Of a stretch of DNA of 64,000 nucleotides, positions 1 through 64,000 are shown in pieces. Position numbers and translations under genes: made by a program. The stretch comes from Sphingomonas sanguinis (GTDB lineage Bacteria > Pseudomonadota > Alphaproteobacteria > Sphingomonadales > Sphingomonadaceae): assembly GCF_019297835.1 (NCBI RefSeq), contig NZ_CP079203.1:3972001-4036000 (forward strand), given 5' to 3'. Position 1 is the stretch's first letter, and the number at the start of each line of letters is the position of its first letter. The notes under the pieces were generated by a model. That model was not told the DNA's origin, searched no databases, and saw only the letters and a list, made by a program, of their open reading frames with translations.

Positions 1-1968
1 CCCGCGCTCGACCGATTGCTGGCCGATCATCGCGCGGCGGTGACGCATATCGTGGAGACCCGGCCTACTGGCTTTGCCGAGGCATGGATGCCGCTGGAGC
101 GCGCGGACACCGCGATCGCGAGCCTGTGGTCGGCGGTGTCGCATCTGAAGGCAGTCGCCGACACGCCCGAGCTGCGTCAGGCCCATGCGGCGGGGCAGGC
201 GCGTCTGGTCGAGAACCATCTGCAGGTGATGCAGAACCGTGCGCTCTACGACGTGCTCGTCGCGCTGGCCGCGACGGCGGAGTTCGCCGCGCTGGGCGAG
301 GCGGATCGCGCGGCGGTCGAGCATATGATCCGCGACTTCCGGCTGTCGGGCGTCGCGCTGGCGCCAGCGGAGCGCGCGCGCTTCGCCGCCCTGTCGGTGG
401 AGCTTTCGCAGCTTTCGACCGAGTTCGGCAACGCCGTGCTGGACGCGACCGATGCGTGGTTCGAGCATGTCGAGGACGAAGCCCTGCTGGCCGGACTGTC
501 GGCGTCGGACAAGGCGATGTTTGCCGATGCCGCCAAGGCGAAGGGGCTGTCCGGCTGGCTCGTCACGCTCCAGATGCCGCACGTCAATGCGGTCCTGACC
601 TTCGCTGAGGATCGGGGACTGCGTCAGCGGGTCTATACCGCGTCGGGCACGCGCGCCTCCGATCAGGGGCCTCAGGCGGGGCGGTTCGACAATTCCGGCC
701 GGATCGCGGCGATCCTCGACCGGCGGCGAGAGGCGGCGCGGCTGCTGGGCTTTGCCGATCCGGTGGAATGGTCACTCGCCACCAAGATGGCGCCGAACGC
801 GGGCGAGGTGCTGGCCTTCCTGCGCGATCTCGCGCGCCGGGCGAAACCGGCGGCCGAGCAGGAATATGCCGCGCTCGCCGATTATGCCGCCGACCATCTG
901 GGGATCGCCGATCTCCAGCCCTGGGATGTGACCTTTGTTGCCGAGCGGCTGCGCGAGGCGCGTTTTGCGGTCGACGAGCAGGAGGTGCGGGCGCATTTCC
1001 CGGTCGAACGTGTCATCGCGGGGTGGCAGGATCTGCTCGACCGGCTGTTCGGCATCCGCCTGATCGCGCGTCCCGACATCGCCGTCTATCATCCCGACGC
1101 CTGTTATTACGACGTCGCGGACGAAGCGGGCACGGTGTTCGCGGGGGTCTATTCCGACCTTCACGCCCGCGCGGGCAAGCGCGGCGGCGCCTGGATGGCA
1201 CAGGCGCGGCCCCGGCTGAACGACGGCAATGTCCGGCGCGTGCCGGTGGCCTATCTGGTCTGCAACTTCGCGCCGAAGATGCCGGGCAGCCCCTCGCTGC
1301 TCAGCCACAAGGAGGTCGTGACCTTCCTGCACGAGACCGGGCATTGCCTGCATCACCTGTTCACCCGCGTCGACCGGCCCAATATCGCGGGCACCAACGG
1401 CTTCGAATGGGATGCGATCGAGCTGCCCAGCCAGCTGATGGAGGATTTTGCCTGGGACCGCGCCGTGCTGCGGGGCATGTCGGGCCATCACGAAACGGGC
1501 GTGGCGCTGTCGGACGCGCTGTTCGACAAGCTGATCGCCGCGCGACACTTCCTGTCGGGCATGTTCATCGTGCGGCAGGTCGAATTCGCGCTGTTCGACC
1601 TGCTCCTCCATCTCGGCACGCTGGGCGACGACCCGATGGAGGTGATCGAGGCGGTGCGCGACGAGGTGGCGGTGGTCCATCCGCCCGCCTGGCACCGCTT
1701 CCCGCACGCCTTCACCCATATCTTCGCGGGGGGCTATGCATCGGGCTATTACAGCTATCTCTGGGCCGAAGTATTGGCCGCTGACGGCTTCCGGGGTTTT
1801 GCCGACGCGGGGCTGATCGACCGCGCCACCGCCACCCGCTTCCGCGACGAGGTGCTGGCACGCGGTGCGAGCCGTCCAGCAGCGGCAAGCTTCCGCGCCT
1901 TTCGCGGGCGCGATGCCGATCCACAAACGATGCTGGTGCGCCATGGACTGGCCGTCGATGCTCGCTAG
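1..1968 (+). CDS. M3 family zinc metallopeptidase (oligopeptidase A/Dcp type), 5' end cut off
   Basis: Cytoplasmic zinc endopeptidase of the thimet-oligopeptidase family, which degrades short peptides. The frame is open from base 1 ([10 protein letters not shown]...), so the first few dozen residues lie outside the window; about 655 residues are visible against roughly 680 for the family. The zinc site HETGH is encoded at about 1330-1344, inside [13 protein letters not shown], and is followed by a conserved acidic stretch ([17 protein letters not shown]) that carries the third ligand region. The stop overlaps the start of the downstream desulfhydrase gene, suggesting translational coupling. 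No signal peptide can be judged because the start is missing. Family assignment is firm; the choice between OpdA and Dcp subfamilies is not. Confidence 0.93.
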
Positions 1969-3034
1969 GCGCGACACCGCCGCCATCCGCGCCTGGCGGG
2001 CGGACGCGATTCACCGGATCGAGGCGGATTTCAACCGCTCGGCCGACACGCACCTGATCCGCGTCGAGCTGCCGCGCTATCCGGGCATCACGCTCTATCT
2101 GAAGGATGAAAGCAGCCATCCGACCGGCAGCCTCAAGCACCGGCTGGCACGCTCGTTGTTCCTCTATGCGCTGTGCAATGGCTGGATCGGGCCGGATACC
2201 TGCGTGATCGAGTCCTCGTCCGGCTCGACGGCGGTGAGCGAGGCCTATTTCGCCAGGATGCTGGGCCTGCGCTTCATCGCGGTGGTCCCCGCCTCGACCG
2301 CCGCGCCGAAGCTCGACGCGATCCGCTTTCATGGCGGCGAAATCCATGCGGTCGACGATCCGCGTACCGTCTACGACGTGTCCAACGCCCTCGCGGCGGA
2401 GACGGGCGGCCATTATCTCGACCAGTTCACCTATGCCGAGCGCGCGACCGACTGGCGCGGCAACAACAACATCGCCGAGAGCATCTTCGCCCAGATGTCC
2501 GCGGAGGAGCATCCTATTCCCCGCTGGGTCGTCTGCGGGGCGGGAACGGGCGGCACCTCGGCGACGATCGGGCGGTTCATCGCCTATCAGCGCCATGCCA
2601 CGCAGCTGTGTGTGGCCGATCCGGTCCATTCGGTCTTCCACCGCCACTTCGCCGACCGCAGCGCATCCTCGCTGCCCGAGGGGTGTGCGAGCTGTATCGA
2701 GGGGATCGGGCGGCCGCGTGTCGAGCCCAGCTTCATCCCCTCGGTGATCGACCGGATGATCGCGGTCGAGGATGCCGCCAGCATCGGCGCGATGCGCGCG
2801 CTGTCGGCACGACTGGGGCGGCGGGTCGGCGGTTCCACCGGCACCAACCTCGTCGCCGTGGCCCGGTTGGTGGAGGAAATGGCGCGTCAGGGACAGGCCG
2901 GCTCGATCGTCACCATCCTGTGCGATGGTGGCGAGCGCTACGGTTGCACCTATTATGACGATGCGTGGCTGGACGCGCGCGGGTTGGACTGGCGGGTGCA
3001 CGAAGCGGCATTCCGCGCGCTGTTCGTCGCCTGA
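1943..3034 (+). CDS. cds1: PLP-dependent L-cysteine desulfhydrase, Cds1-like
   Basis: Fold type II PLP enzyme of the cysteine synthase superfamily, expected to convert L-cysteine to pyruvate, sulfide and ammonia in the cytoplasm. I recall strong likeness to mycobacterial Cds1, including the runs [31 protein letters not shown] and [15 protein letters not shown]. The PLP lysine is K65 in SLKHR; the phosphate-binding loop is [13 protein letters not shown] chose ATG 1943 (MDWPSML, 363 residues), which overlaps the peptidase stop by 26 bases; ATG 1958 is also possible. The longer frame from 1865 has no family similarity at its start. Overlap with the peptidase gene implies an operon that frees amino acids and then sulfide. 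An ordinary cysteine synthase role cannot be excluded from sequence alone. Confidence 0.85.
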
Positions 3035-3094
3035 GGCGGGGTAGCTGGTTCGTAACGCCAGTCCTCCGCCTTGGGACCGATCGGCATCCATTCT

Positions 3095-3235
3095 ATTCCT
3101 CCCCTGGAAGGGGAGGTGGCAGGCCGAAGGCCTGACGGAGGGGTGTCCCGATCGGAGAGGTTGGTCAAACTTCGCGACCGGGGCACCTCTCCACCATCCT
3201 ACGGATGGTACCCCTGCCCTTGCAGGGGAGGAATG
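3095..3235. repeat. Dispersed intergenic repeat, copy A (about 140 bases)
   Basis: Bounded by inverted termini ATTCCTCCCCT and AGGGGAGGAAT, with internal short palindromes (GGCAGGCCGAAGGCCTGAC; CCATCCTACGGATGG). A second copy lies at 8620-8760 in the opposite orientation. It sits between the convergent desulfhydrase and TolC genes and holds no credible gene. The hairpins may also end transcription from either side. Confidence 0.8.
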
Positions 3236-3265
3236 AGGGCGGGACGGTCTGAATATCGATCGGTC

Positions 3266-4723
3266 CTAAGGCTCGAGCCCCAAAGCCGCGCGGTCGGCGG
3301 TCGCGGCGGCCAGTTCGGCGCGGGCGGCGGCGATCCGGGCCTGGGCGTCGATCAGGCGGACGCGGGCGTCGTTCGCGGTTTCCTCGCGCTGATTGACCAG
3401 GAAGAAGTCGCTCGACCCCAGCTCGAACCGCCGCCGCTCCGCCGCCGCCAGCCGTTCGGCGAGCTGGCGTTCCTGCTCGGCGATGACGGCCAGCTTTTCG
3501 GCGGCCTCGACGCCGATGCTGATGCCCTCCACCTCGACCGTGATCTGGTCGCGCAGGAAACGGCTGCGCGCCGACAGCGCGTCCATCTCGGCCTGCGCCT
3601 CGACGATCTTGCCCTTCGCCGCGCGGTTTTGAAGCGGCATCGAGAAGCGGAAGCCAACCGCTGCCTCCAACGGCGTGCGATTGGGGCCGCCCAGACCGAT
3701 GGGGCCGACATCCTTGCCCATCTCGCCGCGCAGATCGAACCGGGGGCGCAGGTCGTTCTGGGCCAGCGCCAGCCGTGCCGAACCCTGATCGATCCGCGCC
3801 AGCAGCACCTGAAGGTCGGGACGGCGCTGCTCGAAATTGCGGCGGGCGACGACGGTGACGCCCGACAGCGCCTCCGCTCCGCTGGGCAGGCGCTCTGGCC
3901 CGACCATCACCGGTTCGCCCTGGCCGTCGCGATAATAGAGCGACAGGGCATTGGCCGCCGCCTGGAAGTCTCCCTCGGCCCGGACCACCAGGGCGCGGCG
4001 GCGGACGAGATTCTGGTCGTTCTCGGCCAGCAATATGTCGGGCCGCGCGCCCAGCTCGACCTGACGCGCCAGCCCGCCGCGCCGGTTGAGCGACAGGTCC
4101 AGAAGGTCGCGATAGGCGCGCAGGCGCAGGCCCGCCGCGACCCAGTTCTGATAAGCATCGATCGCGCGCCGCTGAACGCCGATCGCCACCGCCTCGCGCT
4201 CGAATTTCGCGATGTCGATGTCGCCCGATGCCAGCGTGCGGCGGGTGCGGCGTTCGTCCACCAGCCGGTCGCGCAGCAGCGAGTAGAGCGCGCCGACCTT
4301 CACCTCGCCCAGCCGGTTGGTGTAATTCTGGTCCTCATAGACCGGGAAGCTGCCCCGGCTGACGCGGTAGCCGCCATAGACATAGCCGCCATTGTTGGTC
4401 AGCGGCCGGTTCGCGCTCGCCGCGGCGACGGTGCCGTCATAATAGCCGAGCGTGCGCGAGCGCCCCTCCGCCTCGAACACCGTGTCGAAGGCGCCGTCGG
4501 CGGTGATCGCCTTGCCCTCGGCGGAGCGGATCTTGGCCAGTGCCTCGACGATCTGCGGCGCGGCGCGGGCGGAGGCGCGCAACACTTCATCCAGGGTCAA
4601 CGGCCCAGAGCTGGGCGCGGCAGGCGCGGGCACCGGGTTGGCCTCGATCCGCTGGGCCATGACGGGCGCGGCCAGCGCGGGAGCGACGACCAGCGCGGAG
4701 ATGAGCAGCATGAACCGGATCAT
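3266..4723 (-). CDS. TolC-family outer-membrane efflux/secretion channel
   Basis: Outer-membrane channel of a tripartite exporter, 485 residues, about the usual TolC length. Signal peptide MIRFMLLISALVVAPALAAP with likely cleavage after VMA. Two TolC-type repeats are recognisable through their long alpha-helical stretches (about 190-260, then VEGISIGVEAAEKLAVIAEQ and the final helix to residue 485). It ends the operon ABC protein, HlyD adaptor, TolC; its ATG overlaps the HlyD stop by four bases (ATGA), so the three are co-translated. The substrate is unknown; the partners point to a type I-like export path rather than an RND pump. Confidence 0.85.
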   Translation of the reverse strand: MIRFMLLISALVVAPALAAPVMAQRIEANPVPAPAAPSSGPLTLDEVLRASARAAPQIVEALAKIRSAEGKAITADGAFDTVFEAEGRSRTLGYYDGTVAAASANRPLTNNGGYVYGGYRVSRGSFPVYEDQNYTNRLGEVKVGALYSLLRDRLVDERRTRRTLASGDIDIAKFEREAVAIGVQRRAIDAYQNWVAAGLRLRAYRDLLDLSLNRRGGLARQVELGARPDILLAENDQNLVRRRALVVRAEGDFQAAANALSLYYRDGQGEPVMVGPERLPSGAEALSGVTVVARRNFEQRRPDLQVLLARIDQGSARLALAQNDLRPRFDLRGEMGKDVGPIGLGGPNRTPLEAAVGFRFSMPLQNRAAKGKIVEAQAEMDALSARSRFLRDQITVEVEGISIGVEAAEKLAVIAEQERQLAERLAAAERRRFELGSSDFFLVNQREETANDARVRLIDAQARIAAARAELAAATADRAALGLEP

Positions 4724-5796
4724 TTCGGCTTGCCCGCCTTGGCCGCGATCTTCTTGTCTTCGTCCTTCGCTTCCTTGCCGTCCTGCTTTTCATTGACGGT
4801 CTGACCGAATTCCAGCGGGAAGTCGTTGAGCTGACGCCAGAGTTCATAACCGACCGTGACCGTCTCTCCCTGGACCCAGCCCTGCACCTTGCCGCCCAGC
4901 CGGACGAAGCGGCGTTCGGGCCAGGCGGGCTTGCCGGGTGCCGGTTCGACTAGGATGCGGAACAGCCCCTGCGCATTGGCATTGGGGTCGATCGTCCGGA
5001 CGCGGCCGTCGAAAAAGCCGTAGGCGACCGAAGGCCAGCCGCTGAACTGGATCGCGGGCCACCCCTCGAACTCCAGGCGCACCGGGCGGCCGGGGCGCAG
5101 CAGGGGGACGTCGCGGCCGTCGATCAGCAGCTCGACCGCGCGCTGCACCTCTTCCGGCGCCACCACCGCCAGCGCGGTGCCCGCCGAGACATAGGCACCG
5201 CCCGCCGCCGCGTTGAGATTCTGGATACGGCCGTCGCGGGGCGCGCGGACCAGCTGCGCCGACTGGCGGTTCAGTTGCACCTCGATGCGGTTGAGCTTGG
5301 CCCGCGATTCCGCCAGCTTGGCGCCGGAGTCCGCGACCTTGATCTGCGCCTGTTCGTAATCGCGACGCGAGGCCAATCCTTCGGAATAGAGCTGGCGGGT
5401 GCGGTTGACGTCGATCTGCGCGACCGCCTGCGACTGGCGGACCGAAGCGATCTCTGCCTCCACCTGCGCGCGCTCGGCGGCGAGGCGAGAGAGCAGATTG
5501 GGGTCGAGATCGATGATGCGCGCGATCGGGTCGCCGCGCTTCACATGCTGGCCGTCCTGCACATACCAGCGCTCGACCCGGCCGGGGACCAGCGCGGTCA
5601 CGTCCTGCGCGCGGTCGGTCGGGTCTAGCGAGACGACCTGCCCCCTCCCTTGCGCGGTCTGCAACCACGGCACGAAGAACAAGATGAAGATGACCGCCGC
5701 GATCCCGGCCGTCAGGATCCAGGCGATCGCGACCGTGACCCGTGGCGGGCGCAGCGAGGAGAGGGTGCGGAAATGCGCGAGCTGGTCAGGCGACAT
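4720..5796 (-). CDS. HlyD-family periplasmic adaptor protein
   Basis: Membrane-fusion protein of 358 residues that would join the inner-membrane ABC protein to TolC. One N-terminal transmembrane helix (VAIAWILTAGIAAVIFILFFVPWL, about residues 20-43, not cleaved), then the split biotinyl-lipoyl domain (RVERWYVQDGQHVKRGDPIARI), a coiled-coil hairpin (about 100-165, SRLAAERAQVEAEIASVRQS...) and the second lipoyl half (RAPRDGRIQNLNAAAGGAYV). The C-terminus is Lys-rich (EKQDGKEAKDEDKKIAAKAGKPK, about 336-358), unusual for the family. Its start overlaps the end of the ABC gene by 11 bases. Confidence 0.87.
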   Translation of the reverse strand: MSPDQLAHFRTLSSLRPPRVTVAIAWILTAGIAAVIFILFFVPWLQTAQGRGQVVSLDPTDRAQDVTALVPGRVERWYVQDGQHVKRGDPIARIIDLDPNLLSRLAAERAQVEAEIASVRQSQAVAQIDVNRTRQLYSEGLASRRDYEQAQIKVADSGAKLAESRAKLNRIEVQLNRQSAQLVRAPRDGRIQNLNAAAGGAYVSAGTALAVVAPEEVQRAVELLIDGRDVPLLRPGRPVRLEFEGWPAIQFSGWPSVAYGFFDGRVRTIDPNANAQGLFRILVEPAPGKPAWPERRFVRLGGKVQGWVQGETVTVGYELWRQLNDFPLEFGQTVNEKQDGKEAKDEDKKIAAKAGKPK

Positions 5797-7465
5797 CGGC
5801 GTCCTTCCGGCGATAGGCGGCCTGGAGTTCGGCCAGCTGGTCGAAGCGGCGCTGCTCGGTCAGGCCGAGATAGAGATAGCCGTCCAGCTCCATGTCCTCG
5901 GGCCGGCCGGTGCACAGCAAGACGGTCGTGCCATGCTGCTTCAACAGTCGTAGCGCGGCGCGCAGTCGCTCGGGCGGCAACAGGTCGTAGAGCTGGCCGA
6001 GCAGCAGCAGCTTGGGGCCGACGAGCAGCGCGTTGGCGAGCTTCAGCGCCATGGTCTCGCCGACGCTGAGCGGATAGCCGGTCGAGCCGAGCGGCGTGTC
6101 GAGACCTTGCGGCAGGCTGGCGAGGCGCCGTTCCAGCCCGACCAGCGCCAGCGCCTCCATCGCCTTTTCGGCCAGGTCGCCCGAGGCGAGACGGAGATAC
6201 TCACGGATCGTCACCTCGACGATGGTCGAGCGGTCGAGCACCGTCACCTCCGAGCGGAGACGATACATATCGAACGAACCCAGATCGGCATTGCCGATCC
6301 GCACCAGCCCGCGATCGGGCAAAGCGTGGCGTTTCAGCAGCATGGCCAGCCGCCGCTCCGCGCCCGGCTCGGCCACGGTGACGAGCTGTTCCCCGGCCGT
6401 CAGCGTCAGATTGTAATGCGCGTCGTTGAAGGCCACGTCGGTCAGCTTGACCGATCCGTCGCGCGGACCATTGTCGCCGCGCACCGTCGGCTCCTGCGGA
6501 ATGGCGAAGAGCAGCGACAGCTCTTCGGCGCTGGCGACCAGATCATAGAAGGTGTCGAGATAATTGCCGAGCTGCGAGATGCCGTAGAACACGCCCGACA
6601 GGATCAGCTCGGCGGCGACCAGTTGGCCCAGCGACAATTGCCCGCGCAGGATCAACATGCCGCCCAGCAGCAGCAGCCCGGCACTGGCGAAGGCATAGAC
6701 CAGCAGGAACGCGACCGTCTGCGCGAACTGATAGCGGAAATAGCGGCGATGCATGTTGACGTAGTTGGCGGTCATCGTCTCCGACCGGCTCATCGCGAAG
6801 TCGAGATGGCGCAGCGACTTGTAGAAGCCGTTCGACCCGCCGACGCTTTCCAGCCAGCGGGCGGCATTGTGCTTGGCATGGCTCAGCGCCACCGCGCCGC
6901 TGATCGCGCCGCGCCGCCACAGCATCCAGATCAGCACCACCGCCGCCACCAGCACGGCATTGAAGGCGAGGAAGACGGGGTGGTAGAAGCTGGTGATCGT
7001 CAATCCGATCACCGCCTGCAACACGATGGTGAAAGCGCCGATGACCAGACTGGGCACCGACTTCTGGACGACCACCAGGTCGAAATAGCGGTTGAACAGG
7101 TCGCCGCGATTGCCGTCGGCGAAGAAGGGGTCCTGCGCATGGACCGCTCGCACCGTGACCTCGGCGACGACGCGCGAGAACAGGCGGCGCTCGAACGCCG
7201 CCATGATCCAGACGCGAAGCGCGCTCAGCCCGGCGACCATCAGCAGCAGCATCAGCAGCACGCCGGACAGCGCCCAGAGCGGGGCGGGCATCGCGGTGTT
7301 GGCGACGCTGTTGATGAGCAGCTGGACCGAAATGGGGGTGGCCAGCGCCAGCAGGCTGATCGCAATGGTATAGACGATACCAAGGCGGATATAGGCCGAA
7401 TCAGGCCCTATGGTCTGCGACAGCCAGCCGACCGCATCTCGAAATCCCAATCGTTGTCCCGCCAA
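5786..7465 (-). CDS. ABC-type transporter membrane protein with degenerate, probably inactive ATPase domain
   Basis: Six-helix type 1 exporter domain followed by an NBD-like domain. Numbering from the longer GTG start at 7525, the membrane part spans about 45-330 and the NBD remnant about 355-560. None of the ATPase motifs is intact: the Walker A place reads AEPGAERRL (no GKS/T), the signature reads LSVGE, Walker B reads LLLLGQ in place of LLLLDE, and the switch histidine is glycine (CTGRP). I prefer TTG 7465 (LAGQRLGF, 559 residues), because AAGGGG lies six bases before it; GTG 7525 lacks such a site. It heads the ABC-HlyD-TolC operon and is divergent from the LysR gene. The loss looks concerted, since the fold between motifs is kept, so it may export without its own ATP hydrolysis or pair with another ATPase. 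Confidence 0.85.
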   Translation of the reverse strand: MAGQRLGFRDAVGWLSQTIGPDSAYIRLGIVYTIAISLLALATPISVQLLINSVANTAMPAPLWALSGVLLMLLLMVAGLSALRVWIMAAFERRLFSRVVAEVTVRAVHAQDPFFADGNRGDLFNRYFDLVVVQKSVPSLVIGAFTIVLQAVIGLTITSFYHPVFLAFNAVLVAAVVLIWMLWRRGAISGAVALSHAKHNAARWLESVGGSNGFYKSLRHLDFAMSRSETMTANYVNMHRRYFRYQFAQTVAFLLVYAFASAGLLLLGGMLILRGQLSLGQLVAAELILSGVFYGISQLGNYLDTFYDLVASAEELSLLFAIPQEPTVRGDNGPRDGSVKLTDVAFNDAHYNLTLTAGEQLVTVAEPGAERRLAMLLKRHALPDRGLVRIGNADLGSFDMYRLRSEVTVLDRSTIVEVTIREYLRLASGDLAEKAMEALALVGLERRLASLPQGLDTPLGSTGYPLSVGETMALKLANALLVGPKLLLLGQLYDLLPPERLRAALRLLKQHGTTVLLCTGRPEDMELDGYLYLGLTEQRRFDQLAELQAAYRRKDADVA

Positions 7466-7661
7466 AACGCACCCCTTTTCCGTACGTTGGACAAAGCTGA
7501 GCGGGCGGCGACAAGCCGCCTTCACTCCGCGACACCTTCATGATCCCCTCCATGAAGGTACGCTTCGGCTTGATCCTTGTGAAATCAGGGTAACGACATA
7601 TCACGGCGATGACCAATCGGAATTGTCGTGGCCGGGGTATAGAAAGCGGTTATAGCGTCCT

Positions 7662-8567
7662 ATGCTTACCCTGCGTCAGCTCGAATATCTGGTCACGATC
7701 GCGGATACCGGCTCTTTCGCGCTGGCCGCGCGGGTCGCCAATGTCTCGCAACCGACGCTGAGCCAGCAGGTCCGGACGCTGGAGGAGCGGTTGGGCGCCA
7801 GGTTGCTGGAGCGGAGTGCGACCGGCGCGATCCTGACGCCGGTGGGGCGCAGCATCGTCGCGACGGCGCGGCGCATGTTGAGCGATGCGCGCGATATCGC
7901 CGCGCTTGCGGCGGGCTCGTCCGACAGCCTGATCGGCACGCTGAAACTGGGGACGACGCCGACGTTGGGGCCGTATCTGTTGTCGCCGATCATCGCCGAG
8001 CTGCACCGCATGGCTCCGCGCCTGCGCCTGCATGTGCGCGAGGGAATTCCCGACGAACAGATACGTGAGCTTTCGCGCGGCGACATCGATGTCGTACTGG
8101 GGCCGCTGCCCATGACGGGCGACGATTTGACGGTCGAGCCGCTATTCCGCGAGCCGTTGCATCTGGTCGCCGCGCTCGACCACCCGATCGACGCCGCTAC
8201 CGAGGCGACGCGCGAGATCCTGACCGGCAGCCCGCTGCTGACGCTCGACCCGCGCCATCATCTGGCGCGGCAGGCGGCCGAGGTCGCGGACGATTACGGC
8301 ATGACCATCGCGCCGGACTATTATGGCACCAGTCTGGAAAGCCTGCACCAGATGGTCGCGAGCGGGCTGGGCCTGACGCTGCTGCCCAGCCTTTACCTGC
8401 GATCCGAAGTGGGCGGGGCGGCGGGATTGAAGATCCTGCCCGTCCAAGGCTGGCGCGTGCACCGATCGATCGCCATCGCCTGGCGCCGCCAGTCCCCGAT
8501 GAGCGCGGCGTTCAAGCTGATCGCCGACCACGTCCAGGGCTGTGCGCAGAAGCTGCTGGCCGGGTAG
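7662..8567 (+). CDS. LysR-family regulator, OxyR-like but without the redox cysteine
   Basis: Transcription factor of 301 residues. The winged helix-turn-helix spans about 1-60 (MLTLRQLEYLVTIADTGSFA, then VSQPTLSQQVRTLEERLG), followed by the LysR substrate domain. Overall pattern and the run GTLKLGTTPTLGPYLLSPII resemble OxyR. OxyR senses peroxide through Cys199 in a GHCLRDQ context; here that place reads RHHLARQ (His200), and no second sensing cysteine is present, so peroxide sensing through a disulfide is unlikely. It is divergent from the ABC-HlyD-TolC operon, its most likely target, as is common for LysR genes. The effector is unknown. Confidence 0.88.
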   Translation: MLTLRQLEYLVTIADTGSFALAARVANVSQPTLSQQVRTLEERLGARLLERSATGAILTPVGRSIVATARRMLSDARDIAALAAGSSDSLIGTLKLGTTPTLGPYLLSPIIAELHRMAPRLRLHVREGIPDEQIRELSRGDIDVVLGPLPMTGDDLTVEPLFREPLHLVAALDHPIDAATEATREILTGSPLLTLDPRHHLARQAAEVADDYGMTIAPDYYGTSLESLHQMVASGLGLTLLPSLYLRSEVGGAAGLKILPVQGWRVHRSIAIAWRRQSPMSAAFKLIADHVQGCAQKLLAG

Positions 8568-8619
8568 GGGCAGGGGGAGCTATCGCCGGGCCCGATCGAC
8601 ATTCAGTCGTCCCAGTTTC

Positions 8620-8760
8620 TTTCCTCCCTTGGAAGGGGAGAGGGACCATACGAAGGATGGTGGAGGGGTGTCACCCTTCGTTGATGGGGGCCAACTTCGC
8701 CAGCCGGGACACCCCTCCGTCCGGCCTGTGGCCTGCCACCTCCCCTTGCAGGGGAGGAAT
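8620..8760. repeat. Dispersed intergenic repeat, copy B (inverted relative to copy A)
   Basis: Read on the minus strand it starts ATTCCTCCCCT and continues AAGGGGAGGTGGCAGGCC, matching copy A at 3095-3235 nearly base for base over about 55 bases up to GGAGGGGTGTCCCG; both copies also share the distal CTCCACCATCCT segment. It lies between the convergent LysR and chemotaxis-receptor genes (gap 8568-8884, 317 bases, otherwise without a gene). Confidence 0.8.
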
Positions 8761-8816
8761 AGGATGTCGATCCGCACTAATAAGGCGTTGGAAAGATGGC
8801 TCCCACACCCAGCGCT

Positions 8817-8844
8817 TACCACCCCGGCCAAAGCCGGGATGGTA
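8817..8844. repeat. Short palindromic repeat (TACCACCCCGGC type)
   Basis: Twelve-base arms TACCACCCCGGC and GCCGGGATGGTA with one mismatch around a four-base loop. Related palindromes occur at 13110-13217 and 53670-53698. It is downstream of both flanking genes, so it may act as a hairpin terminator or a REP-like element. Confidence 0.6.
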
Positions 8845-8884
8845 TGACGCGATTCAGTAAGGCGTGGCCTGAAAGGCCGTCCCG

Positions 8885-10801
8885 TCAGGCCGCGCAGCCG
8901 AAATCGTCGTCTTCGCCGTCCGGGCCGCCGGTCGACATGTCGAGCGCGAAACCACGCAGTCGGGCCTGCTGGCCGGCCACCGTGTTCGACTTTGCGGTCA
9001 CCTTGGCCTTCTTCGTGTCGGCCACGGAAGCGCGCGCCGGGGCGGGCTTGCGGGCATGGCGCGACCGGCTGGCTGCGCTTTCGACGCGGAAGAAGGCGAT
9101 ATTCTCTTGAAGTTCCTCGGCCTGGCTGGCCAGTTCCTCGGAGGTCGAGGAGATTTGCTCGGACGCCGTGGCGTTCTGCTGCGTCACCTGATCGAGCTGC
9201 TGGATCGCGGCGTTGATCTGGCTGGCGCCAATATCCTGTTCGCGGCATGCGGCGCTGATCTCGGCGACCAGCTCGGCGGTGCGGCGGATATCGGGGACCA
9301 GCTTGGAGAGCATTTCGCCCGCCGCCTGCGCCGCCGATACGGTGTCCGACGACATGCCGCTGATCTCGCCCGCCGCCGTCTGGCTGCGTTCGGCCAGTTT
9401 GCGCACCTCGGCCGCGACGACCGCGAAGCCGCGGCCATGTTCGCCCGCGCGCGCCGCCTCGACCGCCGCGTTCAGTGCGAGCAGATCGGTCTGGCGCGCG
9501 ATTTCCTGCACGATGACGATCTTCTCGGCGATGGTGCGCATCGCGACGACGGCCTGCTGGACCGCCTCGCCGCTATGCTCGGCATCCTGCGAGGACTGGC
9601 GGGCGATCTTTTCGGTCTGGCTGGCATTGTCGGCATTTTGTTTGATGTTGGCTGCCATCTCTTCCATCGAGGCTGAGGCTTGCTCAGCCGCCGCCGCCTG
9701 TTCGGTGGCGCCCTGCGACATCTGTTCCGAGGAGGAAGAGAGCTGCTGGCTGCCCGCCGCGACATTCTGCGCGGCCAGCGTGGCATCGCTGACGACCCCG
9801 CGAAGACGCTCGATCATCAGGACCAGCGCGCGACCCAGCACGTCCCGGTCCGACAGCGGTTGATGGTCGACGGTCAGGTCGCCAGCCGCGATCGTATCGG
9901 CCAGCTCCGCCGACTTGCGCAGATTGTTGGTCATGCGGATCAGCGCGTGGCCCAGCATGTCCTTGTCGGACAGTGCCTTGTGATCGATGCTCAGATCACC
10001 CTCGGCGATGGTGTCGGCCAGTTGCGCGCTCTGGCGCAGATTGGCGGTCATGTGGTTCACCGTGTCGACCAGATCCTTGATCTCGTCATTGGTCGTGACG
10101 GCGACCTCCTGCTCGATATCGCCGATCGCCACCGCCTCGATCGCGGACGACACCTTCTTTAGGCCCTGCGAGACGATGCGCGCGATCCACACCGCACCCG
10201 CCAGCGCGATCAGCAGCGCCAGTCCCGAAATGACGATCAGCGTGTTGAGCGAACTTTTGTAGATGGCATCGGCATTCTGCTTGGCCGTTTCCATGTCGGC
10301 CTTGGCGTTCTTGACGAGTTGCAGCGTTCCCTCGCTGATCTTGCCAGCTAGTTCGCGCGACCTCGTCATCGACAGCGCGCCCGCCTCTTCGTTCCGATTG
10401 GCCAGGCCCAGACGGCGGACCGTGTCGTTGACAGGCAGCCACGCCGCGTAGTCATTGTTGATTTCGGCCCAGACCGGTCGGCCCGACGGCGTTGCGGTCG
10501 ACAGTCCGGTTTCGATCAGAGATTTCATGTCCGACCGGGCGCGCATCAGGTCGCCGTCGAAAACATTCATTTGTTGACTGTCGGAAGAAAGCGCCAGGTT
10601 CTTTTCCATGCGGACGGCGTAGCTGATGCGCTCGTTCAGTGTTTCCGCACGATCCAAACGAGCCACGGGGCCATCGACAATCTGCGTCGTAACGCTGTTC
10701 ATCTCGTTCAGCTTCGAGGCGGCAAGGACTGCCATCCCCAGGAGCAATGTGAGCACTATCGCGAACGTCGTGCCCAGCTTGAATTTGATCGTGGCCCGCA
10801 T
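8885..10801 (-). CDS. Methyl-accepting chemotaxis protein with three HAMP-like units
   Basis: Inner-membrane chemoreceptor of 638 residues. Start ATG 10801 follows a GGGA site; the longer frame adds 17 unlikely residues. TM1 about 10-29 ([17 protein letters not shown]), a periplasmic four-helix-bundle sensor about 30-185, TM2 about 190-212, a canonical HAMP about 213-265, then two near-duplicate units ([17 protein letters not shown]... and [17 protein letters not shown]...) before the signalling domain. The hairpin tip [21 protein letters not shown] is intact. The C-terminus (EDDDFGCAA) has no CheR/CheB-binding pentapeptide. No other chemotaxis genes are in the window, so it is an orphan receptor of unknown ligand. 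Confidence 0.92.
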
Positions 10802-11215
10802 GAGTTTTTCCCGTTTCCGACATTGACCTGTGTCAAGGACGGCATGGGTCACACGAAATTTTCTAATAGTTTATGAAGCCGAACGTCTTGACATGAGATC
10901 GTTTGCAAACCAGTGTGCCACGAACCACGCCCAGCAGCCTAACCCCTTTATGGTCTTATATTGGTCCTTATTTGGTTTAAAGCGTTAAAACAGGTCGAAA
11001 ATTTCACCCTGCTCCATCATGACGAATGATAGCGATATCATTTGTCATGATGGAACGAGCCTCGAAAAACAGCCTTTTTACAGCCTGTAGCGATGTCGGA
11101 AAATTTTTTGCCCGGTTCCGCATCGGCCGGTCGAGCGCTTCGTGACGTCACTCTCAAGCATTGAGGACCTGCCATTCGCTGAGCGAAGCTCTCGATACCG
11201 AGGGATGCCATATTA
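10802..11215. other. 414-base region without a gene
   Basis: Relatively AT-rich stretch between the start of the chemoreceptor gene and the end of the SDR gene. No open frame with coding character is seen. It must hold the chemoreceptor promoter (minus strand). Its notable content is the long palindrome at 11014-11053. Confidence 0.7.
11014..11053. promoter_or_regulatory. 40-base near-perfect palindrome upstream of the chemoreceptor gene
   Basis: Arm CCATCATGACGAATGATA pairs with TATCATTTGTCATGATGG around the centre GCGA; 17 of 18 positions match. It lies about 213 bases upstream of the chemoreceptor ATG. It could be a dimeric or tetrameric repressor operator or a large hairpin; no T-run follows on either strand, which argues against a simple terminator. 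Confidence 0.6.
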
Positions 11216-12277
11216 TTACGGGATCAGGCGATCCGCGCGCAGCCGCTCGAACAGCGTGAAGAACGCGTCGTCGGTCGGTTGATAGCCGGTAAAGCCCAGC
11301 CGCCTGCTCTTGGACATGTCGGTCACGACCTCGATCGGGCGGCCCAGGTCGGCGTCGGTATGCCAGGGCGAGGCAAGGCGGCCGAGATCGGGTTCGGCCA
11401 GCCCCTCACGCGTGGCGATCCGACGCCAAAGCTCGGCATCGTCCGCCATCTGCTGCTCCAGCAGTCGCACCGTGCCGTCGAACGGCACCGCTTCGACGCC
11501 GAACCAGTCGGCGATGCGGCCCCACATCCATTGCCACCGGAAGACGTCGCCATTGACGACGTTGAACGCCTCGTCATGCGCCGCCTCGGTCTCCGCCGCC
11601 CAGAGGAGATGGCGCGCGAGCTGCCGCGCATCGGTCATGTCGGTCAGCCCGGACCATTGCGCGGCCGATCCGGGGAAGGTGAAGGGCCGACCCGTCTCGC
11701 GGCACAAGGTCGCATAGACCGCCAGCGTCGTGCCCATATTCATCGCGTTGCCGACCGCCAGCCCGATCACCGTATGCGGGCGGTGCACGCTCCAGCTGAA
11801 GCCGTCGCGCTGGGCTGCGGCGAACACCTCGTCTTCCTGCGCATAATAGAAATTCTCGACGTCCAGCCGCCCCTGTTCCTCGCGGAACGGCGTCTGCGGC
11901 AGCGTGCCTTTGCCATAGGCCTCGAATGGCCCGAGATAATGTTTGAGGCCGGTGACCAGCGCGACATGACGCGGGGCGGTGGGTCTGGGCAGTCCGTCGA
12001 GCAGGTTGCGGACCATTGCAGCGTTGACGCGGATATTCTCCGCCTCGCTGTCCTGACGCAGCCAGGTGGTGATGAACACCGCATCGGGGTTCACGTCGCG
12101 CAGTGCCGATGCGGTCGCTTTGCGGTCCTGAAGATCGGCGGCGACTGGCTGCACGCCCTCCTGCGGGGTCGGTCGGCGGGCGAGGCCATGGACCGTCCAG
12201 CCCTGCTCCACCAGCAGCGCCGCCGTCGCGCTGCCGACGATCCCGCTCGCGCCCACCACCAATGCCGTCTTCGCCAT
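11216..12277 (-). CDS. SDR-family NAD(P)H enone reductase, PRISE-like
   Basis: Atypical short-chain dehydrogenase of 353 residues, resembling the progesterone 5-beta-reductase/iridoid synthase (PRISE) group that reduces activated C=C bonds with NADPH. The N-terminal nucleotide site reads MAKTALVVGASGIVGSA, and the PRISE-like segments GLKHYLGPFEAYGKG, ENFYYAQEDEVFAA and WSVHRPHTVIG are present. ATG 12277 has an excellent AAAGGAGG site; the longer frame from 12466 would run through the divergent promoter. It is divergent from the HxlR regulator, 82 bases away, so that regulator probably controls it. The natural substrate is unknown. Confidence 0.85.
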   Translation of the reverse strand: MAKTALVVGASGIVGSATAALLVEQGWTVHGLARRPTPQEGVQPVAADLQDRKATASALRDVNPDAVFITTWLRQDSEAENIRVNAAMVRNLLDGLPRPTAPRHVALVTGLKHYLGPFEAYGKGTLPQTPFREEQGRLDVENFYYAQEDEVFAAAQRDGFSWSVHRPHTVIGLAVGNAMNMGTTLAVYATLCRETGRPFTFPGSAAQWSGLTDMTDARQLARHLLWAAETEAAHDEAFNVVNGDVFRWQWMWGRIADWFGVEAVPFDGTVRLLEQQMADDAELWRRIATREGLAEPDLGRLASPWHTDADLGRPIEVVTDMSKSRRLGFTGYQPTDDAFFTLFERLRADRLIP

Positions 12278-12359
12278 AAAGCCTCCTTTATCAGGGACTT
12301 TAGCTAGGGGCGGGTGGACAGCGGTTCCAGACGGCACCATCTGGTGCCCAGGCCGGGAG

Positions 12360-12746
12360 ATGATGATGCAGCCGGGAACGCCGGATGAAGAATGGCGCGA
12401 GGATTGCGCCCCGCGCCGCGTGCTGGAACTGTTCGCGACCAAATGGACCAGCATGGTGCTGCACACGCTGCACGCCCGTCACGGCGGCATCGCGCGAACA
12501 GGCGTGCTCCAGCGCAGCCTGCCGGGCATCTCGCAGAAGATGCTGACCCAGACGCTCCGCGACATGGAGGGCAGCGGGCTGATCACCCGGCATGTCCAGA
12601 GCACCATGCCGCCGATGGTCGAATACCGGCTGAGCGATCTGGGCCGACGCTTTGTCGAGCCGGTCGAGCTGCTTTACGGCTGGGGTCGCGACAATGCCGA
12701 TGCGCTCGACCGTCTGGTGCCACGCCCGCGTTCGCGGCGGGCATAG
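12360..12746 (+). CDS. HxlR-family winged-helix transcriptional regulator
   Basis: Small MarR-like regulator of 128 residues with the single HxlR domain at about 20-110 (RVLELFATKWTSMVLHTL; SQKMLTQTLRDMEGSGLI; VEYRLSDLG). Three adjacent ATGs occur at 12360, 12363 and 12366, after GGGAG. Cys16 lies just before the DNA-binding domain, where thiol-sensing members such as HypR and YodB carry their reactive cysteine. Its divergent neighbour is an SDR reductase, the usual target of such electrophile-responsive regulators. Regulation by reactive carbonyls or quinones is inference. Confidence 0.9.
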   Translation: MMMQPGTPDEEWREDCAPRRVLELFATKWTSMVLHTLHARHGGIARTGVLQRSLPGISQKMLTQTLRDMEGSGLITRHVQSTMPPMVEYRLSDLGRRFVEPVELLYGWGRDNADALDRLVPRPRSRRA

Positions 12747-12788
12747 CGGCCGACTTGCCACGGGTCGGGATCGGGGCCAGTTTGCGGG

Positions 12789-13064
12789 GTGATGGAGAAA
12801 GCAGAGAAATCCGACGACTATGCACGCGGACGGCGCGACGGCCTGAGGCTGGCGCTGTCGATCCTGGAGGCGGAGGAGGCCAAGTGGGAGGCGCTGCTCG
12901 GCGAAAGCCCATCCTGGCGCACCAATGCGACGCGCTCGATCCGGCACAAGGCCTATAAGGTCGCGCGCAAGCGGGTGCAGACCGCGCTCAACCGGTTGCT
13001 TCCCAAGGGCGAAACCGCCCTGCCGGTCGAGATCGCGACGATGATCGAGCGGGTCGGGCTATGA
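12789..13064 (+). CDS. Small protein of unknown function, 91 residues
   Basis: Charged, helix-rich soluble protein (MMEKAEKSDDYARGRRDG at the start; basic stretch IRHKAYKVARKRVQTALNRL at about 57-76). GTG 12789 and ATG 12792 are adjacent; ATG is the more likely start. Codon choice is GC-rich at third positions like that of its neighbours, which supports real coding. It follows the HxlR gene by 42 bases on the same strand. I do not recognise a family. Confidence 0.6.
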   Translation: MMEKAEKSDDYARGRRDGLRLALSILEAEEAKWEALLGESPSWRTNATRSIRHKAYKVARKRVQTALNRLLPKGETALPVEIATMIERVGL

Positions 13065-13109
13065 GGGCGGGAATATAGAGTTTGATCCACCTGACCTGAA
13101 CGAGTGTCC

Positions 13110-13217
13110 TACCACCCCGGCGGAGGTCAGGGGCCAGTTGGGGGTACGGTTGTGACGCTCCAGCGTGCTCCATCAATAAAGCCTTTGCAACTGGACCCCG
13201 GCCTCCGCCGGGGTGGT
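13110..13217. repeat. Inverted repeat pair of the ACCACCCCGG family
   Basis: Left arm 13111-13140 and right arm 13188-13217 are inverted copies with 27 of 30 positions matching (ACCACCCCGGCGGAGG at the left, CCTCCGCCGGGGTGGT at the right), separated by 47 bases. It fills the gap between the 91-residue gene and the convergent kinase gene. The outer motif is shared with 8817-8844. Confidence 0.75.
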
Positions 13218-13241
13218 GCTGCAGATTGGCTGGATCAGATT

Positions 13242-14075
13242 CTAGGCCGACAGCATCTCGCCGACGCGGCGTTCCAGTTCCAGCACGTTGAACGGCTTGG
13301 TCAGCACCTCCATGCCCTCGTCCAGATGGCCCGCGCCGACGGCGGCGTTGGCGGCATAGCCGGTGACGAACAATATCTTGAGGGCAGGGCGGACCGCGCG
13401 GCCCGCATCGGCGACCTGACGGCCGTTCAACCCGCCGGGCAGGCCGACATCGGTGACGAGCAGGTCGATCCGCTCGTCCGATTGCAGCATCTGCACCCCC
13501 ATCGGGCCGTTATTGGCCGTCAGCACATGGTATCCGGCGTCGCGCAGCACTTCCGCGACCAGATCTCGGATGGCGTTTTCGTCCTCGACCAGCAGGACCG
13601 CCTGCCCCTCATGTGCGCGGTGCCGGGCGGCGGAGGCTTCGTTCGGGTCCGCCAGTTCCGGCTCGCCGGGCAGCCGGGGGAGGTAGAGGCGCATCGTGGT
13701 GCCCGCGCCGACCTCCGAATAGATGCGGACCTGCCCGCCCGACTGGCGGACGAAACCATAGATCATCGACAGGCCCAGCCCGGTGCCTTCGCCGATCGGC
13801 TTGGTGGTGAAGAACGGGTCGAAGACGCGCTCCATCACCTCGGGCGTCATGCCGGTGCCGGTGTCGGTGACGCACAGCGAGACATAGTCGCCCGCGGGCA
13901 GATCCTGCGCCGCCGCCGCGCGCGCGTCGAGCGTCTTGTTGGCGGCCTCGATCACCAGCTTGCCGCCCTCCGGCATCGCGTCGCGCGCGTTGATGCACAG
14001 GTTCAGCAGCGCGCTCTCCAGCTGCGGCGCATCGACCAGGATCGGCCACAGACCGGCTGCGGAGGCGAATGTCAC
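13242..14075 (-). CDS. Hybrid histidine kinase, C-terminal part (ATPase plus receiver), split off by a frameshift
   Basis: 277 residues. HATPase_c at about 1-135: N box NLCINARDAMPEGG, G1 DTGTGM, GEGTGLGLSM. A receiver domain follows at about 155-277, with acidic pocket VEDEN, phospho-acceptor Asp209 (LLVTDVGLPGG) and KPFN lysine. No dimerisation/histidine domain is present here; it is on the preceding frame at 14072-16573. The GTG at 14075 overlaps that frame's TGA (GTGA), so reinitiation could still make this part as a separate protein. Changing the C5 tract at 14086-14090 to C6 restores a single continuous kinase reading [11 protein letters not shown]. See the partner entry. Confidence 0.85.
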   Translation of the reverse strand: MTFASAAGLWPILVDAPQLESALLNLCINARDAMPEGGKLVIEAANKTLDARAAAAQDLPAGDYVSLCVTDTGTGMTPEVMERVFDPFFTTKPIGEGTGLGLSMIYGFVRQSGGQVRIYSEVGAGTTMRLYLPRLPGEPELADPNEASAARHRAHEGQAVLLVEDENAIRDLVAEVLRDAGYHVLTANNGPMGVQMLQSDERIDLLVTDVGLPGGLNGRQVADAGRAVRPALKILFVTGYAANAAVGAGHLDEGMEVLTKPFNVLELERRVGEMLSA

Positions 14076-16573
14076 ATCGATGGCCGGGGGCCGATGGTGC
14101 GGACGATGATGTCCTCCATGCCCGCGATCAGGCGATCGACATCGGTGGGCTTGGGTGCCAGCGTCTGCCGCCGCGAGAAGGCGAGCAGGCGCTGGGTCAG
14201 CGCGGCGGCCCGATGCGCGCCGTTCTGCGCCATGGTGATATAGCGGTCGAGCTGGTCATACTGACCCTTGGCGATCCGCATGGCGAGCAGTTCGAGGCCG
14301 CCCGTCACCGCCGTCAGCAGGTTGTTGAAGTCATGCGCCAGCCCGCCGGTCAGCTGGCCGACCGCCTCCATCTTCTGGGCCTGGCGAAGCTGTTCCTCGG
14401 CCTGCGCCAGCGCCAGCGCCTGTTCCTTCTGCGCCGTCACGTCGCGGCCGGTCGCATAGGTCATGTCGCCCGCCGGTGCGGCATTCCAGGAAATCCAGCG
14501 GATCGAGCCGTCCTTGTGGCGATAGCGGTTCTGTACCTTCGGCCTGCCGCCGTTCGCGGCCAGTTCATAGGCGTGGATCGTATCGTCGTGATCCTCGGTC
14601 ACGATAAAGTCGTTGACGTGACGGCCGACCAATTCCGCCTGGTCATAGCCGAGCAGCGTCGTCCAGGCCGGATTGACCCGCCGGATGACGCCGTGGAAAT
14701 CGATCACCAGCATCAGGTCGGGCGAGGTATCCCACATCCGGTCGCGCTCGGCGGTGCGTTCGGCGACCTCGTCTTCCAGGGTCTCGTTCATCCGCTGAAG
14801 CGCTACCTCCGCGCGCTTGCGCTCGGTGATGTCGATCGACGAGCCGACCAGCCCGACGACATGGCCCGCCGCATCGCGGAACGGCGCCTTGGTCGACAGC
14901 CATGTCGCATGGGTGCCGTCGGAGAAGCTGACCTGTTCCTCCAGCGCCTCGGTCCGGCCCTCGGTCATCACGCGCCGGTCATTGGCCATGACGATTTCCG
15001 CCTGGCCCCTGTCGTCCAGGAACTCCAGATCGGTGCGCCCGATGATCGCCTCGATCGGCTTGCCGACCAGATCCACCGTGCCGCGATTGGCGGCGAGCAT
15101 CCGGCCGGTGCTGTCCTTGGCATAGACGACGCCCGGCACCGCCTCCATCACGGCGGCGAGCAACGCATTGGCGTGGCGCAGCGCATCCTCGGCCGCGCGC
15201 CGATCGGCGATGTCGATGACCGAGCCGATATAGCCTAGAAACTCGCCGTCCGGCCCGAAACGGGGGGAGGCGGCATCGATCGCCCAGCCATAGGACCCGT
15301 CCGCGCGGCGCAGGCGATAGTCGATGCGGAAGGAGGTATGCGTCGTATTGGCCTGGGCGAAGATGTGCTCCGCCTCCGCCCGGTCGTCGGGATGGGTGGC
15401 GTCCAGCCAGCCATGGCCCAGCGCCTCTTCGCGCGTCTGTCCGGTATATTCGTACCAGCGCCGGTTGAGATAGGTGCAGACGCCGTCCGCATCGGTAACC
15501 CACATCATGACCGGCGCATGATCCGCCATGTTGCGGAACCGGTCCTCGCTGTCGACCAGCTCGACGCGGGCGCGGGCGAGTTCGGCGGCGCGGGCGCGGT
15601 CCTCCGTCTCGTTGTGGCCGATCTTCAGATAGCCGATGATCCGGTCGTCGCCGTCCCGGATGGGATGGGTCGTGCCGTTGAGCAGCACCAGCCCGCCGTC
15701 GGGCTTGCGATGCCAGCGAACATCCGGGGCACAGCCTTCCCAGCCGGCCCGTTCCACCTCCCGTGCTGGCACGCCGTCGAGGCGGTCCTGCTCCACGAAA
15801 ATCTCGTCGATCGGACGGCCGATTGCTTCCGCGACGGTCCAGTCGAAGATCGCCTGGGCACCGGCCGACCAGCTGGTGATGCGCCGATTGGTGTCGGTGG
15901 CGATGATCGCATAGTCGCGCGCGCTGTCGAGGATCAGGCGCATCCGCTCCTCACCGACGCGCAGTGCCTCGTTCTGCCGGTCGAGCTCCTGCACGGTGCG
16001 GCGCAGGTCGAGCTGCGCCATCACCTGCCGTGCGAGCACCCGAAGCGTTTCCTGCTGGACTTCGGTGAACGCACGCGGGCGATAGTCGAGGACGCACAGC
16101 GTGCCAATCGCCAGCCCGTTCCCGGTCTTCAGCAAGGCACCCGCATAGGCACGGATATGCGGCGTGCCCGTAACCAGCGGATTGCAGGCGAACCGCGCAT
16201 CCTCGCGCAGGTCCGGGACGATCAGGAAATCCTCCTCCAGTAGCGCATGGGCGCAGAAGGAGCTATGCAGTGGCGTCTCGCGCACGCCCAGGCCGACTTC
16301 AGCCTTGAAGAACTGGCGTCCCTGACCGACCAGGTTCACCACAGCGATCGGCGTGTCGCACAGCTTGGCGGTCAGCGCAGCCAGCTCGTCGAAACTCGGC
16401 TCGCGCGGCGTGTCCATCACGTCGTAGCGATCCAGGGCCGCCAGCCGAAGACCCTCGCACGTGTCGCTGTCGTTACGGTTCGTCAATGATCCGGCCCTGG
16501 CGTCGAGGTGATGAGGGAATAACGGATGACCGACTTGTGACGCCTGCGCAACTGTAAGGGAGAAGGAAGCCAT
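14072..16573 (-). CDS. Hybrid histidine kinase, N-terminal part (GAF, PAS repeats, histidine domain), frameshifted before the ATPase domain
   Basis: 833 residues in this frame. A GAF domain at about 45-190 ([39 protein letters not shown]) precedes four PAS units (about 205-330, 335-460, 465-590 and 600-720; each ends with [11 protein letters not shown] or [14 protein letters not shown] PAC sequence). The HisKA-type domain has the phosphorylatable His747 in [11 protein letters not shown]. The frame ends TIGPRPSM, exactly where the ATPase domain should begin. The start is uncertain: ATG 16573 is the longest; TTG 16486 (LTNRNDSD) is closer to where GAF-kinases usually begin. No transmembrane segment, so a soluble sensor of unknown input. 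Confidence 0.87.
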
Positions 16574-16590
16574 TGGCGCCGTCTCCCCCT

Positions 16591-16612
16591 GTCCTCCCCT
16601 TGCCGGGGAGGA
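16591..16612. repeat. GGGGAGGA hairpin, solitary terminus of the dispersed repeat
   Basis: TCCTCCCC and GGGGAGGA pair across five bases. It lies just downstream of the OmpA stop on the minus strand and may terminate that operon; it matches the ends of copies A and B. Confidence 0.5.
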
Positions 16613-16621
16613 ATAACGGCG

Positions 16622-17278
16622 TCAGCGTGGCGTCGGCGAGGGGGCGGGGGTTTCGACTGTGGCATCCGCTGCTTCGGCCGGACGCGACGCGGGCAGGTCC
16701 ACCTTGATCTCCACCCGCCGATTCCTGTCGCGGCCTGCGGGATCGTCCGTCCCGTCGAGTTTCCGGTTCGGCACGACGGGGCTGGCCTCGCCCATGGCGA
16801 TGACGGTGATGCGATCCGGCGCGGTGCCGTTCTTGACCAGATAGTCGCGGACCGCCTCTGCGCGGTGGCGGGAGGCGAGCAGGTTGGCGGCGTCGGACCC
16901 GCTGGAGTCGCTATGGCCCCAGAGCGTGATGGGCCCGCCCAGCTTGTAGGTCGGGTCGGTCAGAAGCGCATCGAGCGACGCCAGGCCCGCCTGATCCGGC
17001 TGCGTCCCCTTGGCCGGGAAGGGGATGGTGCGCTCGACCGGTTCCGGCGTCGGGGTAGGGGTAGGCGCGGGTTCGATGTCCGGGCGGATGATCGACTTGG
17101 TTTCCGCCGGAGCCTCGGACACGGCATTGTTCCCGATCGCGGTCGCATTGGCGTCGGCGGGGACTTCCGCCGCCTCGTTCGCCGCGTTTCGGCCGCCGGG
17201 CTGGCACGCCACCAGACCCACGCCGATCGTCGCCACCACGATGACGCGTGCCGCCCGATATGTCCGCTTCGATGTCAT
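16622..17278 (-). CDS. OmpA-family lipoprotein
   Basis: 218 residues. A signal peptide with lipobox LVAC (Cys25, IGVGLVACQPGG) anchors it to a membrane. A Pro/Thr linker (PAPTPTPTPEPVE, about 70-82) leads to an OmpA/MotB peptidoglycan-binding domain at about 85-195 (GPITLWGHSDSSGSDAANLL, SRHRAEAVRDYL, NRRVEIKV). Its ATG overlaps the antiporter stop by four bases (ATGA), an arrangement suggesting coupled translation, though a functional link is not obvious. Likely tethers the outer membrane to the cell wall. Confidence 0.88.
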   Translation of the reverse strand: MTSKRTYRAARVIVVATIGVGLVACQPGGRNAANEAAEVPADANATAIGNNAVSEAPAETKSIIRPDIEPAPTPTPTPEPVERTIPFPAKGTQPDQAGLASLDALLTDPTYKLGGPITLWGHSDSSGSDAANLLASRHRAEAVRDYLVKNGTAPDRITVIAMGEASPVVPNRKLDGTDDPAGRDRNRRVEIKVDLPASRPAEAADATVETPAPSPTPR

Positions 17279-19110
17279 GCGATGGCCTCCCCGTTCTGGA
17301 ATAATTGTCTGCCCTCCGCATCCGCGTGGCGCGACGGGCCATAGGACACGACGATATCACCATTTTGCGGCATCGGGCGCGCGGCATGGGTGAAGAAGCG
17401 GATGCGGCCGTCCTTGCGCAGCACGAAGAGCATGTCGGCCTCGTCGGGCAGCGTCGAGCGCGCGGTGTCGAAATTGAATTGCTCGCTGATCCGCGTCTTG
17501 CGGAAGGTCCAGCCCGACGCCTCGCGCCGCAGGATGTCCTCGACGCCGTGCCCGGCGGTGAACATGGCGCGGCCGCGCAACGCCTCGGGCAGGCTGCGAT
17601 GATCCTCGTCATCGCCGCTGCCGCCCAGCTGGTACACGGAATCGCGGCCGATATGATGGGCGAATTCGTTGCAGACCAGCGCGTTATAGGCCTCGTTCTC
17701 GGTCGTCGCGACCATCACCTGAAACTGGCTGAGGTCCAGCCGCTCCTCGGTCGTTTCGGCCAGGATTTCGCCATGATAGGTCTCGATCCCCGCCTGGCGC
17801 GGGCTGGCCAGTCTTTGCCAGCTGGTGTCGGCGATCATCACCGGCAGGCCCAGCGACTGGAGCTGGCGCGCGAGCGACAGGCTCCAGGGGGTGCTGCCGA
17901 TAATCAGCAGACCCTTTTGCGTCGCCCCGGTGACGTTCAGCCAGCGCGCGACGAAGCGGATGCTGAAGCCATGGGCGATGATCGTCGCCACCACGACGGC
18001 AAAGGACAGGGTGACGAGGATGTTGCCATTGCCATAGCCGAGCTGGTCGAGCCGCAGCGCGAACAGGCCCGACACCGCCACCGCGACGACGCCGCGCGGC
18101 GCGATCCAGGCGACGAGCAGCCGTTCGTTCCAGGGGATCTTGCTGAAGGCCAGCGCGATCAGCACGGTCGCGGGGCGCACCAGGAACAGCAGTGCGACCA
18201 GGAAGGCGGCGAAGCGCCATTCGAACAGGCGCAGCACCTCGAAATCGAGCGAGGCGGACAGCAGGACGAACACGCCCGAGATGAGCAGGACGGTCACATT
18301 CTCCTTGAACGGATGAATGTCGCGCAGCGAGTCCAGCCGCATATTGGCGACCGCGACGCCCATCACCGTCACCGCGAGCAGCCCGGTTTCCTGCTGGATC
18401 AGGTTGGACAGGACGAAGGTGCCGATGACCGCGACGAGCAGCACCGGCGCTTTCAGATATTCGGGCACATGCCCGCGCGGAAAGGCCCAGGCGATCGCGC
18501 GCGCCATCGCATAGCCGATCAGCCCCGACACCACCGCCGCCCCCAGCAGGGCGGTGACGACCGACACCAGCGTGCCGCCCTCATCGACGCGGCGCAGATA
18601 TTCATAGGTGATGACCGCACACAGCGCGCCGAAGGGATCGTTGACAATCGCTTCCCATTTCAGGATCGCGCGGGGCCGCGCGGCGATGTTGCTCTGGCGG
18701 AGCAGGGGGATGACCACAGTCGGCCCGGTGACGACCAATATGCCCGCGAAAAGGATCGCCACCGGCCAGACCAGCCCGGCGACATAATAGCAGGCCAGCG
18801 ACCCCAGCACCCAGCCGAGCGGGATGCCGACCATCATCAGCCGCGTGACTGCACCCTCGGTCTTGCGCAGCTCGCGGAAGTTGAGGCTGAGGCCCCCTTC
18901 GAACAGGATCAGGGCGACGGCGACCGAGATCATCGGTTCGAGCAGCTCGCCGAATGTGTGTTCGGGCACGATCAGCCCGGTGATCGGACCGGCGATGACG
19001 CCCGCCGCCAGCATCAATGCGATGGCGGGCCATCCCGTCCGCCAGGCGATCCACTGTGCGCCGATACCCAAAATACCGATCAGCGCGAAAACAAGGGCCT
19101 GTTGTTCCAT
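17275..19110 (-). CDS. CPA1-family cation:proton antiporter with C-terminal RCK-like domain
   Basis: 611 residues. About twelve membrane helices occupy residues 1-395; the antiporter core carries GPTVVIPLL (about 129-137) and the ion-binding Asn157-Asp158 pair in WEAIVNDPFGA. Then follows a cytoplasmic Rossmann-like domain (about 405-520, KGLLIIGSTPWSLSLARQL) and a TrkA-C-like end. The nucleotide loop GSTPWS lacks the GxGxxG glycines, so NAD binding is doubtful. It would exchange Na+ or K+ for protons across the inner membrane. It heads a two-gene unit with the OmpA lipoprotein. Confidence 0.88.
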   Translation of the reverse strand: MEQQALVFALIGILGIGAQWIAWRTGWPAIALMLAAGVIAGPITGLIVPEHTFGELLEPMISVAVALILFEGGLSLNFRELRKTEGAVTRLMMVGIPLGWVLGSLACYYVAGLVWPVAILFAGILVVTGPTVVIPLLRQSNIAARPRAILKWEAIVNDPFGALCAVITYEYLRRVDEGGTLVSVVTALLGAAVVSGLIGYAMARAIAWAFPRGHVPEYLKAPVLLVAVIGTFVLSNLIQQETGLLAVTVMGVAVANMRLDSLRDIHPFKENVTVLLISGVFVLLSASLDFEVLRLFEWRFAAFLVALLFLVRPATVLIALAFSKIPWNERLLVAWIAPRGVVAVAVSGLFALRLDQLGYGNGNILVTLSFAVVVATIIAHGFSIRFVARWLNVTGATQKGLLIIGSTPWSLSLARQLQSLGLPVMIADTSWQRLASPRQAGIETYHGEILAETTEERLDLSQFQVMVATTENEAYNALVCNEFAHHIGRDSVYQLGGSGDDEDHRSLPEALRGRAMFTAGHGVEDILRREASGWTFRKTRISEQFNFDTARSTLPDEADMLFVLRKDGRIRFFTHAARPMPQNGDIVVSYGPSRHADAEGRQLFQNGEAIA

Positions 19111-19192
19111 AGGGTGATGTAACCGTCATCCCCCGCAAAGGTAACCGGGGTTGTGACATCTCCGGCGTCGATTTTGCCTGTTGCGGCGCGGA

Positions 19193-19585
19193 TCAGGGCG
19201 ATCGCCGACGTGAAATTCCATGGCTCCACAATGCCATAGCGGCAAAGCAGAACAGGCTGGCCCCATGCAGCATATAATGGACCGCATGTCCCGTTCCCGA
19301 CCGAAGAAGCAGGACGATGTCGCCCACCGGAATGACGATCGTGGCGGCAAGGATGATCGTCAGCGCCCGAACCTGTCCCGCCGCCGCCAGTCCGAACAGA
19401 TAGGCCGCCAGCGCCAGATCGCGGAAACCCACCGCCCGGAGATAGACGATCGTGGCGGGATCATGCCCCTGCACCCCGTAGATTTCTGCGCCCAGGTCAG
19501 GCCGTGCGACGAACAACAGGCCCAGCAGCAGGAACACGGCCGACAGGGATAGGGTCGAAATGGTGAAGAGGCATGTGCGGGACAT
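19193..19585 (-). CDS. DUF4267 small integral membrane protein
   Basis: 130 residues with four predicted membrane helices (about 8-27, 48-68, 72-93 and 100-122). The run DPATIVYLRAVGFRDLALAA is characteristic of DUF4267. Function unknown. It lies between LysE and the antiporter on the same strand, with gaps of 54 and 82 bases. Confidence 0.75.
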   Translation of the reverse strand: MSRTCLFTISTLSLSAVFLLLGLLFVARPDLGAEIYGVQGHDPATIVYLRAVGFRDLALAAYLFGLAAAGQVRALTIILAATIVIPVGDIVLLLRSGTGHAVHYMLHGASLFCFAAMALWSHGISRRRSP

Positions 19586-19639
19586 AGACCGCCTGGCTTT
19601 TTGTCATCGGGATTGGCTGGAGCGGCGCGGTCCGTTCGA

Positions 19640-20269
19640 TCAGGCCGGTTTGGTCCGGAGCAGCAACAGGCCGAAGCCGATGAAGATTGTGCCCGTGACC
19701 CGATCGAATATGCGTCGCAGCGAAGGCCGGGCGAGATGACCCGCGAGCGATCGGCCACCCAGCGCATAAACCGCGTACCAGAAGCTTTCGATCACGGCGA
19801 AGGTGGCGACCAGGATGGCGAATTGCGGGGCCTGCGGTCGCGACGGATCCACGAATTGCGGCAGGAAGGCCGCCGCGAACAGAATGAGCTTGGGGTTGCT
19901 CGCCCCAATCGCGAAGCCGCCCCGGAAGATGGCGAAGGCGGACCGGCGCGGCGGCAGGCGGGGGGCCGTATCGTCGGCGGCGGACGGGCTGCTCCGCCAT
20001 GCCTTGATCCCCAGATAGAAGAGATAGGCGACGCCCAGATAGCGCAGCACCTCGAAGGCACCGGGCAGCGCGAGCAGGAGCGTGGTCAGACCGGCGGCCG
20101 ACGCGGTGAGGACCACAACCAGAGCAAGGAGGCAGCCCGCCATGGCCGCGACGCTGCGCCGCCAGCCAATCTCCACGCTGCGCGACAGGATGTGGAGCAT
20201 ATTGGGTCCGGGCGTGGCGGCGAGCAGAAAGACCGCCGCCGTAAACAGCCACCAGGTGTGCAACGTCAT
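19640..20269 (-). CDS. LysE-family amino-acid/metabolite exporter
   Basis: 209 residues with the six-helix LysE fold. The N-terminal motif AVFLLAATPGPNMLHILSRS is diagnostic (the RhtB/LysE GPN signature), followed by GASNPKLILFAAAFLPQF. I start at ATG 20269 (MTLHTWWLF), after GGAAAT; the longer frame from 20332 adds 21 residues with no membrane character. The substrate cannot be told from sequence. Confidence 0.88.
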   Translation of the reverse strand: MTLHTWWLFTAAVFLLAATPGPNMLHILSRSVEIGWRRSVAAMAGCLLALVVVLTASAAGLTTLLLALPGAFEVLRYLGVAYLFYLGIKAWRSSPSAADDTAPRLPPRRSAFAIFRGGFAIGASNPKLILFAAAFLPQFVDPSRPQAPQFAILVATFAVIESFWYAVYALGGRSLAGHLARPSLRRIFDRVTGTIFIGFGLLLLRTKPA

Positions 20270-20379
20270 CGGATTTCCGGATTTGGGTGCCTCAACTCGG
20301 ATCAGGGTGCACAGCGGATCGATAGCGGTCAATGGAATCGTCCGGCGAGCGCCCGGACAATCCGGTCCTCGGCTTGCCT

Positions 20380-20418
20380 AAAAAAAAGGCGCGCCCGCCG
20401 GGGGAGGGCGGGCGCGCC
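20380..20418 (-). terminator. Rho-independent terminator of the TonB-receptor gene
   Basis: On the minus strand a perfect 12-base stem (GGCGCGCCCGCC with GGCGGGCGCGCC, loop of seven) is followed directly by eight T residues. It lies 23 bases after the receptor stop. Confidence 0.9.
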
Positions 20419-20441
20419 GGTCATCTCGCTATCGCCCGCCG

Positions 20442-23309
20442 TCAGAAGCGGGTGCGCACCGAGAAGGAGAAGTTGCGCGAGAAGTAACGGACGTCCTGCG
20501 GCAGTTCATAGGTGCCCCAGTAGCTCCGGTTTCCGGCCTGGGTCAGGTTCGATCCCTCCAACGCAACGGTCAGGTTCTTGGTGATGTCGTAGTTGATCGA
20601 GGCGTCGAGCCGCTCGATCGGCTGATAGAACTCGTTCTGATACGGGTTCGTCGTGCTCATCCAGCGCTGGTACCGCGACCGCCAGTTATAGGCGACACGG
20701 ACGTTCAGGCCGCCGCGCTCGAAGAAGCCGGTGACGTTGTAGACATATTTCGAGACCCAGAAATACGGACCATAAGAGAAGGTCATATTGCCGTCGCGGT
20801 CGTAATTCGGATAGGCCTGACGCGTGATGTTGAGCGTCCCGTTCACGCTGGCCCCGAACGACTTCAGGACGCCTGGCAGGAAGGTGAAGAAGGTCGTCAG
20901 CTGACCTTCGATACCGCGATGCCGCCCCATACCGAGTGCATAGGGGCGCTCGACCAATACGGGGACCGTCGGCGATTCAGGTAGCAATTCCAAAACGCTA
21001 CGGCGGGCCGCATAGCCCTGCTGGTTCCACTGCCAGACCGCGACGCTGGCCAGGCCCGTGCTGCCGAAATACCATTCCAGCGACGCGTCATATTTGGTCG
21101 TCGTGACCGGACCCAGATTGGCGTTGCCGCCTCGCCCCGTCGGCCGCGACGAATTCTGCAAATCCAGATAGACCTGCGGATTGAGGTCGCCGACGCCGGG
21201 ACGTCCGACGTCATGCGTGTAGGCCATGCGCAGCTGCAGCTTGGGCGTGAAATGCACGATCGCGTTGACGTTGGGCAGCAGGTCGAGCGAATTTCCCTTT
21301 GCCGAAACGATGGTGTCCTTCCGCACGAACACGGTTTCGCCATTGATCGTTTGACGGCTTTCGGTCCGGTTGAGCGCGCTTAGCGACCGGATCAGATTGA
21401 CCGCGCGGATGCCGACCTCGCCTTCGATCGGGAACAGCAGCTTCACATTGTAATGCGCCAGGGCGTAAGCGGCGACGGAAGACTCCGGCCCGGAGAAAGC
21501 CCTGAACGGATTATATTGGGGGTAATAGGTTTGGGTGAAATTCTCGTCGTCGGCATAGAGCGGCGCGATGCGATTGATGATCGACATCCATTGGTCACGG
21601 ATCGTCTGCGCATCGCCGATCAGCCAGTTGAGGTTCGCGCCCGCAGCCGACCCCGGAAAGCGGTTGCCGATTTCCTGTAACTCGTAACCCGACACCGACG
21701 AAATCGGCAGGCGCAGGCCGCCATAGCCGCGATCACCATATTTGCCTTCGAGCCGACGCTTCGTGAAACGCAGGCCGGTCTTGAAATAGTCGATGAAGTT
21801 GGCGAACGTATTCAGGCGAAGATCGGTCTTCAGTTCGATCTCGTCGCTGAATTCGTTCGACCGCGCCTGATTGAAGCCGTCGATATAGGTATAGTTCTTC
21901 GGATCCATCAGGTCGACGCCGGTGAACTTGATGTTCAGACCGCCCTTCGGGTCGTTGGGATCGTTGAAGACGATGTCATAGCCTGGCTGCTGCGCGAAGC
22001 GAATCCAGTGGAAGATATTGTCCCAGTTCTTCTCCGACCGCTGATAGTTGGCCGTCGCGGTCAGCACGGCGCGCTCGGTCGTGTAATTCATCTGGAAACG
22101 GCCGTTGAAATTGGACGTTTCGTTCCGTCGCGACTGGCGCCCCGGCCCCTGCGGATCGATTGACGTTGCCTTCAGCGCGGTGACGAGGCGACCGTCCTGG
22201 CTCATGACCAGGTCATAGAGGCGCGGGGGCGGCGCCTGGCTTCCGGAATAGTTGAGCGGAATGACGTAGTTGCTGTCCTCCCACAGCGACCGCTCGTGAC
22301 CATAGCCACCCTCCAGCACGAACGACAGATTTTCGTTCGGCTTCCACTGCGTCGAGGCCTGGAACGCGGCGCGGCGCGCCTTGCCCTGCGAGCCGTCGAT
22401 GCCGACGTTGCTGGGGATATAGATGTTGGTGGGCGTGGTCGAGGGCGAGACGTTCTGGCGGCTGTCCCAGATCCAGGATGGCGGGCCGACCCAGCGATTC
22501 GATTCGCGATAGTTGATGTCGTTGAAGGTTCCGTTGACCATGAACCCCATCTGGCCGATGTCGGTGTTCGCGTTGTAGACGACCAGCGCGCTGAGGTACG
22601 GGTTCACCCGCTTCACCTGATCGGCATAATCCGCGCGAGCGTTGAACGCGTAGGTGGCGCCTTCCTTGAAATCGGTGGGACGGCGCAGCGTCAGGTTGAT
22701 GACGCCGGTCTGGCTGCCCTCGACCTGATCGGCCGAGCGGGTCTTGTACACCTCGATACCCGCGACAAGGTCCGACGAAATGTCGTTGAGAGCGGTACTA
22801 CGGCCGGTCCCCGAGAAGGTCGGCGAGCCGTTGACGGTCGTCATGACGTCTTCGAGGCCACGGATGCGGACCTTGCCGCCCTCGCCACGCTCACGGTCGA
22901 TCTGGATGCCCGGGACGCGCGCCAGCGCCTCGGAAATGTTTTTGTCTGGCAATTTACCAATGTCTTGGGCCAGCACGACGTCGACGATCTGGGCGGCCTG
23001 GCGCTTCGCGGCGCGCGCCGACTTCACGTTTTCGCGAAGTCCAGTGACAACAATGTCACCCGTCAGGCGGCCCGATTCGTTGGAGACCTTGGGGTCGCTG
23101 TCTTTAGACTTCTTGTTAGTGCTAACAGACGTCGAATCGCCCTCACCCTGCGATTTGTTGTTCTGCTTCTTGGGCGCCTTACCGGTTAGGACTTCCTGTG
23201 CTTTTGCCGTGGCATCTTCGGTCTTTTGCGCCGCAGCAGCCGAAGAACCCAGCACCATGGCTATTGTGGTGGTCGCCGCCCCGGTGGCAAATCCGCGCAA
23301 CAATGACAT
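20442..23309 (-). CDS. TonB-dependent receptor, Xanthomonas/Caulobacter type (TIGR01782-like)
   Basis: 955-residue outer-membrane receptor. Start ATG 23309 is preceded by GGGGAGG; the signal peptide is MSLLRGFATGAATTTIAMVL... with AAA/AQ cleavage. A Lys/Asn/Ser-rich linker (about 45-85) precedes the TonB box-like DIVVTG, then the plug (about 95-215: AQDIGKLPDKNISEALARVPG, GGKVRIRGLEDVMTTVNG) and a beta-barrel ending in the terminal aromatic FSVRTRF. It uses TonB energy to import a ligand that sequence does not reveal. It is divergent from two exported ferritin-like genes; three spaced repeats lie between, suggesting common control. A strong terminator follows. Confidence 0.92.
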   Translation of the reverse strand: MSLLRGFATGAATTTIAMVLGSSAAAAQKTEDATAKAQEVLTGKAPKKQNNKSQGEGDSTSVSTNKKSKDSDPKVSNESGRLTGDIVVTGLRENVKSARAAKRQAAQIVDVVLAQDIGKLPDKNISEALARVPGIQIDRERGEGGKVRIRGLEDVMTTVNGSPTFSGTGRSTALNDISSDLVAGIEVYKTRSADQVEGSQTGVINLTLRRPTDFKEGATYAFNARADYADQVKRVNPYLSALVVYNANTDIGQMGFMVNGTFNDINYRESNRWVGPPSWIWDSRQNVSPSTTPTNIYIPSNVGIDGSQGKARRAAFQASTQWKPNENLSFVLEGGYGHERSLWEDSNYVIPLNYSGSQAPPPRLYDLVMSQDGRLVTALKATSIDPQGPGRQSRRNETSNFNGRFQMNYTTERAVLTATANYQRSEKNWDNIFHWIRFAQQPGYDIVFNDPNDPKGGLNIKFTGVDLMDPKNYTYIDGFNQARSNEFSDEIELKTDLRLNTFANFIDYFKTGLRFTKRRLEGKYGDRGYGGLRLPISSVSGYELQEIGNRFPGSAAGANLNWLIGDAQTIRDQWMSIINRIAPLYADDENFTQTYYPQYNPFRAFSGPESSVAAYALAHYNVKLLFPIEGEVGIRAVNLIRSLSALNRTESRQTINGETVFVRKDTIVSAKGNSLDLLPNVNAIVHFTPKLQLRMAYTHDVGRPGVGDLNPQVYLDLQNSSRPTGRGGNANLGPVTTTKYDASLEWYFGSTGLASVAVWQWNQQGYAARRSVLELLPESPTVPVLVERPYALGMGRHRGIEGQLTTFFTFLPGVLKSFGASVNGTLNITRQAYPNYDRDGNMTFSYGPYFWVSKYVYNVTGFFERGGLNVRVAYNWRSRYQRWMSTTNPYQNEFYQPIERLDASINYDITKNLTVALEGSNLTQAGNRSYWGTYELPQDVRYFSRNFSFSVRTRF

Positions 23310-23381
23310 GTATTTAACCTCCCCCTCTGATGTCGCCCCCACACGGTTTCTCCGGGTTGGAGGCTAAATGACAATTACATG

Positions 23382-23430
23382 TTGTCCGACATTTTTAATC
23401 TTGTCCAACAATAAAATCTGGTCCAATCAT
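23382..23430. promoter_or_regulatory. Three direct repeats in the divergent promoter of the TonB receptor and ferritin-like genes
   Basis: TTGTCCGACATT at 23382, TTGTCCAACAAT at 23401 and TGGTCCAATCAT at 23419: three related 12-mers 19 and 18 bases apart, near two helical turns. The spacing suggests cooperative protein binding on one DNA face. They lie 73 bases upstream of the receptor ATG and 124 bases upstream of the ferritin-like ATG. Confidence 0.55.
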
Positions 23431-23553
23431 GAAAGCGTCGCGGAAAGTGACATTGGGGGACGACGGCGGCCCAGCCGATCCACACGAGCCAATAGGCCGG
23501 TGACGAGAAGAGGCGGGCGGCACGTTTTCGGGATGCATAAGGAGGGGAGAAGG

Positions 23554-24519
23554 ATGATCGAGCAGACCACAAACCCGCACGACGCCGAGCCGGAGGCGCC
23601 GCTGAACGGCAGGCGTGCCGCGCTGGCGGCGCTGCTGGGCGGGGCCATGGTCACGTCGATGGCGAAGCCCGCTTCGGCCCAGGTGACGACGTCGCCCGAC
23701 ACGGTGCCATTGCAGTTCGCGCTCAACATCTATTACGTCACGACGAATTTCGTTCGGGTCGTGACCTACGGGGCCAAGGACGGCCCGTTGCCCGCCTATC
23801 TGATCCGCGGTGGCGAGACTCTGGACCAGCCGGGCGTGCCGGTGACCGACGGGCAGGGGGTCAAGTTCGCCACCTCCGAACAGACCATCCAATGGCGCAT
23901 CCGCGAGATGGCGGACGAATTCTGGTGGCGGACCATCATGCTGCGCGAAGTCCTGCGCGCCGACGCCGTCGCCCAGACGAAGATCGACCTGTCGGCGGCC
24001 TCTTTCACCGCGATGTTCCGCATGGCCGGGGCGATCGGGCCGAACGACAGTTTCGACCCTTGGGCATCGGCGGCCAACTGCCTGTTGGCGGCGGAAACCC
24101 TTTTGACCGTTCAGGCGACCTATCTGGCGGGCTTGCTGCCGACGCTGACCAATGAAAGCGTCATGGCGCAGATTTCGTCACTCTCCGCCGGTTCGGCCAA
24201 CAGTGCGACCACGATCCGGTACATGATCCGCGAACTGGCGGTGAATCGCCCCGAACTGCTCATCATGGTCGACCGGCTGGCCGCCTGGCGCGACGAAATT
24301 GACGGCAGCAGCGTCACCGACAGCGGGCTGAGCCCGATCGCCGCCGCCGATGGCCGCACGACGAGCCGGATGGTCGTGGCCGACGGCAGCGGCCTGTACC
24401 GCACGCGCACGCCGCAACAGGCGCTCAACGTGTTCTTCATGAACCGCGGTGCGGTGAAACAGGGCGGGTTCTTCCCGACCGGGATCAAGGGCGGAATCGT
24501 CACGAGCGCGGCCAACTGA
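23554..24519 (+). CDS. Tat-exported ferritin-like domain protein, metal ligands not conserved
   Basis: 321 residues from ATG 23554, which has a strong AAGGAGGGGAG site; the longer frame from 23368 runs through the promoter. The N-terminus has a twin Arg (NGRRAALAALLGG) and a hydrophobic stretch to ASA/QV (about 42), so export by Tat is likely. The rest resembles the Ferritin_2 family: helix 1 LQFALNIYYVTTNFVRV (about 53-69), helix 2 IREMADEFWWRTIMLREVL, and later helices. The Glu/His iron ligands expected in helices 1, 2 and 4 are Tyr/Thr, Arg and Gly/Asn here, so a di-iron site is improbable. It ends GGFFPTGIKGGI, as does the next protein in related form. Role unknown. Confidence 0.7.
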   Translation: MIEQTTNPHDAEPEAPLNGRRAALAALLGGAMVTSMAKPASAQVTTSPDTVPLQFALNIYYVTTNFVRVVTYGAKDGPLPAYLIRGGETLDQPGVPVTDGQGVKFATSEQTIQWRIREMADEFWWRTIMLREVLRADAVAQTKIDLSAASFTAMFRMAGAIGPNDSFDPWASAANCLLAAETLLTVQATYLAGLLPTLTNESVMAQISSLSAGSANSATTIRYMIRELAVNRPELLIMVDRLAAWRDEIDGSSVTDSGLSPIAAADGRTTSRMVVADGSGLYRTRTPQQALNVFFMNRGAVKQGGFFPTGIKGGIVTSAAN

Positions 24520-24554
24520 GCCGGACAAAGAGACAGATTATAGGGGACGGGATC

Positions 24555-25562
24555 ATGGAAACACGAATGATTGAAGGGGGGGCGCCGACACGCCGCCGCT
24601 TCCTGCGGCTGGTGGGCGGGGCATCGGCCGTGGCGGGCGGGCTGTCTTTCCTGTCGGCGTGCAAGAGCGATGGCATCGTCGACGCGACGTCGGTACCGGT
24701 GCCTGCGGCCAGTTCCGCCTCCGCCGTCGTGCCGCCGGCCTATACGCCGACCGACGCCGATCGCATGAACTTCGCGCTGCAGCTTCACTATTTCCTCGCG
24801 GGTTATCTGCATCGCGGGATCGATGGCGGCTCGCTGCCTGCCAATCTGGCCACGGGCACGGGCAAGGCGGGCACCGTGTCGGGCGGGCGGCAGGTGTCGC
24901 TGAGCACCCAGACGCTGGAGGCGCTTCGCGAGGTGTCGAGTCAGTTCGACGCGCGCATCGCACTGCTACGCCAGACGCTGGGTCCGGCGGCGACCGCACA
25001 GCCCGCGATCAACATCGCCGGTGGTCAGGGAAGCGCCTTTGCCGCCACCGCGCAGCGCGCCAGCGACACAGCGCCCGCCGTCGCTTTCGATCCCTGGGCG
25101 TCGGAGACCGATTATATTCTCGGCCTGACCGGCCTGTCGCTGCTCAACACGCAGGCGACCAACGATCTGGCTTGGTATATGGGCGCAAGCTACAAGCCGA
25201 TGATGGCCGCCCTGGTCTGCGGCGTCGCCGGTGACGATGCGATCGTGCGCAACATCCTGTACGTCGCGGCCAATGTCTTCCGCCAGAACCCCGTCGCGGG
25301 GCAGAAGAGCATCTTCGAGCGCGCCGACACCATGGCCAGAGGGCGCGACCAGTTCGACGGTCCGAAGGACAATGACCAAGGCATCGGCGGGAACGACTGG
25401 TCCAATGTCAGCGTCGTCGGCTGGGGCGAAATCCCCACGCGCAAGACGCCGGAAATGACGATGGGTATTCTCTACACCTCGGCCGCGTCGGTATCGTCGG
25501 GCGGGTTCTTCCCGGCCGGGCTAAACGGCACCATCCATATCAGCGGCGCCAACACCTACTGA
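24555..25562 (+). CDS. Tat-exported ferritin-like domain lipoprotein, paralogue of the preceding protein
   Basis: 335 residues. A textbook Tat signal (TRRRFLRLVGGASAVAGGLSF... at about 12-33) ends in lipobox LSAC with Cys36, so it should be a membrane-anchored lipoprotein. Helix 1 MNFALQLHYFLAGYLHRG parallels the Ferritin_2 start, again without the usual Glu. FDPWAS and the C-terminal GGFFPAGLNGTI are shared with the upstream protein, 35 bases away, marking the two as an old tandem duplication. The pair lies opposite a TonB receptor. Function unknown; the C-terminal GGFFP motif may be the conserved working part. Confidence 0.7.
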   Translation: METRMIEGGAPTRRRFLRLVGGASAVAGGLSFLSACKSDGIVDATSVPVPAASSASAVVPPAYTPTDADRMNFALQLHYFLAGYLHRGIDGGSLPANLATGTGKAGTVSGGRQVSLSTQTLEALREVSSQFDARIALLRQTLGPAATAQPAINIAGGQGSAFAATAQRASDTAPAVAFDPWASETDYILGLTGLSLLNTQATNDLAWYMGASYKPMMAALVCGVAGDDAIVRNILYVAANVFRQNPVAGQKSIFERADTMARGRDQFDGPKDNDQGIGGNDWSNVSVVGWGEIPTRKTPEMTMGILYTSAASVSSGGFFPAGLNGTIHISGANTY

Positions 25563-25567
25563 CCGAT

Positions 25568-25599
25568 CGACGGGCCTGACCTGTGCGTCAGGCCCGTCG
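25568..25599. terminator. Hairpin between convergent genes
   Basis: A perfect 13-base stem CGACGGGCCTGAC/GTCAGGCCCGTCG with a six-base loop starts five bases after the ferritin-like stop. There is no T-run on either strand, so it may end transcription only weakly or protect 3' ends. Confidence 0.65.
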
Positions 25600-25605
25600 T
25601 CAATG

Positions 25606-25974
25606 TCATCCCTCGGTCAAGGGTTGTTTGAGCTTCGGCGTCTGCTGATGCTGCACGACACGCCAGACCTCATGCTCCAGCCGCCGGATGACGGAGGTGC
25701 AATGCGCCTCGTACGTCTCGTCGCCCCGGCTGGCCGCGACGTGATAGCCGATGACGATCAATCCCTCCTGCGGGCGCGAAACCTGGCGTTCGGTCAGCTC
25801 GGCGCTATCCCAGACGGGCGTGTCGGCCACCGCCGCAATGGCCGACTCGCCGGTCAGGACGAAGGGCGGGTGGGGCAGGACCATCACCACTTCGGCATCG
25901 ACCTTTTCCCGGTAATTGTCGGGACCCTGGGTCCACAGGCTTTCCTCGAAGCTCCAGAGGCGTTCATCATCCAT
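25606..25974 (-). CDS. NTF2-like/DUF4440-type small protein
   Basis: 122 residues from ATG 25974, which has GGGAG before it. It has the look of a SnoaL/DUF4440 cone fold: an N-terminal helix with EESLWTQGPDNYREKV, then strands AEVVMVLPHPPFVLTG, VSRPQEGLIVIGYHVAASRG, EAHCTSVIRRLEHEVWRVVQHQQTP. Members act as small-molecule-binding or enzyme folds, many with unknown roles. No catalytic residues can be assigned. Confidence 0.65.
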   Translation of the reverse strand: MDDERLWSFEESLWTQGPDNYREKVDAEVVMVLPHPPFVLTGESAIAAVADTPVWDSAELTERQVSRPQEGLIVIGYHVAASRGDETYEAHCTSVIRRLEHEVWRVVQHQQTPKLKQPLTEG

Positions 25975-26019
25975 GGTGGGCACTCCCAATTGTAAACAGC
26001 TTGGCGTCGAGCGCCGCGG

Positions 26020-26184
26020 TCAGGCGAAATCGCCGAGCGTGTCGGCTTCGTCCTGCGCGCGTTCGGTCACGGACTTGTCGTCCGACCGATGCGGCTCCGA
26101 TCGGATGGACGGAGCCTCCGCCGCGTCATCCTCGCCGGGCCGGTTCAGCTCTGGATCGGGATTCTCGGGAGGGTGATCGGGCAT
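26020..26184 (-). CDS. Small acidic protein of unknown function, 54 residues
   Basis: Starts at ATG 26184 with GGAG five bases upstream. Very hydrophilic and Asp/Glu/Pro-rich (MPDHPPENPDPELNRPGEDD at the start), with no hydrophobic core, hence probably disordered. Same strand as the NTF2-like gene, which follows after 31 bases. Family not recognised. Confidence 0.5.
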   Translation of the reverse strand: MPDHPPENPDPELNRPGEDDAAEAPSIRSEPHRSDDKSVTERAQDEADTLGDFA

Positions 26185-26292
26185 GACGGCTCCACGAACG
26201 CGGCCGACGCTTCGTCGCCGGTCATCCGATAGAACGCCGTCCAACGGCATCGGAGCCGTTGAAGAGCCGAGAAATTTCCGATTGGCTGAGCG

Positions 26293-26538
26293 TCAGCTTT
26301 TCGCCGTCACCGGAACCGATGCCCGTGCCGCCGGGGGTGGAGCATGGCCGATGGCCTCTGCATCCTGCCCCAGATGCCGCGTGACGTAGAGGTGGCGCAG
26401 GATCAGCGCCAGATCGTCTTCGGTCAGATCGGACGCGGCATCGATCAGCGCGCCCTCGGGCAACGCCTCCACCCATGACGCCAAGCGATTGCAGGCTGCC
26501 CCAAGGTCGGGATCGAAGCTGTCGTCAAAAGCGGCCAT
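26293..26538 (-). CDS. Small protein of unknown function, 81 residues
   Basis: Acidic, probably helical (FDPDLGAACNRLASWVEALP; LTEDDLALILRHLYVTRHLG). GC-rich third positions resemble those of its neighbours. Family not recognised. Confidence 0.5.
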   Translation of the reverse strand: MAAFDDSFDPDLGAACNRLASWVEALPEGALIDAASDLTEDDLALILRHLYVTRHLGQDAEAIGHAPPPAARASVPVTAKS

Positions 26539-26653
26539 GCCGTCAGCCTAGTCCTTTCGACGGCGAACCGCAAAGCCGTTCGGAACGACGGAACGCTGTA
26601 TTCGTCTGACCTTGGTGCTTCCATTCGAAGTGAAAAGCGCGACCGACGTGACG

Positions 26654-26986
26654 ATGCCGAAAGCCCCGCCGCCGACCACCCCCGATGGGCGCTATATCGT
26701 CGTGCGGGGGCGGTTGTGGCGCAAGAGCAACCCCGCCTTGGCACCGGACGAACGGCAGGCACTGGTCGACGCCTTGATGCAGGCCCGGCGCATGGTGCGG
26801 ACGGCGATGGCGCAAGGTGACGCGGCCAGCCTCGGCCGGGCGCGGGCCAAGGTTCAGGCCGCTAAGGTCGCACTGGGCGAACGGGGGCCGGTATGGTGGG
26901 ACGACGGCACCCCCGATCTCAACCGTCATATGGTCCACAACACCGACTATGCCGAATGGTATGCGACCATGGAGCCTGACCGATGA
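26654..26986 (+). CDS. Conserved small protein of unknown function, 110 residues
   Basis: Start chosen at ATG 26654 (MPKAPPPTTPDGRYIVVRG). The core reads RLWRKSNPALAPDERQALV, followed by a basic helix and WWDDGTPDLNRHMVHNTDYA. The Pro-Asp-Gly-Arg-Tyr start and WWDDGTPD block look conserved in my memory of alphaproteobacterial small proteins, but no function is established. No signal or membrane segment. Confidence 0.65.
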   Translation: MPKAPPPTTPDGRYIVVRGRLWRKSNPALAPDERQALVDALMQARRMVRTAMAQGDAASLGRARAKVQAAKVALGERGPVWWDDGTPDLNRHMVHNTDYAEWYATMEPDR

Positions 26987-27029
26987 AGCCATCCGGTCGC
27001 GTCCGCAGGCGCGGACCGGATCGGCACCG

Positions 27030-28460
27030 CTACCGGGCGACGATCGGTGCTCCACCGCCCAGCGCGCGGGCCAGGGCGACGCTGGCCAGCAGGCGTCGGG
27101 TTTGAAGCGACAAGGCGCTTTGTTGGTCACGCAACAGGCTCTCCTGCGCGGTCGCGACGTCGAGATAGGTCGCCGCGCCCTTGATGTACCGATCCAGCGC
27201 GATCCGGCTGGTGCTGGCGGCGGACGCCACCGCCTGGTCCTGCGCGGCCTGGGCGTCGCCCAGATGACGCAGCGTGGCGAGCGCATCCTCGACGTCCTGG
27301 AATGCCCCCAAAGCGTGGGCGCGATAGTCGGCGGTGGCGGCATCCCAGTCCGCGCGCGCGGCGGCAACATCGGCGCGACGCTTGCCGCCATCGAACAGGT
27401 TCAGGATCGCGCCGGGTCCGATCGCCCAGAAGAGATTGGGCGCCGCGACCAGCCCCGCCAGTGCGGTGCTCTGAAAGCCGCCCGTTCCCCCCAGCGTGAT
27501 CTGCGGAAAAAATGCCGCCCTGGCGACGCCGATCCGGGCATTGGCCGCCGCCATGCGCCGCTCCGCCGCCGCGACGTCGGGCCGCCTGGCGAGCAGGGTC
27601 GAGGGGACACCGACCGGGATCGCGGGCAGGGCGAGCGGGGTGTCGCGTCGTGGAATGGAGAAGGTCGACGCCGGTTGCCCGACCAGGCTGGCAATCGCAT
27701 GTTCGGTCACGGCGCGCTCGGCCTGCACTTCGGCATATTGCGCCCGCGCTTCGCCCAGCAGCACGCCCGCCCGGCCGACATCCATGCCGTTCGCGATGCC
27801 GCCGCGAAACCGGTTGCGGGTCAGTGCGTCGGCCTTGGCGAAGGCTTCGATCGTCTGGGCGAGTAGCGCGAGCTGTTGGTCCTGCCCCCGCAACTGCACG
27901 AAGTCGCTGGCCAACTGGCCTTGCAGGGCCAGCTTGACCGCCGCCAGATCGTCGCGGCTCGCTTCGGCCAGCGCGCGGCCGGAGGCGACCGAGTTGCGCA
28001 CGCGCCCCCAAAGGTCGGCCTCATAGGACAGGTCGCCGCCCAGGGTCGCGGCGCTATAGTAATCCGGTTGCGCGCCGCCGCGCAGTGGGCGTTCGTCGGA
28101 CTGTCTGTTGCGGATCAGGCTGGGCGTCAGCTCGACATGCGGGACTAGCCCCGAGCGTGCGCCCGCCAGGGTGGCGCGGGCCATGTCATACCGGGCCAGC
28201 GCCCCCGCCAGCGTCGGATTGTCATGGTCGATCCGCGCCTCCAGCTGGTCCAGCAGCGGATCGCCGAAGCCGGTCCACCAGCCGGACGGGATGGCGGTCG
28301 CGGCATCGACCGGTTTCCACACCGGGTCGGCGCCGGTCGGCATCTCCTTGAACGCGGCGGGCGGCGGTATGACCGGGGGACGATAGGCGGGGGCCATCGA
28401 ACACCCACCGAGAAGCGCCAGCGTCGCCCCGGCGATCCAGCGCGACATACGCTTAGCCAT
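27030..28460 (-). CDS. NodT-family outer-membrane efflux lipoprotein
   Basis: 476 residues from ATG 28460; the signal ends at lipobox LLGGC (Cys20), giving a lipid-anchored trimeric channel. Two TolC/OEP repeats are visible (about 60-250 and 260-465; YEADLWGRVRNSVASGRALAE and FEADLWG-like motifs typical of NodT). It is the outer-membrane part of the RND pump and the last gene of the operon, overlapping the adaptor gene by eight bases. Confidence 0.9.
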   Translation of the reverse strand: MAKRMSRWIAGATLALLGGCSMAPAYRPPVIPPPAAFKEMPTGADPVWKPVDAATAIPSGWWTGFGDPLLDQLEARIDHDNPTLAGALARYDMARATLAGARSGLVPHVELTPSLIRNRQSDERPLRGGAQPDYYSAATLGGDLSYEADLWGRVRNSVASGRALAEASRDDLAAVKLALQGQLASDFVQLRGQDQQLALLAQTIEAFAKADALTRNRFRGGIANGMDVGRAGVLLGEARAQYAEVQAERAVTEHAIASLVGQPASTFSIPRRDTPLALPAIPVGVPSTLLARRPDVAAAERRMAAANARIGVARAAFFPQITLGGTGGFQSTALAGLVAAPNLFWAIGPGAILNLFDGGKRRADVAAARADWDAATADYRAHALGAFQDVEDALATLRHLGDAQAAQDQAVASAASTSRIALDRYIKGAATYLDVATAQESLLRDQQSALSLQTRRLLASVALARALGGGAPIVAR

Positions 28461-29628
28461 GACGGTTCTGCCCGACGCGGACCAGTTCGCCCTGCGCCAG
28501 CGAGTCCGGCGGATTGTCGACGATCTGCGCACCGGGCTTCACGCCCGACAGGATCTGTACGGTCGGGCCATTGTCCTGCCCGATATGGACCTGATGCATC
28601 ACGACATGGCCGTGTGGGTCGACCGTCGCGACCTGAGCGCCGCCCGCGCCGAACAGGATCGCGCTCGACGGCACCTGCGCCGTCCCCTGCTGTCCGGGCA
28701 GATCGAAGCGAGCCTGGGCATAGCCGCCGGGCTTCAACAGGCCATCGGGATTGTCCGCGAGAAGCTGGACACGGAACGCGCCCGACTTGGGATCGATGGC
28801 GCTCGACAGGCCCGCGACCGTCGCGGTGAACCGGCGGCCCGGAAAGGCGGGGACGGTCAGCGTGGCGGTCATCCCCGGCCGGATCGTCGCCGACAGCGAT
28901 TGCGGTACGCTGACATAAACCCGGATCCGATGCGTGTCGGCCACGCCGAACATCGGTGCCTGCGCCGCCGCGCCGGGGCCGACAAGATCGCCCACCTCGG
29001 CATTGCGCGCGGTCACGACCCCGGCAAAGGGCGCGCGTATCACGGCATAGCGCTTCATCGCCTCCAGCCGCGACAGGGCGGCGCGCGCCTCGGCGACACC
29101 GGCCGTCTTGACCGCCAGATCGCCGTTCTTCTCGTCGACCTCCTGTCTGGATACCGAGGCGGTGGTCAGCAGGTCGCTCCAGCGCGCGGCCGTACTGCGC
29201 GCCAGCTTTTCATGCGCGATGGCACTGGCGAGGGCGGCGCGGGCCTGATCGATCTGCTCGTCGAGTTCGGGCGTGTCGATCACGCCCAGCGGCTGTCCTG
29301 CCGCCACGCGCGCGCCGATATCCTGCGACCAGCTTCGCACATAGCCGCCGACGCGGGGGAACAGCCGTGCGGCCTCCCACGCCTCCAGCGTGGCGGGCAG
29401 GTCGAGCGTCTCGCTCGCCGCGCCGCTCTTGACGGGGACGAGGTGGACGGTCGGGATGGCATTGGCGGTCGACCAGTTGGCTGCCGCCGCCACGTCCTGG
29501 GACCGCGTCAGGGCGCCGAACCCGACCACGGCGATCGCCAGCGCGGCGGCGGTCAGTCCGGCGATCTTCAGTCCCTTGGGCGCAGGCGTGTCGGCCGACA
29601 CAGCGGGGGACGCGGCGGCGTCATGCAT
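28453..29628 (-). CDS. RND efflux periplasmic adaptor (membrane-fusion protein)
   Basis: 391 residues from ATG 29628, overlapping the permease stop by eight bases (ATGCATGA). The N-terminal helix is about 20-38 (GLTAAALAIAVVGFGAL). Next come a lipoyl half (YVRSWSQDIGARVAAGQPLG), a coiled-coil hairpin about 110-185, the second lipoyl half (YAVIRAPFAGVVTARNAEVGD) and beta-barrel and proximal domains (IRVYVSVPQSLSATIRPGM, FRVQLLADNPDGLLKPGGYA). It joins the RND permease to the NodT channel. Confidence 0.9.
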   Translation of the reverse strand: MHDAAASPAVSADTPAPKGLKIAGLTAAALAIAVVGFGALTRSQDVAAAANWSTANAIPTVHLVPVKSGAASETLDLPATLEAWEAARLFPRVGGYVRSWSQDIGARVAAGQPLGVIDTPELDEQIDQARAALASAIAHEKLARSTAARWSDLLTTASVSRQEVDEKNGDLAVKTAGVAEARAALSRLEAMKRYAVIRAPFAGVVTARNAEVGDLVGPGAAAQAPMFGVADTHRIRVYVSVPQSLSATIRPGMTATLTVPAFPGRRFTATVAGLSSAIDPKSGAFRVQLLADNPDGLLKPGGYAQARFDLPGQQGTAQVPSSAILFGAGGAQVATVDPHGHVVMHQVHIGQDNGPTVQILSGVKPGAQIVDNPPDSLAQGELVRVGQNRHG

Positions 29629-32600
29629 GGATGGCTTCTCCGATGGGCATGGTATTTTTGGGGGAGGGCGCCTTCTCGCGGCGATGCGCGATGGCGAAGA
29701 CGACAGGTACGAAGACGAGGGTGGCGAGCGTCGCGCAGAGCAGGCCGCCGATGACCGCACGGCCGAGCGGCGCATTCTGCTCGCCGCCTTCGCCCAGGCC
29801 CAGCGCCATGGGGGCCATGCCGATCATCATCGACAGCGCGGTCATCAGCACCGGGCGGAAGCGGGTGGCGCCCGCCTCCATCGCCGCCTGGATCGCGTTG
29901 CCACACTCCGCCAGCCGTTCGCGCGCGAAGCTGACCACCAGCACGCTGTTGGCGGTGGCGACGCCCATGCACATGATCGCGCCGGTAAGGGCTGGCACGC
30001 TGAGCGGCGTGTGGGTCGCGAAAAGCATCCACACGATCCCCGCCAGCGCGGCGGGCAGGGCCGACACGATCACCAGCGGATCGATCCAGCTCTGGAAGTT
30101 CACGACGATCAGCAGATAGATCAGGACGACCGCCCCGGCGAGCCCCAGGATCAGGCCGGTGAAGGCGGTGTTCATCGTCTCCACCTGGCCGCGCATCGCG
30201 ACGGTCGCGCCCTTGGGCAGTTGTCCTTTGGTTTCGGCCAGCACCTTGTCGATGTCGGCGGCGACGGCGCCCAGATCGCGGCCCTGCGGCGTGGCATAGA
30301 CGTCGAACACCGGCTGCACCGCATAGTGGGAGACGAGCGCCGGGCTGGGCTCGCGGTGCAGCGTGCTGAGCGCGCGCAGCATCTGGACATGGCCCGGCGT
30401 GCTGCCGCTGATCGGCATGTTGTCGAGCTGTTCGACGGTGCTGGCGCGATATTGCGGAGTCTGGAGAACGATCGGATAGGACACGCCGTTCTTGGGGTTC
30501 AACCAGAAGGTCGGCGCGATCTGCGCGCTGCCCGCCAGATTGACGGTCAGGCTGCGCGTCACGTCATTCTCGGTGATTCCTAAGCGGCTGGCCTGCGCGC
30601 GGTCCACGTCGACCGCATATTCGGGATAGTTGGACGCCTGTTGCAGGCGGACATCGGCCAGCCCCGGAATGCGCGACAGCCGGGCGATCAGCGTTCGTGC
30701 ATAGGCTTCGTTCCCCTTCACGTCCGACCCCGCGACCTGCACGTCGATCGGCGCGGGCGAGCCGAAGTTCAGGATCTGGCTGACGATATCGGCGGGCAGG
30801 AAGGCGAAGGACGAACCCGGAAAATCGTGCGGCAATTGTTCGCGCACGGTCTTCACGAACCCGGCGGTGGGCGAATGTCCCTCCTTCAGCGTGACCAGGA
30901 TGTCGCCGTCCTGCGGGCCGACGCCGCCGGTGTTGGAATAGGCGCGGTTGATGCCGCTGACCGGCAGGCCGATATTGTCGACGATGGTGTCGAGCTGGTC
31001 GGGCGGCACGATCTGGCGGATGCGGTTCTCGATATGGTCGAACAGCGCCGCCGTCTCCTCGATCCGGGTGCCGACCGGCGCGCGGACGTGAAGACTGATC
31101 TGCCCAGCATCGACCGCGGGGAAGAAGTTGCGGCCCAGCATCGGCACCAGGGCGAACGACGCCAGCACCACGATCATGAAGGCGATGACGAAGGGCCGCC
31201 GCCGGGCGAGCGCGAAGGCGAGCAGGCCGGTATAATAGCCACGCACCGCCTCGAACCGCTGTTCGAAGCCGTGCTGGAACCGGCGGAAGGGATTGCGGCT
31301 CTCCGGCCGCCCGGCCTGCGCGTCATGGGCGACCATCACCTCGGCGGTGTGCGGCCCCGCATGATCCCGCAGCAGGTAATTGCCCATGGTCGGCACCAGC
31401 GTGCGCGACAGGATGAACGAGGCGATCATCGCGAACACCACCGCCATCGCCATCGGCGCGAACAGGAAGCCCGCAACCCCCGGCAGGAAGAACATCGGCA
31501 GGAAGGCGATGCAGATGCACAGCAGCGAGACGAAGGCGGGGCCGACGATCTGCCTGGCGCCGTCCAGGATCGCCTGACGCACCGGCTTACCCTGTTCCAG
31601 GTGCCAGATGATATTCTCGATCGTGACGGTGGCGTCGTCGACCAGGATGCCGACCGCCAGCGCCAGCCCGCCCAGCGTCATGATGTTCAGAGTCTGCCCC
31701 GCCACCGACAGCCCGGCGATGGCGGCCAGGATGGCGAGCGGGATCGAGGCGGCGATGATGACGGTCGAACGCCACGAACCGAGGAACAGCAGGATCATCA
31801 GGCTGGTCAGCACGGCGGCGATCACGCCCTCGCGCATCACGCCCGACACCGCCGCCTTCACGAACACCGACTGGTCGGATAGCAGCTTGACGTTCAGCCC
31901 CGGTGGCAGCGTCGCCTCCAGCTTCGGCATCAGCGCCTTGACCTGATCGACGATCGCGATGGTCGAGGCCGAACCGCTCTTCAGCACCGTCATCAGGACC
32001 GAGCGCGCGCCGTCGACGCGGACCTCGTTGCGCTGCGGCGGCGATCCGTCGCGGACATGCGCCACGTCGCGCATCAGCACGGTCGTCCCGTCCACCGTCT
32101 TGATCGGCAGGTCGTTCAGGTCGTCGATGACGCTGGGGCTGTTGTTCAGTCGGACATTATATTCATAGGCGCCGATCTTGGCGGTGCCCGACGGGATGAT
32201 CTGGTTCTGCTGGGCCAGCGCATTGGCGACGTCGGTCGCGGACAGGCCATGCGCCTGGAGCGCGGCGGGATCGAGGTCGATCTGGACCTGCCGTTCCTTG
32301 CCGCCATAGGGCGAGGGGATGGCCGCGCCCTGCACCGAGGCGAGCGCCGGGCGGATCATGTTCTGGCCCAGGTCGTAGATCTTCTGCTCGGACAGTCCTT
32401 TGCCCGACAGCGCGAGCTGCAGGATCGGCACGGTCGAGGCGTTGTAGTTCAGGATCAGCGGCGGGGTGATGCCCGGCGGCATCTGCTTCAGCACGGTCTG
32501 CGAGGCGGCGGTCACCTGTGCGGTGGCGGTGCGGATGTCGACGCCGGGGCGGAAGAAGATTTTGACGATGCCGACGCCCTGCAGCGACTGGCTCTCGATA

Positions 32601-32842
32601 TGGTCGATATCGCCGACCGTCGCCGACAGCGAGCGCTCGTAATAATAGATGACGCGACCCGACATGTCGTTGGCGGGCAGGCCCTTATAGGTCCACACCG
32701 CCGCGATCACGGGAATACGGATGTCGGGAAAGATGTCGGTCGGCGTCTCGACCGCCGCGATGCCGCCGCCCAGCACGATCAGGATCGCGAGAACGACGAA
32801 GGTATAGGGCTTGGCTAGGGCGAGCTTGACGAGCTGAAGCAT
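29621..32842 (-). CDS. RND-family efflux permease (HAE-1 type)
   Basis: 1073-residue inner-membrane proton-driven pump, normal for AcrB/MdtB-type permeases. Twelve membrane helices with the first at about 10-30 and two large periplasmic loops. The proton-relay acidic pair lies in GILVDDATVTIENI (helix 4, about 400). The N-terminus TDIFPDIRIPVIAAVW is the AcrB-like PTDIFPDI motif. Gene order permease-adaptor-channel, with eight-base overlaps, makes one operon. A TTAAAT-GA-ATTT palindromic site 119 bases upstream is shared with the neighbouring response-regulator gene. The substrate is unknown; neither heavy-metal signature residues nor drug class can be assigned with confidence. Confidence 0.93.
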   Translation of the reverse strand: MLQLVKLALAKPYTFVVLAILIVLGGGIAAVETPTDIFPDIRIPVIAAVWTYKGLPANDMSGRVIYYYERSLSATVGDIDHIESQSLQGVGIVKIFFRPGVDIRTATAQVTAASQTVLKQMPPGITPPLILNYNASTVPILQLALSGKGLSEQKIYDLGQNMIRPALASVQGAAIPSPYGGKERQVQIDLDPAALQAHGLSATDVANALAQQNQIIPSGTAKIGAYEYNVRLNNSPSVIDDLNDLPIKTVDGTTVLMRDVAHVRDGSPPQRNEVRVDGARSVLMTVLKSGSASTIAIVDQVKALMPKLEATLPPGLNVKLLSDQSVFVKAAVSGVMREGVIAAVLTSLMILLFLGSWRSTVIIAASIPLAILAAIAGLSVAGQTLNIMTLGGLALAVGILVDDATVTIENIIWHLEQGKPVRQAILDGARQIVGPAFVSLLCICIAFLPMFFLPGVAGFLFAPMAMAVVFAMIASFILSRTLVPTMGNYLLRDHAGPHTAEVMVAHDAQAGRPESRNPFRRFQHGFEQRFEAVRGYYTGLLAFALARRRPFVIAFMIVVLASFALVPMLGRNFFPAVDAGQISLHVRAPVGTRIEETAALFDHIENRIRQIVPPDQLDTIVDNIGLPVSGINRAYSNTGGVGPQDGDILVTLKEGHSPTAGFVKTVREQLPHDFPGSSFAFLPADIVSQILNFGSPAPIDVQVAGSDVKGNEAYARTLIARLSRIPGLADVRLQQASNYPEYAVDVDRAQASRLGITENDVTRSLTVNLAGSAQIAPTFWLNPKNGVSYPIVLQTPQYRASTVEQLDNMPISGSTPGHVQMLRALSTLHREPSPALVSHYAVQPVFDVYATPQGRDLGAVAADIDKVLAETKGQLPKGATVAMRGQVETMNTAFTGLILGLAGAVVLIYLLIVVNFQSWIDPLVIVSALPAALAGIVWMLFATHTPLSVPALTGAIMCMGVATANSVLVVSFARERLAECGNAIQAAMEAGATRFRPVLMTALSMMIGMAPMALGLGEGGEQNAPLGRAVIGGLLCATLATLVFVPVVFAIAHRREKAPSPKNTMPIGEAIHA

Positions 32843-32960
32843 GGGCGTCCCGGTGACCGTCAGGGAAAGGCGGCGTCGGCGACGGCGCGGGGATCAAGGG
32901 GGTGGGGAACCCGCAGCGCGTCGTCGACGGGGGCGTCATCGCGCCATTCGGGATCGCAGG

Positions 32961-32976
32961 CGACTTAAATGAATTT
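32961..32976. promoter_or_regulatory. Putative response-regulator binding site upstream of the RND operon
   Basis: CGACTTAAATGAATTT, overlapping the kinase stop codon and 119 bases before the permease start. The same 16 bases occur, inverted, at 35044-35059 upstream of the response-regulator gene. The core TTAAAT-GA-ATTT is palindromic and sharply AT-rich in GC-rich surroundings. Confidence 0.6.
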
Positions 32977-34262
32977 CACGCCGGGCGGGGCAGCGAGATC
33001 CGCACGCACAGGCCGGGTTCCGCATCGGACAGTTCCAGGCGAAAGCCGTGCAGGTGCAGGATCGCGACGACGAGGCTGAGGCCCAGGCCGCTGCCCGCAA
33101 TGTCCTGCACCCCCTGTCCCCGGTGGAAGCGGCGCAGGACGGCATCGCGTTCCTCCGCGGCGATGCCGGGGCCGTCATCATGCACTTCGATGGCCCGCCC
33201 GCGCGCGTCCTCGGTCAGGGCGATCGCGACGCGGCCGCCGGGACGACCGAACTTGATGGCATTGTCGAGCAGGTTGCTCAGCGCCTCGAACAACAGCTTG
33301 TCGTCGCCTTCGACCGACCACGGCCGGGCGACCACCGACAGCGTGATCTCGCGGTCCTCGGCCAGCGGTTCGTACAGCTCGGCCACCTGCGCGACGAGGA
33401 TGCCCAGGTCGATCCTCCGAAACCCGGCGCGCCGCCGCCCCGCCTCCAGCTCGGAGATGCGGAGCAGGGCGGCGAACCGCTCCAGCACCTGATCGAGATC
33501 GGCGGTCGCCTGGCGAATGCCCGCCTTCACCTCGGCCGCGTCGTGCGGCCGGTGATGGAGGGCGTTCAGGGTGGCGCGGACGCGGGTGAGGGGGGTGCGC
33601 AGGTCATGGGCGATGGCGTCGGTCGCGCCCTTGACCTGGGCGACGACGCGGCCGACCTCCTCGACCGTCGCGTTCACCGTCGTCGCGAACTGGTCGAGTT
33701 CGTCATGACGGCCCGCGATCGGCATCCGAACCGAAAAGTCGCCCGCCGCGATCTCGCGGCTGGCCCGTTGCAGCGCCTGCACCCGGCGCAGCGGCGCCCG
33801 GCTGAACCCGATCGCCGCCGTCGCGACGCAGGCCAGGGTCAACAGGCCGCTGACGATCAACGTCTCCAATATGGTGAGCCGCAGGTCGCGCAACAGGCTG
33901 ATGTCGCGTCCGACCAGCAGGGTTTCACCCTCGCGGGTGCGCAGCGCGATCAGGCGAAAGGGGCCGCGTGCGCCATCCTCGACATCGACCGGCTGGCCGG
34001 GGGGCAGGGGGCGCAGCAGGCGGACATTGCCGACGACCAGCGTGCCGTCCGCCGCGATCAGCGACATATAGTTGAAACCGGCCCGGTCCCGCCGCAGCTC
34101 GTACCGGACGCGGTCGGGCAGCTGGTCGGTCGGGACCTGCAACAGGCGCTGTGCCGAGGCATGGAGGATGCGGTCGCTGCGCGCGGTCAGGTCACGCGCG
34201 GTCGCGACATAGACGACGCCCAGCATCGCGATCAGCCCGATGACGAACACCGCCCCCAGCAT
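32976..34262 (-). CDS. Two-component sensor histidine kinase
   Basis: 428 residues from ATG 34262. TM1 lies at the very start (MLGAVFVIGLIAMLGVVYVA), a periplasmic sensor about 22-125, TM2 about 130-152, HAMP about 153-205, HisKA with His219 (DAIAHDLRTPLTRVR), and HATPase with NLLDNAIKFG, DDGPGI and GSGLGLSLV. In-frame codons upstream read LRWRDIIRISTFRLSA, typical of the cytoplasmic lead of such kinases, yet no ATG, GTG or TTG precedes them; a CTG lies at 34310, eight bases past the regulator stop. The true start may be that CTG. Partner of the adjacent response regulator. Confidence 0.9.
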   Translation of the reverse strand: MLGAVFVIGLIAMLGVVYVATARDLTARSDRILHASAQRLLQVPTDQLPDRVRYELRRDRAGFNYMSLIAADGTLVVGNVRLLRPLPPGQPVDVEDGARGPFRLIALRTREGETLLVGRDISLLRDLRLTILETLIVSGLLTLACVATAAIGFSRAPLRRVQALQRASREIAAGDFSVRMPIAGRHDELDQFATTVNATVEEVGRVVAQVKGATDAIAHDLRTPLTRVRATLNALHHRPHDAAEVKAGIRQATADLDQVLERFAALLRISELEAGRRRAGFRRIDLGILVAQVAELYEPLAEDREITLSVVARPWSVEGDDKLLFEALSNLLDNAIKFGRPGGRVAIALTEDARGRAIEVHDDGPGIAAEERDAVLRRFHRGQGVQDIAGSGLGLSLVVAILHLHGFRLELSDAEPGLCVRISLPRPA

Positions 34263-34317
34263 GGCGGAGAGGCGGAACGTGCTAATCCGGATGATGTCGC
34301 GCCAGCGCAGCGGCTCG

Positions 34318-34989
34318 TCAGCCTTCGAAGAGATATCCCTCTCCCTTCACCGTCACGATCGGCGACGGTCGGCCCGGTCGGTCGATCTTCTTGCGCAGCC
34401 GGGCGATATGGACGCTGATGAGATTGGCGCCCGGATCGAAATAATAGCCCCAGACCCGCTCGAAGATGATCCGCCGGGTCATGACCTCCCCCTGGTTGCG
34501 CATCAGGAATTCGAGCAGGCGGAACTCCATGTGCAGCAGCCGGACCGGCTCGCCCTCCACCTTGACCGTGCGGCGGACCAGATCGCACTCGATCCCGCCG
34601 CCGCGCAGCACGACCGCCTCGGCCTGTTCGCGCCGCCGGAGCAGCACCTCGACCCGCATCGCCATTTCGGCGAAGTCGAACGGCTTGGTCAGATAGTCGT
34701 CGCCGCCCGCGCGCAGCCCCGCGATCCGCTCGTCGACATCGCTGAGCGCGCTCAGCATCAGCACGGGGATGGTGATATGCCGCTCGCGAAGCCGCGCGAC
34801 CAGGGTCAGGCCGTCCAGTCCCGGCAGCATCCGGTCGAGCGTGATCGCATCGAAGGCCTCGCGCGTGGCCAGGTCCAGCCCGGTATCGCCATCGGCGGCC
34901 CGGCGCGCCTCATGTCCGTGCCGCTCCAACTCGGCGATGATCGCCGCGGCGGTCGCGTCGTCGTCTTCGATGACCAGAATGGCTGCCAT
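34318..34989 (-). CDS. OmpR/PhoB-family response regulator
   Basis: 223 residues. Receiver domain about 1-115 with acidic pocket IEDDD, phospho-acceptor Asp52 (ITLDRMLPG) and Lys102 (LTKPFDF), then a winged-helix DNA-binding domain about 130-222 (RLLHMEFRLLEFLMRNQGEV, FDPGANLISVHIARLRKKI, VTVKGEGYLFEG). Operon with the downstream kinase. The palindromic AT-rich site at 35044-35059, about 55 bases upstream, suggests autoregulation, and the copy before the RND operon suggests that pump as its target. Confidence 0.93.
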   Translation of the reverse strand: MAAILVIEDDDATAAAIIAELERHGHEARRAADGDTGLDLATREAFDAITLDRMLPGLDGLTLVARLRERHITIPVLMLSALSDVDERIAGLRAGGDDYLTKPFDFAEMAMRVEVLLRRREQAEAVVLRGGGIECDLVRRTVKVEGEPVRLLHMEFRLLEFLMRNQGEVMTRRIIFERVWGYYFDPGANLISVHIARLRKKIDRPGRPSPIVTVKGEGYLFEG

Positions 34990-35043
34990 GGCGTCGGCAT
35001 AGCCTCAGATTCCCATGGCGGCCAAGGCGCATCGCCGCAGGTT

Positions 35044-35059
35044 AAATTCATTTAAGTCG
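35044..35059. promoter_or_regulatory. Putative response-regulator binding site between the regulator gene and the His-rich small gene
   Basis: AAATTCATTTAAGTCG, the exact reverse complement of the site at 32961-32976. It sits 55 bases upstream of the regulator ATG and 64 bases upstream of the divergent small gene, so it could govern both. Confidence 0.6.
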
Positions 35060-35123
35060 GCAAGCGCGGCCATTTGGGGCGACAGAAGAACCGTCTCACC
35101 GACTCGGATCAAAGGGTTTTCGA

Positions 35124-35393
35124 ATGCGCCGCCCCGGTTTCTGGAAAATGGCCCTCCCGCTCGGCCTGATCGCCGCCCCCGCTTTGGCCGCGCAGGGCCA
35201 GCGCGACATGAGCAACGACTGTTTCGACGTGGCCGCTCCGATGGCCGATGCGACGCCCTGCTACCAACCCGGCCGTCACACCCATGAGCACCATGCGCAT
35301 CACGAGCGTATCGCGGCCAAGACGGACTCGGGACAGGTCGATGCCGCCAGCAACCGTGCGGTCGGCGGCATGCAACGGAATTTGACCAAATAG
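35124..35393 (+). CDS. Small secreted His-rich protein, 89 residues
   Basis: ATG 35124 follows AAAGGG. A signal peptide (WKMALPLGLIAAPALAA/QG, cleavage near residue 23) precedes a short mature region with two cysteines (Cys33, Cys46) and a histidine cluster HTHEHHAHH at about 52-60. Such clusters bind Cu, Ni or Zn, but binding is inference. It is divergent from the response regulator and shares its presumed operator, suggesting a role in the stress that induces the RND pump. Family not recognised. Confidence 0.65.
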   Translation: MRRPGFWKMALPLGLIAAPALAAQGQRDMSNDCFDVAAPMADATPCYQPGRHTHEHHAHHERIAAKTDSGQVDAASNRAVGGMQRNLTK

Positions 35394-35533
35394 CGGGTCC
35401 CGGATTCGAGGGAGGCCAGTGCCAGATCAACCTCACCCGGCATGCAGGTTCCGGCTGATCTGGAACGGCCCATTGTCTAAACACACGCTATCGTGGCTGG
35501 CGAAGCTGCCCCTCGCGCTGATAGCGTCGAGCC

Positions 35534-36781
35534 ATGAGCCACCCCATATCCTCCGGCGCCACGCATGACCACATCGCGGCGAGATTGTTCCGACTTTCTC
35601 TCGGAGTCTTCTTCATCGGTGGTTTCGTGGCATCGTCGGTCAGCCTGCTGGTTCCCCGGCTGCGGTTGGCTTGGGGGCTGAATTATTCGGAGGCCGGGGC
35701 GATCCAATTCGCTTCCTTCTCCAGCTATCTCCTGTTCGCCGCGCCGGTGGCGGCTTTCGTTGCCCGGCGCGGATATATGCGGGCGAATGGCGTCGGCCTT
35801 GCCGTCATGGCGATCGGCTGCGTGTTGCTGATCGCGGGTCTGGGCGGGCGGCAATATTCGGGCGTGCTGATGTCGCTGACCTGTATCGCGACCGGTGCGA
35901 CCTTTCTGCAGATTGCGGGCAACAATGTGATGACGGTCGTCGGCGATCCCCGGCGGGCGGCGGTGCGGATGAATCTGCTCCAGGGTTTCAACTCGTTGGG
36001 TACGGTGGTCGGGCCGCTGATCGGAGCGTCGACCTTGATCGCGACCGCGCCCGGCGGGCGAACGGGTTCGAGCCTGCCCGCGCTGTCCTTCGGCTTTGCG
36101 GCATTCGTGCTGGCCGTTCTGGCCTTTGCCTTTCTGCGGAACAGGAACCTGTTGTCCGGGCTCGGCCCGGATGCCGGGGCCAGCCTGAGCGATGGATGGC
36201 GGTCGGCGCTTCGCGATCGACGGCTTCAGGGCGGTGCCATGGCCATCTTCGCCTATGTCGGGGCCGAGGTGACGATCGGCGCCTTGCTGACAGACTATCT
36301 GATGACGTCGCATGCGGGGGCGTGGCAACCCGTCGTCGCGGCGCGGTCGGTAGCCCTTTACTGGGGCGGGGCGATGGTCGGGCGGTTCGCCGGAGCCGCC
36401 CTGCTTCGGCATATATCCCCGGCACGCTTGCTCGCCTGGGCGGCGGCGAGCGCCGTGGGTCTGGTGCTGATCGCGATGATGGGACATGGCTGGTTGGCGG
36501 CGGGGGCGCTGCTGTCGGTCGGCCTGTTCAACTCGATCATGTATCCGACGATCTACGTCATTGCGCTCCCCCCGCAGGCCGACCGTGCGCCGGTCGGGGG
36601 AATGGTTCTCTGCATTGCCGTGGTGGGGGGTGCCATCATCCCGCTGCTCACCGGGCTATTGGCCGATCGCTTCGGCCTCATCCCGGCCTTGCTTCTGCCG
36701 GGCCTGTGCTACCTTCCGGTCTTGGCGTTCGCACTGCGCCATCACGCGCCGAAGGAGCTTGCCCTGACCATCAGTTCATAG
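35534..36781 (+). CDS. MFS sugar transporter (FucP/GluP-like)
   Basis: 415 residues with about twelve membrane helices in two six-helix halves. The pattern GNNVMTVVGDPRRAAVRMNLLQGFNSLGTVVGP is typical of the FucP-type fucose/glucose:H+ symporters (ATFLQIAGNNV helix), split by a cytoplasmic loop at about 205-225. It would import the monosaccharide released by the nearby GH3 enzymes. Its 3' end overlaps the convergent LacI gene by 40 bases. The exact sugar is not decided. Confidence 0.85.
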   Translation: MSHPISSGATHDHIAARLFRLSLGVFFIGGFVASSVSLLVPRLRLAWGLNYSEAGAIQFASFSSYLLFAAPVAAFVARRGYMRANGVGLAVMAIGCVLLIAGLGGRQYSGVLMSLTCIATGATFLQIAGNNVMTVVGDPRRAAVRMNLLQGFNSLGTVVGPLIGASTLIATAPGGRTGSSLPALSFGFAAFVLAVLAFAFLRNRNLLSGLGPDAGASLSDGWRSALRDRRLQGGAMAIFAYVGAEVTIGALLTDYLMTSHAGAWQPVVAARSVALYWGGAMVGRFAGAALLRHISPARLLAWAAASAVGLVLIAMMGHGWLAAGALLSVGLFNSIMYPTIYVIALPPQADRAPVGGMVLCIAVVGGAIIPLLTGLLADRFGLIPALLLPGLCYLPVLAFALRHHAPKELALTISS

Positions 36782-37752
36782 GGAAGTTCGATCGAGGACC
36801 CCGCGCCATCGGGACCGTCGCTGCGTTCCGCGAGCAGGCTGACGGCCGCCGCCGCCATCTCGCTATTGGGTTGTCGGATCGTCGTCAGCTGTGGCCAGGC
36901 CATGCGGGCCAGCTGGGCATCGTCGAACCCCGCAATGGCCAGTTTCTGGGGTACGGCGATCTGTGCCCGCATCGCCGCCACCAGCACGCCCAGCGCCATC
37001 TCGTCGTTGCTCGCGAAGATGGCGCTGGGTGGGCGCGCGCCCTGAAGCAGAGCCTCGGCCGCGACGATGCCGGAGCGGAAGGTGAAGTCGCCCTGAAAAA
37101 CCTGGCGCTCGTCGAGCGTCATATCGGCGGCTTTCAAGGCGTCCTGAAAGCCGAGCCAACGGCGATGGGCGGAATGATGGGTGGGATTGCCCTTGATGAA
37201 GGCGATGTCGCGGTGGCCGAGCCGGATCAGATGCTCGGTCATGGTGCGTGCCGCCGCGCGGTCGTCGATCCTGACATGGGGGGTGCGATCGACATCGCTA
37301 CCCGGCGCGATCCGGACCAGGGGTACACCATGCCGCTCGAAAATGGCGATCAGTTCCTCGCAATCGCAGATCGGCGGCGTCAGGATCGCGCCGCCCAGTT
37401 TCAACCCGACAAGGCTTTCCTCCAGCCGTGCCTGCCAATCCGGCAGGTGGAGCGCCACGGTTTCGATGACGACGTGGCGGCCCAGCGATCGCGCGCGGTC
37501 GAGCGCACCGAGCAGCACGTCATTGGCATAGCTGCAGGCCGGATCGTCGAAGAACAGGCCGATCAGAAAGGAGCGCGCGCTCGACAGGCTGCGGGCAAAG
37601 GCGTTGGGCTGGTAGTTCATCTCCGCCACGACGCGCGCCACGGCGTCGCGTACGGCCGGGCGGACATGCGCTTCACCGTTGATGACGCGGGAAACGGTCT
37701 TGGGAGAAACGCCGGCCTGTCGGGCCACGTCCTTGATAGTGAGCGCCTTCAT
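36742..37752 (-). CDS. LacI-family repressor of sugar locus 1
   Basis: 336 residues from ATG 37752 (MKALTIKDVARQAGVSPKTV). The helix-turn-helix with hinge helix is at about 1-60 (YQPNAFARSLSSARS), then a periplasmic-binding-like effector domain (about 62-330; IFASNDEMALGVL, IAGFDDAQLARMAWPQLTTI). Putative operators with central CG lie before the divergent GH3 gene (37919-37932) and before the TonB receptor gene (40360-40373). The effector is probably a beta-glucoside or glucose, by inference from the neighbours. The 28 extra residues of the longer frame precede the family start and are dropped. Confidence 0.9.
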   Translation of the reverse strand: MKALTIKDVARQAGVSPKTVSRVINGEAHVRPAVRDAVARVVAEMNYQPNAFARSLSSARSFLIGLFFDDPACSYANDVLLGALDRARSLGRHVVIETVALHLPDWQARLEESLVGLKLGGAILTPPICDCEELIAIFERHGVPLVRIAPGSDVDRTPHVRIDDRAAARTMTEHLIRLGHRDIAFIKGNPTHHSAHRRWLGFQDALKAADMTLDERQVFQGDFTFRSGIVAAEALLQGARPPSAIFASNDEMALGVLVAAMRAQIAVPQKLAIAGFDDAQLARMAWPQLTTIRQPNSEMAAAAVSLLAERSDGPDGAGSSIELPYELMVRASSFGA

Positions 37753-37918
37753 GAAACATCCGGTCGAAAGACAAAGAGCGGCCTGGCGGATCGGCCACGC
37801 CGGTGAGGTGCGCCGCATCACGCAAAAGCGTCCCACACGCCGTCGCCTTTTGCAATCGGGTGCAGGGCTTCTTGCAGAGCGTAGGGGCCGCTGAAAAGGG
37901 TAGTAGCCGATTGATCGT

Positions 37919-37932
37919 TGACATCGTTGTCA
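37919..37932. promoter_or_regulatory. LacI-type operator upstream of the GH3 gene
   Basis: TGACATCGTTGTCA, arms TGACA/TGTCA around a central CG, the layout of LacI-family operators. It lies 131 bases before the GH3 ATG and 166 bases before the LacI ATG, inside the 311-base divergent gap 37753-38063. A further half-site GACAACG follows at 37941. Confidence 0.65.
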
Positions 37933-38063
37933 GTCATGCCGACAACGGTCGTCGAAAACGGGAAGATCGGGAGAGGATCATCACGTCGGCGATGCGCGTC
38001 GCGCATGTTCACGTGGCCCATGCGCCTCGATTCGGTTTCCCAACCCCTGTTCGGAGCGCCGCC

Positions 38064-40325
38064 ATGTCCTATCGTCACGCCCTTATCGTCGCGCTTCTTG
38101 CGGGGGCCGCGCCGGTCGCCGTGTCGGCGCAGCAGGCTCCGTCGCAGCCGCAGGCGACAGAGGGCGCATGGCGGGACAAGGGTGCTCCGGCGGTCGACCG
38201 CGCCCGCGCTCTGGTCAAGGCGATGACCCGCGACGAGAAGCTGGCCTATGTCCACGGCCTGTTCCCGCCGATGACCAAGGAACGCCATGCCGACATGATC
38301 CCGTCGGCCGGCTATGTCCCAGGCGTGCCGCGCCTGGGCATTCCGACGCTGCGGGAGAGCGACGCGAGCCTGGGCGTCGCCAATCAGGTCGAACAGCGCA
38401 AGGGCGACACCGCGACCGCCTTGCCGTCCAGCCTGGCGACGGCGGCCAGTTTCGATCCCGCCATTGCCTATGCCGGAGGCGCGATGATCGGGGCGGAGGC
38501 GCGCGCCAAGACCTTCAACGTGCTACTGGCAGGCGGCGTCAATCTGACGCGCGATGCATGGAACGGGCGGAACTTCGAATATCTGGGGGAAGACCCGCTG
38601 CTGGCCGGGATCATGGCGGGCGCGTCGATCCGCGGTGTCGAGTCCCGGCATATCGTGTCGACGGTCAAGCATTATGCCCTGAACGCGCAGGAAACCGGGC
38701 GCAACATCCTGGACGCGCGCATCGACGAGAAGGCGCTGCGCGAAAGCGATCTACTCGCCTTCAAGATCGCCATCGACGGGGGACGCCCGGGATCGGTCAT
38801 GTGCGCCTATAACAAGGTCAATGGCGACTATTCGTGCGAGAACCGCTTCCTGCTGACGCAGGTCCTGCGCGACGAATGGCGCTATCCGGGCTTCGTCATG
38901 AGCGACTGGGGTGGTGTCCATTCGACCGAGAAGGCGGCGCTGGCGGGGCTGGACCAGGAATCCGGGCAGGAACTCGACAAGCAGATCTATTTCGGCAAAC
39001 CGCTGGCCGATGCGATCGCGAGCGGTCGCGTGCCCGAGGCGCGGCTGGATGAGATGGTCACGCGCATCCTGACCGGCGTCATCGCCAGCGGGCTGTACGA
39101 CGATCCGACGCCAGCGACCGCGCAGGCCATCGACTATGCCGCCCATGCCGATGTCGCGCAGCACGCGGCAGAATCCGGCATCGTGCTGTTGAAGAACGAC
39201 CGCGATGTCCTGCCGCTGGCCGCGACGGCGCGGCGGATCGTGCTGATCGGCGGCCATGCCGATGTCGGCGTATTGTCCGGCGGCGGATCGAGCCAGGTTC
39301 GCTCGGTCGGGGGTGCGCCGATCGAAATTCCGCTGACCAAGGGTGCTGCGGCCTCGTTCGCGCGGATCACCTATCACGCCTCCTCGCCGCTGCGGGCGAT
39401 GCAGGCACTGGCCCCCGGTGCGCAGGTCAGCTTCGTCGACGGGCGCGATCCCGTGGCTGCGGCAGCGGCGGCCAAGGCGGCCGATATCGCGATCGTGTTC
39501 GCGACCCAATGGCAGACCGAAGCGCAGGATGCGGTCTCGCTGTCGCTGCCCGATAACCAGGACGCGCTGATCGCGGCGGTCGCCAAGGCCAATCCACGCA
39601 GCGTCGTAGTACTTGAGACGGGCGGGCCGGTCCTGATGCCTTGGGCGGATCAGGTCGCAGGCATCGTCCAGGCTTGGTATCCGGGCCAACGCGGCGGCGA
39701 GGCGATCGCCCGCGTCCTGTTCGGCAAGGTCGACGCCTCGGGCCGTCTGCCGATCAGCTTTCCGGTCAGCGCCGCGCAACTGCCCCGGCCGAAGCCGGTG
39801 CTGCCCGCTGGCGTGACCGCGCTGACCGATGCGTCCAGCAACGCGGGCGTCGTTGATACGGGCGATCTTGCCCCGTTCCCGGTCGACTATTCGGAGGGAA
39901 GCAATGTCGGGTACCGCTGGTACGCCGCGCGCGGCGACCGGCCGCTTTATCCGTTCGGCTATGGCCTCAGCTATACGCGCTTCCGCTTCGGCACCGCCCG
40001 GTTCACGGGCGGTGCGGCTCCGGCCGTGGAGGTCGCCGTGACCAATATCGGCAAGCGCCAGGGCGTGGTCGTGCCGCAGCTCTATCTGACGGGCACGGGG
40101 CAGGGTCCCATGCGCCTGGCGGGGTTCCAGCGGGTTTCACTGGCGCCGGGCGAGACGAAGACACTGGCGATCCCCGTCGATCCCCGGATTCTCGCGCGGT
40201 GGACGGCAGGCCGTGGTTGGGCGGTCGCGCCGGGCCGTTATCGTCTGACGCTCGCCACCGATGCGCAGAGCCCCGTCGCGAATGGCGAGGTAAGTGTGGC
40301 GGCGGAAGCACAGTCGCCCGGTTGA
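38064..40325 (+). CDS. GH3 family beta-glucosidase, exported
   Basis: 753 residues from ATG 38064 (GGAG seven bases before). Signal peptide MSYRHALIVALLAGAAPVAVSA/QQ, so periplasmic or beyond. The GH3 N-terminal TIM barrel is at about 45-340, with substrate-binding KHY (VSTVKHYALNAQETGRN) and nucleophile Asp281 in GFVMSDWGGVHST; the C-terminal alpha/beta domain and a fibronectin III-like domain (about 660-745, VAVTNIGKRQGVVVPQLYL) follow. It hydrolyses terminal beta-linked glucose or similar sugars. Divergent from the LacI gene, with an operator between, and followed by the TonB receptor gene. Confidence 0.92.
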   Translation: MSYRHALIVALLAGAAPVAVSAQQAPSQPQATEGAWRDKGAPAVDRARALVKAMTRDEKLAYVHGLFPPMTKERHADMIPSAGYVPGVPRLGIPTLRESDASLGVANQVEQRKGDTATALPSSLATAASFDPAIAYAGGAMIGAEARAKTFNVLLAGGVNLTRDAWNGRNFEYLGEDPLLAGIMAGASIRGVESRHIVSTVKHYALNAQETGRNILDARIDEKALRESDLLAFKIAIDGGRPGSVMCAYNKVNGDYSCENRFLLTQVLRDEWRYPGFVMSDWGGVHSTEKAALAGLDQESGQELDKQIYFGKPLADAIASGRVPEARLDEMVTRILTGVIASGLYDDPTPATAQAIDYAAHADVAQHAAESGIVLLKNDRDVLPLAATARRIVLIGGHADVGVLSGGGSSQVRSVGGAPIEIPLTKGAAASFARITYHASSPLRAMQALAPGAQVSFVDGRDPVAAAAAAKAADIAIVFATQWQTEAQDAVSLSLPDNQDALIAAVAKANPRSVVVLETGGPVLMPWADQVAGIVQAWYPGQRGGEAIARVLFGKVDASGRLPISFPVSAAQLPRPKPVLPAGVTALTDASSNAGVVDTGDLAPFPVDYSEGSNVGYRWYAARGDRPLYPFGYGLSYTRFRFGTARFTGGAAPAVEVAVTNIGKRQGVVVPQLYLTGTGQGPMRLAGFQRVSLAPGETKTLAIPVDPRILARWTAGRGWAVAPGRYRLTLATDAQSPVANGEVSVAAEAQSPG

Positions 40326-40336
40326 TTGACCGGGCG
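40315..40336. terminator. Hairpin overlapping the GH3 stop codon
   Basis: CGCCCGG and CCGGGCG pair across an eight-base loop that contains the TGA stop. No T-run follows, so it may act as an attenuator or 3' stabiliser rather than a full terminator. Confidence 0.4.
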
Positions 40337-40359
40337 CCGTGCCTTCACGGCATTTTGAT

Positions 40360-40373
40360 TGACACCGATGTCG
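40360..40373. promoter_or_regulatory. LacI-type operator upstream of the TonB receptor gene
   Basis: TGACACCGATGTCG, differing at three of 14 positions from the site at 37919 and keeping the central CG. It lies 90 bases before the receptor ATG, a usual operator position. Confidence 0.6.
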
Positions 40374-40463
40374 GTCGGTATAGCTATGAACAATAAAGAA
40401 AATAATTAGCCGAATTCATCGGCAAACAAGCGGCGCAAAAATAGCCGCAATGGGAGAGGTGGG

Positions 40464-43400
40464 ATGAAAGGGAAGACGCTTGCGCGCGTGCTCGTGCGCT
40501 CGACATCGGTGCTAAGCCTGACGGCGGGCTTGTTGCTGGCCTCGCAGGGGCAGGCGCAGACCGCACCGATCGACCCGCAACAGGGCACGCCCCAGGCGGA
40601 CACCAGCAGCCAGACACCCCCGCCGGGCGAAGCAAGCCCCACCAACCCCCAGCCCGAAACCACGCCCGACGATATCGTCGTCACCGGTGTCCGCGCCTCG
40701 CTGGAGCGCTCGATCGCCATCAAGCGCGACTCGAACGGTGTCGTCGATGCGATCAGCGCGGAGGATATCGGCAAGTTCGCCAACACCAACCTCGCCGAGT
40801 CGTTGCAGCGCATCACCGGCGTTTCGATCGACCGGCGCAACGGTGAGGGTTCGACCGTCACGGTCCGCGGCTTCGGCGCGCAGTACAACCTCGTCACGCT
40901 CAACGGCCGCCAGCTGGCGACGTCCAATATCGTCGCGGTCGGCGGCGACCAGGGTGGTGACGGCGCGGGGGGCTTCGGCCGCTCGTTCGACTTCTCCAAC
41001 CTCGCCTCGGAAGGGGTGAAGACACTGGAGGTCTACAAGACCGGGCGCGCCGCGATCCCCTCGGGCGGTATCGGCGCGACGGTCAACGTGGTCAGCCGCC
41101 GCCCGCTCGACAATGCCGAAACCGGGCTGGTCGGGTCGCTGGGCGTCAAGGGCAGCTATGACAACAGCTCGGCCGACTGCATCGACTGCGGCGCGCGCGT
41201 CACGCCCGAGGCGTCTGGCACCGCCAGCTGGACGGACAGCGAGAAGCGCGTCGGCGTGTCGCTGTTCGGCAGCTATCAGAAGCGCAATTTCAGCTTCGCG
41301 AGCGTCGCGCCGGACAACTGGAATATCCGCTCGCTCAACGATTTCCTGAACCCGTCCAACGGTTTCGTGAACGGGGCGACCAAGATCAACAACCGCCCGA
41401 CCGGCAACCCGCTGGTGTCGGTCCCCAACGACTTCCGCTATCACTTCTCCGAGGCCAGCCGCGAGCGGATCAACGGCCAGGCGATCCTGCAATTCCGCCC
41501 GACCGACACGCTGACCTTCACCGCCGACGGCCTTTATGCCCAGCTGCGTCAGTCGGAGCGCCGGTCGAGCCAGTCCAACTGGTTCAACCGCCCCTTCAGC
41601 GAGGTGACGTTCGACGACGCCAGCAACGGCATCGCCACCACCCAATTCCTGGCCGAGACGATCAACGGCGTGAAGGACGCGGCGTACGAACAGGCCTATC
41701 GCGCGCAGAAGAACCGGCTCTACGATGTCGGCGGCAATATCGAATGGAAGCCAAGCGACCGTTTCACCCTGTCGATCGACGGCCATATCGGCGAGGCGCA
41801 GAGCCTGCCCGACAATCCCAACGGCCAGACATCGACCACCGTCGCGATCAACGCGCCGGTCGTGACCGGCCATACGCTGCGCTGGACCGATAACGGCTTC
41901 CCGCAGCAGACTCTGGCGATCAACGACGGGACGCAGAGCACGACCCCGACCGGCCAGCCCTTCATCAAGGGCAACAATAACGGCGTGCTGGACGTCGGCG
42001 ATCTGGCGAGCGCGGTGCAGCGCCAATTCGCCTCGAACCAGACGCAGCGGATCCGCGAGCTGCGCGCCGATGCGGCCTGGGACTTCACCGACCAGATCCG
42101 GTTCGATGCCGGTGCCGATTATCGCACCACCACGACCCGCCAGACCCAGTTCAACACGCGCCAGGTGCTGGGCGACTGGGGCAACTCGCTGCCGCCCGAT
42201 ATCGCGCGGCTGGCACCGGGGCAGGTTTTCCAGTTCTGCAACACCTGCAAGTTCGAGCATAACAACCCGAACGCCGATCCGAACACCCAGATCGCCTTCC
42301 GCACCGAAGACGCGACCAAGCTCTACAACACGCTGTTCAACTATTATTCCGGCGTGACCAACGACGGCGTCGACCATCGCAACAATATCGACGCGAACAG
42401 CGACAATTCGGTGCGCGAGAATATCTGGTCGGGCTATCTCCAGGGCAGCTGGAACGGGCAGGTGTTCGGCCGCAACGCGCAAGTCGTGGCGGGCCTGCGC
42501 TACGAAAATACCAAGGTGCGCGCGGTGTCGCTGCAACCCGTGCCGCTGGCGATCGTGTGGACGGCGGACAACGACTTCGTGATCCAGAACAGCACCGACC
42601 AGCAGGCGATCTCGGCGCGCGGCTCCTATAGCAACTGGCTGCCCGCCGTGGACGCCAAGATCGAGGTTCTGGACAATCTGTTCGCCCGCGCCTCGTACAG
42701 CAAGACCATCTCGCGCGCGCCTTACGGCAACCTGTTCGCCTCGACCGGTGTCGGTGCGCCGGGGCGGCCGACCGCGATCGGCGGCATCGCGACGGGCTCG
42801 TCCAACAATACCGGCCTGTTGCCGCTGTCGTCGGACAATATCGACCTGTCGGTCGAATGGTATCCGCGCAAGGACGTCTTCCTGTCGGCGGGCTTCTTCG
42901 ACAAGCGGGTGCACAACTTCATCGGCAACACGGTGGTGAACCGCAACCTGTTCGGCTTGCGCGACGCGACGTCGGGGCAGGCGGGCACCCGATCGGGCAC
43001 GGCCCGCCAGCAGCTGACCAACACGTTCGGGGCGGACATCACCGACGTCAACCTGTTCACCTATACCGCGCTGCTCCAGCAGAATAACGGCAATGTCGCG
43101 GCGGCGAACGCGCAGTTTGCGGCCAATTACAACACGCAGAGCCGCGCGCTGAACCAGGGGTTCGTCGACTCGATCCTCAGCCAGGTCGACATCAGTCCGA
43201 ATGCCAGCGATCCGCTGTTCAACTTCGCGGTGAACACGCCGATCAACAACCGCGACGCGCATATCTACGGCGTCGAGTTGGCAGGTCAGTATTTCCTGGG
43301 CGAGACCGGCTTCGGCATTGCGGCCAGCTATACGCTCGTTCGCGGTAATATCGGCATCGACATCGCGGCCGATCCCAGCGTGAACACCTTTGCGCTGGTC

Positions 43401-43715
43401 GGCCTGTCGGATACCGCCAACGCCACGCTGATCTATGACAAGAACGGCATTTCGATGCGCCTGTCCTACAACTGGCGCGACAAGTTCCTGAGCGACATCA
43501 ACCGTGGCGGCGACCGCAATCCGGTCTTCACCGCGCCCTATGGCCAGCTAGACCTCTCCATGAGCTTCGACCTGACGCCGCGCTTCGCGCTCGGCTTCGA
43601 GGCGATCAACCTGACCGAGGAGGGCGTCCAGACCTATGGCCGCGACCGGATGAACACCTGGTATCTGGCCGAAGGCTCCGCCCGCTATCTGATCGGCGCG
43701 CGGTATCGCTTCTGA
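40464..43715 (+). CDS. TonB-dependent receptor of sugar locus 1 (TIGR01782-like)
   Basis: 1083 residues; GGAGAGG before ATG. Signal peptide about 1-32 (LLLASQGQAQ/TA), a Pro/Gln/Thr linker, TonB box DDIVVTG at about 69-75, plug about 85-200 (SAEDIGKFANTNLAESLQRI, STVTVRGFGAQYNLVTLNGR), then a barrel to the terminal ARYRF. Two nearby cysteine pairs (DCIDCGA; FCNTCKF) are unusual for a barrel loop. It heads the unit receptor-SapC-cupin-halogenase and probably imports a glycoside or a ligand acted on by those enzymes. Confidence 0.93.
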   Translation: MKGKTLARVLVRSTSVLSLTAGLLLASQGQAQTAPIDPQQGTPQADTSSQTPPPGEASPTNPQPETTPDDIVVTGVRASLERSIAIKRDSNGVVDAISAEDIGKFANTNLAESLQRITGVSIDRRNGEGSTVTVRGFGAQYNLVTLNGRQLATSNIVAVGGDQGGDGAGGFGRSFDFSNLASEGVKTLEVYKTGRAAIPSGGIGATVNVVSRRPLDNAETGLVGSLGVKGSYDNSSADCIDCGARVTPEASGTASWTDSEKRVGVSLFGSYQKRNFSFASVAPDNWNIRSLNDFLNPSNGFVNGATKINNRPTGNPLVSVPNDFRYHFSEASRERINGQAILQFRPTDTLTFTADGLYAQLRQSERRSSQSNWFNRPFSEVTFDDASNGIATTQFLAETINGVKDAAYEQAYRAQKNRLYDVGGNIEWKPSDRFTLSIDGHIGEAQSLPDNPNGQTSTTVAINAPVVTGHTLRWTDNGFPQQTLAINDGTQSTTPTGQPFIKGNNNGVLDVGDLASAVQRQFASNQTQRIRELRADAAWDFTDQIRFDAGADYRTTTTRQTQFNTRQVLGDWGNSLPPDIARLAPGQVFQFCNTCKFEHNNPNADPNTQIAFRTEDATKLYNTLFNYYSGVTNDGVDHRNNIDANSDNSVRENIWSGYLQGSWNGQVFGRNAQVVAGLRYENTKVRAVSLQPVPLAIVWTADNDFVIQNSTDQQAISARGSYSNWLPAVDAKIEVLDNLFARASYSKTISRAPYGNLFASTGVGAPGRPTAIGGIATGSSNNTGLLPLSSDNIDLSVEWYPRKDVFLSAGFFDKRVHNFIGNTVVNRNLFGLRDATSGQAGTRSGTARQQLTNTFGADITDVNLFTYTALLQQNNGNVAAANAQFAANYNTQSRALNQGFVDSILSQVDISPNASDPLFNFAVNTPINNRDAHIYGVELAGQYFLGETGFGIAASYTLVRGNIGIDIAADPSVNTFALVGLSDTANATLIYDKNGISMRLSYNWRDKFLSDINRGGDRNPVFTAPYGQLDLSMSFDLTPRFALGFEAINLTEEGVQTYGRDRMNTWYLAEGSARYLIGARYRF

Positions 43716-43726
43716 TTGTGGAAACT

Positions 43727-43758
43727 CGGAAGGCCGCTGTCCCCCCCGCGGCCTTCCG
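43727..43758. terminator. Intercistronic hairpin between receptor and SapC genes
   Basis: A perfect 11-base stem CGGAAGGCCGC/GCGGCCTTCCG with a ten-base C-rich loop, 12 bases after the receptor stop and 16 before the SapC ATG. Without a T-run it probably tunes or protects the receptor message instead of fully ending the operon. Confidence 0.6.
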
Positions 43759-43774
43759 GGTACATGGGGCGATC

Positions 43775-44479
43775 ATGGCCGCACCTGTCCTGCTCAACAA
43801 TATCGACCATCGCGACCTTCGGGTCGCGATCGGTCATCACGCGCGCTTCGGCGATGCGATCAACCAGACCCGTGTGTTCCCGGCGGAGTTCGAGGAGCTT
43901 CAGCGCGAATACGCCATATTGCTGCGGCGGGACGAAGCCGGGGCGCTCTATGCGACCGTCCTGCTGGGCCTCGACCCGGACGAGAACCTGTACCTGACGG
44001 GCGACCGATGGGACGCCCGCTACATCCCGGCGACCCGAGCGCGCGGGCCGTTTTCGATCGGTCACGACGCCACGGGCGAGCCCATGGTCTTCATCGACCC
44101 CGAGCATCCGCGACTGACCGCCGATGGCATGCCCGTCTTTCGCGAACATGGCGGCAACGCGCCGCTGCTCGACCATGTCACGGTGATGCTGCAACGCATT
44201 TATGAGGGCGTGCAGACCGAAAAGGCCATGTACGAGGCCTGGGCCGCGCTCGACCTGCTGACGCCCGCCGTCCTGCAACTCGATCTGGACGAGGGGCGGC
44301 GGTACAATGTGCCGGATTGCCTGACGATCGACACGGCCCGGCTGGCGGCGCTGGAGGCCGGTGCCCTGGGCGATCTCCATGCGCGCGACTATCTGCGCCC
44401 GGCGTTCTGGATCGCGTCCTCGCTGGGCAATCTGCGCCATCTGATCGACCGCAAGCTGAGCCGGGATGCGCATGGCTGA
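43775..44479 (+). CDS. SapC-family protein
   Basis: 234 residues from ATG 43775. The SapC-family start VLLNNIDHRDLRVAIGHHARFGDAINQ and the block FPAEFEELQREYAILLRR are characteristic. Soluble, with no signal peptide. The biochemical role is not established; the family is named after a gene in a bacterial S-layer/peptide-resistance context, and members recur beside TonB receptors and tryptophan halogenases in sphingomonads, caulobacters and xanthomonads. Overlaps the cupin gene by 14 bases (or eight, depending on the cupin start). Confidence 0.85.
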   Translation: MAAPVLLNNIDHRDLRVAIGHHARFGDAINQTRVFPAEFEELQREYAILLRRDEAGALYATVLLGLDPDENLYLTGDRWDARYIPATRARGPFSIGHDATGEPMVFIDPEHPRLTADGMPVFREHGGNAPLLDHVTVMLQRIYEGVQTEKAMYEAWAALDLLTPAVLQLDLDEGRRYNVPDCLTIDTARLAALEAGALGDLHARDYLRPAFWIASSLGNLRHLIDRKLSRDAHG

Positions 44480-45509
44480 CCGGTTGCCCGCCGCGCGTCA
44501 TGCCCGCGAGCTGACGGAAACGGGGGCGCCCGATCTGGCGGCGCTCATCGAAGATAACGAGCCGGTCGTGCTGCGGGGCTATGCCGCGCACTGGCCGTTG
44601 GTCCGGGCAGGACAGGTTTCCGCCCGTGCGGCCGCCGATTATCTCCTACGCTTCGATCGTGGGCGACCGGTGACCGGCTATGTGGGGGACGCGGCGATAG
44701 GCGGGCGTTTTCACTATGACGAAACCGCCACCGGACTGAATTTCCGGACGGAGACGCTGCCGTTGCGCGAATTCCTGGCGCGGCTGCTGGACGGAGCCGA
44801 CGGGCCGGGGGAGCCGCCTGCGCTCTATATGGGGTCGACTGATCTCGACGCCTATCTGCCGGGTTTTCGCGGCGAGAACGATCTGGTGCCGTCCAACGGG
44901 CTGTTCGACCGTCACCCGCCGCTGGCCAGTATCTGGATCGGCAACCGGACCATCGCCTCGGCGCATTACGACATGGCGAACAACGCCGCCATCTGCGCCG
45001 TCGGTCGGCGCCGCTTCACGCTGTTTCCCCCCGATCAGATCGGCAATCTCTATCCCGGTCCGCTCGCCCCGACGCCGGGCGGGCAAGTGGTCAGCATGGT
45101 CGACTTCGCCAAGCCCGACCTCGATCGCTATCCCCGTTTTGCCGATGCCATGGATCAGGCGGTGGTGGCCGAACTCGAACCCGGTGACGTGCTGGTCTAT
45201 CCGGCGCTGTGGTGGCACCATGTCGAGGCGCTGGAGGCGTTCAACATCCTCGTCAATTATTGGTGGAACGCAACGCCCGACTATCTCGACACGCCGATGG
45301 ATAGCGTGATGCATGCGATGCTGTCGCTGCGCGATCGACCGGCTGCGGAGAAGCGGGCCTGGCGGGCGGTCTTCGACCATTATATCTTTGGCGACGGCGA
45401 AGCGGTCGTCGGCCATCTGCCGCCTGCGTCGCACGGGCCGCTCGCGCCGCTCGACGAGGCCATGGCGCGGCGGCTACGCGCCTATCTTCTGCAAAGGCTG
45501 AACCGATGA
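44466..45509 (+). CDS. Cupin-like (JmjC-type) iron/2-oxoglutarate oxygenase
   Basis: 347 residues (ATG 44466; 44472 also possible). A cupin_8/JmjC-like fold: the iron-binding HxD is His167-Asp169 in SAHYDMANNAAICAVG, with the second His in LVYPALWWHHVEAL (about 251). Between them RRRFTLFPPDQIGNLYPGPL is the family's hallmark. Likely a hydroxylase of a protein side chain or small molecule. Its stop overlaps the halogenase start by four bases (ATGA), and the upstream overlap is with SapC, so the three are tightly coupled. The substrate is unknown. Confidence 0.87.
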   Translation: MRMADRLPAARHARELTETGAPDLAALIEDNEPVVLRGYAAHWPLVRAGQVSARAAADYLLRFDRGRPVTGYVGDAAIGGRFHYDETATGLNFRTETLPLREFLARLLDGADGPGEPPALYMGSTDLDAYLPGFRGENDLVPSNGLFDRHPPLASIWIGNRTIASAHYDMANNAAICAVGRRRFTLFPPDQIGNLYPGPLAPTPGGQVVSMVDFAKPDLDRYPRFADAMDQAVVAELEPGDVLVYPALWWHHVEALEAFNILVNYWWNATPDYLDTPMDSVMHAMLSLRDRPAAEKRAWRAVFDHYIFGDGEAVVGHLPPASHGPLAPLDEAMARRLRAYLLQRLNR

Positions 45510-47020
45510 GCGATCCCTATCCGCCTACCCGCGTCGTCATCGCCGGGGGCGGGACGGCGGGGTGGCTCGCGGCAACGGCGCTGGTGCGGCAACTGGGGCC
45601 GCTGGTCGACGTCACGCTGATCGAATCCGACGAGATTGGTACGGTCGGCGTCGGCGAGTCCACCATCCCCACGGCGCGCAGCTTCCATGCCTTTCTAGGG
45701 ATCGACGAAGCCGAATTCATGAAGGCGACCCAGGCGACCTTCAAGTTGGGCATCGCGTTCGAGAATTGGGGGCCGGAGGGCGCGCGCTATTTCCATCCGT
45801 TCGGAACGGTCGGACGATCGGTGGCGATCGCCGATTTCCAGCATTTCTGGCTGGAGGCGAAGCGCCACGGCTTCGGCGGGGCCTATACCGACTATTCCCT
45901 TGAGACGCGGGCGGCCGAGGCGAGCCGGTTCGGGCGGGACGAGGCTGGCACCCTGGCCTATGCCTATCATCTCGATGCCACGGCCTATGCCCGCTTCCTG
46001 CGCGGTATTGCCGAACCGGCCGGAGTGCGCCGGGTCGAGGGGCGCATCGCCAAGGTCGAGCGGGACGGCGAGGGCGGCGACATCGCCGCATTGCATCTGG
46101 CATCGGGCAACCGGATCGAGGGGGATCTGTTCCTCGACTGCACCGGCTTTCGGGCGTTGCTGATCGAGGGTGCGCTGGAGACGGGCTTCGAGGATTGGAG
46201 TGAATGGCTGGCCTGCGACCGGGCGTTGGCGGTCCAGACCGAAGCCGTCTCCTCCCCGGTCCCCTATACCCGCGCCATCGCGCACTGGGCGGGCTGGCGC
46301 TGGCGCATCCCGCTTCAGACGCGGGTGGGCAACGGGCTGGTCTATTCCTCGGCCGACATGAGCGAGGACGAGGCGACCGCAACGTTGCTGGCGGGGATCG
46401 AGGGAGCGCCGCTATTCGAGCCGCGCGCCCTGCAATTCCGCGCGGGGATGCGTCGGCAGGCCTGGAGCGCCAATTGCGTGGCGCTGGGTCTCGCGGCCGG
46501 GTTCATCGAGCCGCTGGAATCGACCAGCATCCATCTGGTCATGATCGCGGTGATGCGCCTGATCCAGGGTTTTCCGTTCCAGGGCGATGATCGCGCGGCC
46601 CCCCGATCGCGCTTCAATGCCCAGTCGCGTCATGAGTGGGAGCATATCCGCGACTTCATCATCCTGCATTATGGGCAGACCGGGCGGACGGACTCGGCGT
46701 TCTGGCAACGGCGCTCGACGATGTCGGTGCCCGAGACGCTGGCGGAACGCGTGGCACTGTTCACCCAGAGCGCAGGCGCCTGGCAGGGACAGGACGACCT
46801 GTTCAAGATCGATTCCTGGGTTTCGGTCATGCTGGGGCAGGGGCTTATGCCCAAAGCCCATCACCGCATTCCGGCGATGCTCAGTCCCCAAGCGCTGCGC
46901 GATTCCCTCGATGCCTTGGACCAGCAGCTTTTACGACAATTGCAGCTGATCCCGGACCACCTCGCCTTCATCAACCGATATTGCGCGACGAAGGCTCAGA
47001 CGCAGGTCATGTCAGCGTAA
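45506..47020 (+). CDS. Flavin-dependent tryptophan/indole halogenase
   Basis: 504 residues. FAD-binding GGGTAGW (about 14-20); the catalytic Lys80 (FKLGIAFENW), the halogenase signature WxWxIP at 264-269 (GWRWRIPLQTRVGNG) and the catalytic Glu338 (FIEPLESTSIHLV) all match the PrnA-type enzymes. It would make hypohalous acid from FADH2, O2 and halide, then a lysine-bound halogenating species. No flavin reductase is nearby. Proteins of this operon type often prefer indoles in vitro and their natural substrates are unknown. 3' end overlaps the convergent GH3 gene by 14 bases. Confidence 0.92.
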   Translation: MSDPYPPTRVVIAGGGTAGWLAATALVRQLGPLVDVTLIESDEIGTVGVGESTIPTARSFHAFLGIDEAEFMKATQATFKLGIAFENWGPEGARYFHPFGTVGRSVAIADFQHFWLEAKRHGFGGAYTDYSLETRAAEASRFGRDEAGTLAYAYHLDATAYARFLRGIAEPAGVRRVEGRIAKVERDGEGGDIAALHLASGNRIEGDLFLDCTGFRALLIEGALETGFEDWSEWLACDRALAVQTEAVSSPVPYTRAIAHWAGWRWRIPLQTRVGNGLVYSSADMSEDEATATLLAGIEGAPLFEPRALQFRAGMRRQAWSANCVALGLAAGFIEPLESTSIHLVMIAVMRLIQGFPFQGDDRAAPRSRFNAQSRHEWEHIRDFIILHYGQTGRTDSAFWQRRSTMSVPETLAERVALFTQSAGAWQGQDDLFKIDSWVSVMLGQGLMPKAHHRIPAMLSPQALRDSLDALDQQLLRQLQLIPDHLAFINRYCATKAQTQVMSA

Positions 47021-49262
47021 ACGTGCCCGCAAGGCCTTCGGCCTCCGCCGATGGCGCGACCCAAAGGCGGAAGGCACCGGGTTCGGTGGTCGGCGTCAGC
47101 TCGCGGCCGATAAAGGACAGGTCGGCGCGGGTGAGGGTGAAGCTCACCTCCTGACGCGCACCCGGAGCCAGGGTGACGCGGGTGAAGGCCTTCAGCACCC
47201 GCACCGGCTGGGTGACGCTGGCGACGACGTCGTGGATATAGAGCTGGACGACTTCGGTCGCTGCCATGCGCCCGGTATTGGTGATGGTCGCGCGGATCGT
47301 CAGCGGGGTGTCGCCCAGCGTCTTGCTGCTCAGGCGAAGGTCCGAATAGACCATCTCGCCATAGGTCAGGCCATGGCCGAACGGAAACAACGCACTGTTC
47401 GGATAGTCGCGGAAATGCGCCTTATAGGGCTGTAGCGCCCCGGGCGGATTGGGGCGGCCCGTGTTGCGATGCGCGTAATAATAGGGGACCTGCCCGCTGG
47501 CCCGTGGGAAGGACACCGGCAGCCGCGCGGAGGGAGACATTGTGCCGAACAACACATCGGCGATGGCCGGGCCGTCCTGCGAGCCGAGGAACCATGTCAC
47601 TAGCAAGCCGGGTGCTTTGGCCACCGCGCCGCTCAGCGCGAGGGCCCGCCCGGTGCGCAGCAGTACGACATAGGGCTTGCCGGTCGCGGCGATCGCCTCG
47701 GCAAGGGCCTGTTGCTCTGCGGGCACGACGATCTCGGTACGCGACTGCGCCTCGCCCGACATATTCTGGGTTTCGCCGATCGCGAGCACGACGATATCGG
47801 CGGCGCGCGCCGCGGCGACCGCGCGCGCCAGGTTGCTGCCGTCGTCCATGGTCGCGTCGGGCACGGTTTCACGTACTGCGGTGACGAGGTCCACCGCCTC
47901 GCGATCGGTGCCATAGACATTCCATGGTCCGATCAGGTCATGCCCGCCGCCCGCGAATGGCCCGATCAGCGCGATCCTCGTTCCCGAGCGGGGCAGGGGG
48001 AGCAGGTCGCCCTCGTTGCGGAGCATGACGATGCTGCGCGCACCCGCCTCGCGCGCAAGGACGAGTGTCTCCGGCGTGCGCAGCCGCGCCTTTTCGCGCG
48101 CCGGGTCGATGCGGCGAAAGGGATCGTCGAACAGCCCGAGCGCGACCTTCAGCGCCAACACGCGTCGCACCGCCTCGTCGAGGCGTGCCAGTGGCACCTC
48201 GCCCTTTTCGACCAGATCGGGAAGATATTTGAGATACAGCCCGCTTTGCATCGACATGTCGACGCCCGCGAGAAAGGCAAGGCGCGCCGCATCGCGGCCG
48301 TCCTTGGCGAACCCATGCGCGATCAGTTCCTCGTCGCCCGTATAGTCGGAGACGACCAGCCCGCCAAAGCCCCATTCCTTGCGCAGGACCGTGTCGAGCA
48401 GCCATGGATTCCCGGTCGCGGGGATTCCGGAAAGGTCGTTGAACGACGCCATCACGGTCGGCGCGCCCGCCGCGAACGCCGCCTGAAAGGGCGGGAAATA
48501 GATGTCGCGCAGCGTCCGCTCCGACACATCGACGCTGTTATAGTCCAGCCCGGCCTCGCCCGCGCCATAGGCGACGAAATGCTTGGCGCAGGCCGCGACG
48601 GCGTCCGGCGCGGCAAGCCCGCTGCCTTGGAAACCCTCGACGCGCGCCGCCGCCATCACGCGACCGAGCAGCACGTCCTCGCCCGATCCCTCGACACCCC
48701 GGCCCCAGCGGGCGTCGCGCGCGATGTCGACCATCGGCGCGAAGGTCCAGTCGATCCCCGAGGCCGACGCCTCCACCGCCGCCGCGCGCGCCGTGCGCCG
48801 CGCCAGATCGGGGTCGAAGCTCGCGGCTTCGGCGAGCGGGACCGGGAAGACGGTGCGCAGGCCGTGGATGACGTCGGCGGCGAACAGCAGCGGGATTTTC
48901 AGCCGCGAGCGGCGCACCGCTTCGATCTGCATCCGCCGCGCCATCTCCGCGCCATTGCCGTTGAAGACGCCGGTCAGCTCACCCCGGCGAACCATCCGCA
49001 ACTGTGCATCGAAGCTCGACGCCGCGCCCGCCGGGTTCAGCGAGATGGCAGCACCCCCGGCCCAGGCGGCGGCCAGCAGATTGAGCTGCCCTGCCTTTTC
49101 GACGAGCGTCATGCGCGAGATCAGCGCCTCGACGGACGCGGGAAGCGGGCGTTCGCCTGTAATGGCGAGCAGCGCCCGCGCCGGGCTGGCCGACCATGCC
49201 AGCGCCGCACCCGCACCCGCCAGCCACGCACGCCGCGATATCCGCCGATCCTGACCGTTCAT
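47007..49262 (-). CDS. GH3 family beta-glucosidase (BglX-like), Tat-exported
   Basis: 751 residues from ATG 49262 (AAGGGAGCAGG before it). A Tat signal is present: RRISRRAWLAGAGAALAWSA (about 6-25), so it is exported folded, unlike the Sec-exported GH3 of locus 1. GH3 barrel with KHFVAYGAGEAG, nucleophile Asp306 in GGLVVSDYTGDEE; C-terminal domain about 395-590 and a fibronectin III-like domain about 650-745 (TITNTGRMAATEVVQLYI). Divergent from the LacI gene of locus 2, with LacI-type operators between. Probably removes glucose from oligosaccharides made by the GH144 enzyme. Confidence 0.92.
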   Translation of the reverse strand: MNGQDRRISRRAWLAGAGAALAWSASPARALLAITGERPLPASVEALISRMTLVEKAGQLNLLAAAWAGGAAISLNPAGAASSFDAQLRMVRRGELTGVFNGNGAEMARRMQIEAVRRSRLKIPLLFAADVIHGLRTVFPVPLAEAASFDPDLARRTARAAAVEASASGIDWTFAPMVDIARDARWGRGVEGSGEDVLLGRVMAAARVEGFQGSGLAAPDAVAACAKHFVAYGAGEAGLDYNSVDVSERTLRDIYFPPFQAAFAAGAPTVMASFNDLSGIPATGNPWLLDTVLRKEWGFGGLVVSDYTGDEELIAHGFAKDGRDAARLAFLAGVDMSMQSGLYLKYLPDLVEKGEVPLARLDEAVRRVLALKVALGLFDDPFRRIDPAREKARLRTPETLVLAREAGARSIVMLRNEGDLLPLPRSGTRIALIGPFAGGGHDLIGPWNVYGTDREAVDLVTAVRETVPDATMDDGSNLARAVAAARAADIVVLAIGETQNMSGEAQSRTEIVVPAEQQALAEAIAATGKPYVVLLRTGRALALSGAVAKAPGLLVTWFLGSQDGPAIADVLFGTMSPSARLPVSFPRASGQVPYYYAHRNTGRPNPPGALQPYKAHFRDYPNSALFPFGHGLTYGEMVYSDLRLSSKTLGDTPLTIRATITNTGRMAATEVVQLYIHDVVASVTQPVRVLKAFTRVTLAPGARQEVSFTLTRADLSFIGRELTPTTEPGAFRLWVAPSAEAEGLAGTFTLT

Positions 49263-49414
49263 CCTGCTCCCTTTCGTCTTCATGACGCGTCATCTACGCC
49301 GTGGCCGGGAAGTCGATCCGGGTTCCTGCTTCCCCTCACCGCGATGGCTGCGGCCGGCAGGAAACAGGACCCTGGATCCCATTCCAGGCGATGGTCGGGA
49401 CCGCGCTCAGCTGA

Positions 49415-49434
49415 ACAATCAGCCGATTGATTGT
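49415..49434. promoter_or_regulatory. Palindrome in the divergent GH3/LacI promoter
   Basis: ACAATCA and TGATTGT pair across six bases. It could be a second operator class for the GH3 promoter (minus strand); no second regulator is identified. Confidence 0.35.
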
Positions 49435-49448
49435 CATTCCTGGTTCAT

Positions 49449-49474
49449 GTAAGCGGTTTCTGTAAGCGGTTACA
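49449..49474. promoter_or_regulatory. Tandem LacI-type operators of sugar locus 2
   Basis: TGTAAGCGGTTTCT at 49449 and TGTAAGCGGTTACA at 49461, the second a near-palindrome with central CG. They are 34-59 bases upstream of the LacI ATG, fit for autorepression, and within the promoter of the divergent GH3 gene. Confidence 0.65.
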
Positions 49475-49507
49475 AGCCCGCGAAACAGAGAGGATGCTTC
49501 GTCGACC

Positions 49508-50572
49508 ATGTCGTCCGACCGACCCGATTCGGTTGCTGCCGCCGTCCCGGCGGCGCGCGGCGCGCATGCGACGATCCATGACGTCGCGCGCGTGGCGGGT
49601 GTCTCGGTCGCGTCGGTATCGCGGGTATTCAACGGGCGCGACCATGTTCGTGCCGAGATGCGTGCGCGGGTGGAGGAGGCGGCGGCGCAGCTCGGCTATG
49701 TCCCCCATGCGGGGGCGCGCAGCCTCAGCATGGCGCGGACCGGCGCGATCGGTGTGGTCCTGCCCGACCTGCACGGCGAATTCTATTCGGAACTGCTGCG
49801 CGGCATGGACCGTGAGGCGAGTATGCGCGGATTGGGGCTGCTGCTCACCGTGCTCCACGAGGGGCGCGGGGTCGACACCCTGGCGGCGCTTCGCGGACAG
49901 GTCGACGGGCTGGTGGTGATGGCGCCGGAACTCGATCCGGCCGTCCTGGCCCGGCATATGCCGCGCGGCCCGGCGGCCGTGTTCCTGGCGTGCGCGCCGC
50001 AGGACGGCAGTCTCAATTTGCGTATCGATAACCATGGCGGAGCCGCCTCTGCGGTCGCGCATCTGGCGGCGGGCGGGGCGAAGCGGATCGTCCATATCTC
50101 CGGCCCCGCAAGCAATTTCGATGCGCAGCAACGACGCGCTGGCGCGGAGGCGGCGGCATCGGCGGCGGGTGTGGCGCTGAGCGTGATCGAGGGTGATTTT
50201 CACGAGGCCAGCGGGACCATGGTCGGCGAACGCGTCGCGGCGGGAACGCTGCACGCCGATGCGATCTTCGCGGCCAACGACATGATGGCGATCGGCGCGC
50301 TGATGGCGCTGAAGCGCCGTAATATCGCGGTGCCGGAGCAGGTGGCGGTCGCCGGGTTCGACGACATTCCGCTGGCCCGGCTGGTCAGCCCCGCGCTGAC
50401 CAGCGTCGCGGTCGACATCGCGGCGATGGGTGCACGCGCGGTGGCGCATCTTGCCGAGCAGATCGCAGCCAAGCGCGAACGGCCTTTGGAAGGCCGAGGG
50501 ACCACGGCGGACGAGGTGATCGTGCCGCATCTGATGGTGCGTGAAACAACAAGAGAAACCGACAGGGGATAG
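49508..50572 (+). CDS. LacI-family regulator of sugar locus 2
   Basis: 354 residues. A helix-turn-helix at about 22-48 (ATIHDVARVAGVSVASVSRV) follows an N-terminal extension of some 20 residues (SSDRPDSVAAAVPAARGAH), longer than usual. The effector domain is about 78-345 (IFAANDMMAIGAL, VAGFDDIPLARLVSPALTSV). It precedes the TonB receptor with only four bases between stop and ATG, and is divergent from the Tat GH3. Probable targets are both sides through the 49449-49474 sites. The inducer is presumably a beta-glucan oligosaccharide (inference). Confidence 0.9.
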   Translation: MSSDRPDSVAAAVPAARGAHATIHDVARVAGVSVASVSRVFNGRDHVRAEMRARVEEAAAQLGYVPHAGARSLSMARTGAIGVVLPDLHGEFYSELLRGMDREASMRGLGLLLTVLHEGRGVDTLAALRGQVDGLVVMAPELDPAVLARHMPRGPAAVFLACAPQDGSLNLRIDNHGGAASAVAHLAAGGAKRIVHISGPASNFDAQQRRAGAEAAASAAGVALSVIEGDFHEASGTMVGERVAAGTLHADAIFAANDMMAIGALMALKRRNIAVPEQVAVAGFDDIPLARLVSPALTSVAVDIAAMGARAVAHLAEQIAAKRERPLEGRGTTADEVIVPHLMVRETTRETDRG

Positions 50573-50576
50573 GGTT

Positions 50577-53500
50577 ATGAAGAGGAACGCATTCAGGCTG
50601 GCGCTCGCGGGCGCGACGATGCTGGCGGGGCTGGGAACCGCGACGATGTGGAGCGCGCCCGCCGCGGCGCAGGCCGGTCAGGCGGCGCTGCGCGGCGTGA
50701 TCCGCAGCGCGCCCGACAATCCCGTTCAGGACGTGACCCTGATCGAGGTCGATACCGGCTTCCGTCGTACCGTCGTGCCCGGCGCGGACGGCAGCTACAA
50801 CTTCCCGTCGCTGCGGGCAGGGGCGTACCGGCTGGAGATCCGCCTCAAGCAGGGCACGCGCAATTCCGATCAGTTCACGCTTCGCGTCGGGCAGAATGCC
50901 GGGCTGGACCTCGACCTGACCACCCCCCCGGCGCCGGCACAGCCCGCGCCGGGCGACAACACCGCCGGTGAGACCGCGCCGCCCCCCGCCGAAGCGCAGC
51001 AGGGCGACATCATCGTCACCGGCAGCCGCATCCGCTCGCTGTCCGGCGGGCAGGTCGGCATCAACATCACGCCGCGACTGATCGAGCAGCTGCCGCAGAA
51101 CAGCCGCAACTTCCTGGCCTTCGCCGATCTCGCGCCCGGTGTGCGTTTCATCGAAAGCTCGGACGGCAGCTCGCGCATCCAGGGCGGTGCGCAAGGGAGC
51201 AACTCGGTCAACGTCTTCATCGACGGCGTCAGCCAGAAGGATTACGTGCTACGCGGCGGCCTGACCGGCCAGGACAGCTCGCCCGGCAACCCGTTCCCGC
51301 AGCTCGCAATCGGCGAGTATCAGGTGCTGTCGTCCAACTACAAGGCGGAGCTGGACCAGGTCAGCTCGGTCGCGATCATCGCGGGCACCAAGTCGGGCAC
51401 CAACGAATTCCATGGCGAGGGCTTCTTCGACTTCACCAATCAGAATTTGCGCGACCGTCGCCCGACCGAAATCTATCCCGCCAAGATCGCCAAGATCCCC
51501 TCGGAGGACAAGCAGTTCGGCGTCGCGCTGGGCGGCCCGATCGTCAAGGACGTCGCGCATTTCTTCGTCAGCTATGAGGGCAAGCGGCGGCAGGTGCCGA
51601 TCGACATCCTGCCGACCAACGGCGTCGCGGTGTCGAGCCTGCCCGCCCAGTATCGCGACATTTTCGGGTCGTTCAACTCTAGCTTCCGCCAGGACCTGTA
51701 TTTCGGCAAGATCGACCTCGAGCCGACCGACAAGGACCTGGTCGAACTGACCGGCAAATATCGCAACGAGACCGGCGTGCAGATCGGCAACGGCAATGCC
51801 GCCTTCTCCACCCGCACGCTGAGCAAGGTGAACGAGAAGCGCGGCATGCTGCGCTGGCAGCATACCGAGGATCAGTGGATCAACGACGTGCGCGTCTCTT
51901 ATGAGGATGTCGCCTGGTCGCCGCAGCCCGCCGAGAACGGCATCGGCCAGCAGTTCCGCACCACGACACGCAACGGCAGCAGCGTGTCGACCTTCGACCT
52001 GTTCCGCACCGGCGCTGGGCTGGGCTTCCAGGACAAGGGGCAGCGGGGCTGGACCGTCCAGGACGATTTCACCTGGACCGGGGTCGAGAACCACACGTTC
52101 AAGGTCGGCGCGAAGGCGAAATGGGTGACGCTCAACTCGCTGGAGCAGAACCTGATCAACCCGCTCTATCTCTATGACACCACCCTGCCCTCGGCGAGCG
52201 GGTTCAACGACCAGATCCCGTATAGCCTGCAATTCGGCGCGAACGGGAGTCTCGGCGATCCGCGCATCCGCTCGAAGAACTTCCAGCTGGGCCTATATGC
52301 GCAGGACGACTGGGACGTGACCGACCGGCTGACGCTGAACCTCGGCCTGCGCTGGGATTATGAGCGGACCCCGGCGTTCCTGAACTATGTCACCTCCGCC
52401 GAGAACATCAACGCGGTGTCGCCCGCCAATTATCCGAACCTGGTCAACGCGGATTACAAGATCGGCGACTATATCTCGACCGGCAGCAATCGGAAGGCGT
52501 TCAAGGGCGCATGGCAGCCGCGCGTCGGCTTCACCTATCGCCTGGACGAGCAGGGCCGGTTCGCGGTGTTCGGCGGCTATGGCCGGTCCTACGATCGCAA
52601 CCAGTTCGACTTCCTGCAGCAGGAACTGGCCAATGGCCGCTTCCAGCGCCGCGAGTTCCTGTTCCAGGGTGCCGACACGATCAATCCGTGCACGCCCGGA
52701 CCGAACTGCATTCCCTGGAACCCGATCTACCTGACCGATGCCGGTCGCCAGCAGCTGATCGGCAATGGCAGCCCGGGCGGGCGCGAGTTCCGCTTCATCA
52801 ACAACGATCTGAAGGTCCCCTATTCGGACCAGTTCAGCCTGGGCGTGCGCGGGCGGTTCAACCCGGTCGAGCTGGAAGTCGGCTATACCCGGATCGTCAG
52901 CAAGGACGGCTTCGTCTATTTGCTCGGTACGCGCCGCCCCGACGGGTCGTTCTTCGCGCCGTCGCCGACCACCGGCGCGCCGCAGGGGCCGAACACCAGC
53001 TTCGCGCCCAGCGGCTACGGCGCGATCATCCTGGGCGACAACGGGCTCGAGACGCGCGCGGACTCGGCCTATGCCAAGCTGACCAAGGCCTATTCGGCCG
53101 CCTCGCCGTGGAGCATCGACGCCACCTATACCTTTACCGCGGCGGTGGATAACCGGCCGAACAACGACCAGTCGTCCTACTTCCTGCTCGATTTCCCGAA
53201 GGCGTCGGATTACCCGATGCTGCGCTCGGGCGTGGTGCCGCGTCACCGCTTCGTGGTGGCGGGCAGCGTCGACACGCCGCTGGGCGTGACGATGTCGGCG
53301 AAGTTCCAGATCGAGAGCCCGACCTTCCAGCGCGCGTTGCTCGACACGTCGAACCCGTATCAGCGGACGCTGGTCGGCTCGGAAGTGTTCGGGCTGGGCG
53401 ATCGCTGGGGCCGTCGCCAGCTCGACCTGGCGTTCACCAAATATGTGCCGCTCAAGTTCATCAGCGACGCGACGCGCATCCGCTTCCGCGTCGACATCAT

Positions 53501-53660
53501 CAACGCGATGAACGACCGCAACTATGTCGACTATAACAACGACCCCAGCGATACGACGCGGACCCCGGGCTCGCCGAGCATCTACCGGGAAGTGTCGACC
53601 TACAGCATCGGCGGCAATCCGCCGCGCACCGTGAAGCTGTCGGCCGGTTTCAACTTCTGA
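50577..53660 (+). CDS. Oar-like TonB-dependent receptor with N-terminal carboxypeptidase-regulatory domain
   Basis: 1027 residues from ATG 50577, after an AGGGGATAGG region. Signal peptide MKRNAFRLALAGATMLAG...AAA/QA; a carboxypeptidase-D-like beta-sandwich about 35-115 (ALRGVIRSAPDNPVQDVTLI, GSYNFPSLRAGAYRLEIRL); a Pro/Ala linker; TonB box GDIIVTGSRI (about 142-151); plug to about 290; barrel ending KLSAGFNF. This is the Oar-type layout, different from the other two receptors here. Same strand and operon as the LacI gene before it and the GH144-type lipoprotein after it; likely imports the glucan oligosaccharide. Confidence 0.92.
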   Translation: MKRNAFRLALAGATMLAGLGTATMWSAPAAAQAGQAALRGVIRSAPDNPVQDVTLIEVDTGFRRTVVPGADGSYNFPSLRAGAYRLEIRLKQGTRNSDQFTLRVGQNAGLDLDLTTPPAPAQPAPGDNTAGETAPPPAEAQQGDIIVTGSRIRSLSGGQVGINITPRLIEQLPQNSRNFLAFADLAPGVRFIESSDGSSRIQGGAQGSNSVNVFIDGVSQKDYVLRGGLTGQDSSPGNPFPQLAIGEYQVLSSNYKAELDQVSSVAIIAGTKSGTNEFHGEGFFDFTNQNLRDRRPTEIYPAKIAKIPSEDKQFGVALGGPIVKDVAHFFVSYEGKRRQVPIDILPTNGVAVSSLPAQYRDIFGSFNSSFRQDLYFGKIDLEPTDKDLVELTGKYRNETGVQIGNGNAAFSTRTLSKVNEKRGMLRWQHTEDQWINDVRVSYEDVAWSPQPAENGIGQQFRTTTRNGSSVSTFDLFRTGAGLGFQDKGQRGWTVQDDFTWTGVENHTFKVGAKAKWVTLNSLEQNLINPLYLYDTTLPSASGFNDQIPYSLQFGANGSLGDPRIRSKNFQLGLYAQDDWDVTDRLTLNLGLRWDYERTPAFLNYVTSAENINAVSPANYPNLVNADYKIGDYISTGSNRKAFKGAWQPRVGFTYRLDEQGRFAVFGGYGRSYDRNQFDFLQQELANGRFQRREFLFQGADTINPCTPGPNCIPWNPIYLTDAGRQQLIGNGSPGGREFRFINNDLKVPYSDQFSLGVRGRFNPVELEVGYTRIVSKDGFVYLLGTRRPDGSFFAPSPTTGAPQGPNTSFAPSGYGAIILGDNGLETRADSAYAKLTKAYSAASPWSIDATYTFTAAVDNRPNNDQSSYFLLDFPKASDYPMLRSGVVPRHRFVVAGSVDTPLGVTMSAKFQIESPTFQRALLDTSNPYQRTLVGSEVFGLGDRWGRRQLDLAFTKYVPLKFISDATRIRFRVDIINAMNDRNYVDYNNDPSDTTRTPGSPSIYREVSTYSIGGNPPRTVKLSAGFNF

Positions 53661-53669
53661 TGCCTGATC

Positions 53670-53698
53670 GTCATCCCGGCCTTGTGCCGGGATGACGG
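53670..53698. repeat. REP-like palindrome CGTCATCCCGGC
   Basis: Twelve-base arms CGTCATCCCGGC/GCCGGGATGACG with a five-base loop, nine bases after the receptor stop. It may attenuate transcription between receptor and lipoprotein genes. Related to 8817-8844. Confidence 0.65.
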
Positions 53699-53737
53699 CC
53701 TGACCGGCAGCAGAGACGGTTGAAATGACAGGAGAGG

Positions 53738-55225
53738 ATGCCTGACCGCATGACGTTCGACCGACGCGATATCCTGCGCGCCGCCGCGTTCGGCGGGGCG
53801 GGGTGGCTGGCGGGGTGTACCGCCGGGCCGCTCGCGCCCAGACGCGCGCCGCAGCTGGCCTTCCCCGGCGTGCTGCCCAAGATCGGCACCACCCCGGCGA
53901 GCGCCAGCGACCCGCTGATGGATGATATCCAGCGGCGTACCGTCAGCTATTTCTGGAACACCACCGACCAGGTGACGGGGCTCGCCCCCGATCGCTGGCC
54001 GACGCCCAGTTTCGCCTCGATCGCCGCGGTCGGCTTTGCGCTGACCACCTATCCGATCGCGGCGACTCGGGGCTGGATTACCCGAGCCGCCGCAGCACAA
54101 CGCACGCTGGCCACGCTGCGTTTCTTCGCGAACGCCCCGCAAGGGCCGGACAAGGAGGGGATGACCGGCTATAAGGGCTTCTTCTATCATTTCCTGGGCG
54201 TCACCAAGGGGCATCGCTTCGCCAAGACCGAGCTGTCGACGATCGACACCGCACTGCTGCTGGGCGGTGTCCTCTTTGCGCAGACCTGGTTCGACGACGA
54301 GGCCGACCCGGCGGAGCGCGAAATCCGGGGGCTGGCCGACCAGCTCTACCGCGCAGTCGAATGGGACTGGATTACGCCGCGCAAGCCTTTCGTCTCGATG
54401 GGATGGCACCCGGAGAGCGGCTTCATCGGCTCGGACTGGAACATCTATAACGAGAGCCTGATCCTCTACGTCCTCGCGCTCGGCTCGCCGACGCACGCGC
54501 TGCCGCCCACGACCTGGGACGCCTGGACCGCCAAGTTCGACCCGTCCTGGGACGAGAAATATGACGATCCCTTCACCGCGTTCCCGCCCTTGTTCGGGCA
54601 TCAATATAGCCAGGTGTGGATCGATTTTCGCGGCCTGATGGACACTTATTCCAAGCGGCGTGGGTTCGGCTATTTCGAGAATAGCCGCCGCGCGACCTAT
54701 GCGCAGCGCCGCTATGCGATCAACAATCCCGGCCGCTGGCGCGGCTATGGCGAGAATGTCTGGGGGCTGACCGCCTGCGACGGGCCGGGCGACTTCGTCC
54801 GCGAGATCGACGGTCGCAACCGCGAATTCTTCTCCTACTCGGCGCGGGGGCCGGGCGACCGCGACGACGGGACGATCGCACCGACCGCCGCGCTCGGATC
54901 GGTGGCCTTCGCGCCGGAAATCGTGCTGCCTGCCGCGCGTGCGATGTATTCGACCTATGGCACCGCGATCTATGACCGTTACGGCTTTCGCGACAGCTTC
55001 AACCCGACGCTGACGCGAACCGACGTCAAGCTGCAGCATGGCAAGGTCGTGCCGTATATCGGCTGGGTCGCGGACGATTATCTGGGCATCGATCAGGGAC
55101 CGATCGCCTGCATGATCGAGAACTGGCGCAGCGGGCTGATCTGGAAGACGATGCAGAAGAACCCCTATATCCGCACCGGGCTGGAGCGCGCCGGGTTCTC
55201 GGGCGGCTGGCTTTCCGCCGCGTAG
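53738..55225 (+). CDS. GH144-type (Pfam glycoamylase-like) exported lipoprotein, probable endo-beta-1,2-glucanase
   Basis: 495 residues (ATG 53738; ATG 53750 is possible). A Tat-like signal FDRRDILRAAAFGGAG ends at lipobox LAGC (Cys27), so a lipid-anchored periplasmic enzyme. The body matches the PF10091 pattern, an (alpha/alpha)6 barrel: DIQRRTVSYFWNTTDQ, TGYKGFFYHFLGV, ELSTIDTALLLGGVL, WNIYNESLILYVLALGSPT, ENVWGLTACDGPGD, TIAPTAALGSVAFAPE. PF10091 members characterised biochemically are GH144 endo-beta-1,2-glucanases. With the GH3, LacI and TonB receptor beside it this fits a beta-1,2-glucan locus. Catalytic residues are not assigned here. Confidence 0.82.
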   Translation: MPDRMTFDRRDILRAAAFGGAGWLAGCTAGPLAPRRAPQLAFPGVLPKIGTTPASASDPLMDDIQRRTVSYFWNTTDQVTGLAPDRWPTPSFASIAAVGFALTTYPIAATRGWITRAAAAQRTLATLRFFANAPQGPDKEGMTGYKGFFYHFLGVTKGHRFAKTELSTIDTALLLGGVLFAQTWFDDEADPAEREIRGLADQLYRAVEWDWITPRKPFVSMGWHPESGFIGSDWNIYNESLILYVLALGSPTHALPPTTWDAWTAKFDPSWDEKYDDPFTAFPPLFGHQYSQVWIDFRGLMDTYSKRRGFGYFENSRRATYAQRRYAINNPGRWRGYGENVWGLTACDGPGDFVREIDGRNREFFSYSARGPGDRDDGTIAPTAALGSVAFAPEIVLPAARAMYSTYGTAIYDRYGFRDSFNPTLTRTDVKLQHGKVVPYIGWVADDYLGIDQGPIACMIENWRSGLIWKTMQKNPYIRTGLERAGFSGGWLSAA

Positions 55226-55310
55226 GGGATTGTTTTTTTGAGATGTTTGCGAGGGACGCTAACGCCTCATTGGCTTCCCGAACCACCCTAAGCCCGCCCT
55301 GTTAAGCGAT

Positions 55311-55335
55311 CCGGCGGAAGGAGCCGCCGGTTTGT
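55311..55335 (+). terminator. Hairpin terminator after the GH144-type gene
   Basis: A perfect seven-base stem CCGGCGG/CCGCCGG with a six-base loop is followed by TTTGT. It is 85 bases past the stop and abuts the end of the convergent gene. Confidence 0.6.
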
Positions 55336-55862
55336 CACCGCAATCGCTTATAGTGGAAATTGCGGACGAACGGCTCGCCCTGACCGTTGAGTCCTGCCGC
55401 AGACTCGGTCATCTCCTGGCCGTTCGCCGACACGATATAGACCCGTACCGATCCGAGCATCTTGGCCCTGGCAAGATTGAGCACGAGTATGTTGGGCGCC
55501 GGCGTCATGATGGCGGCGCTGTCCGCCTCGCTGGTTTCTCCCTCGCTGGGTGCCATCGTTCCATCGGGACGGAAGGATGTCGCCATGTGCCGAACGCTCC
55601 CGTCCCGCCCTGTAATGTCGACGACCATCCGCCACTTGCCATCACCGATGCCTTGAAAGCCGTAGACGACCTGCTTGGGCGGTGGTCCGTAGGTGCTCGG
55701 CATTCGTGTCATGTCCAACTCCCATTGGCCCATGAACGGCGATGGCGCTGTGGCCTCCGGTCGTACGACTTCCTGTCGGGCGGCGGCTCGGCTGGCCACG
55801 CCTGATATGGTCGCGGCAACGGCCAGGAAGAAGGCCGGTCGATGTAATGGCAAACGCAGCAT
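55335..55862 (-). CDS. Secreted protein of unknown function, 175 residues
   Basis: ATG 55862 has GGAGAGG five bases before it; signal peptide MLRLPLHRPAFFLAVAATIS... cleaved near ASRAAA (about 27). The mature part (FMGQWELDMTRMPSTYGPPP, GKWRMVVDITGRDGSVRHMA, GQGEPFVRNFHYKRL) looks like a small lipocalin/beta-sheet domain. I recognise no function; it lies convergent with the GH144-type gene and downstream of the PadR unit. Confidence 0.65.
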   Translation of the reverse strand: MLRLPLHRPAFFLAVAATISGVASRAAARQEVVRPEATAPSPFMGQWELDMTRMPSTYGPPPKQVVYGFQGIGDGKWRMVVDITGRDGSVRHMATSFRPDGTMAPSEGETSEADSAAIMTPAPNILVLNLARAKMLGSVRVYIVSANGQEMTESAAGLNGQGEPFVRNFHYKRLR

Positions 55863-55979
55863 GTGACCTCTCCATACATGGCCAAGGCACCGCCTCGGCG
55901 CGGGCACGTCCTCGCCGTCTTCGGAATGATGATTCCGAAGGGTTCGCAAAAATCCGTCAGTCGTCCGCCGTCGAAAGGA

Positions 55980-56624
55980 TCAGCCCGGCTGCTCGGTGGG
56001 ACCGATCCCGTAAAGCTCGGCATGCCGACGCATGACGACCAGAAGGATCGCCAGTTCGATCCCGACGACGCAGCCCTGGATCAGGGCCTGTCGGCTATCG
56101 AGGAAGAATACACTCATGAAGATGACGAGCGTGGTCATCCCGGCGAGTGTCCATAGCGACCAGCGAAGCGCGCCGGGCCAGTCGCGGTCCAGCAGCGACC
56201 ATGCCAGCCGCAAATGCCCGGTTCCGGCGCCGAGTTGAAGGAGAGCCAGCGCCGGAATGGCACCCAGATAAGTGGGACGCAGCAACGCCTCATGCGATGC
56301 CCCGACGAGGAGTGCCCCGGAAAGGCCGCGCTGATCGGGATAGAGATAGGGCAGGCCAAGGACCGCGCAGCCGATTTCGATCGCGGCCATGGGCACCATG
56401 ATGCCCAGCGCCAGGGCATAGCTGGTCAGGACAAACCGTCCTTTCGCGCTGCCCAACATTTCCCGCCACGCCGCCACGAGACAGCCTGCCGCAAAGGACA
56501 GCGCCTGGCCATCGTCGGCGGCGACATGATATTCGGCATTCATGGCCTGTGACCAGCTTCGCCGGTCCTCCCCCATGCACGCCGTCGCGATCGCCATGAT
56601 CGCGCGGGACAACGATAGCGTCAT
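55980..56624 (-). CDS. Integral membrane protein paired with PadR
   Basis: 214 residues; four membrane helices (about 66-88, 108-130, 152-172 and 178-200). The short cytoplasmic N-terminus and ATGA overlap with the PadR stop are typical of the small membrane proteins cotranscribed with PadR regulators. No transporter motif can be seen. Likely the target of the PadR protein and possibly its sensor. Confidence 0.7.
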   Translation of the reverse strand: MTLSLSRAIMAIATACMGEDRRSWSQAMNAEYHVAADDGQALSFAAGCLVAAWREMLGSAKGRFVLTSYALALGIMVPMAAIEIGCAVLGLPYLYPDQRGLSGALLVGASHEALLRPTYLGAIPALALLQLGAGTGHLRLAWSLLDRDWPGALRWSLWTLAGMTTLVIFMSVFFLDSRQALIQGCVVGIELAILLVVMRRHAELYGIGPTEQPG

Positions 56625-56923
56625 GCCAGCATCTCCTTGCCCGAAAGCGCGCCGTCCTCTCCGGCCAATTCCACGGCCAGCGCGAAGCCGCTCGCGGTCA
56701 GCTGATAGACATGGCGGGGCGGACGCCCGATCTGCGCAGGCTCACGCCATTCCGCTTCGACCAGTCCATTGTCGCTCATTCGCATCAACAACGGATACAG
56801 CGTACCCGATGACAGCCCCGTGTCTTTCAACAGGTCATAGCCATGCCGCCATTCGCTGCGCTGCCTGGACAGGGCCGCCAGGATAAGGCGCATCTGTTTC
56901 GAAGGTTGCCTGTTCCGTGCCAT
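56621..56923 (-). CDS. PadR-family transcriptional regulator
   Basis: 100 residues from ATG 56923. Winged helix at about 8-82 (MRLILAALSRQRSEWRHGYD, TGLSSGTLYPLLMRMSDNGL, GRPPRHVYQLTASGFALA), a textbook PadR domain. An ACATATGT palindrome lies 12 bases upstream, covering an earlier ATG at 56938, which argues for the internal start. It overlaps the membrane-protein gene; together they form a small autoregulated unit. Confidence 0.9.
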   Translation of the reverse strand: MARNRQPSKQMRLILAALSRQRSEWRHGYDLLKDTGLSSGTLYPLLMRMSDNGLVEAEWREPAQIGRPPRHVYQLTASGFALAVELAGEDGALSGKEMLA

Positions 56924-56934
56924 GCCCCATGGCA

Positions 56935-56942
56935 ACATATGT
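56935..56942. promoter_or_regulatory. ACATATGT palindrome before PadR
   Basis: PadR proteins commonly bind ATGT/ACAT palindromes near their own start. The AT-rich patch (TAAATCTACATATGTTG on the minus strand) could combine -10 and operator. Confidence 0.35.
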
Positions 56943-57173
56943 AGATTTAAGAGTCAACGGGTATCGTCCGAGGCGCGGGGATGCGACGCGATGAGGCGGT
57001 AGTCAGGCTGAAGGTGGTCCCTCAGCTTCGATAGGAGGGGCGGATCGACAACGTCCGATCCAAAGGTTCATCGCGAACCAGTGCCGCCATATTGTTTTGG
57101 GGGGGCGAGATAGTGTCGCCGATCGCACCATGTCGGCATAAAGCGCAGATTTCTGTCGCTTTTGCCTTTACAA

Positions 57174-57248
57174 TGGTGACCCCTACGGGAATCGAACCCG
57201 TGTTTCAGCCGTGAAAGGGCCGCGTCCTAACCGCTAGACGAAGGGGCC
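57174..57248 (-). tRNA. tRNA-Glu (anticodon UUC)
   Basis: Read on the minus strand: acceptor GGCCCCT pairs with AGGGGTC (one G-U), D-arm with GGTTAGGA, anticodon loop CTTTCAC, T-arm ACGGG-TTCGATT-CCCGT, and CCA is encoded (57174-57176). All four arms fold. Confidence 0.96.
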
Positions 57249-57305
57249 GCCGGGTGGCGTGGAGGGGCCTCTAAGGGAGGGTGCCAGAACCGTCAAGCGC
57301 TTTTT

Positions 57306-59060
57306 TTAGTCGGCCCATGCGGCATCCTCGACATGGAGTTCGGCGACGTCGCGGCCGGACCAGTCGTCGACCTTGGCGCGGCCGACCAGCCACAGGCGGC
57401 GGGTGCTGCCTGCACCGAGCAGCGCCTGGCCCAGCGCGGTGTCGGCCTGGCGGAAGGCCATGGCTTTCAGGCTGCGGCCATCGGCGCCCGCGACGATGGC
57501 GCGGACGTGATTCGTGCCGACCAGATCGGCGCGGATCACGCGAAACGGTCCGGCGGCGATGCGCGGGGCGGGCCAGCCCATGCCATAGGGGCCGCCCGCC
57601 TCCATCGCGCCGACCAGGCCGGGATTGACCCCGCCGGGGGCCAGCACCGCATCGACCAGCAGCGCGCGGCCCGCGCTGGCGCGGACGACGGTGTCGGCGA
57701 GGCGTTCCTCCAGGAAGTCTGCGAGTTCGGCGATACGGTGCGCCTCGACCGTCAGGCCCGCCGCCATGGCGTGGCCGCCGCCCGCGATCAGCAGGCCGTG
57801 CTCCTTGGCGGCCAGGATCGCCGCACCCAGGTCGACGCCGGAGATGGAGCGGCCCGAGCCCTTTCCGATCCCATGTTCGTCCACCGCGATGACGATGGCG
57901 GGGCGGTCCAGCTTTTCCTTCAGCCGACCGGCGACGATGCCGATGACGCCGGGATGCCAGCCTTCGCCCGAAACCACCGCGACCTGTCGATTGCGGTCTA
58001 CGGTAGTTTCAGCGGTGGCCTGCATGCCCGCTTCGATCGCGCGGCGTTCGTCGTTGAAGTGGTTGAGTTCCTCGGCGATGGCGCGCGCCTCGGCGGGATC
58101 ATCGGTGGTCAGCAACCGCACGCCCAGATCGGCACGGCCGACGCGGCCACCTGCGTTGATCCGTGGCCCCAGCGCAAAGCCCAGGTCGGAGCAGGTCGGC
58201 GCGCGGGTCAATCGGGCGGCGTCGGTCAGTGCGGCGAGGCCGATATTGCGTCGCTGCGCCATGACCTTCAGGCCCTGGGCGACGAAGGCGCGGTTCAGGC
58301 CCTTGAGCTGGGCGACGTCCGCCACGGTGCCCAGCGCCACGAGGTCGAGCAGATCGAGCAGGCGTGGCTCGGCCCGGTCCGCGAAGAAGCCGCGCGTCCG
58401 CAGGGTGCGGATCAGCGCGGCGCCGAGCAGGAAGCAGACGCCCACCGCCGCCAGATGGCCGTGCGCCGCGCCTTCGGCCTCGTCCAGGCGGTTGGGGTTC
58501 ACGACCGCATGCGCGCGGGGTAATTCGGTCGCGCATTTATGGTGATCGACGACCAGTATCTCGATCCCGGCGTCTTGCGCGGCCGCCAGCGGCTCGAACG
58601 CCTGGGCGCCGCAATCGACGGTGACGATCAGGTTCGCGCCCTCGGCCTGAAGGCGCAGCAGCGCCGCCTCGGTCGGGCCATAGCCCTCGGTCATGCGGTC
58701 GGGAATATAGGCGCGCGGCGACAGGCCCAGATCGCGGAGCAGGCGTACCAGCACGGCGGCCGAGGTCGCACCGTCGACATCGTAATCGCCGAAGATGGCG
58801 ACCGGCTCGCCCGCGATCACGGCGTCGGCGAGGCGGGCGGCGGCCCGGTCCATGTCGCGGAAGATCGACGGATCGGGCATGAAACCCCGGATCGAGGGCG
58901 TGCGATGCGCTTCGACCTCGTCGGGCGGGCATCCTCGGGCGAGGAGCAGCTGAGCGACCAGATCGTCATGGCCCAAGCCATCGCGCGCATCGGCGGCGAG
59001 CGCACGCCAGCGCCAGGGCTGGCCCAGGATCGATTGGGCGATGCCGAGAACGTCGGTCAT
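57306..59060 (-). CDS. recJ: Single-stranded-DNA exonuclease RecJ
   Basis: 584 residues from ATG 59060. The DHH phosphoesterase motifs are intact: IFGDYDVDGATSAAV (about residues 90-104), VTVDCGAQA, VDHHKCATELP, and the DHHA1 segment GGGHAMAAG. An N-terminal RecJ lead (LLARGCPPDEVEAHRTPSIR) and the C-terminal OB-fold part complete the enzyme, of normal length. It degrades ssDNA 5'-to-3' in mismatch, base-excision and RecF repair. It stands alone between tRNA-Glu and the oxygenase gene. Confidence 0.95.
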   Translation of the reverse strand: MTDVLGIAQSILGQPWRWRALAADARDGLGHDDLVAQLLLARGCPPDEVEAHRTPSIRGFMPDPSIFRDMDRAAARLADAVIAGEPVAIFGDYDVDGATSAAVLVRLLRDLGLSPRAYIPDRMTEGYGPTEAALLRLQAEGANLIVTVDCGAQAFEPLAAAQDAGIEILVVDHHKCATELPRAHAVVNPNRLDEAEGAAHGHLAAVGVCFLLGAALIRTLRTRGFFADRAEPRLLDLLDLVALGTVADVAQLKGLNRAFVAQGLKVMAQRRNIGLAALTDAARLTRAPTCSDLGFALGPRINAGGRVGRADLGVRLLTTDDPAEARAIAEELNHFNDERRAIEAGMQATAETTVDRNRQVAVVSGEGWHPGVIGIVAGRLKEKLDRPAIVIAVDEHGIGKGSGRSISGVDLGAAILAAKEHGLLIAGGGHAMAAGLTVEAHRIAELADFLEERLADTVVRASAGRALLVDAVLAPGGVNPGLVGAMEAGGPYGMGWPAPRIAAGPFRVIRADLVGTNHVRAIVAGADGRSLKAMAFRQADTALGQALLGAGSTRRLWLVGRAKVDDWSGRDVAELHVEDAAWAD

Positions 59061-59151
59061 GGGCGGAACTTGAAATGGGGGAACGTCACGCGAACGCCAT
59101 GCCACGGAGCGCAGAGTCGCGACAAGGGCACGTCGCGACCGGGAAGCCCGA

Positions 59152-59838
59152 TCAGCTGACCCAGTTGCCCTCGCGAAACCATTTGGTGATGACGTATTTG
59201 GTGCCCTCGATGACGGGCATGCCCTCGTGCAGCGTCATTTCGTTCGGGCTGCCGTCGAGCTTCATGTTGTTCCAGGCGAGCAGCAGGCCCTGTCGCGGGG
59301 CGACGCGGATGCCCGCCTGGGGGAACCAGGTCGCGCCGCCTTCGGGCACGTCGTTCAGGTAGATCATCGCGGTCCAGGTCCGCTGTCCGCCATGGACGCG
59401 CACCTTTTCCCAATAGCTTTCGCTTTCGTGGAAATAGTCGTGATGCGCGCGGAACTGCTGGCCGGGGGCGTAGCGCTGTCCCTGCATCGTCTCGCCCTGC
59501 TCGGGAGCGATGCCAAGCAGCGCGGCGATCGATTCGTCGATCGGCTGAACATCGGGGGACCAGCGCGCCATGTCGCAGCTTTCCGAGGTGCGGAACCCGT
59601 AATCGGGCCGGTCGGAGAGCAGGGTCGAGGGTCGCCGATTGGCGTCGATCATCTCCATCAGCGTGCCGCACTGCGCGGGCGTCAGGAAGTCGGGATAATA
59701 ATAGATTTGCGCCGTATCGGTCGCCACGCGGGTCACGGCCGGGTTCGCATCGAGATGCTCGGCGACGGTGACTCCGAAACGGGCGCGCAACGGAGAGGCG
59801 GCGGGATGGCCCTTCGGCTTCCTCTGGAAGAACGACAT
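59152..59838 (-). CDS. 2-oxoglutarate/Fe(II) oxygenase, prolyl 4-hydroxylase type
   Basis: 228 residues from ATG 59838 (MSFFQRKPKGH). P4Hc fold: IYYYPDFLTPAQCGTLMEMI at the N-side; the iron ligands HxD in FRAHHDYFHES; the distal His in MTLHEGMPVIEGTKYVITKWF, with the 2-oxoglutarate-binding Lys following. YLNDVPEGGATWFPQAGIRV is diagnostic. It probably hydroxylates proline in a protein or small molecule. Cytoplasmic; 73 bases downstream of the RcnB-like gene on the same strand. Confidence 0.9.
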   Translation of the reverse strand: MSFFQRKPKGHPAASPLRARFGVTVAEHLDANPAVTRVATDTAQIYYYPDFLTPAQCGTLMEMIDANRRPSTLLSDRPDYGFRTSESCDMARWSPDVQPIDESIAALLGIAPEQGETMQGQRYAPGQQFRAHHDYFHESESYWEKVRVHGGQRTWTAMIYLNDVPEGGATWFPQAGIRVAPRQGLLLAWNNMKLDGSPNEMTLHEGMPVIEGTKYVITKWFREGNWVS

Positions 59839-59911
59839 GGTCGCCGATGTGCGACGATGCGCGGCCAAAGACAAGAGGGGAGGGACGCTCTTCGCGCCCC
59901 TCCCGCCCCGA

Positions 59912-60898
59912 TCACCAGAAGATGTCGTACACCACGTCGACCACCAGCCCGCTGCGCAGGTCGACCAGGATCGCGTCATTGTAATAACGCACCCACCGAT
60001 ACGAGCCGTAAGCGGGCGGCAGGCGATAGGCGTAAGGATCGTCCAGCCAGTAATTCTGGCCGAAGAACATCGGCTCCAGGATCACCCCGCTGGAGAAACG
60101 CTGATAGCTATAGCCGCCATTCGGCCCGTAATAGCGGGGCAGGTGATAGGCGCCGCGGTTGAGCGAGCGCCAGCTCATCCAGTCATAGCGCCGGTCGCGC
60201 CGCCAGCTGCGGTTCCACTGGTCCGCCCAGGCGCGACGCTCGGCAAAGCCATAGGACTGGTTGCTCTGGTCGCGCCAGTCGCCGAAGCTGCGCCGCCAGC
60301 GGTCACGGTCGTCACGCTGGCGACGTTCGTCGTCGCGCCAGCGCCCGTCCTGCCCCTGCCACTGGCGTTGGTCCTGCCATTGGCGCTCGTCCTGCCAGCG
60401 GGACTGGCGATTGTCGCGCCAGCCGCCGGGGCCGCTATTCTGGCGGTCGACCCGCACGCCGCTGGGGCCGGGATCGGGCCGGGGCATGGGCGCGGGCTGC
60501 GCCTGGTCGCGCCAGCGGCCGCGATTGCCCCAGGCGCGCTCCTCGCCAGGGACGGGGGCGGGCGAAGGCTCGGGCCGGTCGCGCCAGCGCTCGCCGCGTC
60601 CGCCGCCGTCGCGCGGGCCGGGTTGGGGAGCGGGCTGCGGCGGGCGCGGCGCCTCGGCATGATCCGGGCGGAAGGCCGGGCGGTTTTCGGGGAAGGATTC
60701 GCGGTTGTTGAAGACCGGACGCGATTCGCTGCGCTCCAGTCGACCAGCGGGGCCGCCGGGATCGCCACGCGGCGGGCCGCCTTCCCGGCGACCTTGCGGG
60801 CCGTGATCCATGACCGCCTGCGCGCTCACCATGCCGGGCATCGCCCCCGCCACCATCGCGGTCGCCGCCAGAAGAGCCGCCATCCAATGCCTGTTCAT
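59912..60898 (-). CDS. RcnB-family periplasmic protein with Arg/Trp/Gln-rich repeat region
   Basis: 328 residues from ATG 60898 (MNRHWMAALLAATAMVAG; cleavage near SAQA). Long low-complexity region about 25-225 rich in Arg, Pro, Asp, Gln and Trp, with runs like QWQDQRQWQGQDGRW. The C-terminal ~90 residues carry the RcnB motif (LPRYYGPNGGYSY, YWLDDPYAYRLPPAYGSYRWVRYYNDAILVDLRSGLVVDVVYDIFW pieces). E. coli RcnB modulates Ni/Co efflux, but most homologues have unknown roles. The disordered region is far longer than in E. coli RcnB. Confidence 0.82.
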   Translation of the reverse strand: MNRHWMAALLAATAMVAGAMPGMVSAQAVMDHGPQGRREGGPPRGDPGGPAGRLERSESRPVFNNRESFPENRPAFRPDHAEAPRPPQPAPQPGPRDGGGRGERWRDRPEPSPAPVPGEERAWGNRGRWRDQAQPAPMPRPDPGPSGVRVDRQNSGPGGWRDNRQSRWQDERQWQDQRQWQGQDGRWRDDERRQRDDRDRWRRSFGDWRDQSNQSYGFAERRAWADQWNRSWRRDRRYDWMSWRSLNRGAYHLPRYYGPNGGYSYQRFSSGVILEPMFFGQNYWLDDPYAYRLPPAYGSYRWVRYYNDAILVDLRSGLVVDVVYDIFW

Positions 60899-61022
60899 CG
60901 TCGCCCAGTCCCATGTGTCGGCGCACGAGCCGACCCCGATCATGAGACGGTTTCTGCCACACCTGCGTTGAGCGGTTGCTGAACTGGCCTGTCAGCAACG
61001 GGAAAGAATTGTGGCGGCCGCG

Positions 61023-61574
61023 TCATTCTTCGCGCATCGCGCCGGGGACCAGCGCCGGTACGGTGCGGGCGGCGTCGGCCGGATCGGTGCCGGGCATCGG
61101 CGCGGCGGGAATGGTCTCCTCGCCCCGTGCGGCGCGGGCGGCCCGCTGGATCGCCTCGACCAGCCGGGGGTAGATGCCGCAGCGGCAGAGATTGGTGATC
61201 TGGCTGCGGATCAGCTCTTCGGACGGGTCGGGGTTCTTGTGGATCAGCGCGGCGGCGGCCATCACCATGCCGGGGATGCAATATCCGCATTGGCCGACAT
61301 TGGCGGCGAGGAACGCTTGCTGGACGGGGTGCGTGCGGTCGCGCGACAGACCCTCGATGGTGGTGACGACGCTGCCCTCGATCCGGCCGATCGGCACCTG
61401 ACAGCTGCGGACGGCGCGGCCGTCTATGTCGACCGTGCACGCGCCGCAATCGCCCGTGCCACAGCCATATTTGGTACCGGTCAGGTTCGAGGCATCGCGG
61501 AGCGCCCAGAGCAAGGGCGTGTCGGGCGGCAGGCGATAGCGGACGGGCTGGTTGTTGACGGTGAAGCTGGACAT
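61023..61574 (-). CDS. [2Fe-2S] small subunit of a molybdenum hydroxylase (IorA-like), no adjacent large subunit
   Basis: 183 residues. Plant-type ferredoxin cluster CGCGTGDCGAC...C (about 37-57) and a second [2Fe-2S] domain QCGYCIPGMVMAA and NLCRCGIYPRLVEAI, as in isoquinoline 1-oxidoreductase and aldehyde-oxidase small subunits. A 30-residue Ala/Pro-rich tail follows the domain. Its stop precedes the RcnB gene, and upstream is the CoA-transferase gene, so the molybdopterin subunit is not beside it and must be encoded elsewhere or be absent. Confidence 0.88.
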   Translation of the reverse strand: MSSFTVNNQPVRYRLPPDTPLLWALRDASNLTGTKYGCGTGDCGACTVDIDGRAVRSCQVPIGRIEGSVVTTIEGLSRDRTHPVQQAFLAANVGQCGYCIPGMVMAAAALIHKNPDPSEELIRSQITNLCRCGIYPRLVEAIQRAARAARGEETIPAAPMPGTDPADAARTVPALVPGAMREE

Positions 61575-61610
61575 CGCGAACGCCCGCTTAGCCGATGCGC
61601 GGGGCGGGGG

Positions 61611-62735
61611 CTACCGACCCAGCATCGGCGCGGCGCGGTCGAGCGAAAGGTCGGCGTCGGAGAAGCGGATCGGGGTACGGACGCCGGGCACGGTCGAGCC
61701 GTCCGGCCGCTCGGGCTGGATGGCGAGGCCGCGCGCGAGCACTTGCGGGTCGGCAAAGGCCTGTTCGACCGTGTTGATCGGCCCTGCCGGAACGCCTGCT
61801 GCTTCCAGCGCCGCCAGCAGCGCGTCGCGCGGCCAGCGGGCGGTGGCGGCTTCGATCACCGGGGTCAGTTCAGCGCGGTGTTCGCAACGGAGCGCATTGG
61901 TCGCATAGCGCGGCTCGTCGCAGTCAATCCCGACCACGCTGGCGAAGCGGCGGAACTGACCGTCATTGCCGACCGCCAGGATGAACCAGCCGTCGCTCGC
62001 CGGAAAGGCGGCATAGGGCACGATATTGGGGTGCGCATTGCCCAGCCGGGTCGGCGTCCGGCCCGAGGCGAGATAATTCATCGCCTGGTTGGCCAGCACG
62101 CCGGTCATCGTATCGAGCAGCGCCATGTCGATCTGCTGGCCGCGCCCGGTTCGCTCGCGCATATGAAGGGCCGCCTGGATCGCGATGACGGCGTAGAGCC
62201 CGGTCATGATGTCGGCCAGCGCCACGCCGATCTTCTGCGGCGCCCCGCCGGGTTCGCCGGTCAGGTCCATGATGCCGCTCATGCCCTGCACGATGAAGTC
62301 GTACCCGGCGCGCGGCGCATAGGGACCGTCCTGCCCGAAGCCGGTGATCGAGCAATAGATCAGGCGCGGATTGATCGCCGACAGGCTCTCGTAATCCAGA
62401 CCATAACGGGCGAGGCCGCCCAGCTTGAAATTCTCGATGACGACATCGGCCTCGGCGATCAGTGCGCGGACCTTCGCCTGCCCCTCGGGCGTGGCGAAGT
62501 CGGCGACGACCGAGGATTTGCCCCGATTGGCCGCGTGGAAATAGGCGGCGTCCTGCGTGCCGTCCGGGTTGGGGATGAAGGGCGGTCCCCAGCGGCGCGT
62601 GTCGTCGCCCTCGGGACTTTCGACCTTCACCACCTCCGCGCCGAGGTCGGCCAGCACCTGTCCCGCCCAGGGGCCGGCGAGGATGCGGGCGAGTTCGACG
62701 ACCTTCAGGCCGGTTAGGGGGGCGGGCTTGGCCAC
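61611..62735 (-). CDS. CaiB/BaiF class III CoA-transferase, probably glutarate-CoA transferase
   Basis: 374 residues from GTG 62735 (VAKPAPLTGLKVVELARILA). Class III fold: ARILAGPWAGQVLADLGAEVVKVE, the catalytic Asp in MSGIMDLTGEPGGAPQK, TGLYAVIAIQAALHMRE. The Shine-Dalgarno GGGGAGG is supplied by the end of the intergenic repeat at 62741-62866. The divergence-free pairing with glutaryl-CoA dehydrogenase on the same strand suggests activation of glutarate with succinyl-CoA (as in SUGCT) in lysine/glutarate catabolism; this is inference from context. The longer frame from 62852 reads through the repeat and is dropped. Confidence 0.85.
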   Translation of the reverse strand: MAKPAPLTGLKVVELARILAGPWAGQVLADLGAEVVKVESPEGDDTRRWGPPFIPNPDGTQDAAYFHAANRGKSSVVADFATPEGQAKVRALIAEADVVIENFKLGGLARYGLDYESLSAINPRLIYCSITGFGQDGPYAPRAGYDFIVQGMSGIMDLTGEPGGAPQKIGVALADIMTGLYAVIAIQAALHMRERTGRGQQIDMALLDTMTGVLANQAMNYLASGRTPTRLGNAHPNIVPYAAFPASDGWFILAVGNDGQFRRFASVVGIDCDEPRYATNALRCEHRAELTPVIEAATARWPRDALLAALEAAGVPAGPINTVEQAFADPQVLARGLAIQPERPDGSTVPGVRTPIRFSDADLSLDRAAPMLGR

Positions 62736-62740
62736 GTTCA

Positions 62741-62866
62741 ATCCTCCCCATCGCAAGATGGGGAGGGGGACCGCGCCCGCAGGGCGTGGTGGAGGGGTAG
62801 GGGCATAAGCCCCTCCACCATCGCTGAGGCGATGGCCCCCCTCCCCAAGCATAGCTTGGGGAGGAT
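62741..62866. repeat. Dispersed intergenic repeat, copy C (different subfamily)
   Basis: Ends ATCCTCCCC and GGGGAGGAT with internal palindromes (CCTCCCCATCGCAAGATGGG; CCCCTCCACCATCGCTGAGG). Same architecture as copies A and B but diverged in sequence. It lies between glutaryl-CoA dehydrogenase and the CoA-transferase and provides the ribosome-binding site of the latter. Confidence 0.75.
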
Positions 62867-62877
62867 TTGGGTAGCGA

Positions 62878-64000
62878 TCAAAACGCCGCGATCCCGGTGA
62901 TGGCGCGGCCCAGGATCAGCGCGTGGACGTCATGCGCGCCTTCATAGGTGTTGACCGTCTCCAGGTTCATCAGGTGGCGCATCACCTGATATTCCCCCGA
63001 AATGCCGTTGCCGCCATGCATGTCGCGCGCGACACGGGCGATATCCAGCGCCTTGCCGACATTGTTGCGCTTCACGATCGAGATCATCTCGGGCGCAAAC
63101 CGGCCTTCGTCCATCAGCCGCCCGACCCGAAGCGAGGCCTGCAGGCCCAGCGCGATCTCGGTTTCCATATCGGCCAGCTTCTTCTGGTAGAGCTGCGTCG
63201 CGGCGAGCGGGCGGCCGAACTGCTTGCGGTCCAGGCCATATTGGCGCGCCGCGTGGAAACAGAATTCCGCCGCACCCAGCGCGCCCCAACTGATGCCGTA
63301 GCGCGCACGGTTGAGACAGCCGAACGGCCCCTTCAGCCCCTCGACATGCGGCAGCAGCGCGTCGTCGCCGACCGCGACCTCGTCCATCATCACCATGCCG
63401 GTGATCGAGGCGCGCAAGGAGAGCTTGTTCTCGATCTTGGGCGCGGACAGCCCCTTCATGCCCTTTTCCAGCACGAAGCCCCGGACCGCGCCGCCATGCG
63501 CCTCCGACTTGGCCCAGATGACGAAGACATCGGCGATGGGCGAGTTGGAAATCCAGGTCTTGGCACCCGACAGGACGTATCCGCCTTCTACCTTCTTCGC
63601 GGTGGTCCGCATGCCGCCGGGGTCCGAACCCGCATCGGGTTCGGTCAGGCCGAAACAGCCGATCCACTCGCCACTCGCCAGCTTGGGTAGATAGCGATGC
63701 TTCTGTTCGTCCGAGCCGTAGGCATGGATGGGATACATGACGAGGCTGGACTGGACGCTCATCATCGAGCGGTATCCGCTGTCGATCCGCTCCACTTCGC
63801 GCGCGATCAGGCCGTAAGCGACATAGGATGCGCCGACGCCGCCAAACTCCTCCGGGATGGTGGGGCCGAGCAGGCCCAGCTCACCCATCTCGCGGAAGAT
63901 GTCGGGATCGGTGTGTTCGTTGGCAAAGGCGTCGATGATGCGCGGGGCCAGCCGGTCGTCGGCATAGGCGCGCGCGGTGTCGCGGATCATATGCTCGTCA
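62878..64000 (-). CDS. gcdH: Glutaryl-CoA dehydrogenase, 5' end cut off
   Basis: Acyl-CoA dehydrogenase; about 373 residues are visible and the frame runs off the window edge ([19 protein letters not shown]). Signatures: [53 protein letters not shown], catalytic Glu in [15 protein letters not shown]. The [15 protein letters not shown] run and catalytic ETVNTYEG are those of glutaryl-CoA dehydrogenases, which oxidatively decarboxylate glutaryl-CoA to crotonyl-CoA with FAD. The CoA-transferase gene follows on the same strand. Confidence 0.92.

Follow-up and report, generated by a model that had tools for sequence, protein, structure and literature searches.

Organization of the locus

The window (the whole 64,000-nucleotide stretch of Sphingomonas sanguinis DNA analyzed here) carries four closely packed genes on the plus strand. 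They encode a TonB-dependent receptor of 1083 amino acids (40464..43715), a SapC-family protein (43775..44479), a JmjC/Cupin_8 Fe(II)/2-oxoglutarate (2OG) hydroxylase-like protein (44466..45509), and a BrvH/Xcc4156-type flavin-dependent halogenase (45506..47020). The SapC and cupin genes overlap by 14 bp, and the cupin and halogenase genes overlap by 4 bp. A GTG at 43718 is a possible SapC start, with the ATG at 43775 being likelier. Upstream of the receptor lie genes for a GH3 glycoside hydrolase (37803..40325, plus strand), a LacI-family regulator (36742..37836, minus strand; Pfam LacI and Peripla_BP_3), and an MFS sugar transporter found by domain search (35534-36781). The GH3 start was set mechanically and the true start may lie downstream. 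Its product has the Pfam GH3 N and C domains and matched NCBIfam arabinosidase, glucosidase, and xylosidase GH3 models, all below their cut-offs. A preliminary description of the window had claimed both the overlapping receptor-SapC-cupin-halogenase order and the GH3, MFS, and LacI neighbors. Open reading frames with Pfam and NCBIfam matches agree with the former and Pfam domain matches with the latter. A role in anti-phage defense was dropped, as no PADLOC family matched SapC, the cupin, or the halogenase at an E value of 0.001.

The receptor scored 611.8 bits against NCBIfam TIGR01782 (TonB-Xanth-Caul; cut-off, 310) and has the Pfam Plug and TonB barrel domains. By these matches it is a TIGR01782 TonB-dependent receptor, with a putative role in TonB-driven glycan transport. 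It belongs to clade IV of the receptors discussed below. Receptor type, LacI regulator, MFS sugar transporter, and GH3 enzymes are all shared with the known carbohydrate utilization (CUT) loci; compared with the accessible part of their description (PMC1790865), the window locus adds the SapC-JmjC-halogenase module.

Predicted regulation

A palindrome before the receptor gene (TTGACACCGATGTCGG, 40359..40374, plus strand) overlaps a TTGACA hexamer and is a perfect operator match. A second site, at 37918-37933, has two mismatches to the consensus and lies just before the lacI start. A similar operator-like site was found 5' of the receptor in 20/20 orthologous loci compared, which bears out the earlier claim of a LacI-like operator at 40360. 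From the lacI gene and the matching sites, the locus looks LacI controlled, with the regulator as candidate operon repressor.

A strong hairpin is predicted at 43724..43761 (plus strand), after the receptor stop codon and before SapC. A hairpin directly 3' of the receptor stop codon was likewise predicted in all 20 of 20 orthologs; in a covariation comparison across them, 83% of cells were paired, compared to 82% in shuffles. Terminator prediction did not call the hairpin at 43727, and it has no T-run. Thus, it gives no sign of separate transcription.

SapC and the JmjC protein

SapC matched PF07277 at 190 bits (cut-off, 28.9) over positions 1 to 220 of the 220-position profile and has no apparent signal peptide. 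Its AlphaFold2 model reached a pLDDT of 92.9. No relative was found in the PDB, by sequence or by fold, and no fold match was found among viral models; this absence of matches is no proof of a new fold. Twenty loci with solitary SapC genes had no conserved neighbors beyond antisense open reading frames.

The cupin matched Cupin_8 (PF13621) at 243 bits (cut-off, 27.4). The iron triad of the JmjC fold corresponds to H167, D169, and H251, the last placed by conservation. All 50 structural matches listed were JMJD5, TYW5, FIH, or JMJD7, and the closest solved structures were mostly protein hydroxylases. However, the cupin differs from FIH and JMJD5 at two positions. Arg182 occupies the place of the 2OG-binding lysine (Arg in 31/31 aligned sequences), and Ala, Val, or Ile is found in place of a threonine; in FIH numbering, we take these residues to be Lys214 and Thr196. 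Because both are replaced, we class the cupin by sequence as a JmjC relative only, and not as FIH or JMJD5 proper. On inspection, SapC, the cupin, and the halogenase all seem cytoplasmic, so they would need to act on the receptor before its export.

The halogenase and its solved relatives

The halogenase matched Trp_halogenase (PF04820) at 604.5 bits (cut-off, 21). K80, E338, and S339 are intact, and the WxWxIP motif spans 264-269 (W264, W266, I268, and P269). The alignment thus confirms the complete flavin halogenase that had been proposed from Lys80, Glu338, and WxWxIP. The catalytic Lys is kept in 92/104 aligned halogenase segments, with R, S, or H instead in some cluster members.

Its closest solved relatives are Xcc4156 (PDB 6y1w, 547 bits), 9luq (511 bits), and BrvH (PDB 6frl, 417 bits), and it shares the catalytic Lys/Glu and WxWxIP with Xcc4156 and BrvH. 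The substrate loops of Xcc4156 are short (PMC7336383), as are those of BrvH. Both enzymes have an open substrate site and are inactive on free Trp, and their authors proposed peptides or larger substrates (PMC7336383 and PMC5945002). The window halogenase aligned with 6y1w without gaps over query positions 110-211 and 416-498, which span both substrate-loop regions. It would, on this alignment, have short substrate loops and an open active site as well. The two papers left the natural substrate open, and the word “TonB” is absent from both main texts.

Two families of flavoproteins that act on protein tryptophan gave weak NCBIfam matches, QhpG at 29.3 bits (cut-off, 240) and LodB at 21.5 bits (cut-off, 400). 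With scores so far below the cut-offs, membership in either family was rejected. We also considered a ribosomal peptide system. MibH and SrpI are flavin halogenases acting on Trp of a ribosomal peptide, according to the available part of PMC12615548. The window operon, in contrast, has no room for a precursor-peptide gene except in a gap of 59 bases after the receptor, the other genes overlapping, and the operon contains no such gene. For the operon itself, this assignment was rejected. Xcc4156 itself does not cluster near MibH (PMC7336383).

Pairing of halogenases with TonB receptors

We surveyed 40 genomes of the host order, which held 54 halogenase clusters, with a proximity threshold of 5 kb. 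A TIGR01782 receptor lay within this distance of 40/54 clusters (1.55 expected), and another TonB receptor lay near six more, for a total of 46/54. Outside the order, 16 of the 19 clusters had a TonB receptor within 5 kb. None was found within that distance for 8/54 clusters in the order and 3/19 outside it. The pairing of receptor and halogenase is beyond chance. The preliminary description had SapC-halogenase pairs recurring near TonB receptors in related bacteria; in the genomes sampled, halogenases of this family are mostly found next to such receptors.

The exact four-gene order occurred in 21 of 57 surveyed loci, all 21 being Sphingomonas, and recurred in a different class, at the three loci L273-L275. 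A lack of co-conservation had been named beforehand as grounds for refutation; the survey found the four genes co-conserved. One genome had seven halogenase clusters, located beside receptors of different clades. Loci from Brevundimonas and Caulobacteraceae (L058, L059, and L061) also paired a BrvH/Xcc4156-family halogenase with a TonB receptor. A search of PMC, from which most subscription papers are out of reach, showed no account of this coupling among the papers listed. In the accessible part of PMC1790865, on TonB receptor carbohydrate utilization loci, there is no occurrence of “halogenase,” “tryptophan halogenase,” or “SapC.” Shewanella sugar regulons (PMC2996990) are described without halogenase or SapC, and the accessible part of PMC8269204 lacks the words “receptor” and “SapC.”

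Halogenase linkage follows receptor clades

On a receptor tree in which the window receptor was represented by its L025 ortholog, halogenase linkage required 7 changes, compared to 35.6 in shuffles. With the window's own genome and the order sample alone, there were 6 changes (about 28.5 shuffled), and after 16 receptors from outside the order were added, there were 8 (39 shuffled). Halogenase subfamily mapped onto receptor clade with 5 changes, where the minimum is 3 and the lowest of 500 shuffles was 19. Thus, whether a receptor is linked to a halogenase depends on its clade, and the halogenase subfamilies correspond to the receptor clades. In 4/4 loci outside the order with SapC plus cupin, the receptors were nearest clade IV. 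Four placements out of sample were less regular. The receptors of L260 and L266, where halogenase is followed by SapC, were nearest an unlinked receptor and not in clade III. For L270, which has SapC without cupin, the receptor was placed near clade IV; of the L259 receptors, one was nearest an unlinked receptor.

Mirror-tree distances of receptor and halogenase correlated with an r of 0.32 overall (null maximum, 0.13). Within single genomes, r ranged from -0.98 to 0.99 in seven genomes and was 0.16 when pooled, with 157 of 2,000 permutations as high. Because this within-genome correlation was weak, we used the clade-label trees instead.

Glycan enzymes differ between the receptor clades (GH13/GH97, GH3/5/9/1/10, and GH3/43/10/115). 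Among 39 clade I neighbors were eight proteins with alpha-amylase domains and two GH97 proteins. The loci of the linked clades are of alpha-glucan, cellulose, and xylan types, none of these glycan settings being aromatic.

Candidate residues in the receptors

Trp made up 10/109 clade-specific conserved positions in linked clades versus 2/273 in unlinked groups, in post hoc tests on related sequences for which the unlinked groups were hand-picked and not all true clades and seven linked rows fell outside the clades. Over nested subtrees, which are not independent sets, the counts were 36/513 and 0/263. Trp content was 1.25% in linked and 1.02% in unlinked receptors, counted on stop-to-stop translations that include some residues before the true start; Tyr, Phe, and His were not raised. 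Clade I receptors, which have a halogenase without a cupin, showed no enrichment (1.06% Trp). Sugar receptors may use Trp for stacking on sugars, a point that we counted against tailoring of the receptor.

A Trp aligned with W1004 of the window receptor was present in 20/21 cupin-linked, 16/50 cupin-less linked, and 6/51 unlinked receptors. The dipeptide NW was enriched in clades II and IV and occurred in 17 of the 21 cupin-linked receptors. Of the remaining four, three carry S or T in place of the N, and one lacks the W. As 15/50 cupin-less linked receptors have NW too, we kept it merely as a candidate for a joint Asn/Trp target. Tryptophans such as W1004, in an N-W-R motif, would be the best side-chain candidates.

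We also looked for alignment columns that all four linked clades conserve and that reach at most 50% in unlinked receptors. Five were found (E202, V113, an aromatic at 210, Q51, and L997 in L025 numbering), each at 45 to 49% in unlinked receptors. None was convincing, and a universal target residue was rejected: no residue common to all linked clades and absent from unlinked receptors was found.

Possible functions of the module

The conserved gene order and the pairing of halogenase, SapC, and cupin with particular receptor clades lead us to consider a functional module dedicated to the receptor as highly likely. The halogenases probably serve the receptor and not antibiotic synthesis, and they may modify it. 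Our best explanation, held tentatively, is that the four genes are one LacI-controlled glycan uptake operon in which the three genes after the receptor form an oxidative tailoring module that acts on the receptor polypeptide. Taken separately, the receptor polypeptide as substrate is doubtful. We infer a single transcript, LacI control, and the identity of the glycan. The operon would take up a beta-glucoside/xylan-type glycan under LacI control. Cytoplasmic SapC would bind newly made receptor polypeptide and offer this chain to both the JmjC hydroxylase and the open-site halogenase. These enzymes would hydroxylate and halogenate receptor side chains, e.g., W1004, before the receptor is exported through Sec and assembled, and the hairpin after the receptor gene might limit the enzymes to low levels compared with the receptor. 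The general form of this proposal, that bacteria halogenate and hydroxylate outer membrane glycan receptors through a SapC adaptor, with conserved W1004 and also W286, W373, W572, and W699 marked as residues, is rather unlikely in our judgment.

As indirect support for receptor tailoring, which the preliminary description had listed among its candidate substrates' fates, we counted the clade-wise linkage of the enzymes, the open-site relatives of the halogenase, the protein hydroxylase relatives of the cupin, the QhpG and LodB matches, and the clade-specific Trp. Against it, we counted the placements of L260, L266, L270, and L259, the clusters with no TonB receptor within 5 kb, the weak and uneven within-genome distance correlation, the lack of a universal linked-only residue, the post hoc nature of the Trp tests, the lack of Trp enrichment in clade I, and the need for seemingly cytoplasmic enzymes to reach the receptor ahead of export. 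Co-inheritance of linked genes alone yields matching trees, and this was counted against it as well.

It is unlikely that the halogenase and hydroxylase act instead on a small aromatic (a phenolic aglycone, a feruloyl group, or a plant indole glycoside) that enters via or with the receptor, for detoxification or commitment to catabolism. BrvH and Xcc4156 brominate free indole in vitro (PMC5945002 and PMC7336383), and GH3 glycosidases at the window locus could release aglycones. However, BrvH is slow on indole, and the authors of that study are doubtful that the enzyme naturally acts on it (PMC5945002). A biopterin-dependent aromatic amino acid hydroxylase does lie beside one clade II locus. 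Apart from it, aromatic-catabolism families were absent from the 25 most frequent of 47, 45, and 43 neighbor families per clade, which is weak evidence against this reading. An imported aryl-glycoside, offered in the preliminary description, is disfavored, since the receptors that this one enzyme family goes with are found in alpha-glucan, cellulose, and xylan loci alike, making a shared aromatic glycoside an unlikely substrate; at clade I alpha-glucan receptors, no aromatic is expected.

Less probable again is a diffusible halogenated or hydroxylated metabolite, e.g., bromoindole, made as a signal or weapon during glycan use, with the receptor merely coregulated. BrvH yields 3-bromoindole (PMC5945002), an operator-controlled operon would tie production to the glycan, and the recurrent MFS neighbors (4/33 and 7/39 among clade neighbors) could export such a product in principle, with sugar import being likelier. 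Yet one signal is hard to reconcile with a genome that carries seven halogenase clusters and has them next to receptors of different clades, and the SapC-cupin cassette is predicted by receptor clade. A secreted indole, also named in the preliminary description, may still be the substrate.

We regard as quite improbable that the halogenase fold houses a flavin monooxygenase or serves as a scaffold, with hydroxylation of a receptor-associated molecule as the true reaction and indole halogenation in vitro as a side activity. Some members are retained despite loss of the catalytic Lys, and QhpG, as described in the accessible part of PMC7876137, resembles FAD-dependent halogenases, contains a protein-substrate pocket, and hydroxylates peptidyl Trp. 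Nevertheless, most members, the window enzyme included, keep the catalytic residues and WxWxIP. Chance or passive hitchhiking of functionally untied genes is very improbable: genes of old operons can remain together without direct interaction, and no receptor was found close to some halogenase clusters, but the excess over expectation, the recurrence outside the order, and the stability of linkage on the receptor tree speak against it.

BrvH/Xcc4156-type halogenases have been crystallized and assayed, and their natural substrate is still to be assigned. Since most of the sampled halogenase clusters have a physical link to TonB receptors, and to particular clades among them, the question shifts from natural products to receptor biology. 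SapC gains a confident model for which a search of solved structures found no match, and the candidate Trp list offers a short set of residues for mass spectrometry. Should the receptor prove to be the substrate, this would be a new kind of membrane protein modification, an enzymatic protein halogenation with a role in transport, and would supply the natural substrate for the orphan BrvH/Xcc4156 halogenases. If it is not, the pairing still tells which class of ligand to test.

The operon and its predicted control sites

The preliminary description of a tight four-gene order with a complete halogenase stands. In this 4.37-Mb genome, the genes for the TonB receptor (40464-43715), SapC (43775-44479), the cupin (44466-45509) and the halogenase (45506-47020) are intact, overlap or almost touch, and each passes its Pfam cut-off. 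The receptor is a member of NCBIfam family TIGR01782. The halogenase retains K80, E338, S339 and the WxWxIP motif, while the cupin retains H167, D169 and H251 and carries Arg182 in place of the 2-oxoglutarate lysine. By inspection, no signal peptide was found in SapC, the cupin or the halogenase.

The operon is preceded by a lacI gene (36742-37836) and a GH3 gene. The operator-like site TTGACACCGATGTCGG (40359-40374) before the receptor agrees with the LacI-like operator described near 40360. Allowing up to 3 mismatches, this site had 7 matches in the window (six places, one scored on both strands) versus 1.3 expected; a site with 2 mismatches stands at 37918, next to the lacI start. The closest loci orthologous to the operon in the genome scan are all from Sphingomonas. 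In 20/20 of those compared (L022 was left out, its receptor being cut), such a site precedes the receptor and a predicted hairpin lies immediately 3' of the receptor stop codon. The hairpin lacks a T-run, and the terminator search did not call it. A second glycan locus lies just downstream (47007-55225), with GH3 (minus strand), LacI, a SusC-like outer-membrane barrel (OMP_b-brl_4) and a putative glycoamylase (PF10091). Genes for an AcrB-type RND pump (29621-32842, minus strand) and a sensor histidine kinase (32976-34262, minus strand) adjoin the sugar locus.

Most halogenase clusters lie near TonB receptors

The genome carries 10 full halogenase matches and one split in two pieces, three SapC genes, three Cupin_8 genes and 21 TIGR01782 receptors above cut-off, 6 of which immediately adjoin a halogenase. 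A further TIGR01782 receptor in the window (20445-23363, minus strand), without a nearby halogenase, served as an unlinked control.

We sampled 40 genomes from Sphingomonadales, scoring at most 30 halogenase candidates per genome (E values up to 1e-30). Halogenases occurred in 18 genomes, as 80 genes in 54 clusters. Forty clusters had a TIGR01782 receptor no more than 5 kb away, compared to 1.55 expected under uniform placement, and 35 had one within 1 kb; receptors scored were the best 17 candidates per genome, plus four from the window's genome. Of the other 14 clusters, 6 were within 5 kb of another, Pfam-confirmed TonB receptor (L017, L191, L212, two in L183, and L186 at 4.5 kb), bringing the count for any TonB receptor to 46/54. 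No TonB receptor was found among the large open reading frames near the remaining 8 (the second cluster of L167, L184, L185, L187-L190 and L213), of which L189 is cut by a contig end. In a phylum-wide sample, halogenases occurred in 15 of 150 genomes, including 10 from beyond the order. In those 10, a TonB receptor lay within 5 kb of 16/19 clusters (L262 by Pfam), and none was found within that distance of L267, L276 or L277. The coupling of TonB glycan receptors with BrvH-type halogenases is real and widespread; no account of it turned up in the literature searched.

With the window halogenase as query, a scan across 84,980 species genomes yielded 57 loci. The exact order receptor-SapC-cupin-halogenase was present in 21, all from Sphingomonas (L022-L040, L066 and L068, with the L022 receptor and L068 halogenase cut by contig ends), and at L273, L274 and L275 of the phylum sample, from two genomes of another class. 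These counts answer the proposed neighborhood survey in favor of co-conservation. A receptor was within 5 kb of the halogenase in 47/57 loci; the other 10 include contigs cut close to the halogenase gene. The order receptor-halogenase-SapC-cupin-halogenase was found in L041 (Parvularcula), L071 (Parvularculaceae) and L076 (Marinicaulis), and receptor-SapC-halogenase-halogenase in L077 (Kangiella). Together with L273-L275, these loci place SapC and halogenase near TonB receptors outside Sphingomonas as well.

Another recurrent partner, near receptor-halogenase or halogenase-SapC loci, is DUF6445 (PF20043; L018:7924-8655, plus strand; also L162, L163, L167, L174, L185, L265, L267 and L275). SapC itself occurs in 22/115 alphaproteobacterial genomes, some below 2 Mb (loci L079-L101 and L102-L121). 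In 19 of 20 such loci examined (the exception being L120), the surroundings revealed neither a TonB receptor nor a cupin or halogenase, and no conserved neighbor was found among the 20.

Receptor and halogenase phylogenies

We labeled receptors as linked when a halogenase lay within 3 kb. After thinning at 75% identity, the receptor tree had 106 rows (55 linked, 51 unlinked). The label required 7 changes on it, while shuffles averaged 35.6 and 0/500 were as low. Restricting the tree to the window's genome and the order sample (88 rows, with the ortholog L025 in place of the window receptor) gave 6 changes versus about 28.5. Linked receptors formed clade I (19 rows, halogenase without cupin), clade II (21 rows, 14 divergent; frequently several halogenases, cupin in 9), clade III (5 rows, SapC in 4) and clade IV (7 rows, SapC and cupin in 7/7, including the window type), with 3 linked rows elsewhere. 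Mapped onto a 52-row tree of the nearest halogenases, receptor clades required 5 changes (minimum 3; shuffles averaged about 25).

To check this on new data, we extended the tree with 16 receptors from beyond the order, giving 8 changes versus 39. All 4 from SapC-and-cupin loci fell nearest clade IV. Seven of the remaining 12 fell nearest clade I, 1 nearest clade II and 1 (L270, SapC without cupin) nearest clade IV, but L260 and L266 (halogenase and SapC) and one L259 receptor fell nearest unlinked rows. Matching trees are also expected from long physical linkage alone, and within single genomes receptor and halogenase distances correlate poorly. Thus, the association shows a durable partnership, not its chemistry.

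Candidate substrates

The nearest solved halogenases are Xcc4156 (6y1w), 9luq and BrvH (6frl). Matches to the NCBIfam families QhpG and LodB were weak and well below cut-off; that to CmlS was slightly stronger and also below. By sequence, the cupin's best relatives are FIH and JMJD5, and by structure all 50 matches listed are JMJD5, JMJD7, FIH or TYW5. Of these, FIH, JMJD5 and JMJD7 are hydroxylases of protein side chains, and TYW5 hydroxylates a base in tRNA. The SapC model is confident (pLDDT 92.9), and searches by sequence and by fold found no solved relative. According to the respective papers, Xcc4156 has an open substrate site into which peptides might fit (PMC7336383), neither it nor BrvH halogenates free tryptophan, and both may take a peptide substrate, like MibH (PMC7336383, PMC5945002). 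The BrvH authors doubt that indole is the natural substrate (PMC5945002), and QhpG is described as dihydroxylating a tryptophan within a protein (PMC7876137).

Some halogenase copies are degenerate, with R, S or H in place of the catalytic Lys, yet are retained between or beside other copies (minus strand, L015:8752-10575, L016:11479-12879 and L048:13047-14645; plus strand, L057:8247-9977, L060:8346-9977, L062:2445-3950 and L063:2748-4211). Low-scoring copies are similarly placed in genomes G012, G132, G138, G147, G125 and G152. Such copies may be partner subunits.

Of the positions that one group conserves and other receptors seldom share, Trp made up 10/109 in the four linked clades (64 rows, omitting 7 linked ones) versus 2/273 in unlinked receptors (eight groups of 3 to 5 rows hand-picked from the tree, some not true clades; Fisher 1e-4). 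Trp content was 1.25% in 71 linked versus 1.02% in 51 unlinked rows, with no difference in Tyr, Phe or His. A Trp aligned to window W1004 (motif N-W-R) occurred in 20/21 cupin-linked receptors, 16/50 linked receptors without cupin and 6/51 unlinked receptors. No residue in the receptor alignment combined presence in every linked clade with rarity among unlinked receptors, and the Trp effect was absent in clade I. The Trp tests were devised post hoc on related rows, and the enrichment may instead reflect sugar binding; they make the receptor the best candidate substrate, short of proof.

An imported aryl-glycoside, also proposed, is disfavored, as a single halogenase family accompanying starch-, cellulose- and xylan-type receptor loci does not fit a shared aromatic glycoside. 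Among the 25 most frequent neighbor families per set, clade I has mostly alpha-glucan genes (alpha-amylase domains in 8/39, GH97 in 2), clade II has GH3, GH5, GH9, GH1 and GH10 (34 scanned), and clade IV has GH3, GH43, GH10 and GH115 (33 scanned). Paralogues in the window's genome adjoin GH9, GH31, GH115, alpha-amylase and a CE2-type esterase. Outside the order, clade IV-type loci have GH3 and GH1 (L265) or GH3 (L273); the few neighbors scanned at L274 and L275 included no glycan genes. The clade II neighbors (alignment A4) include one biopterin-dependent aromatic amino acid hydroxylase, possibly incidental.

The window's version of the coupling adds SapC and a JmjC hydroxylase to receptor and halogenase. 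For the mechanism, tailoring of the receptor is the candidate to test first.
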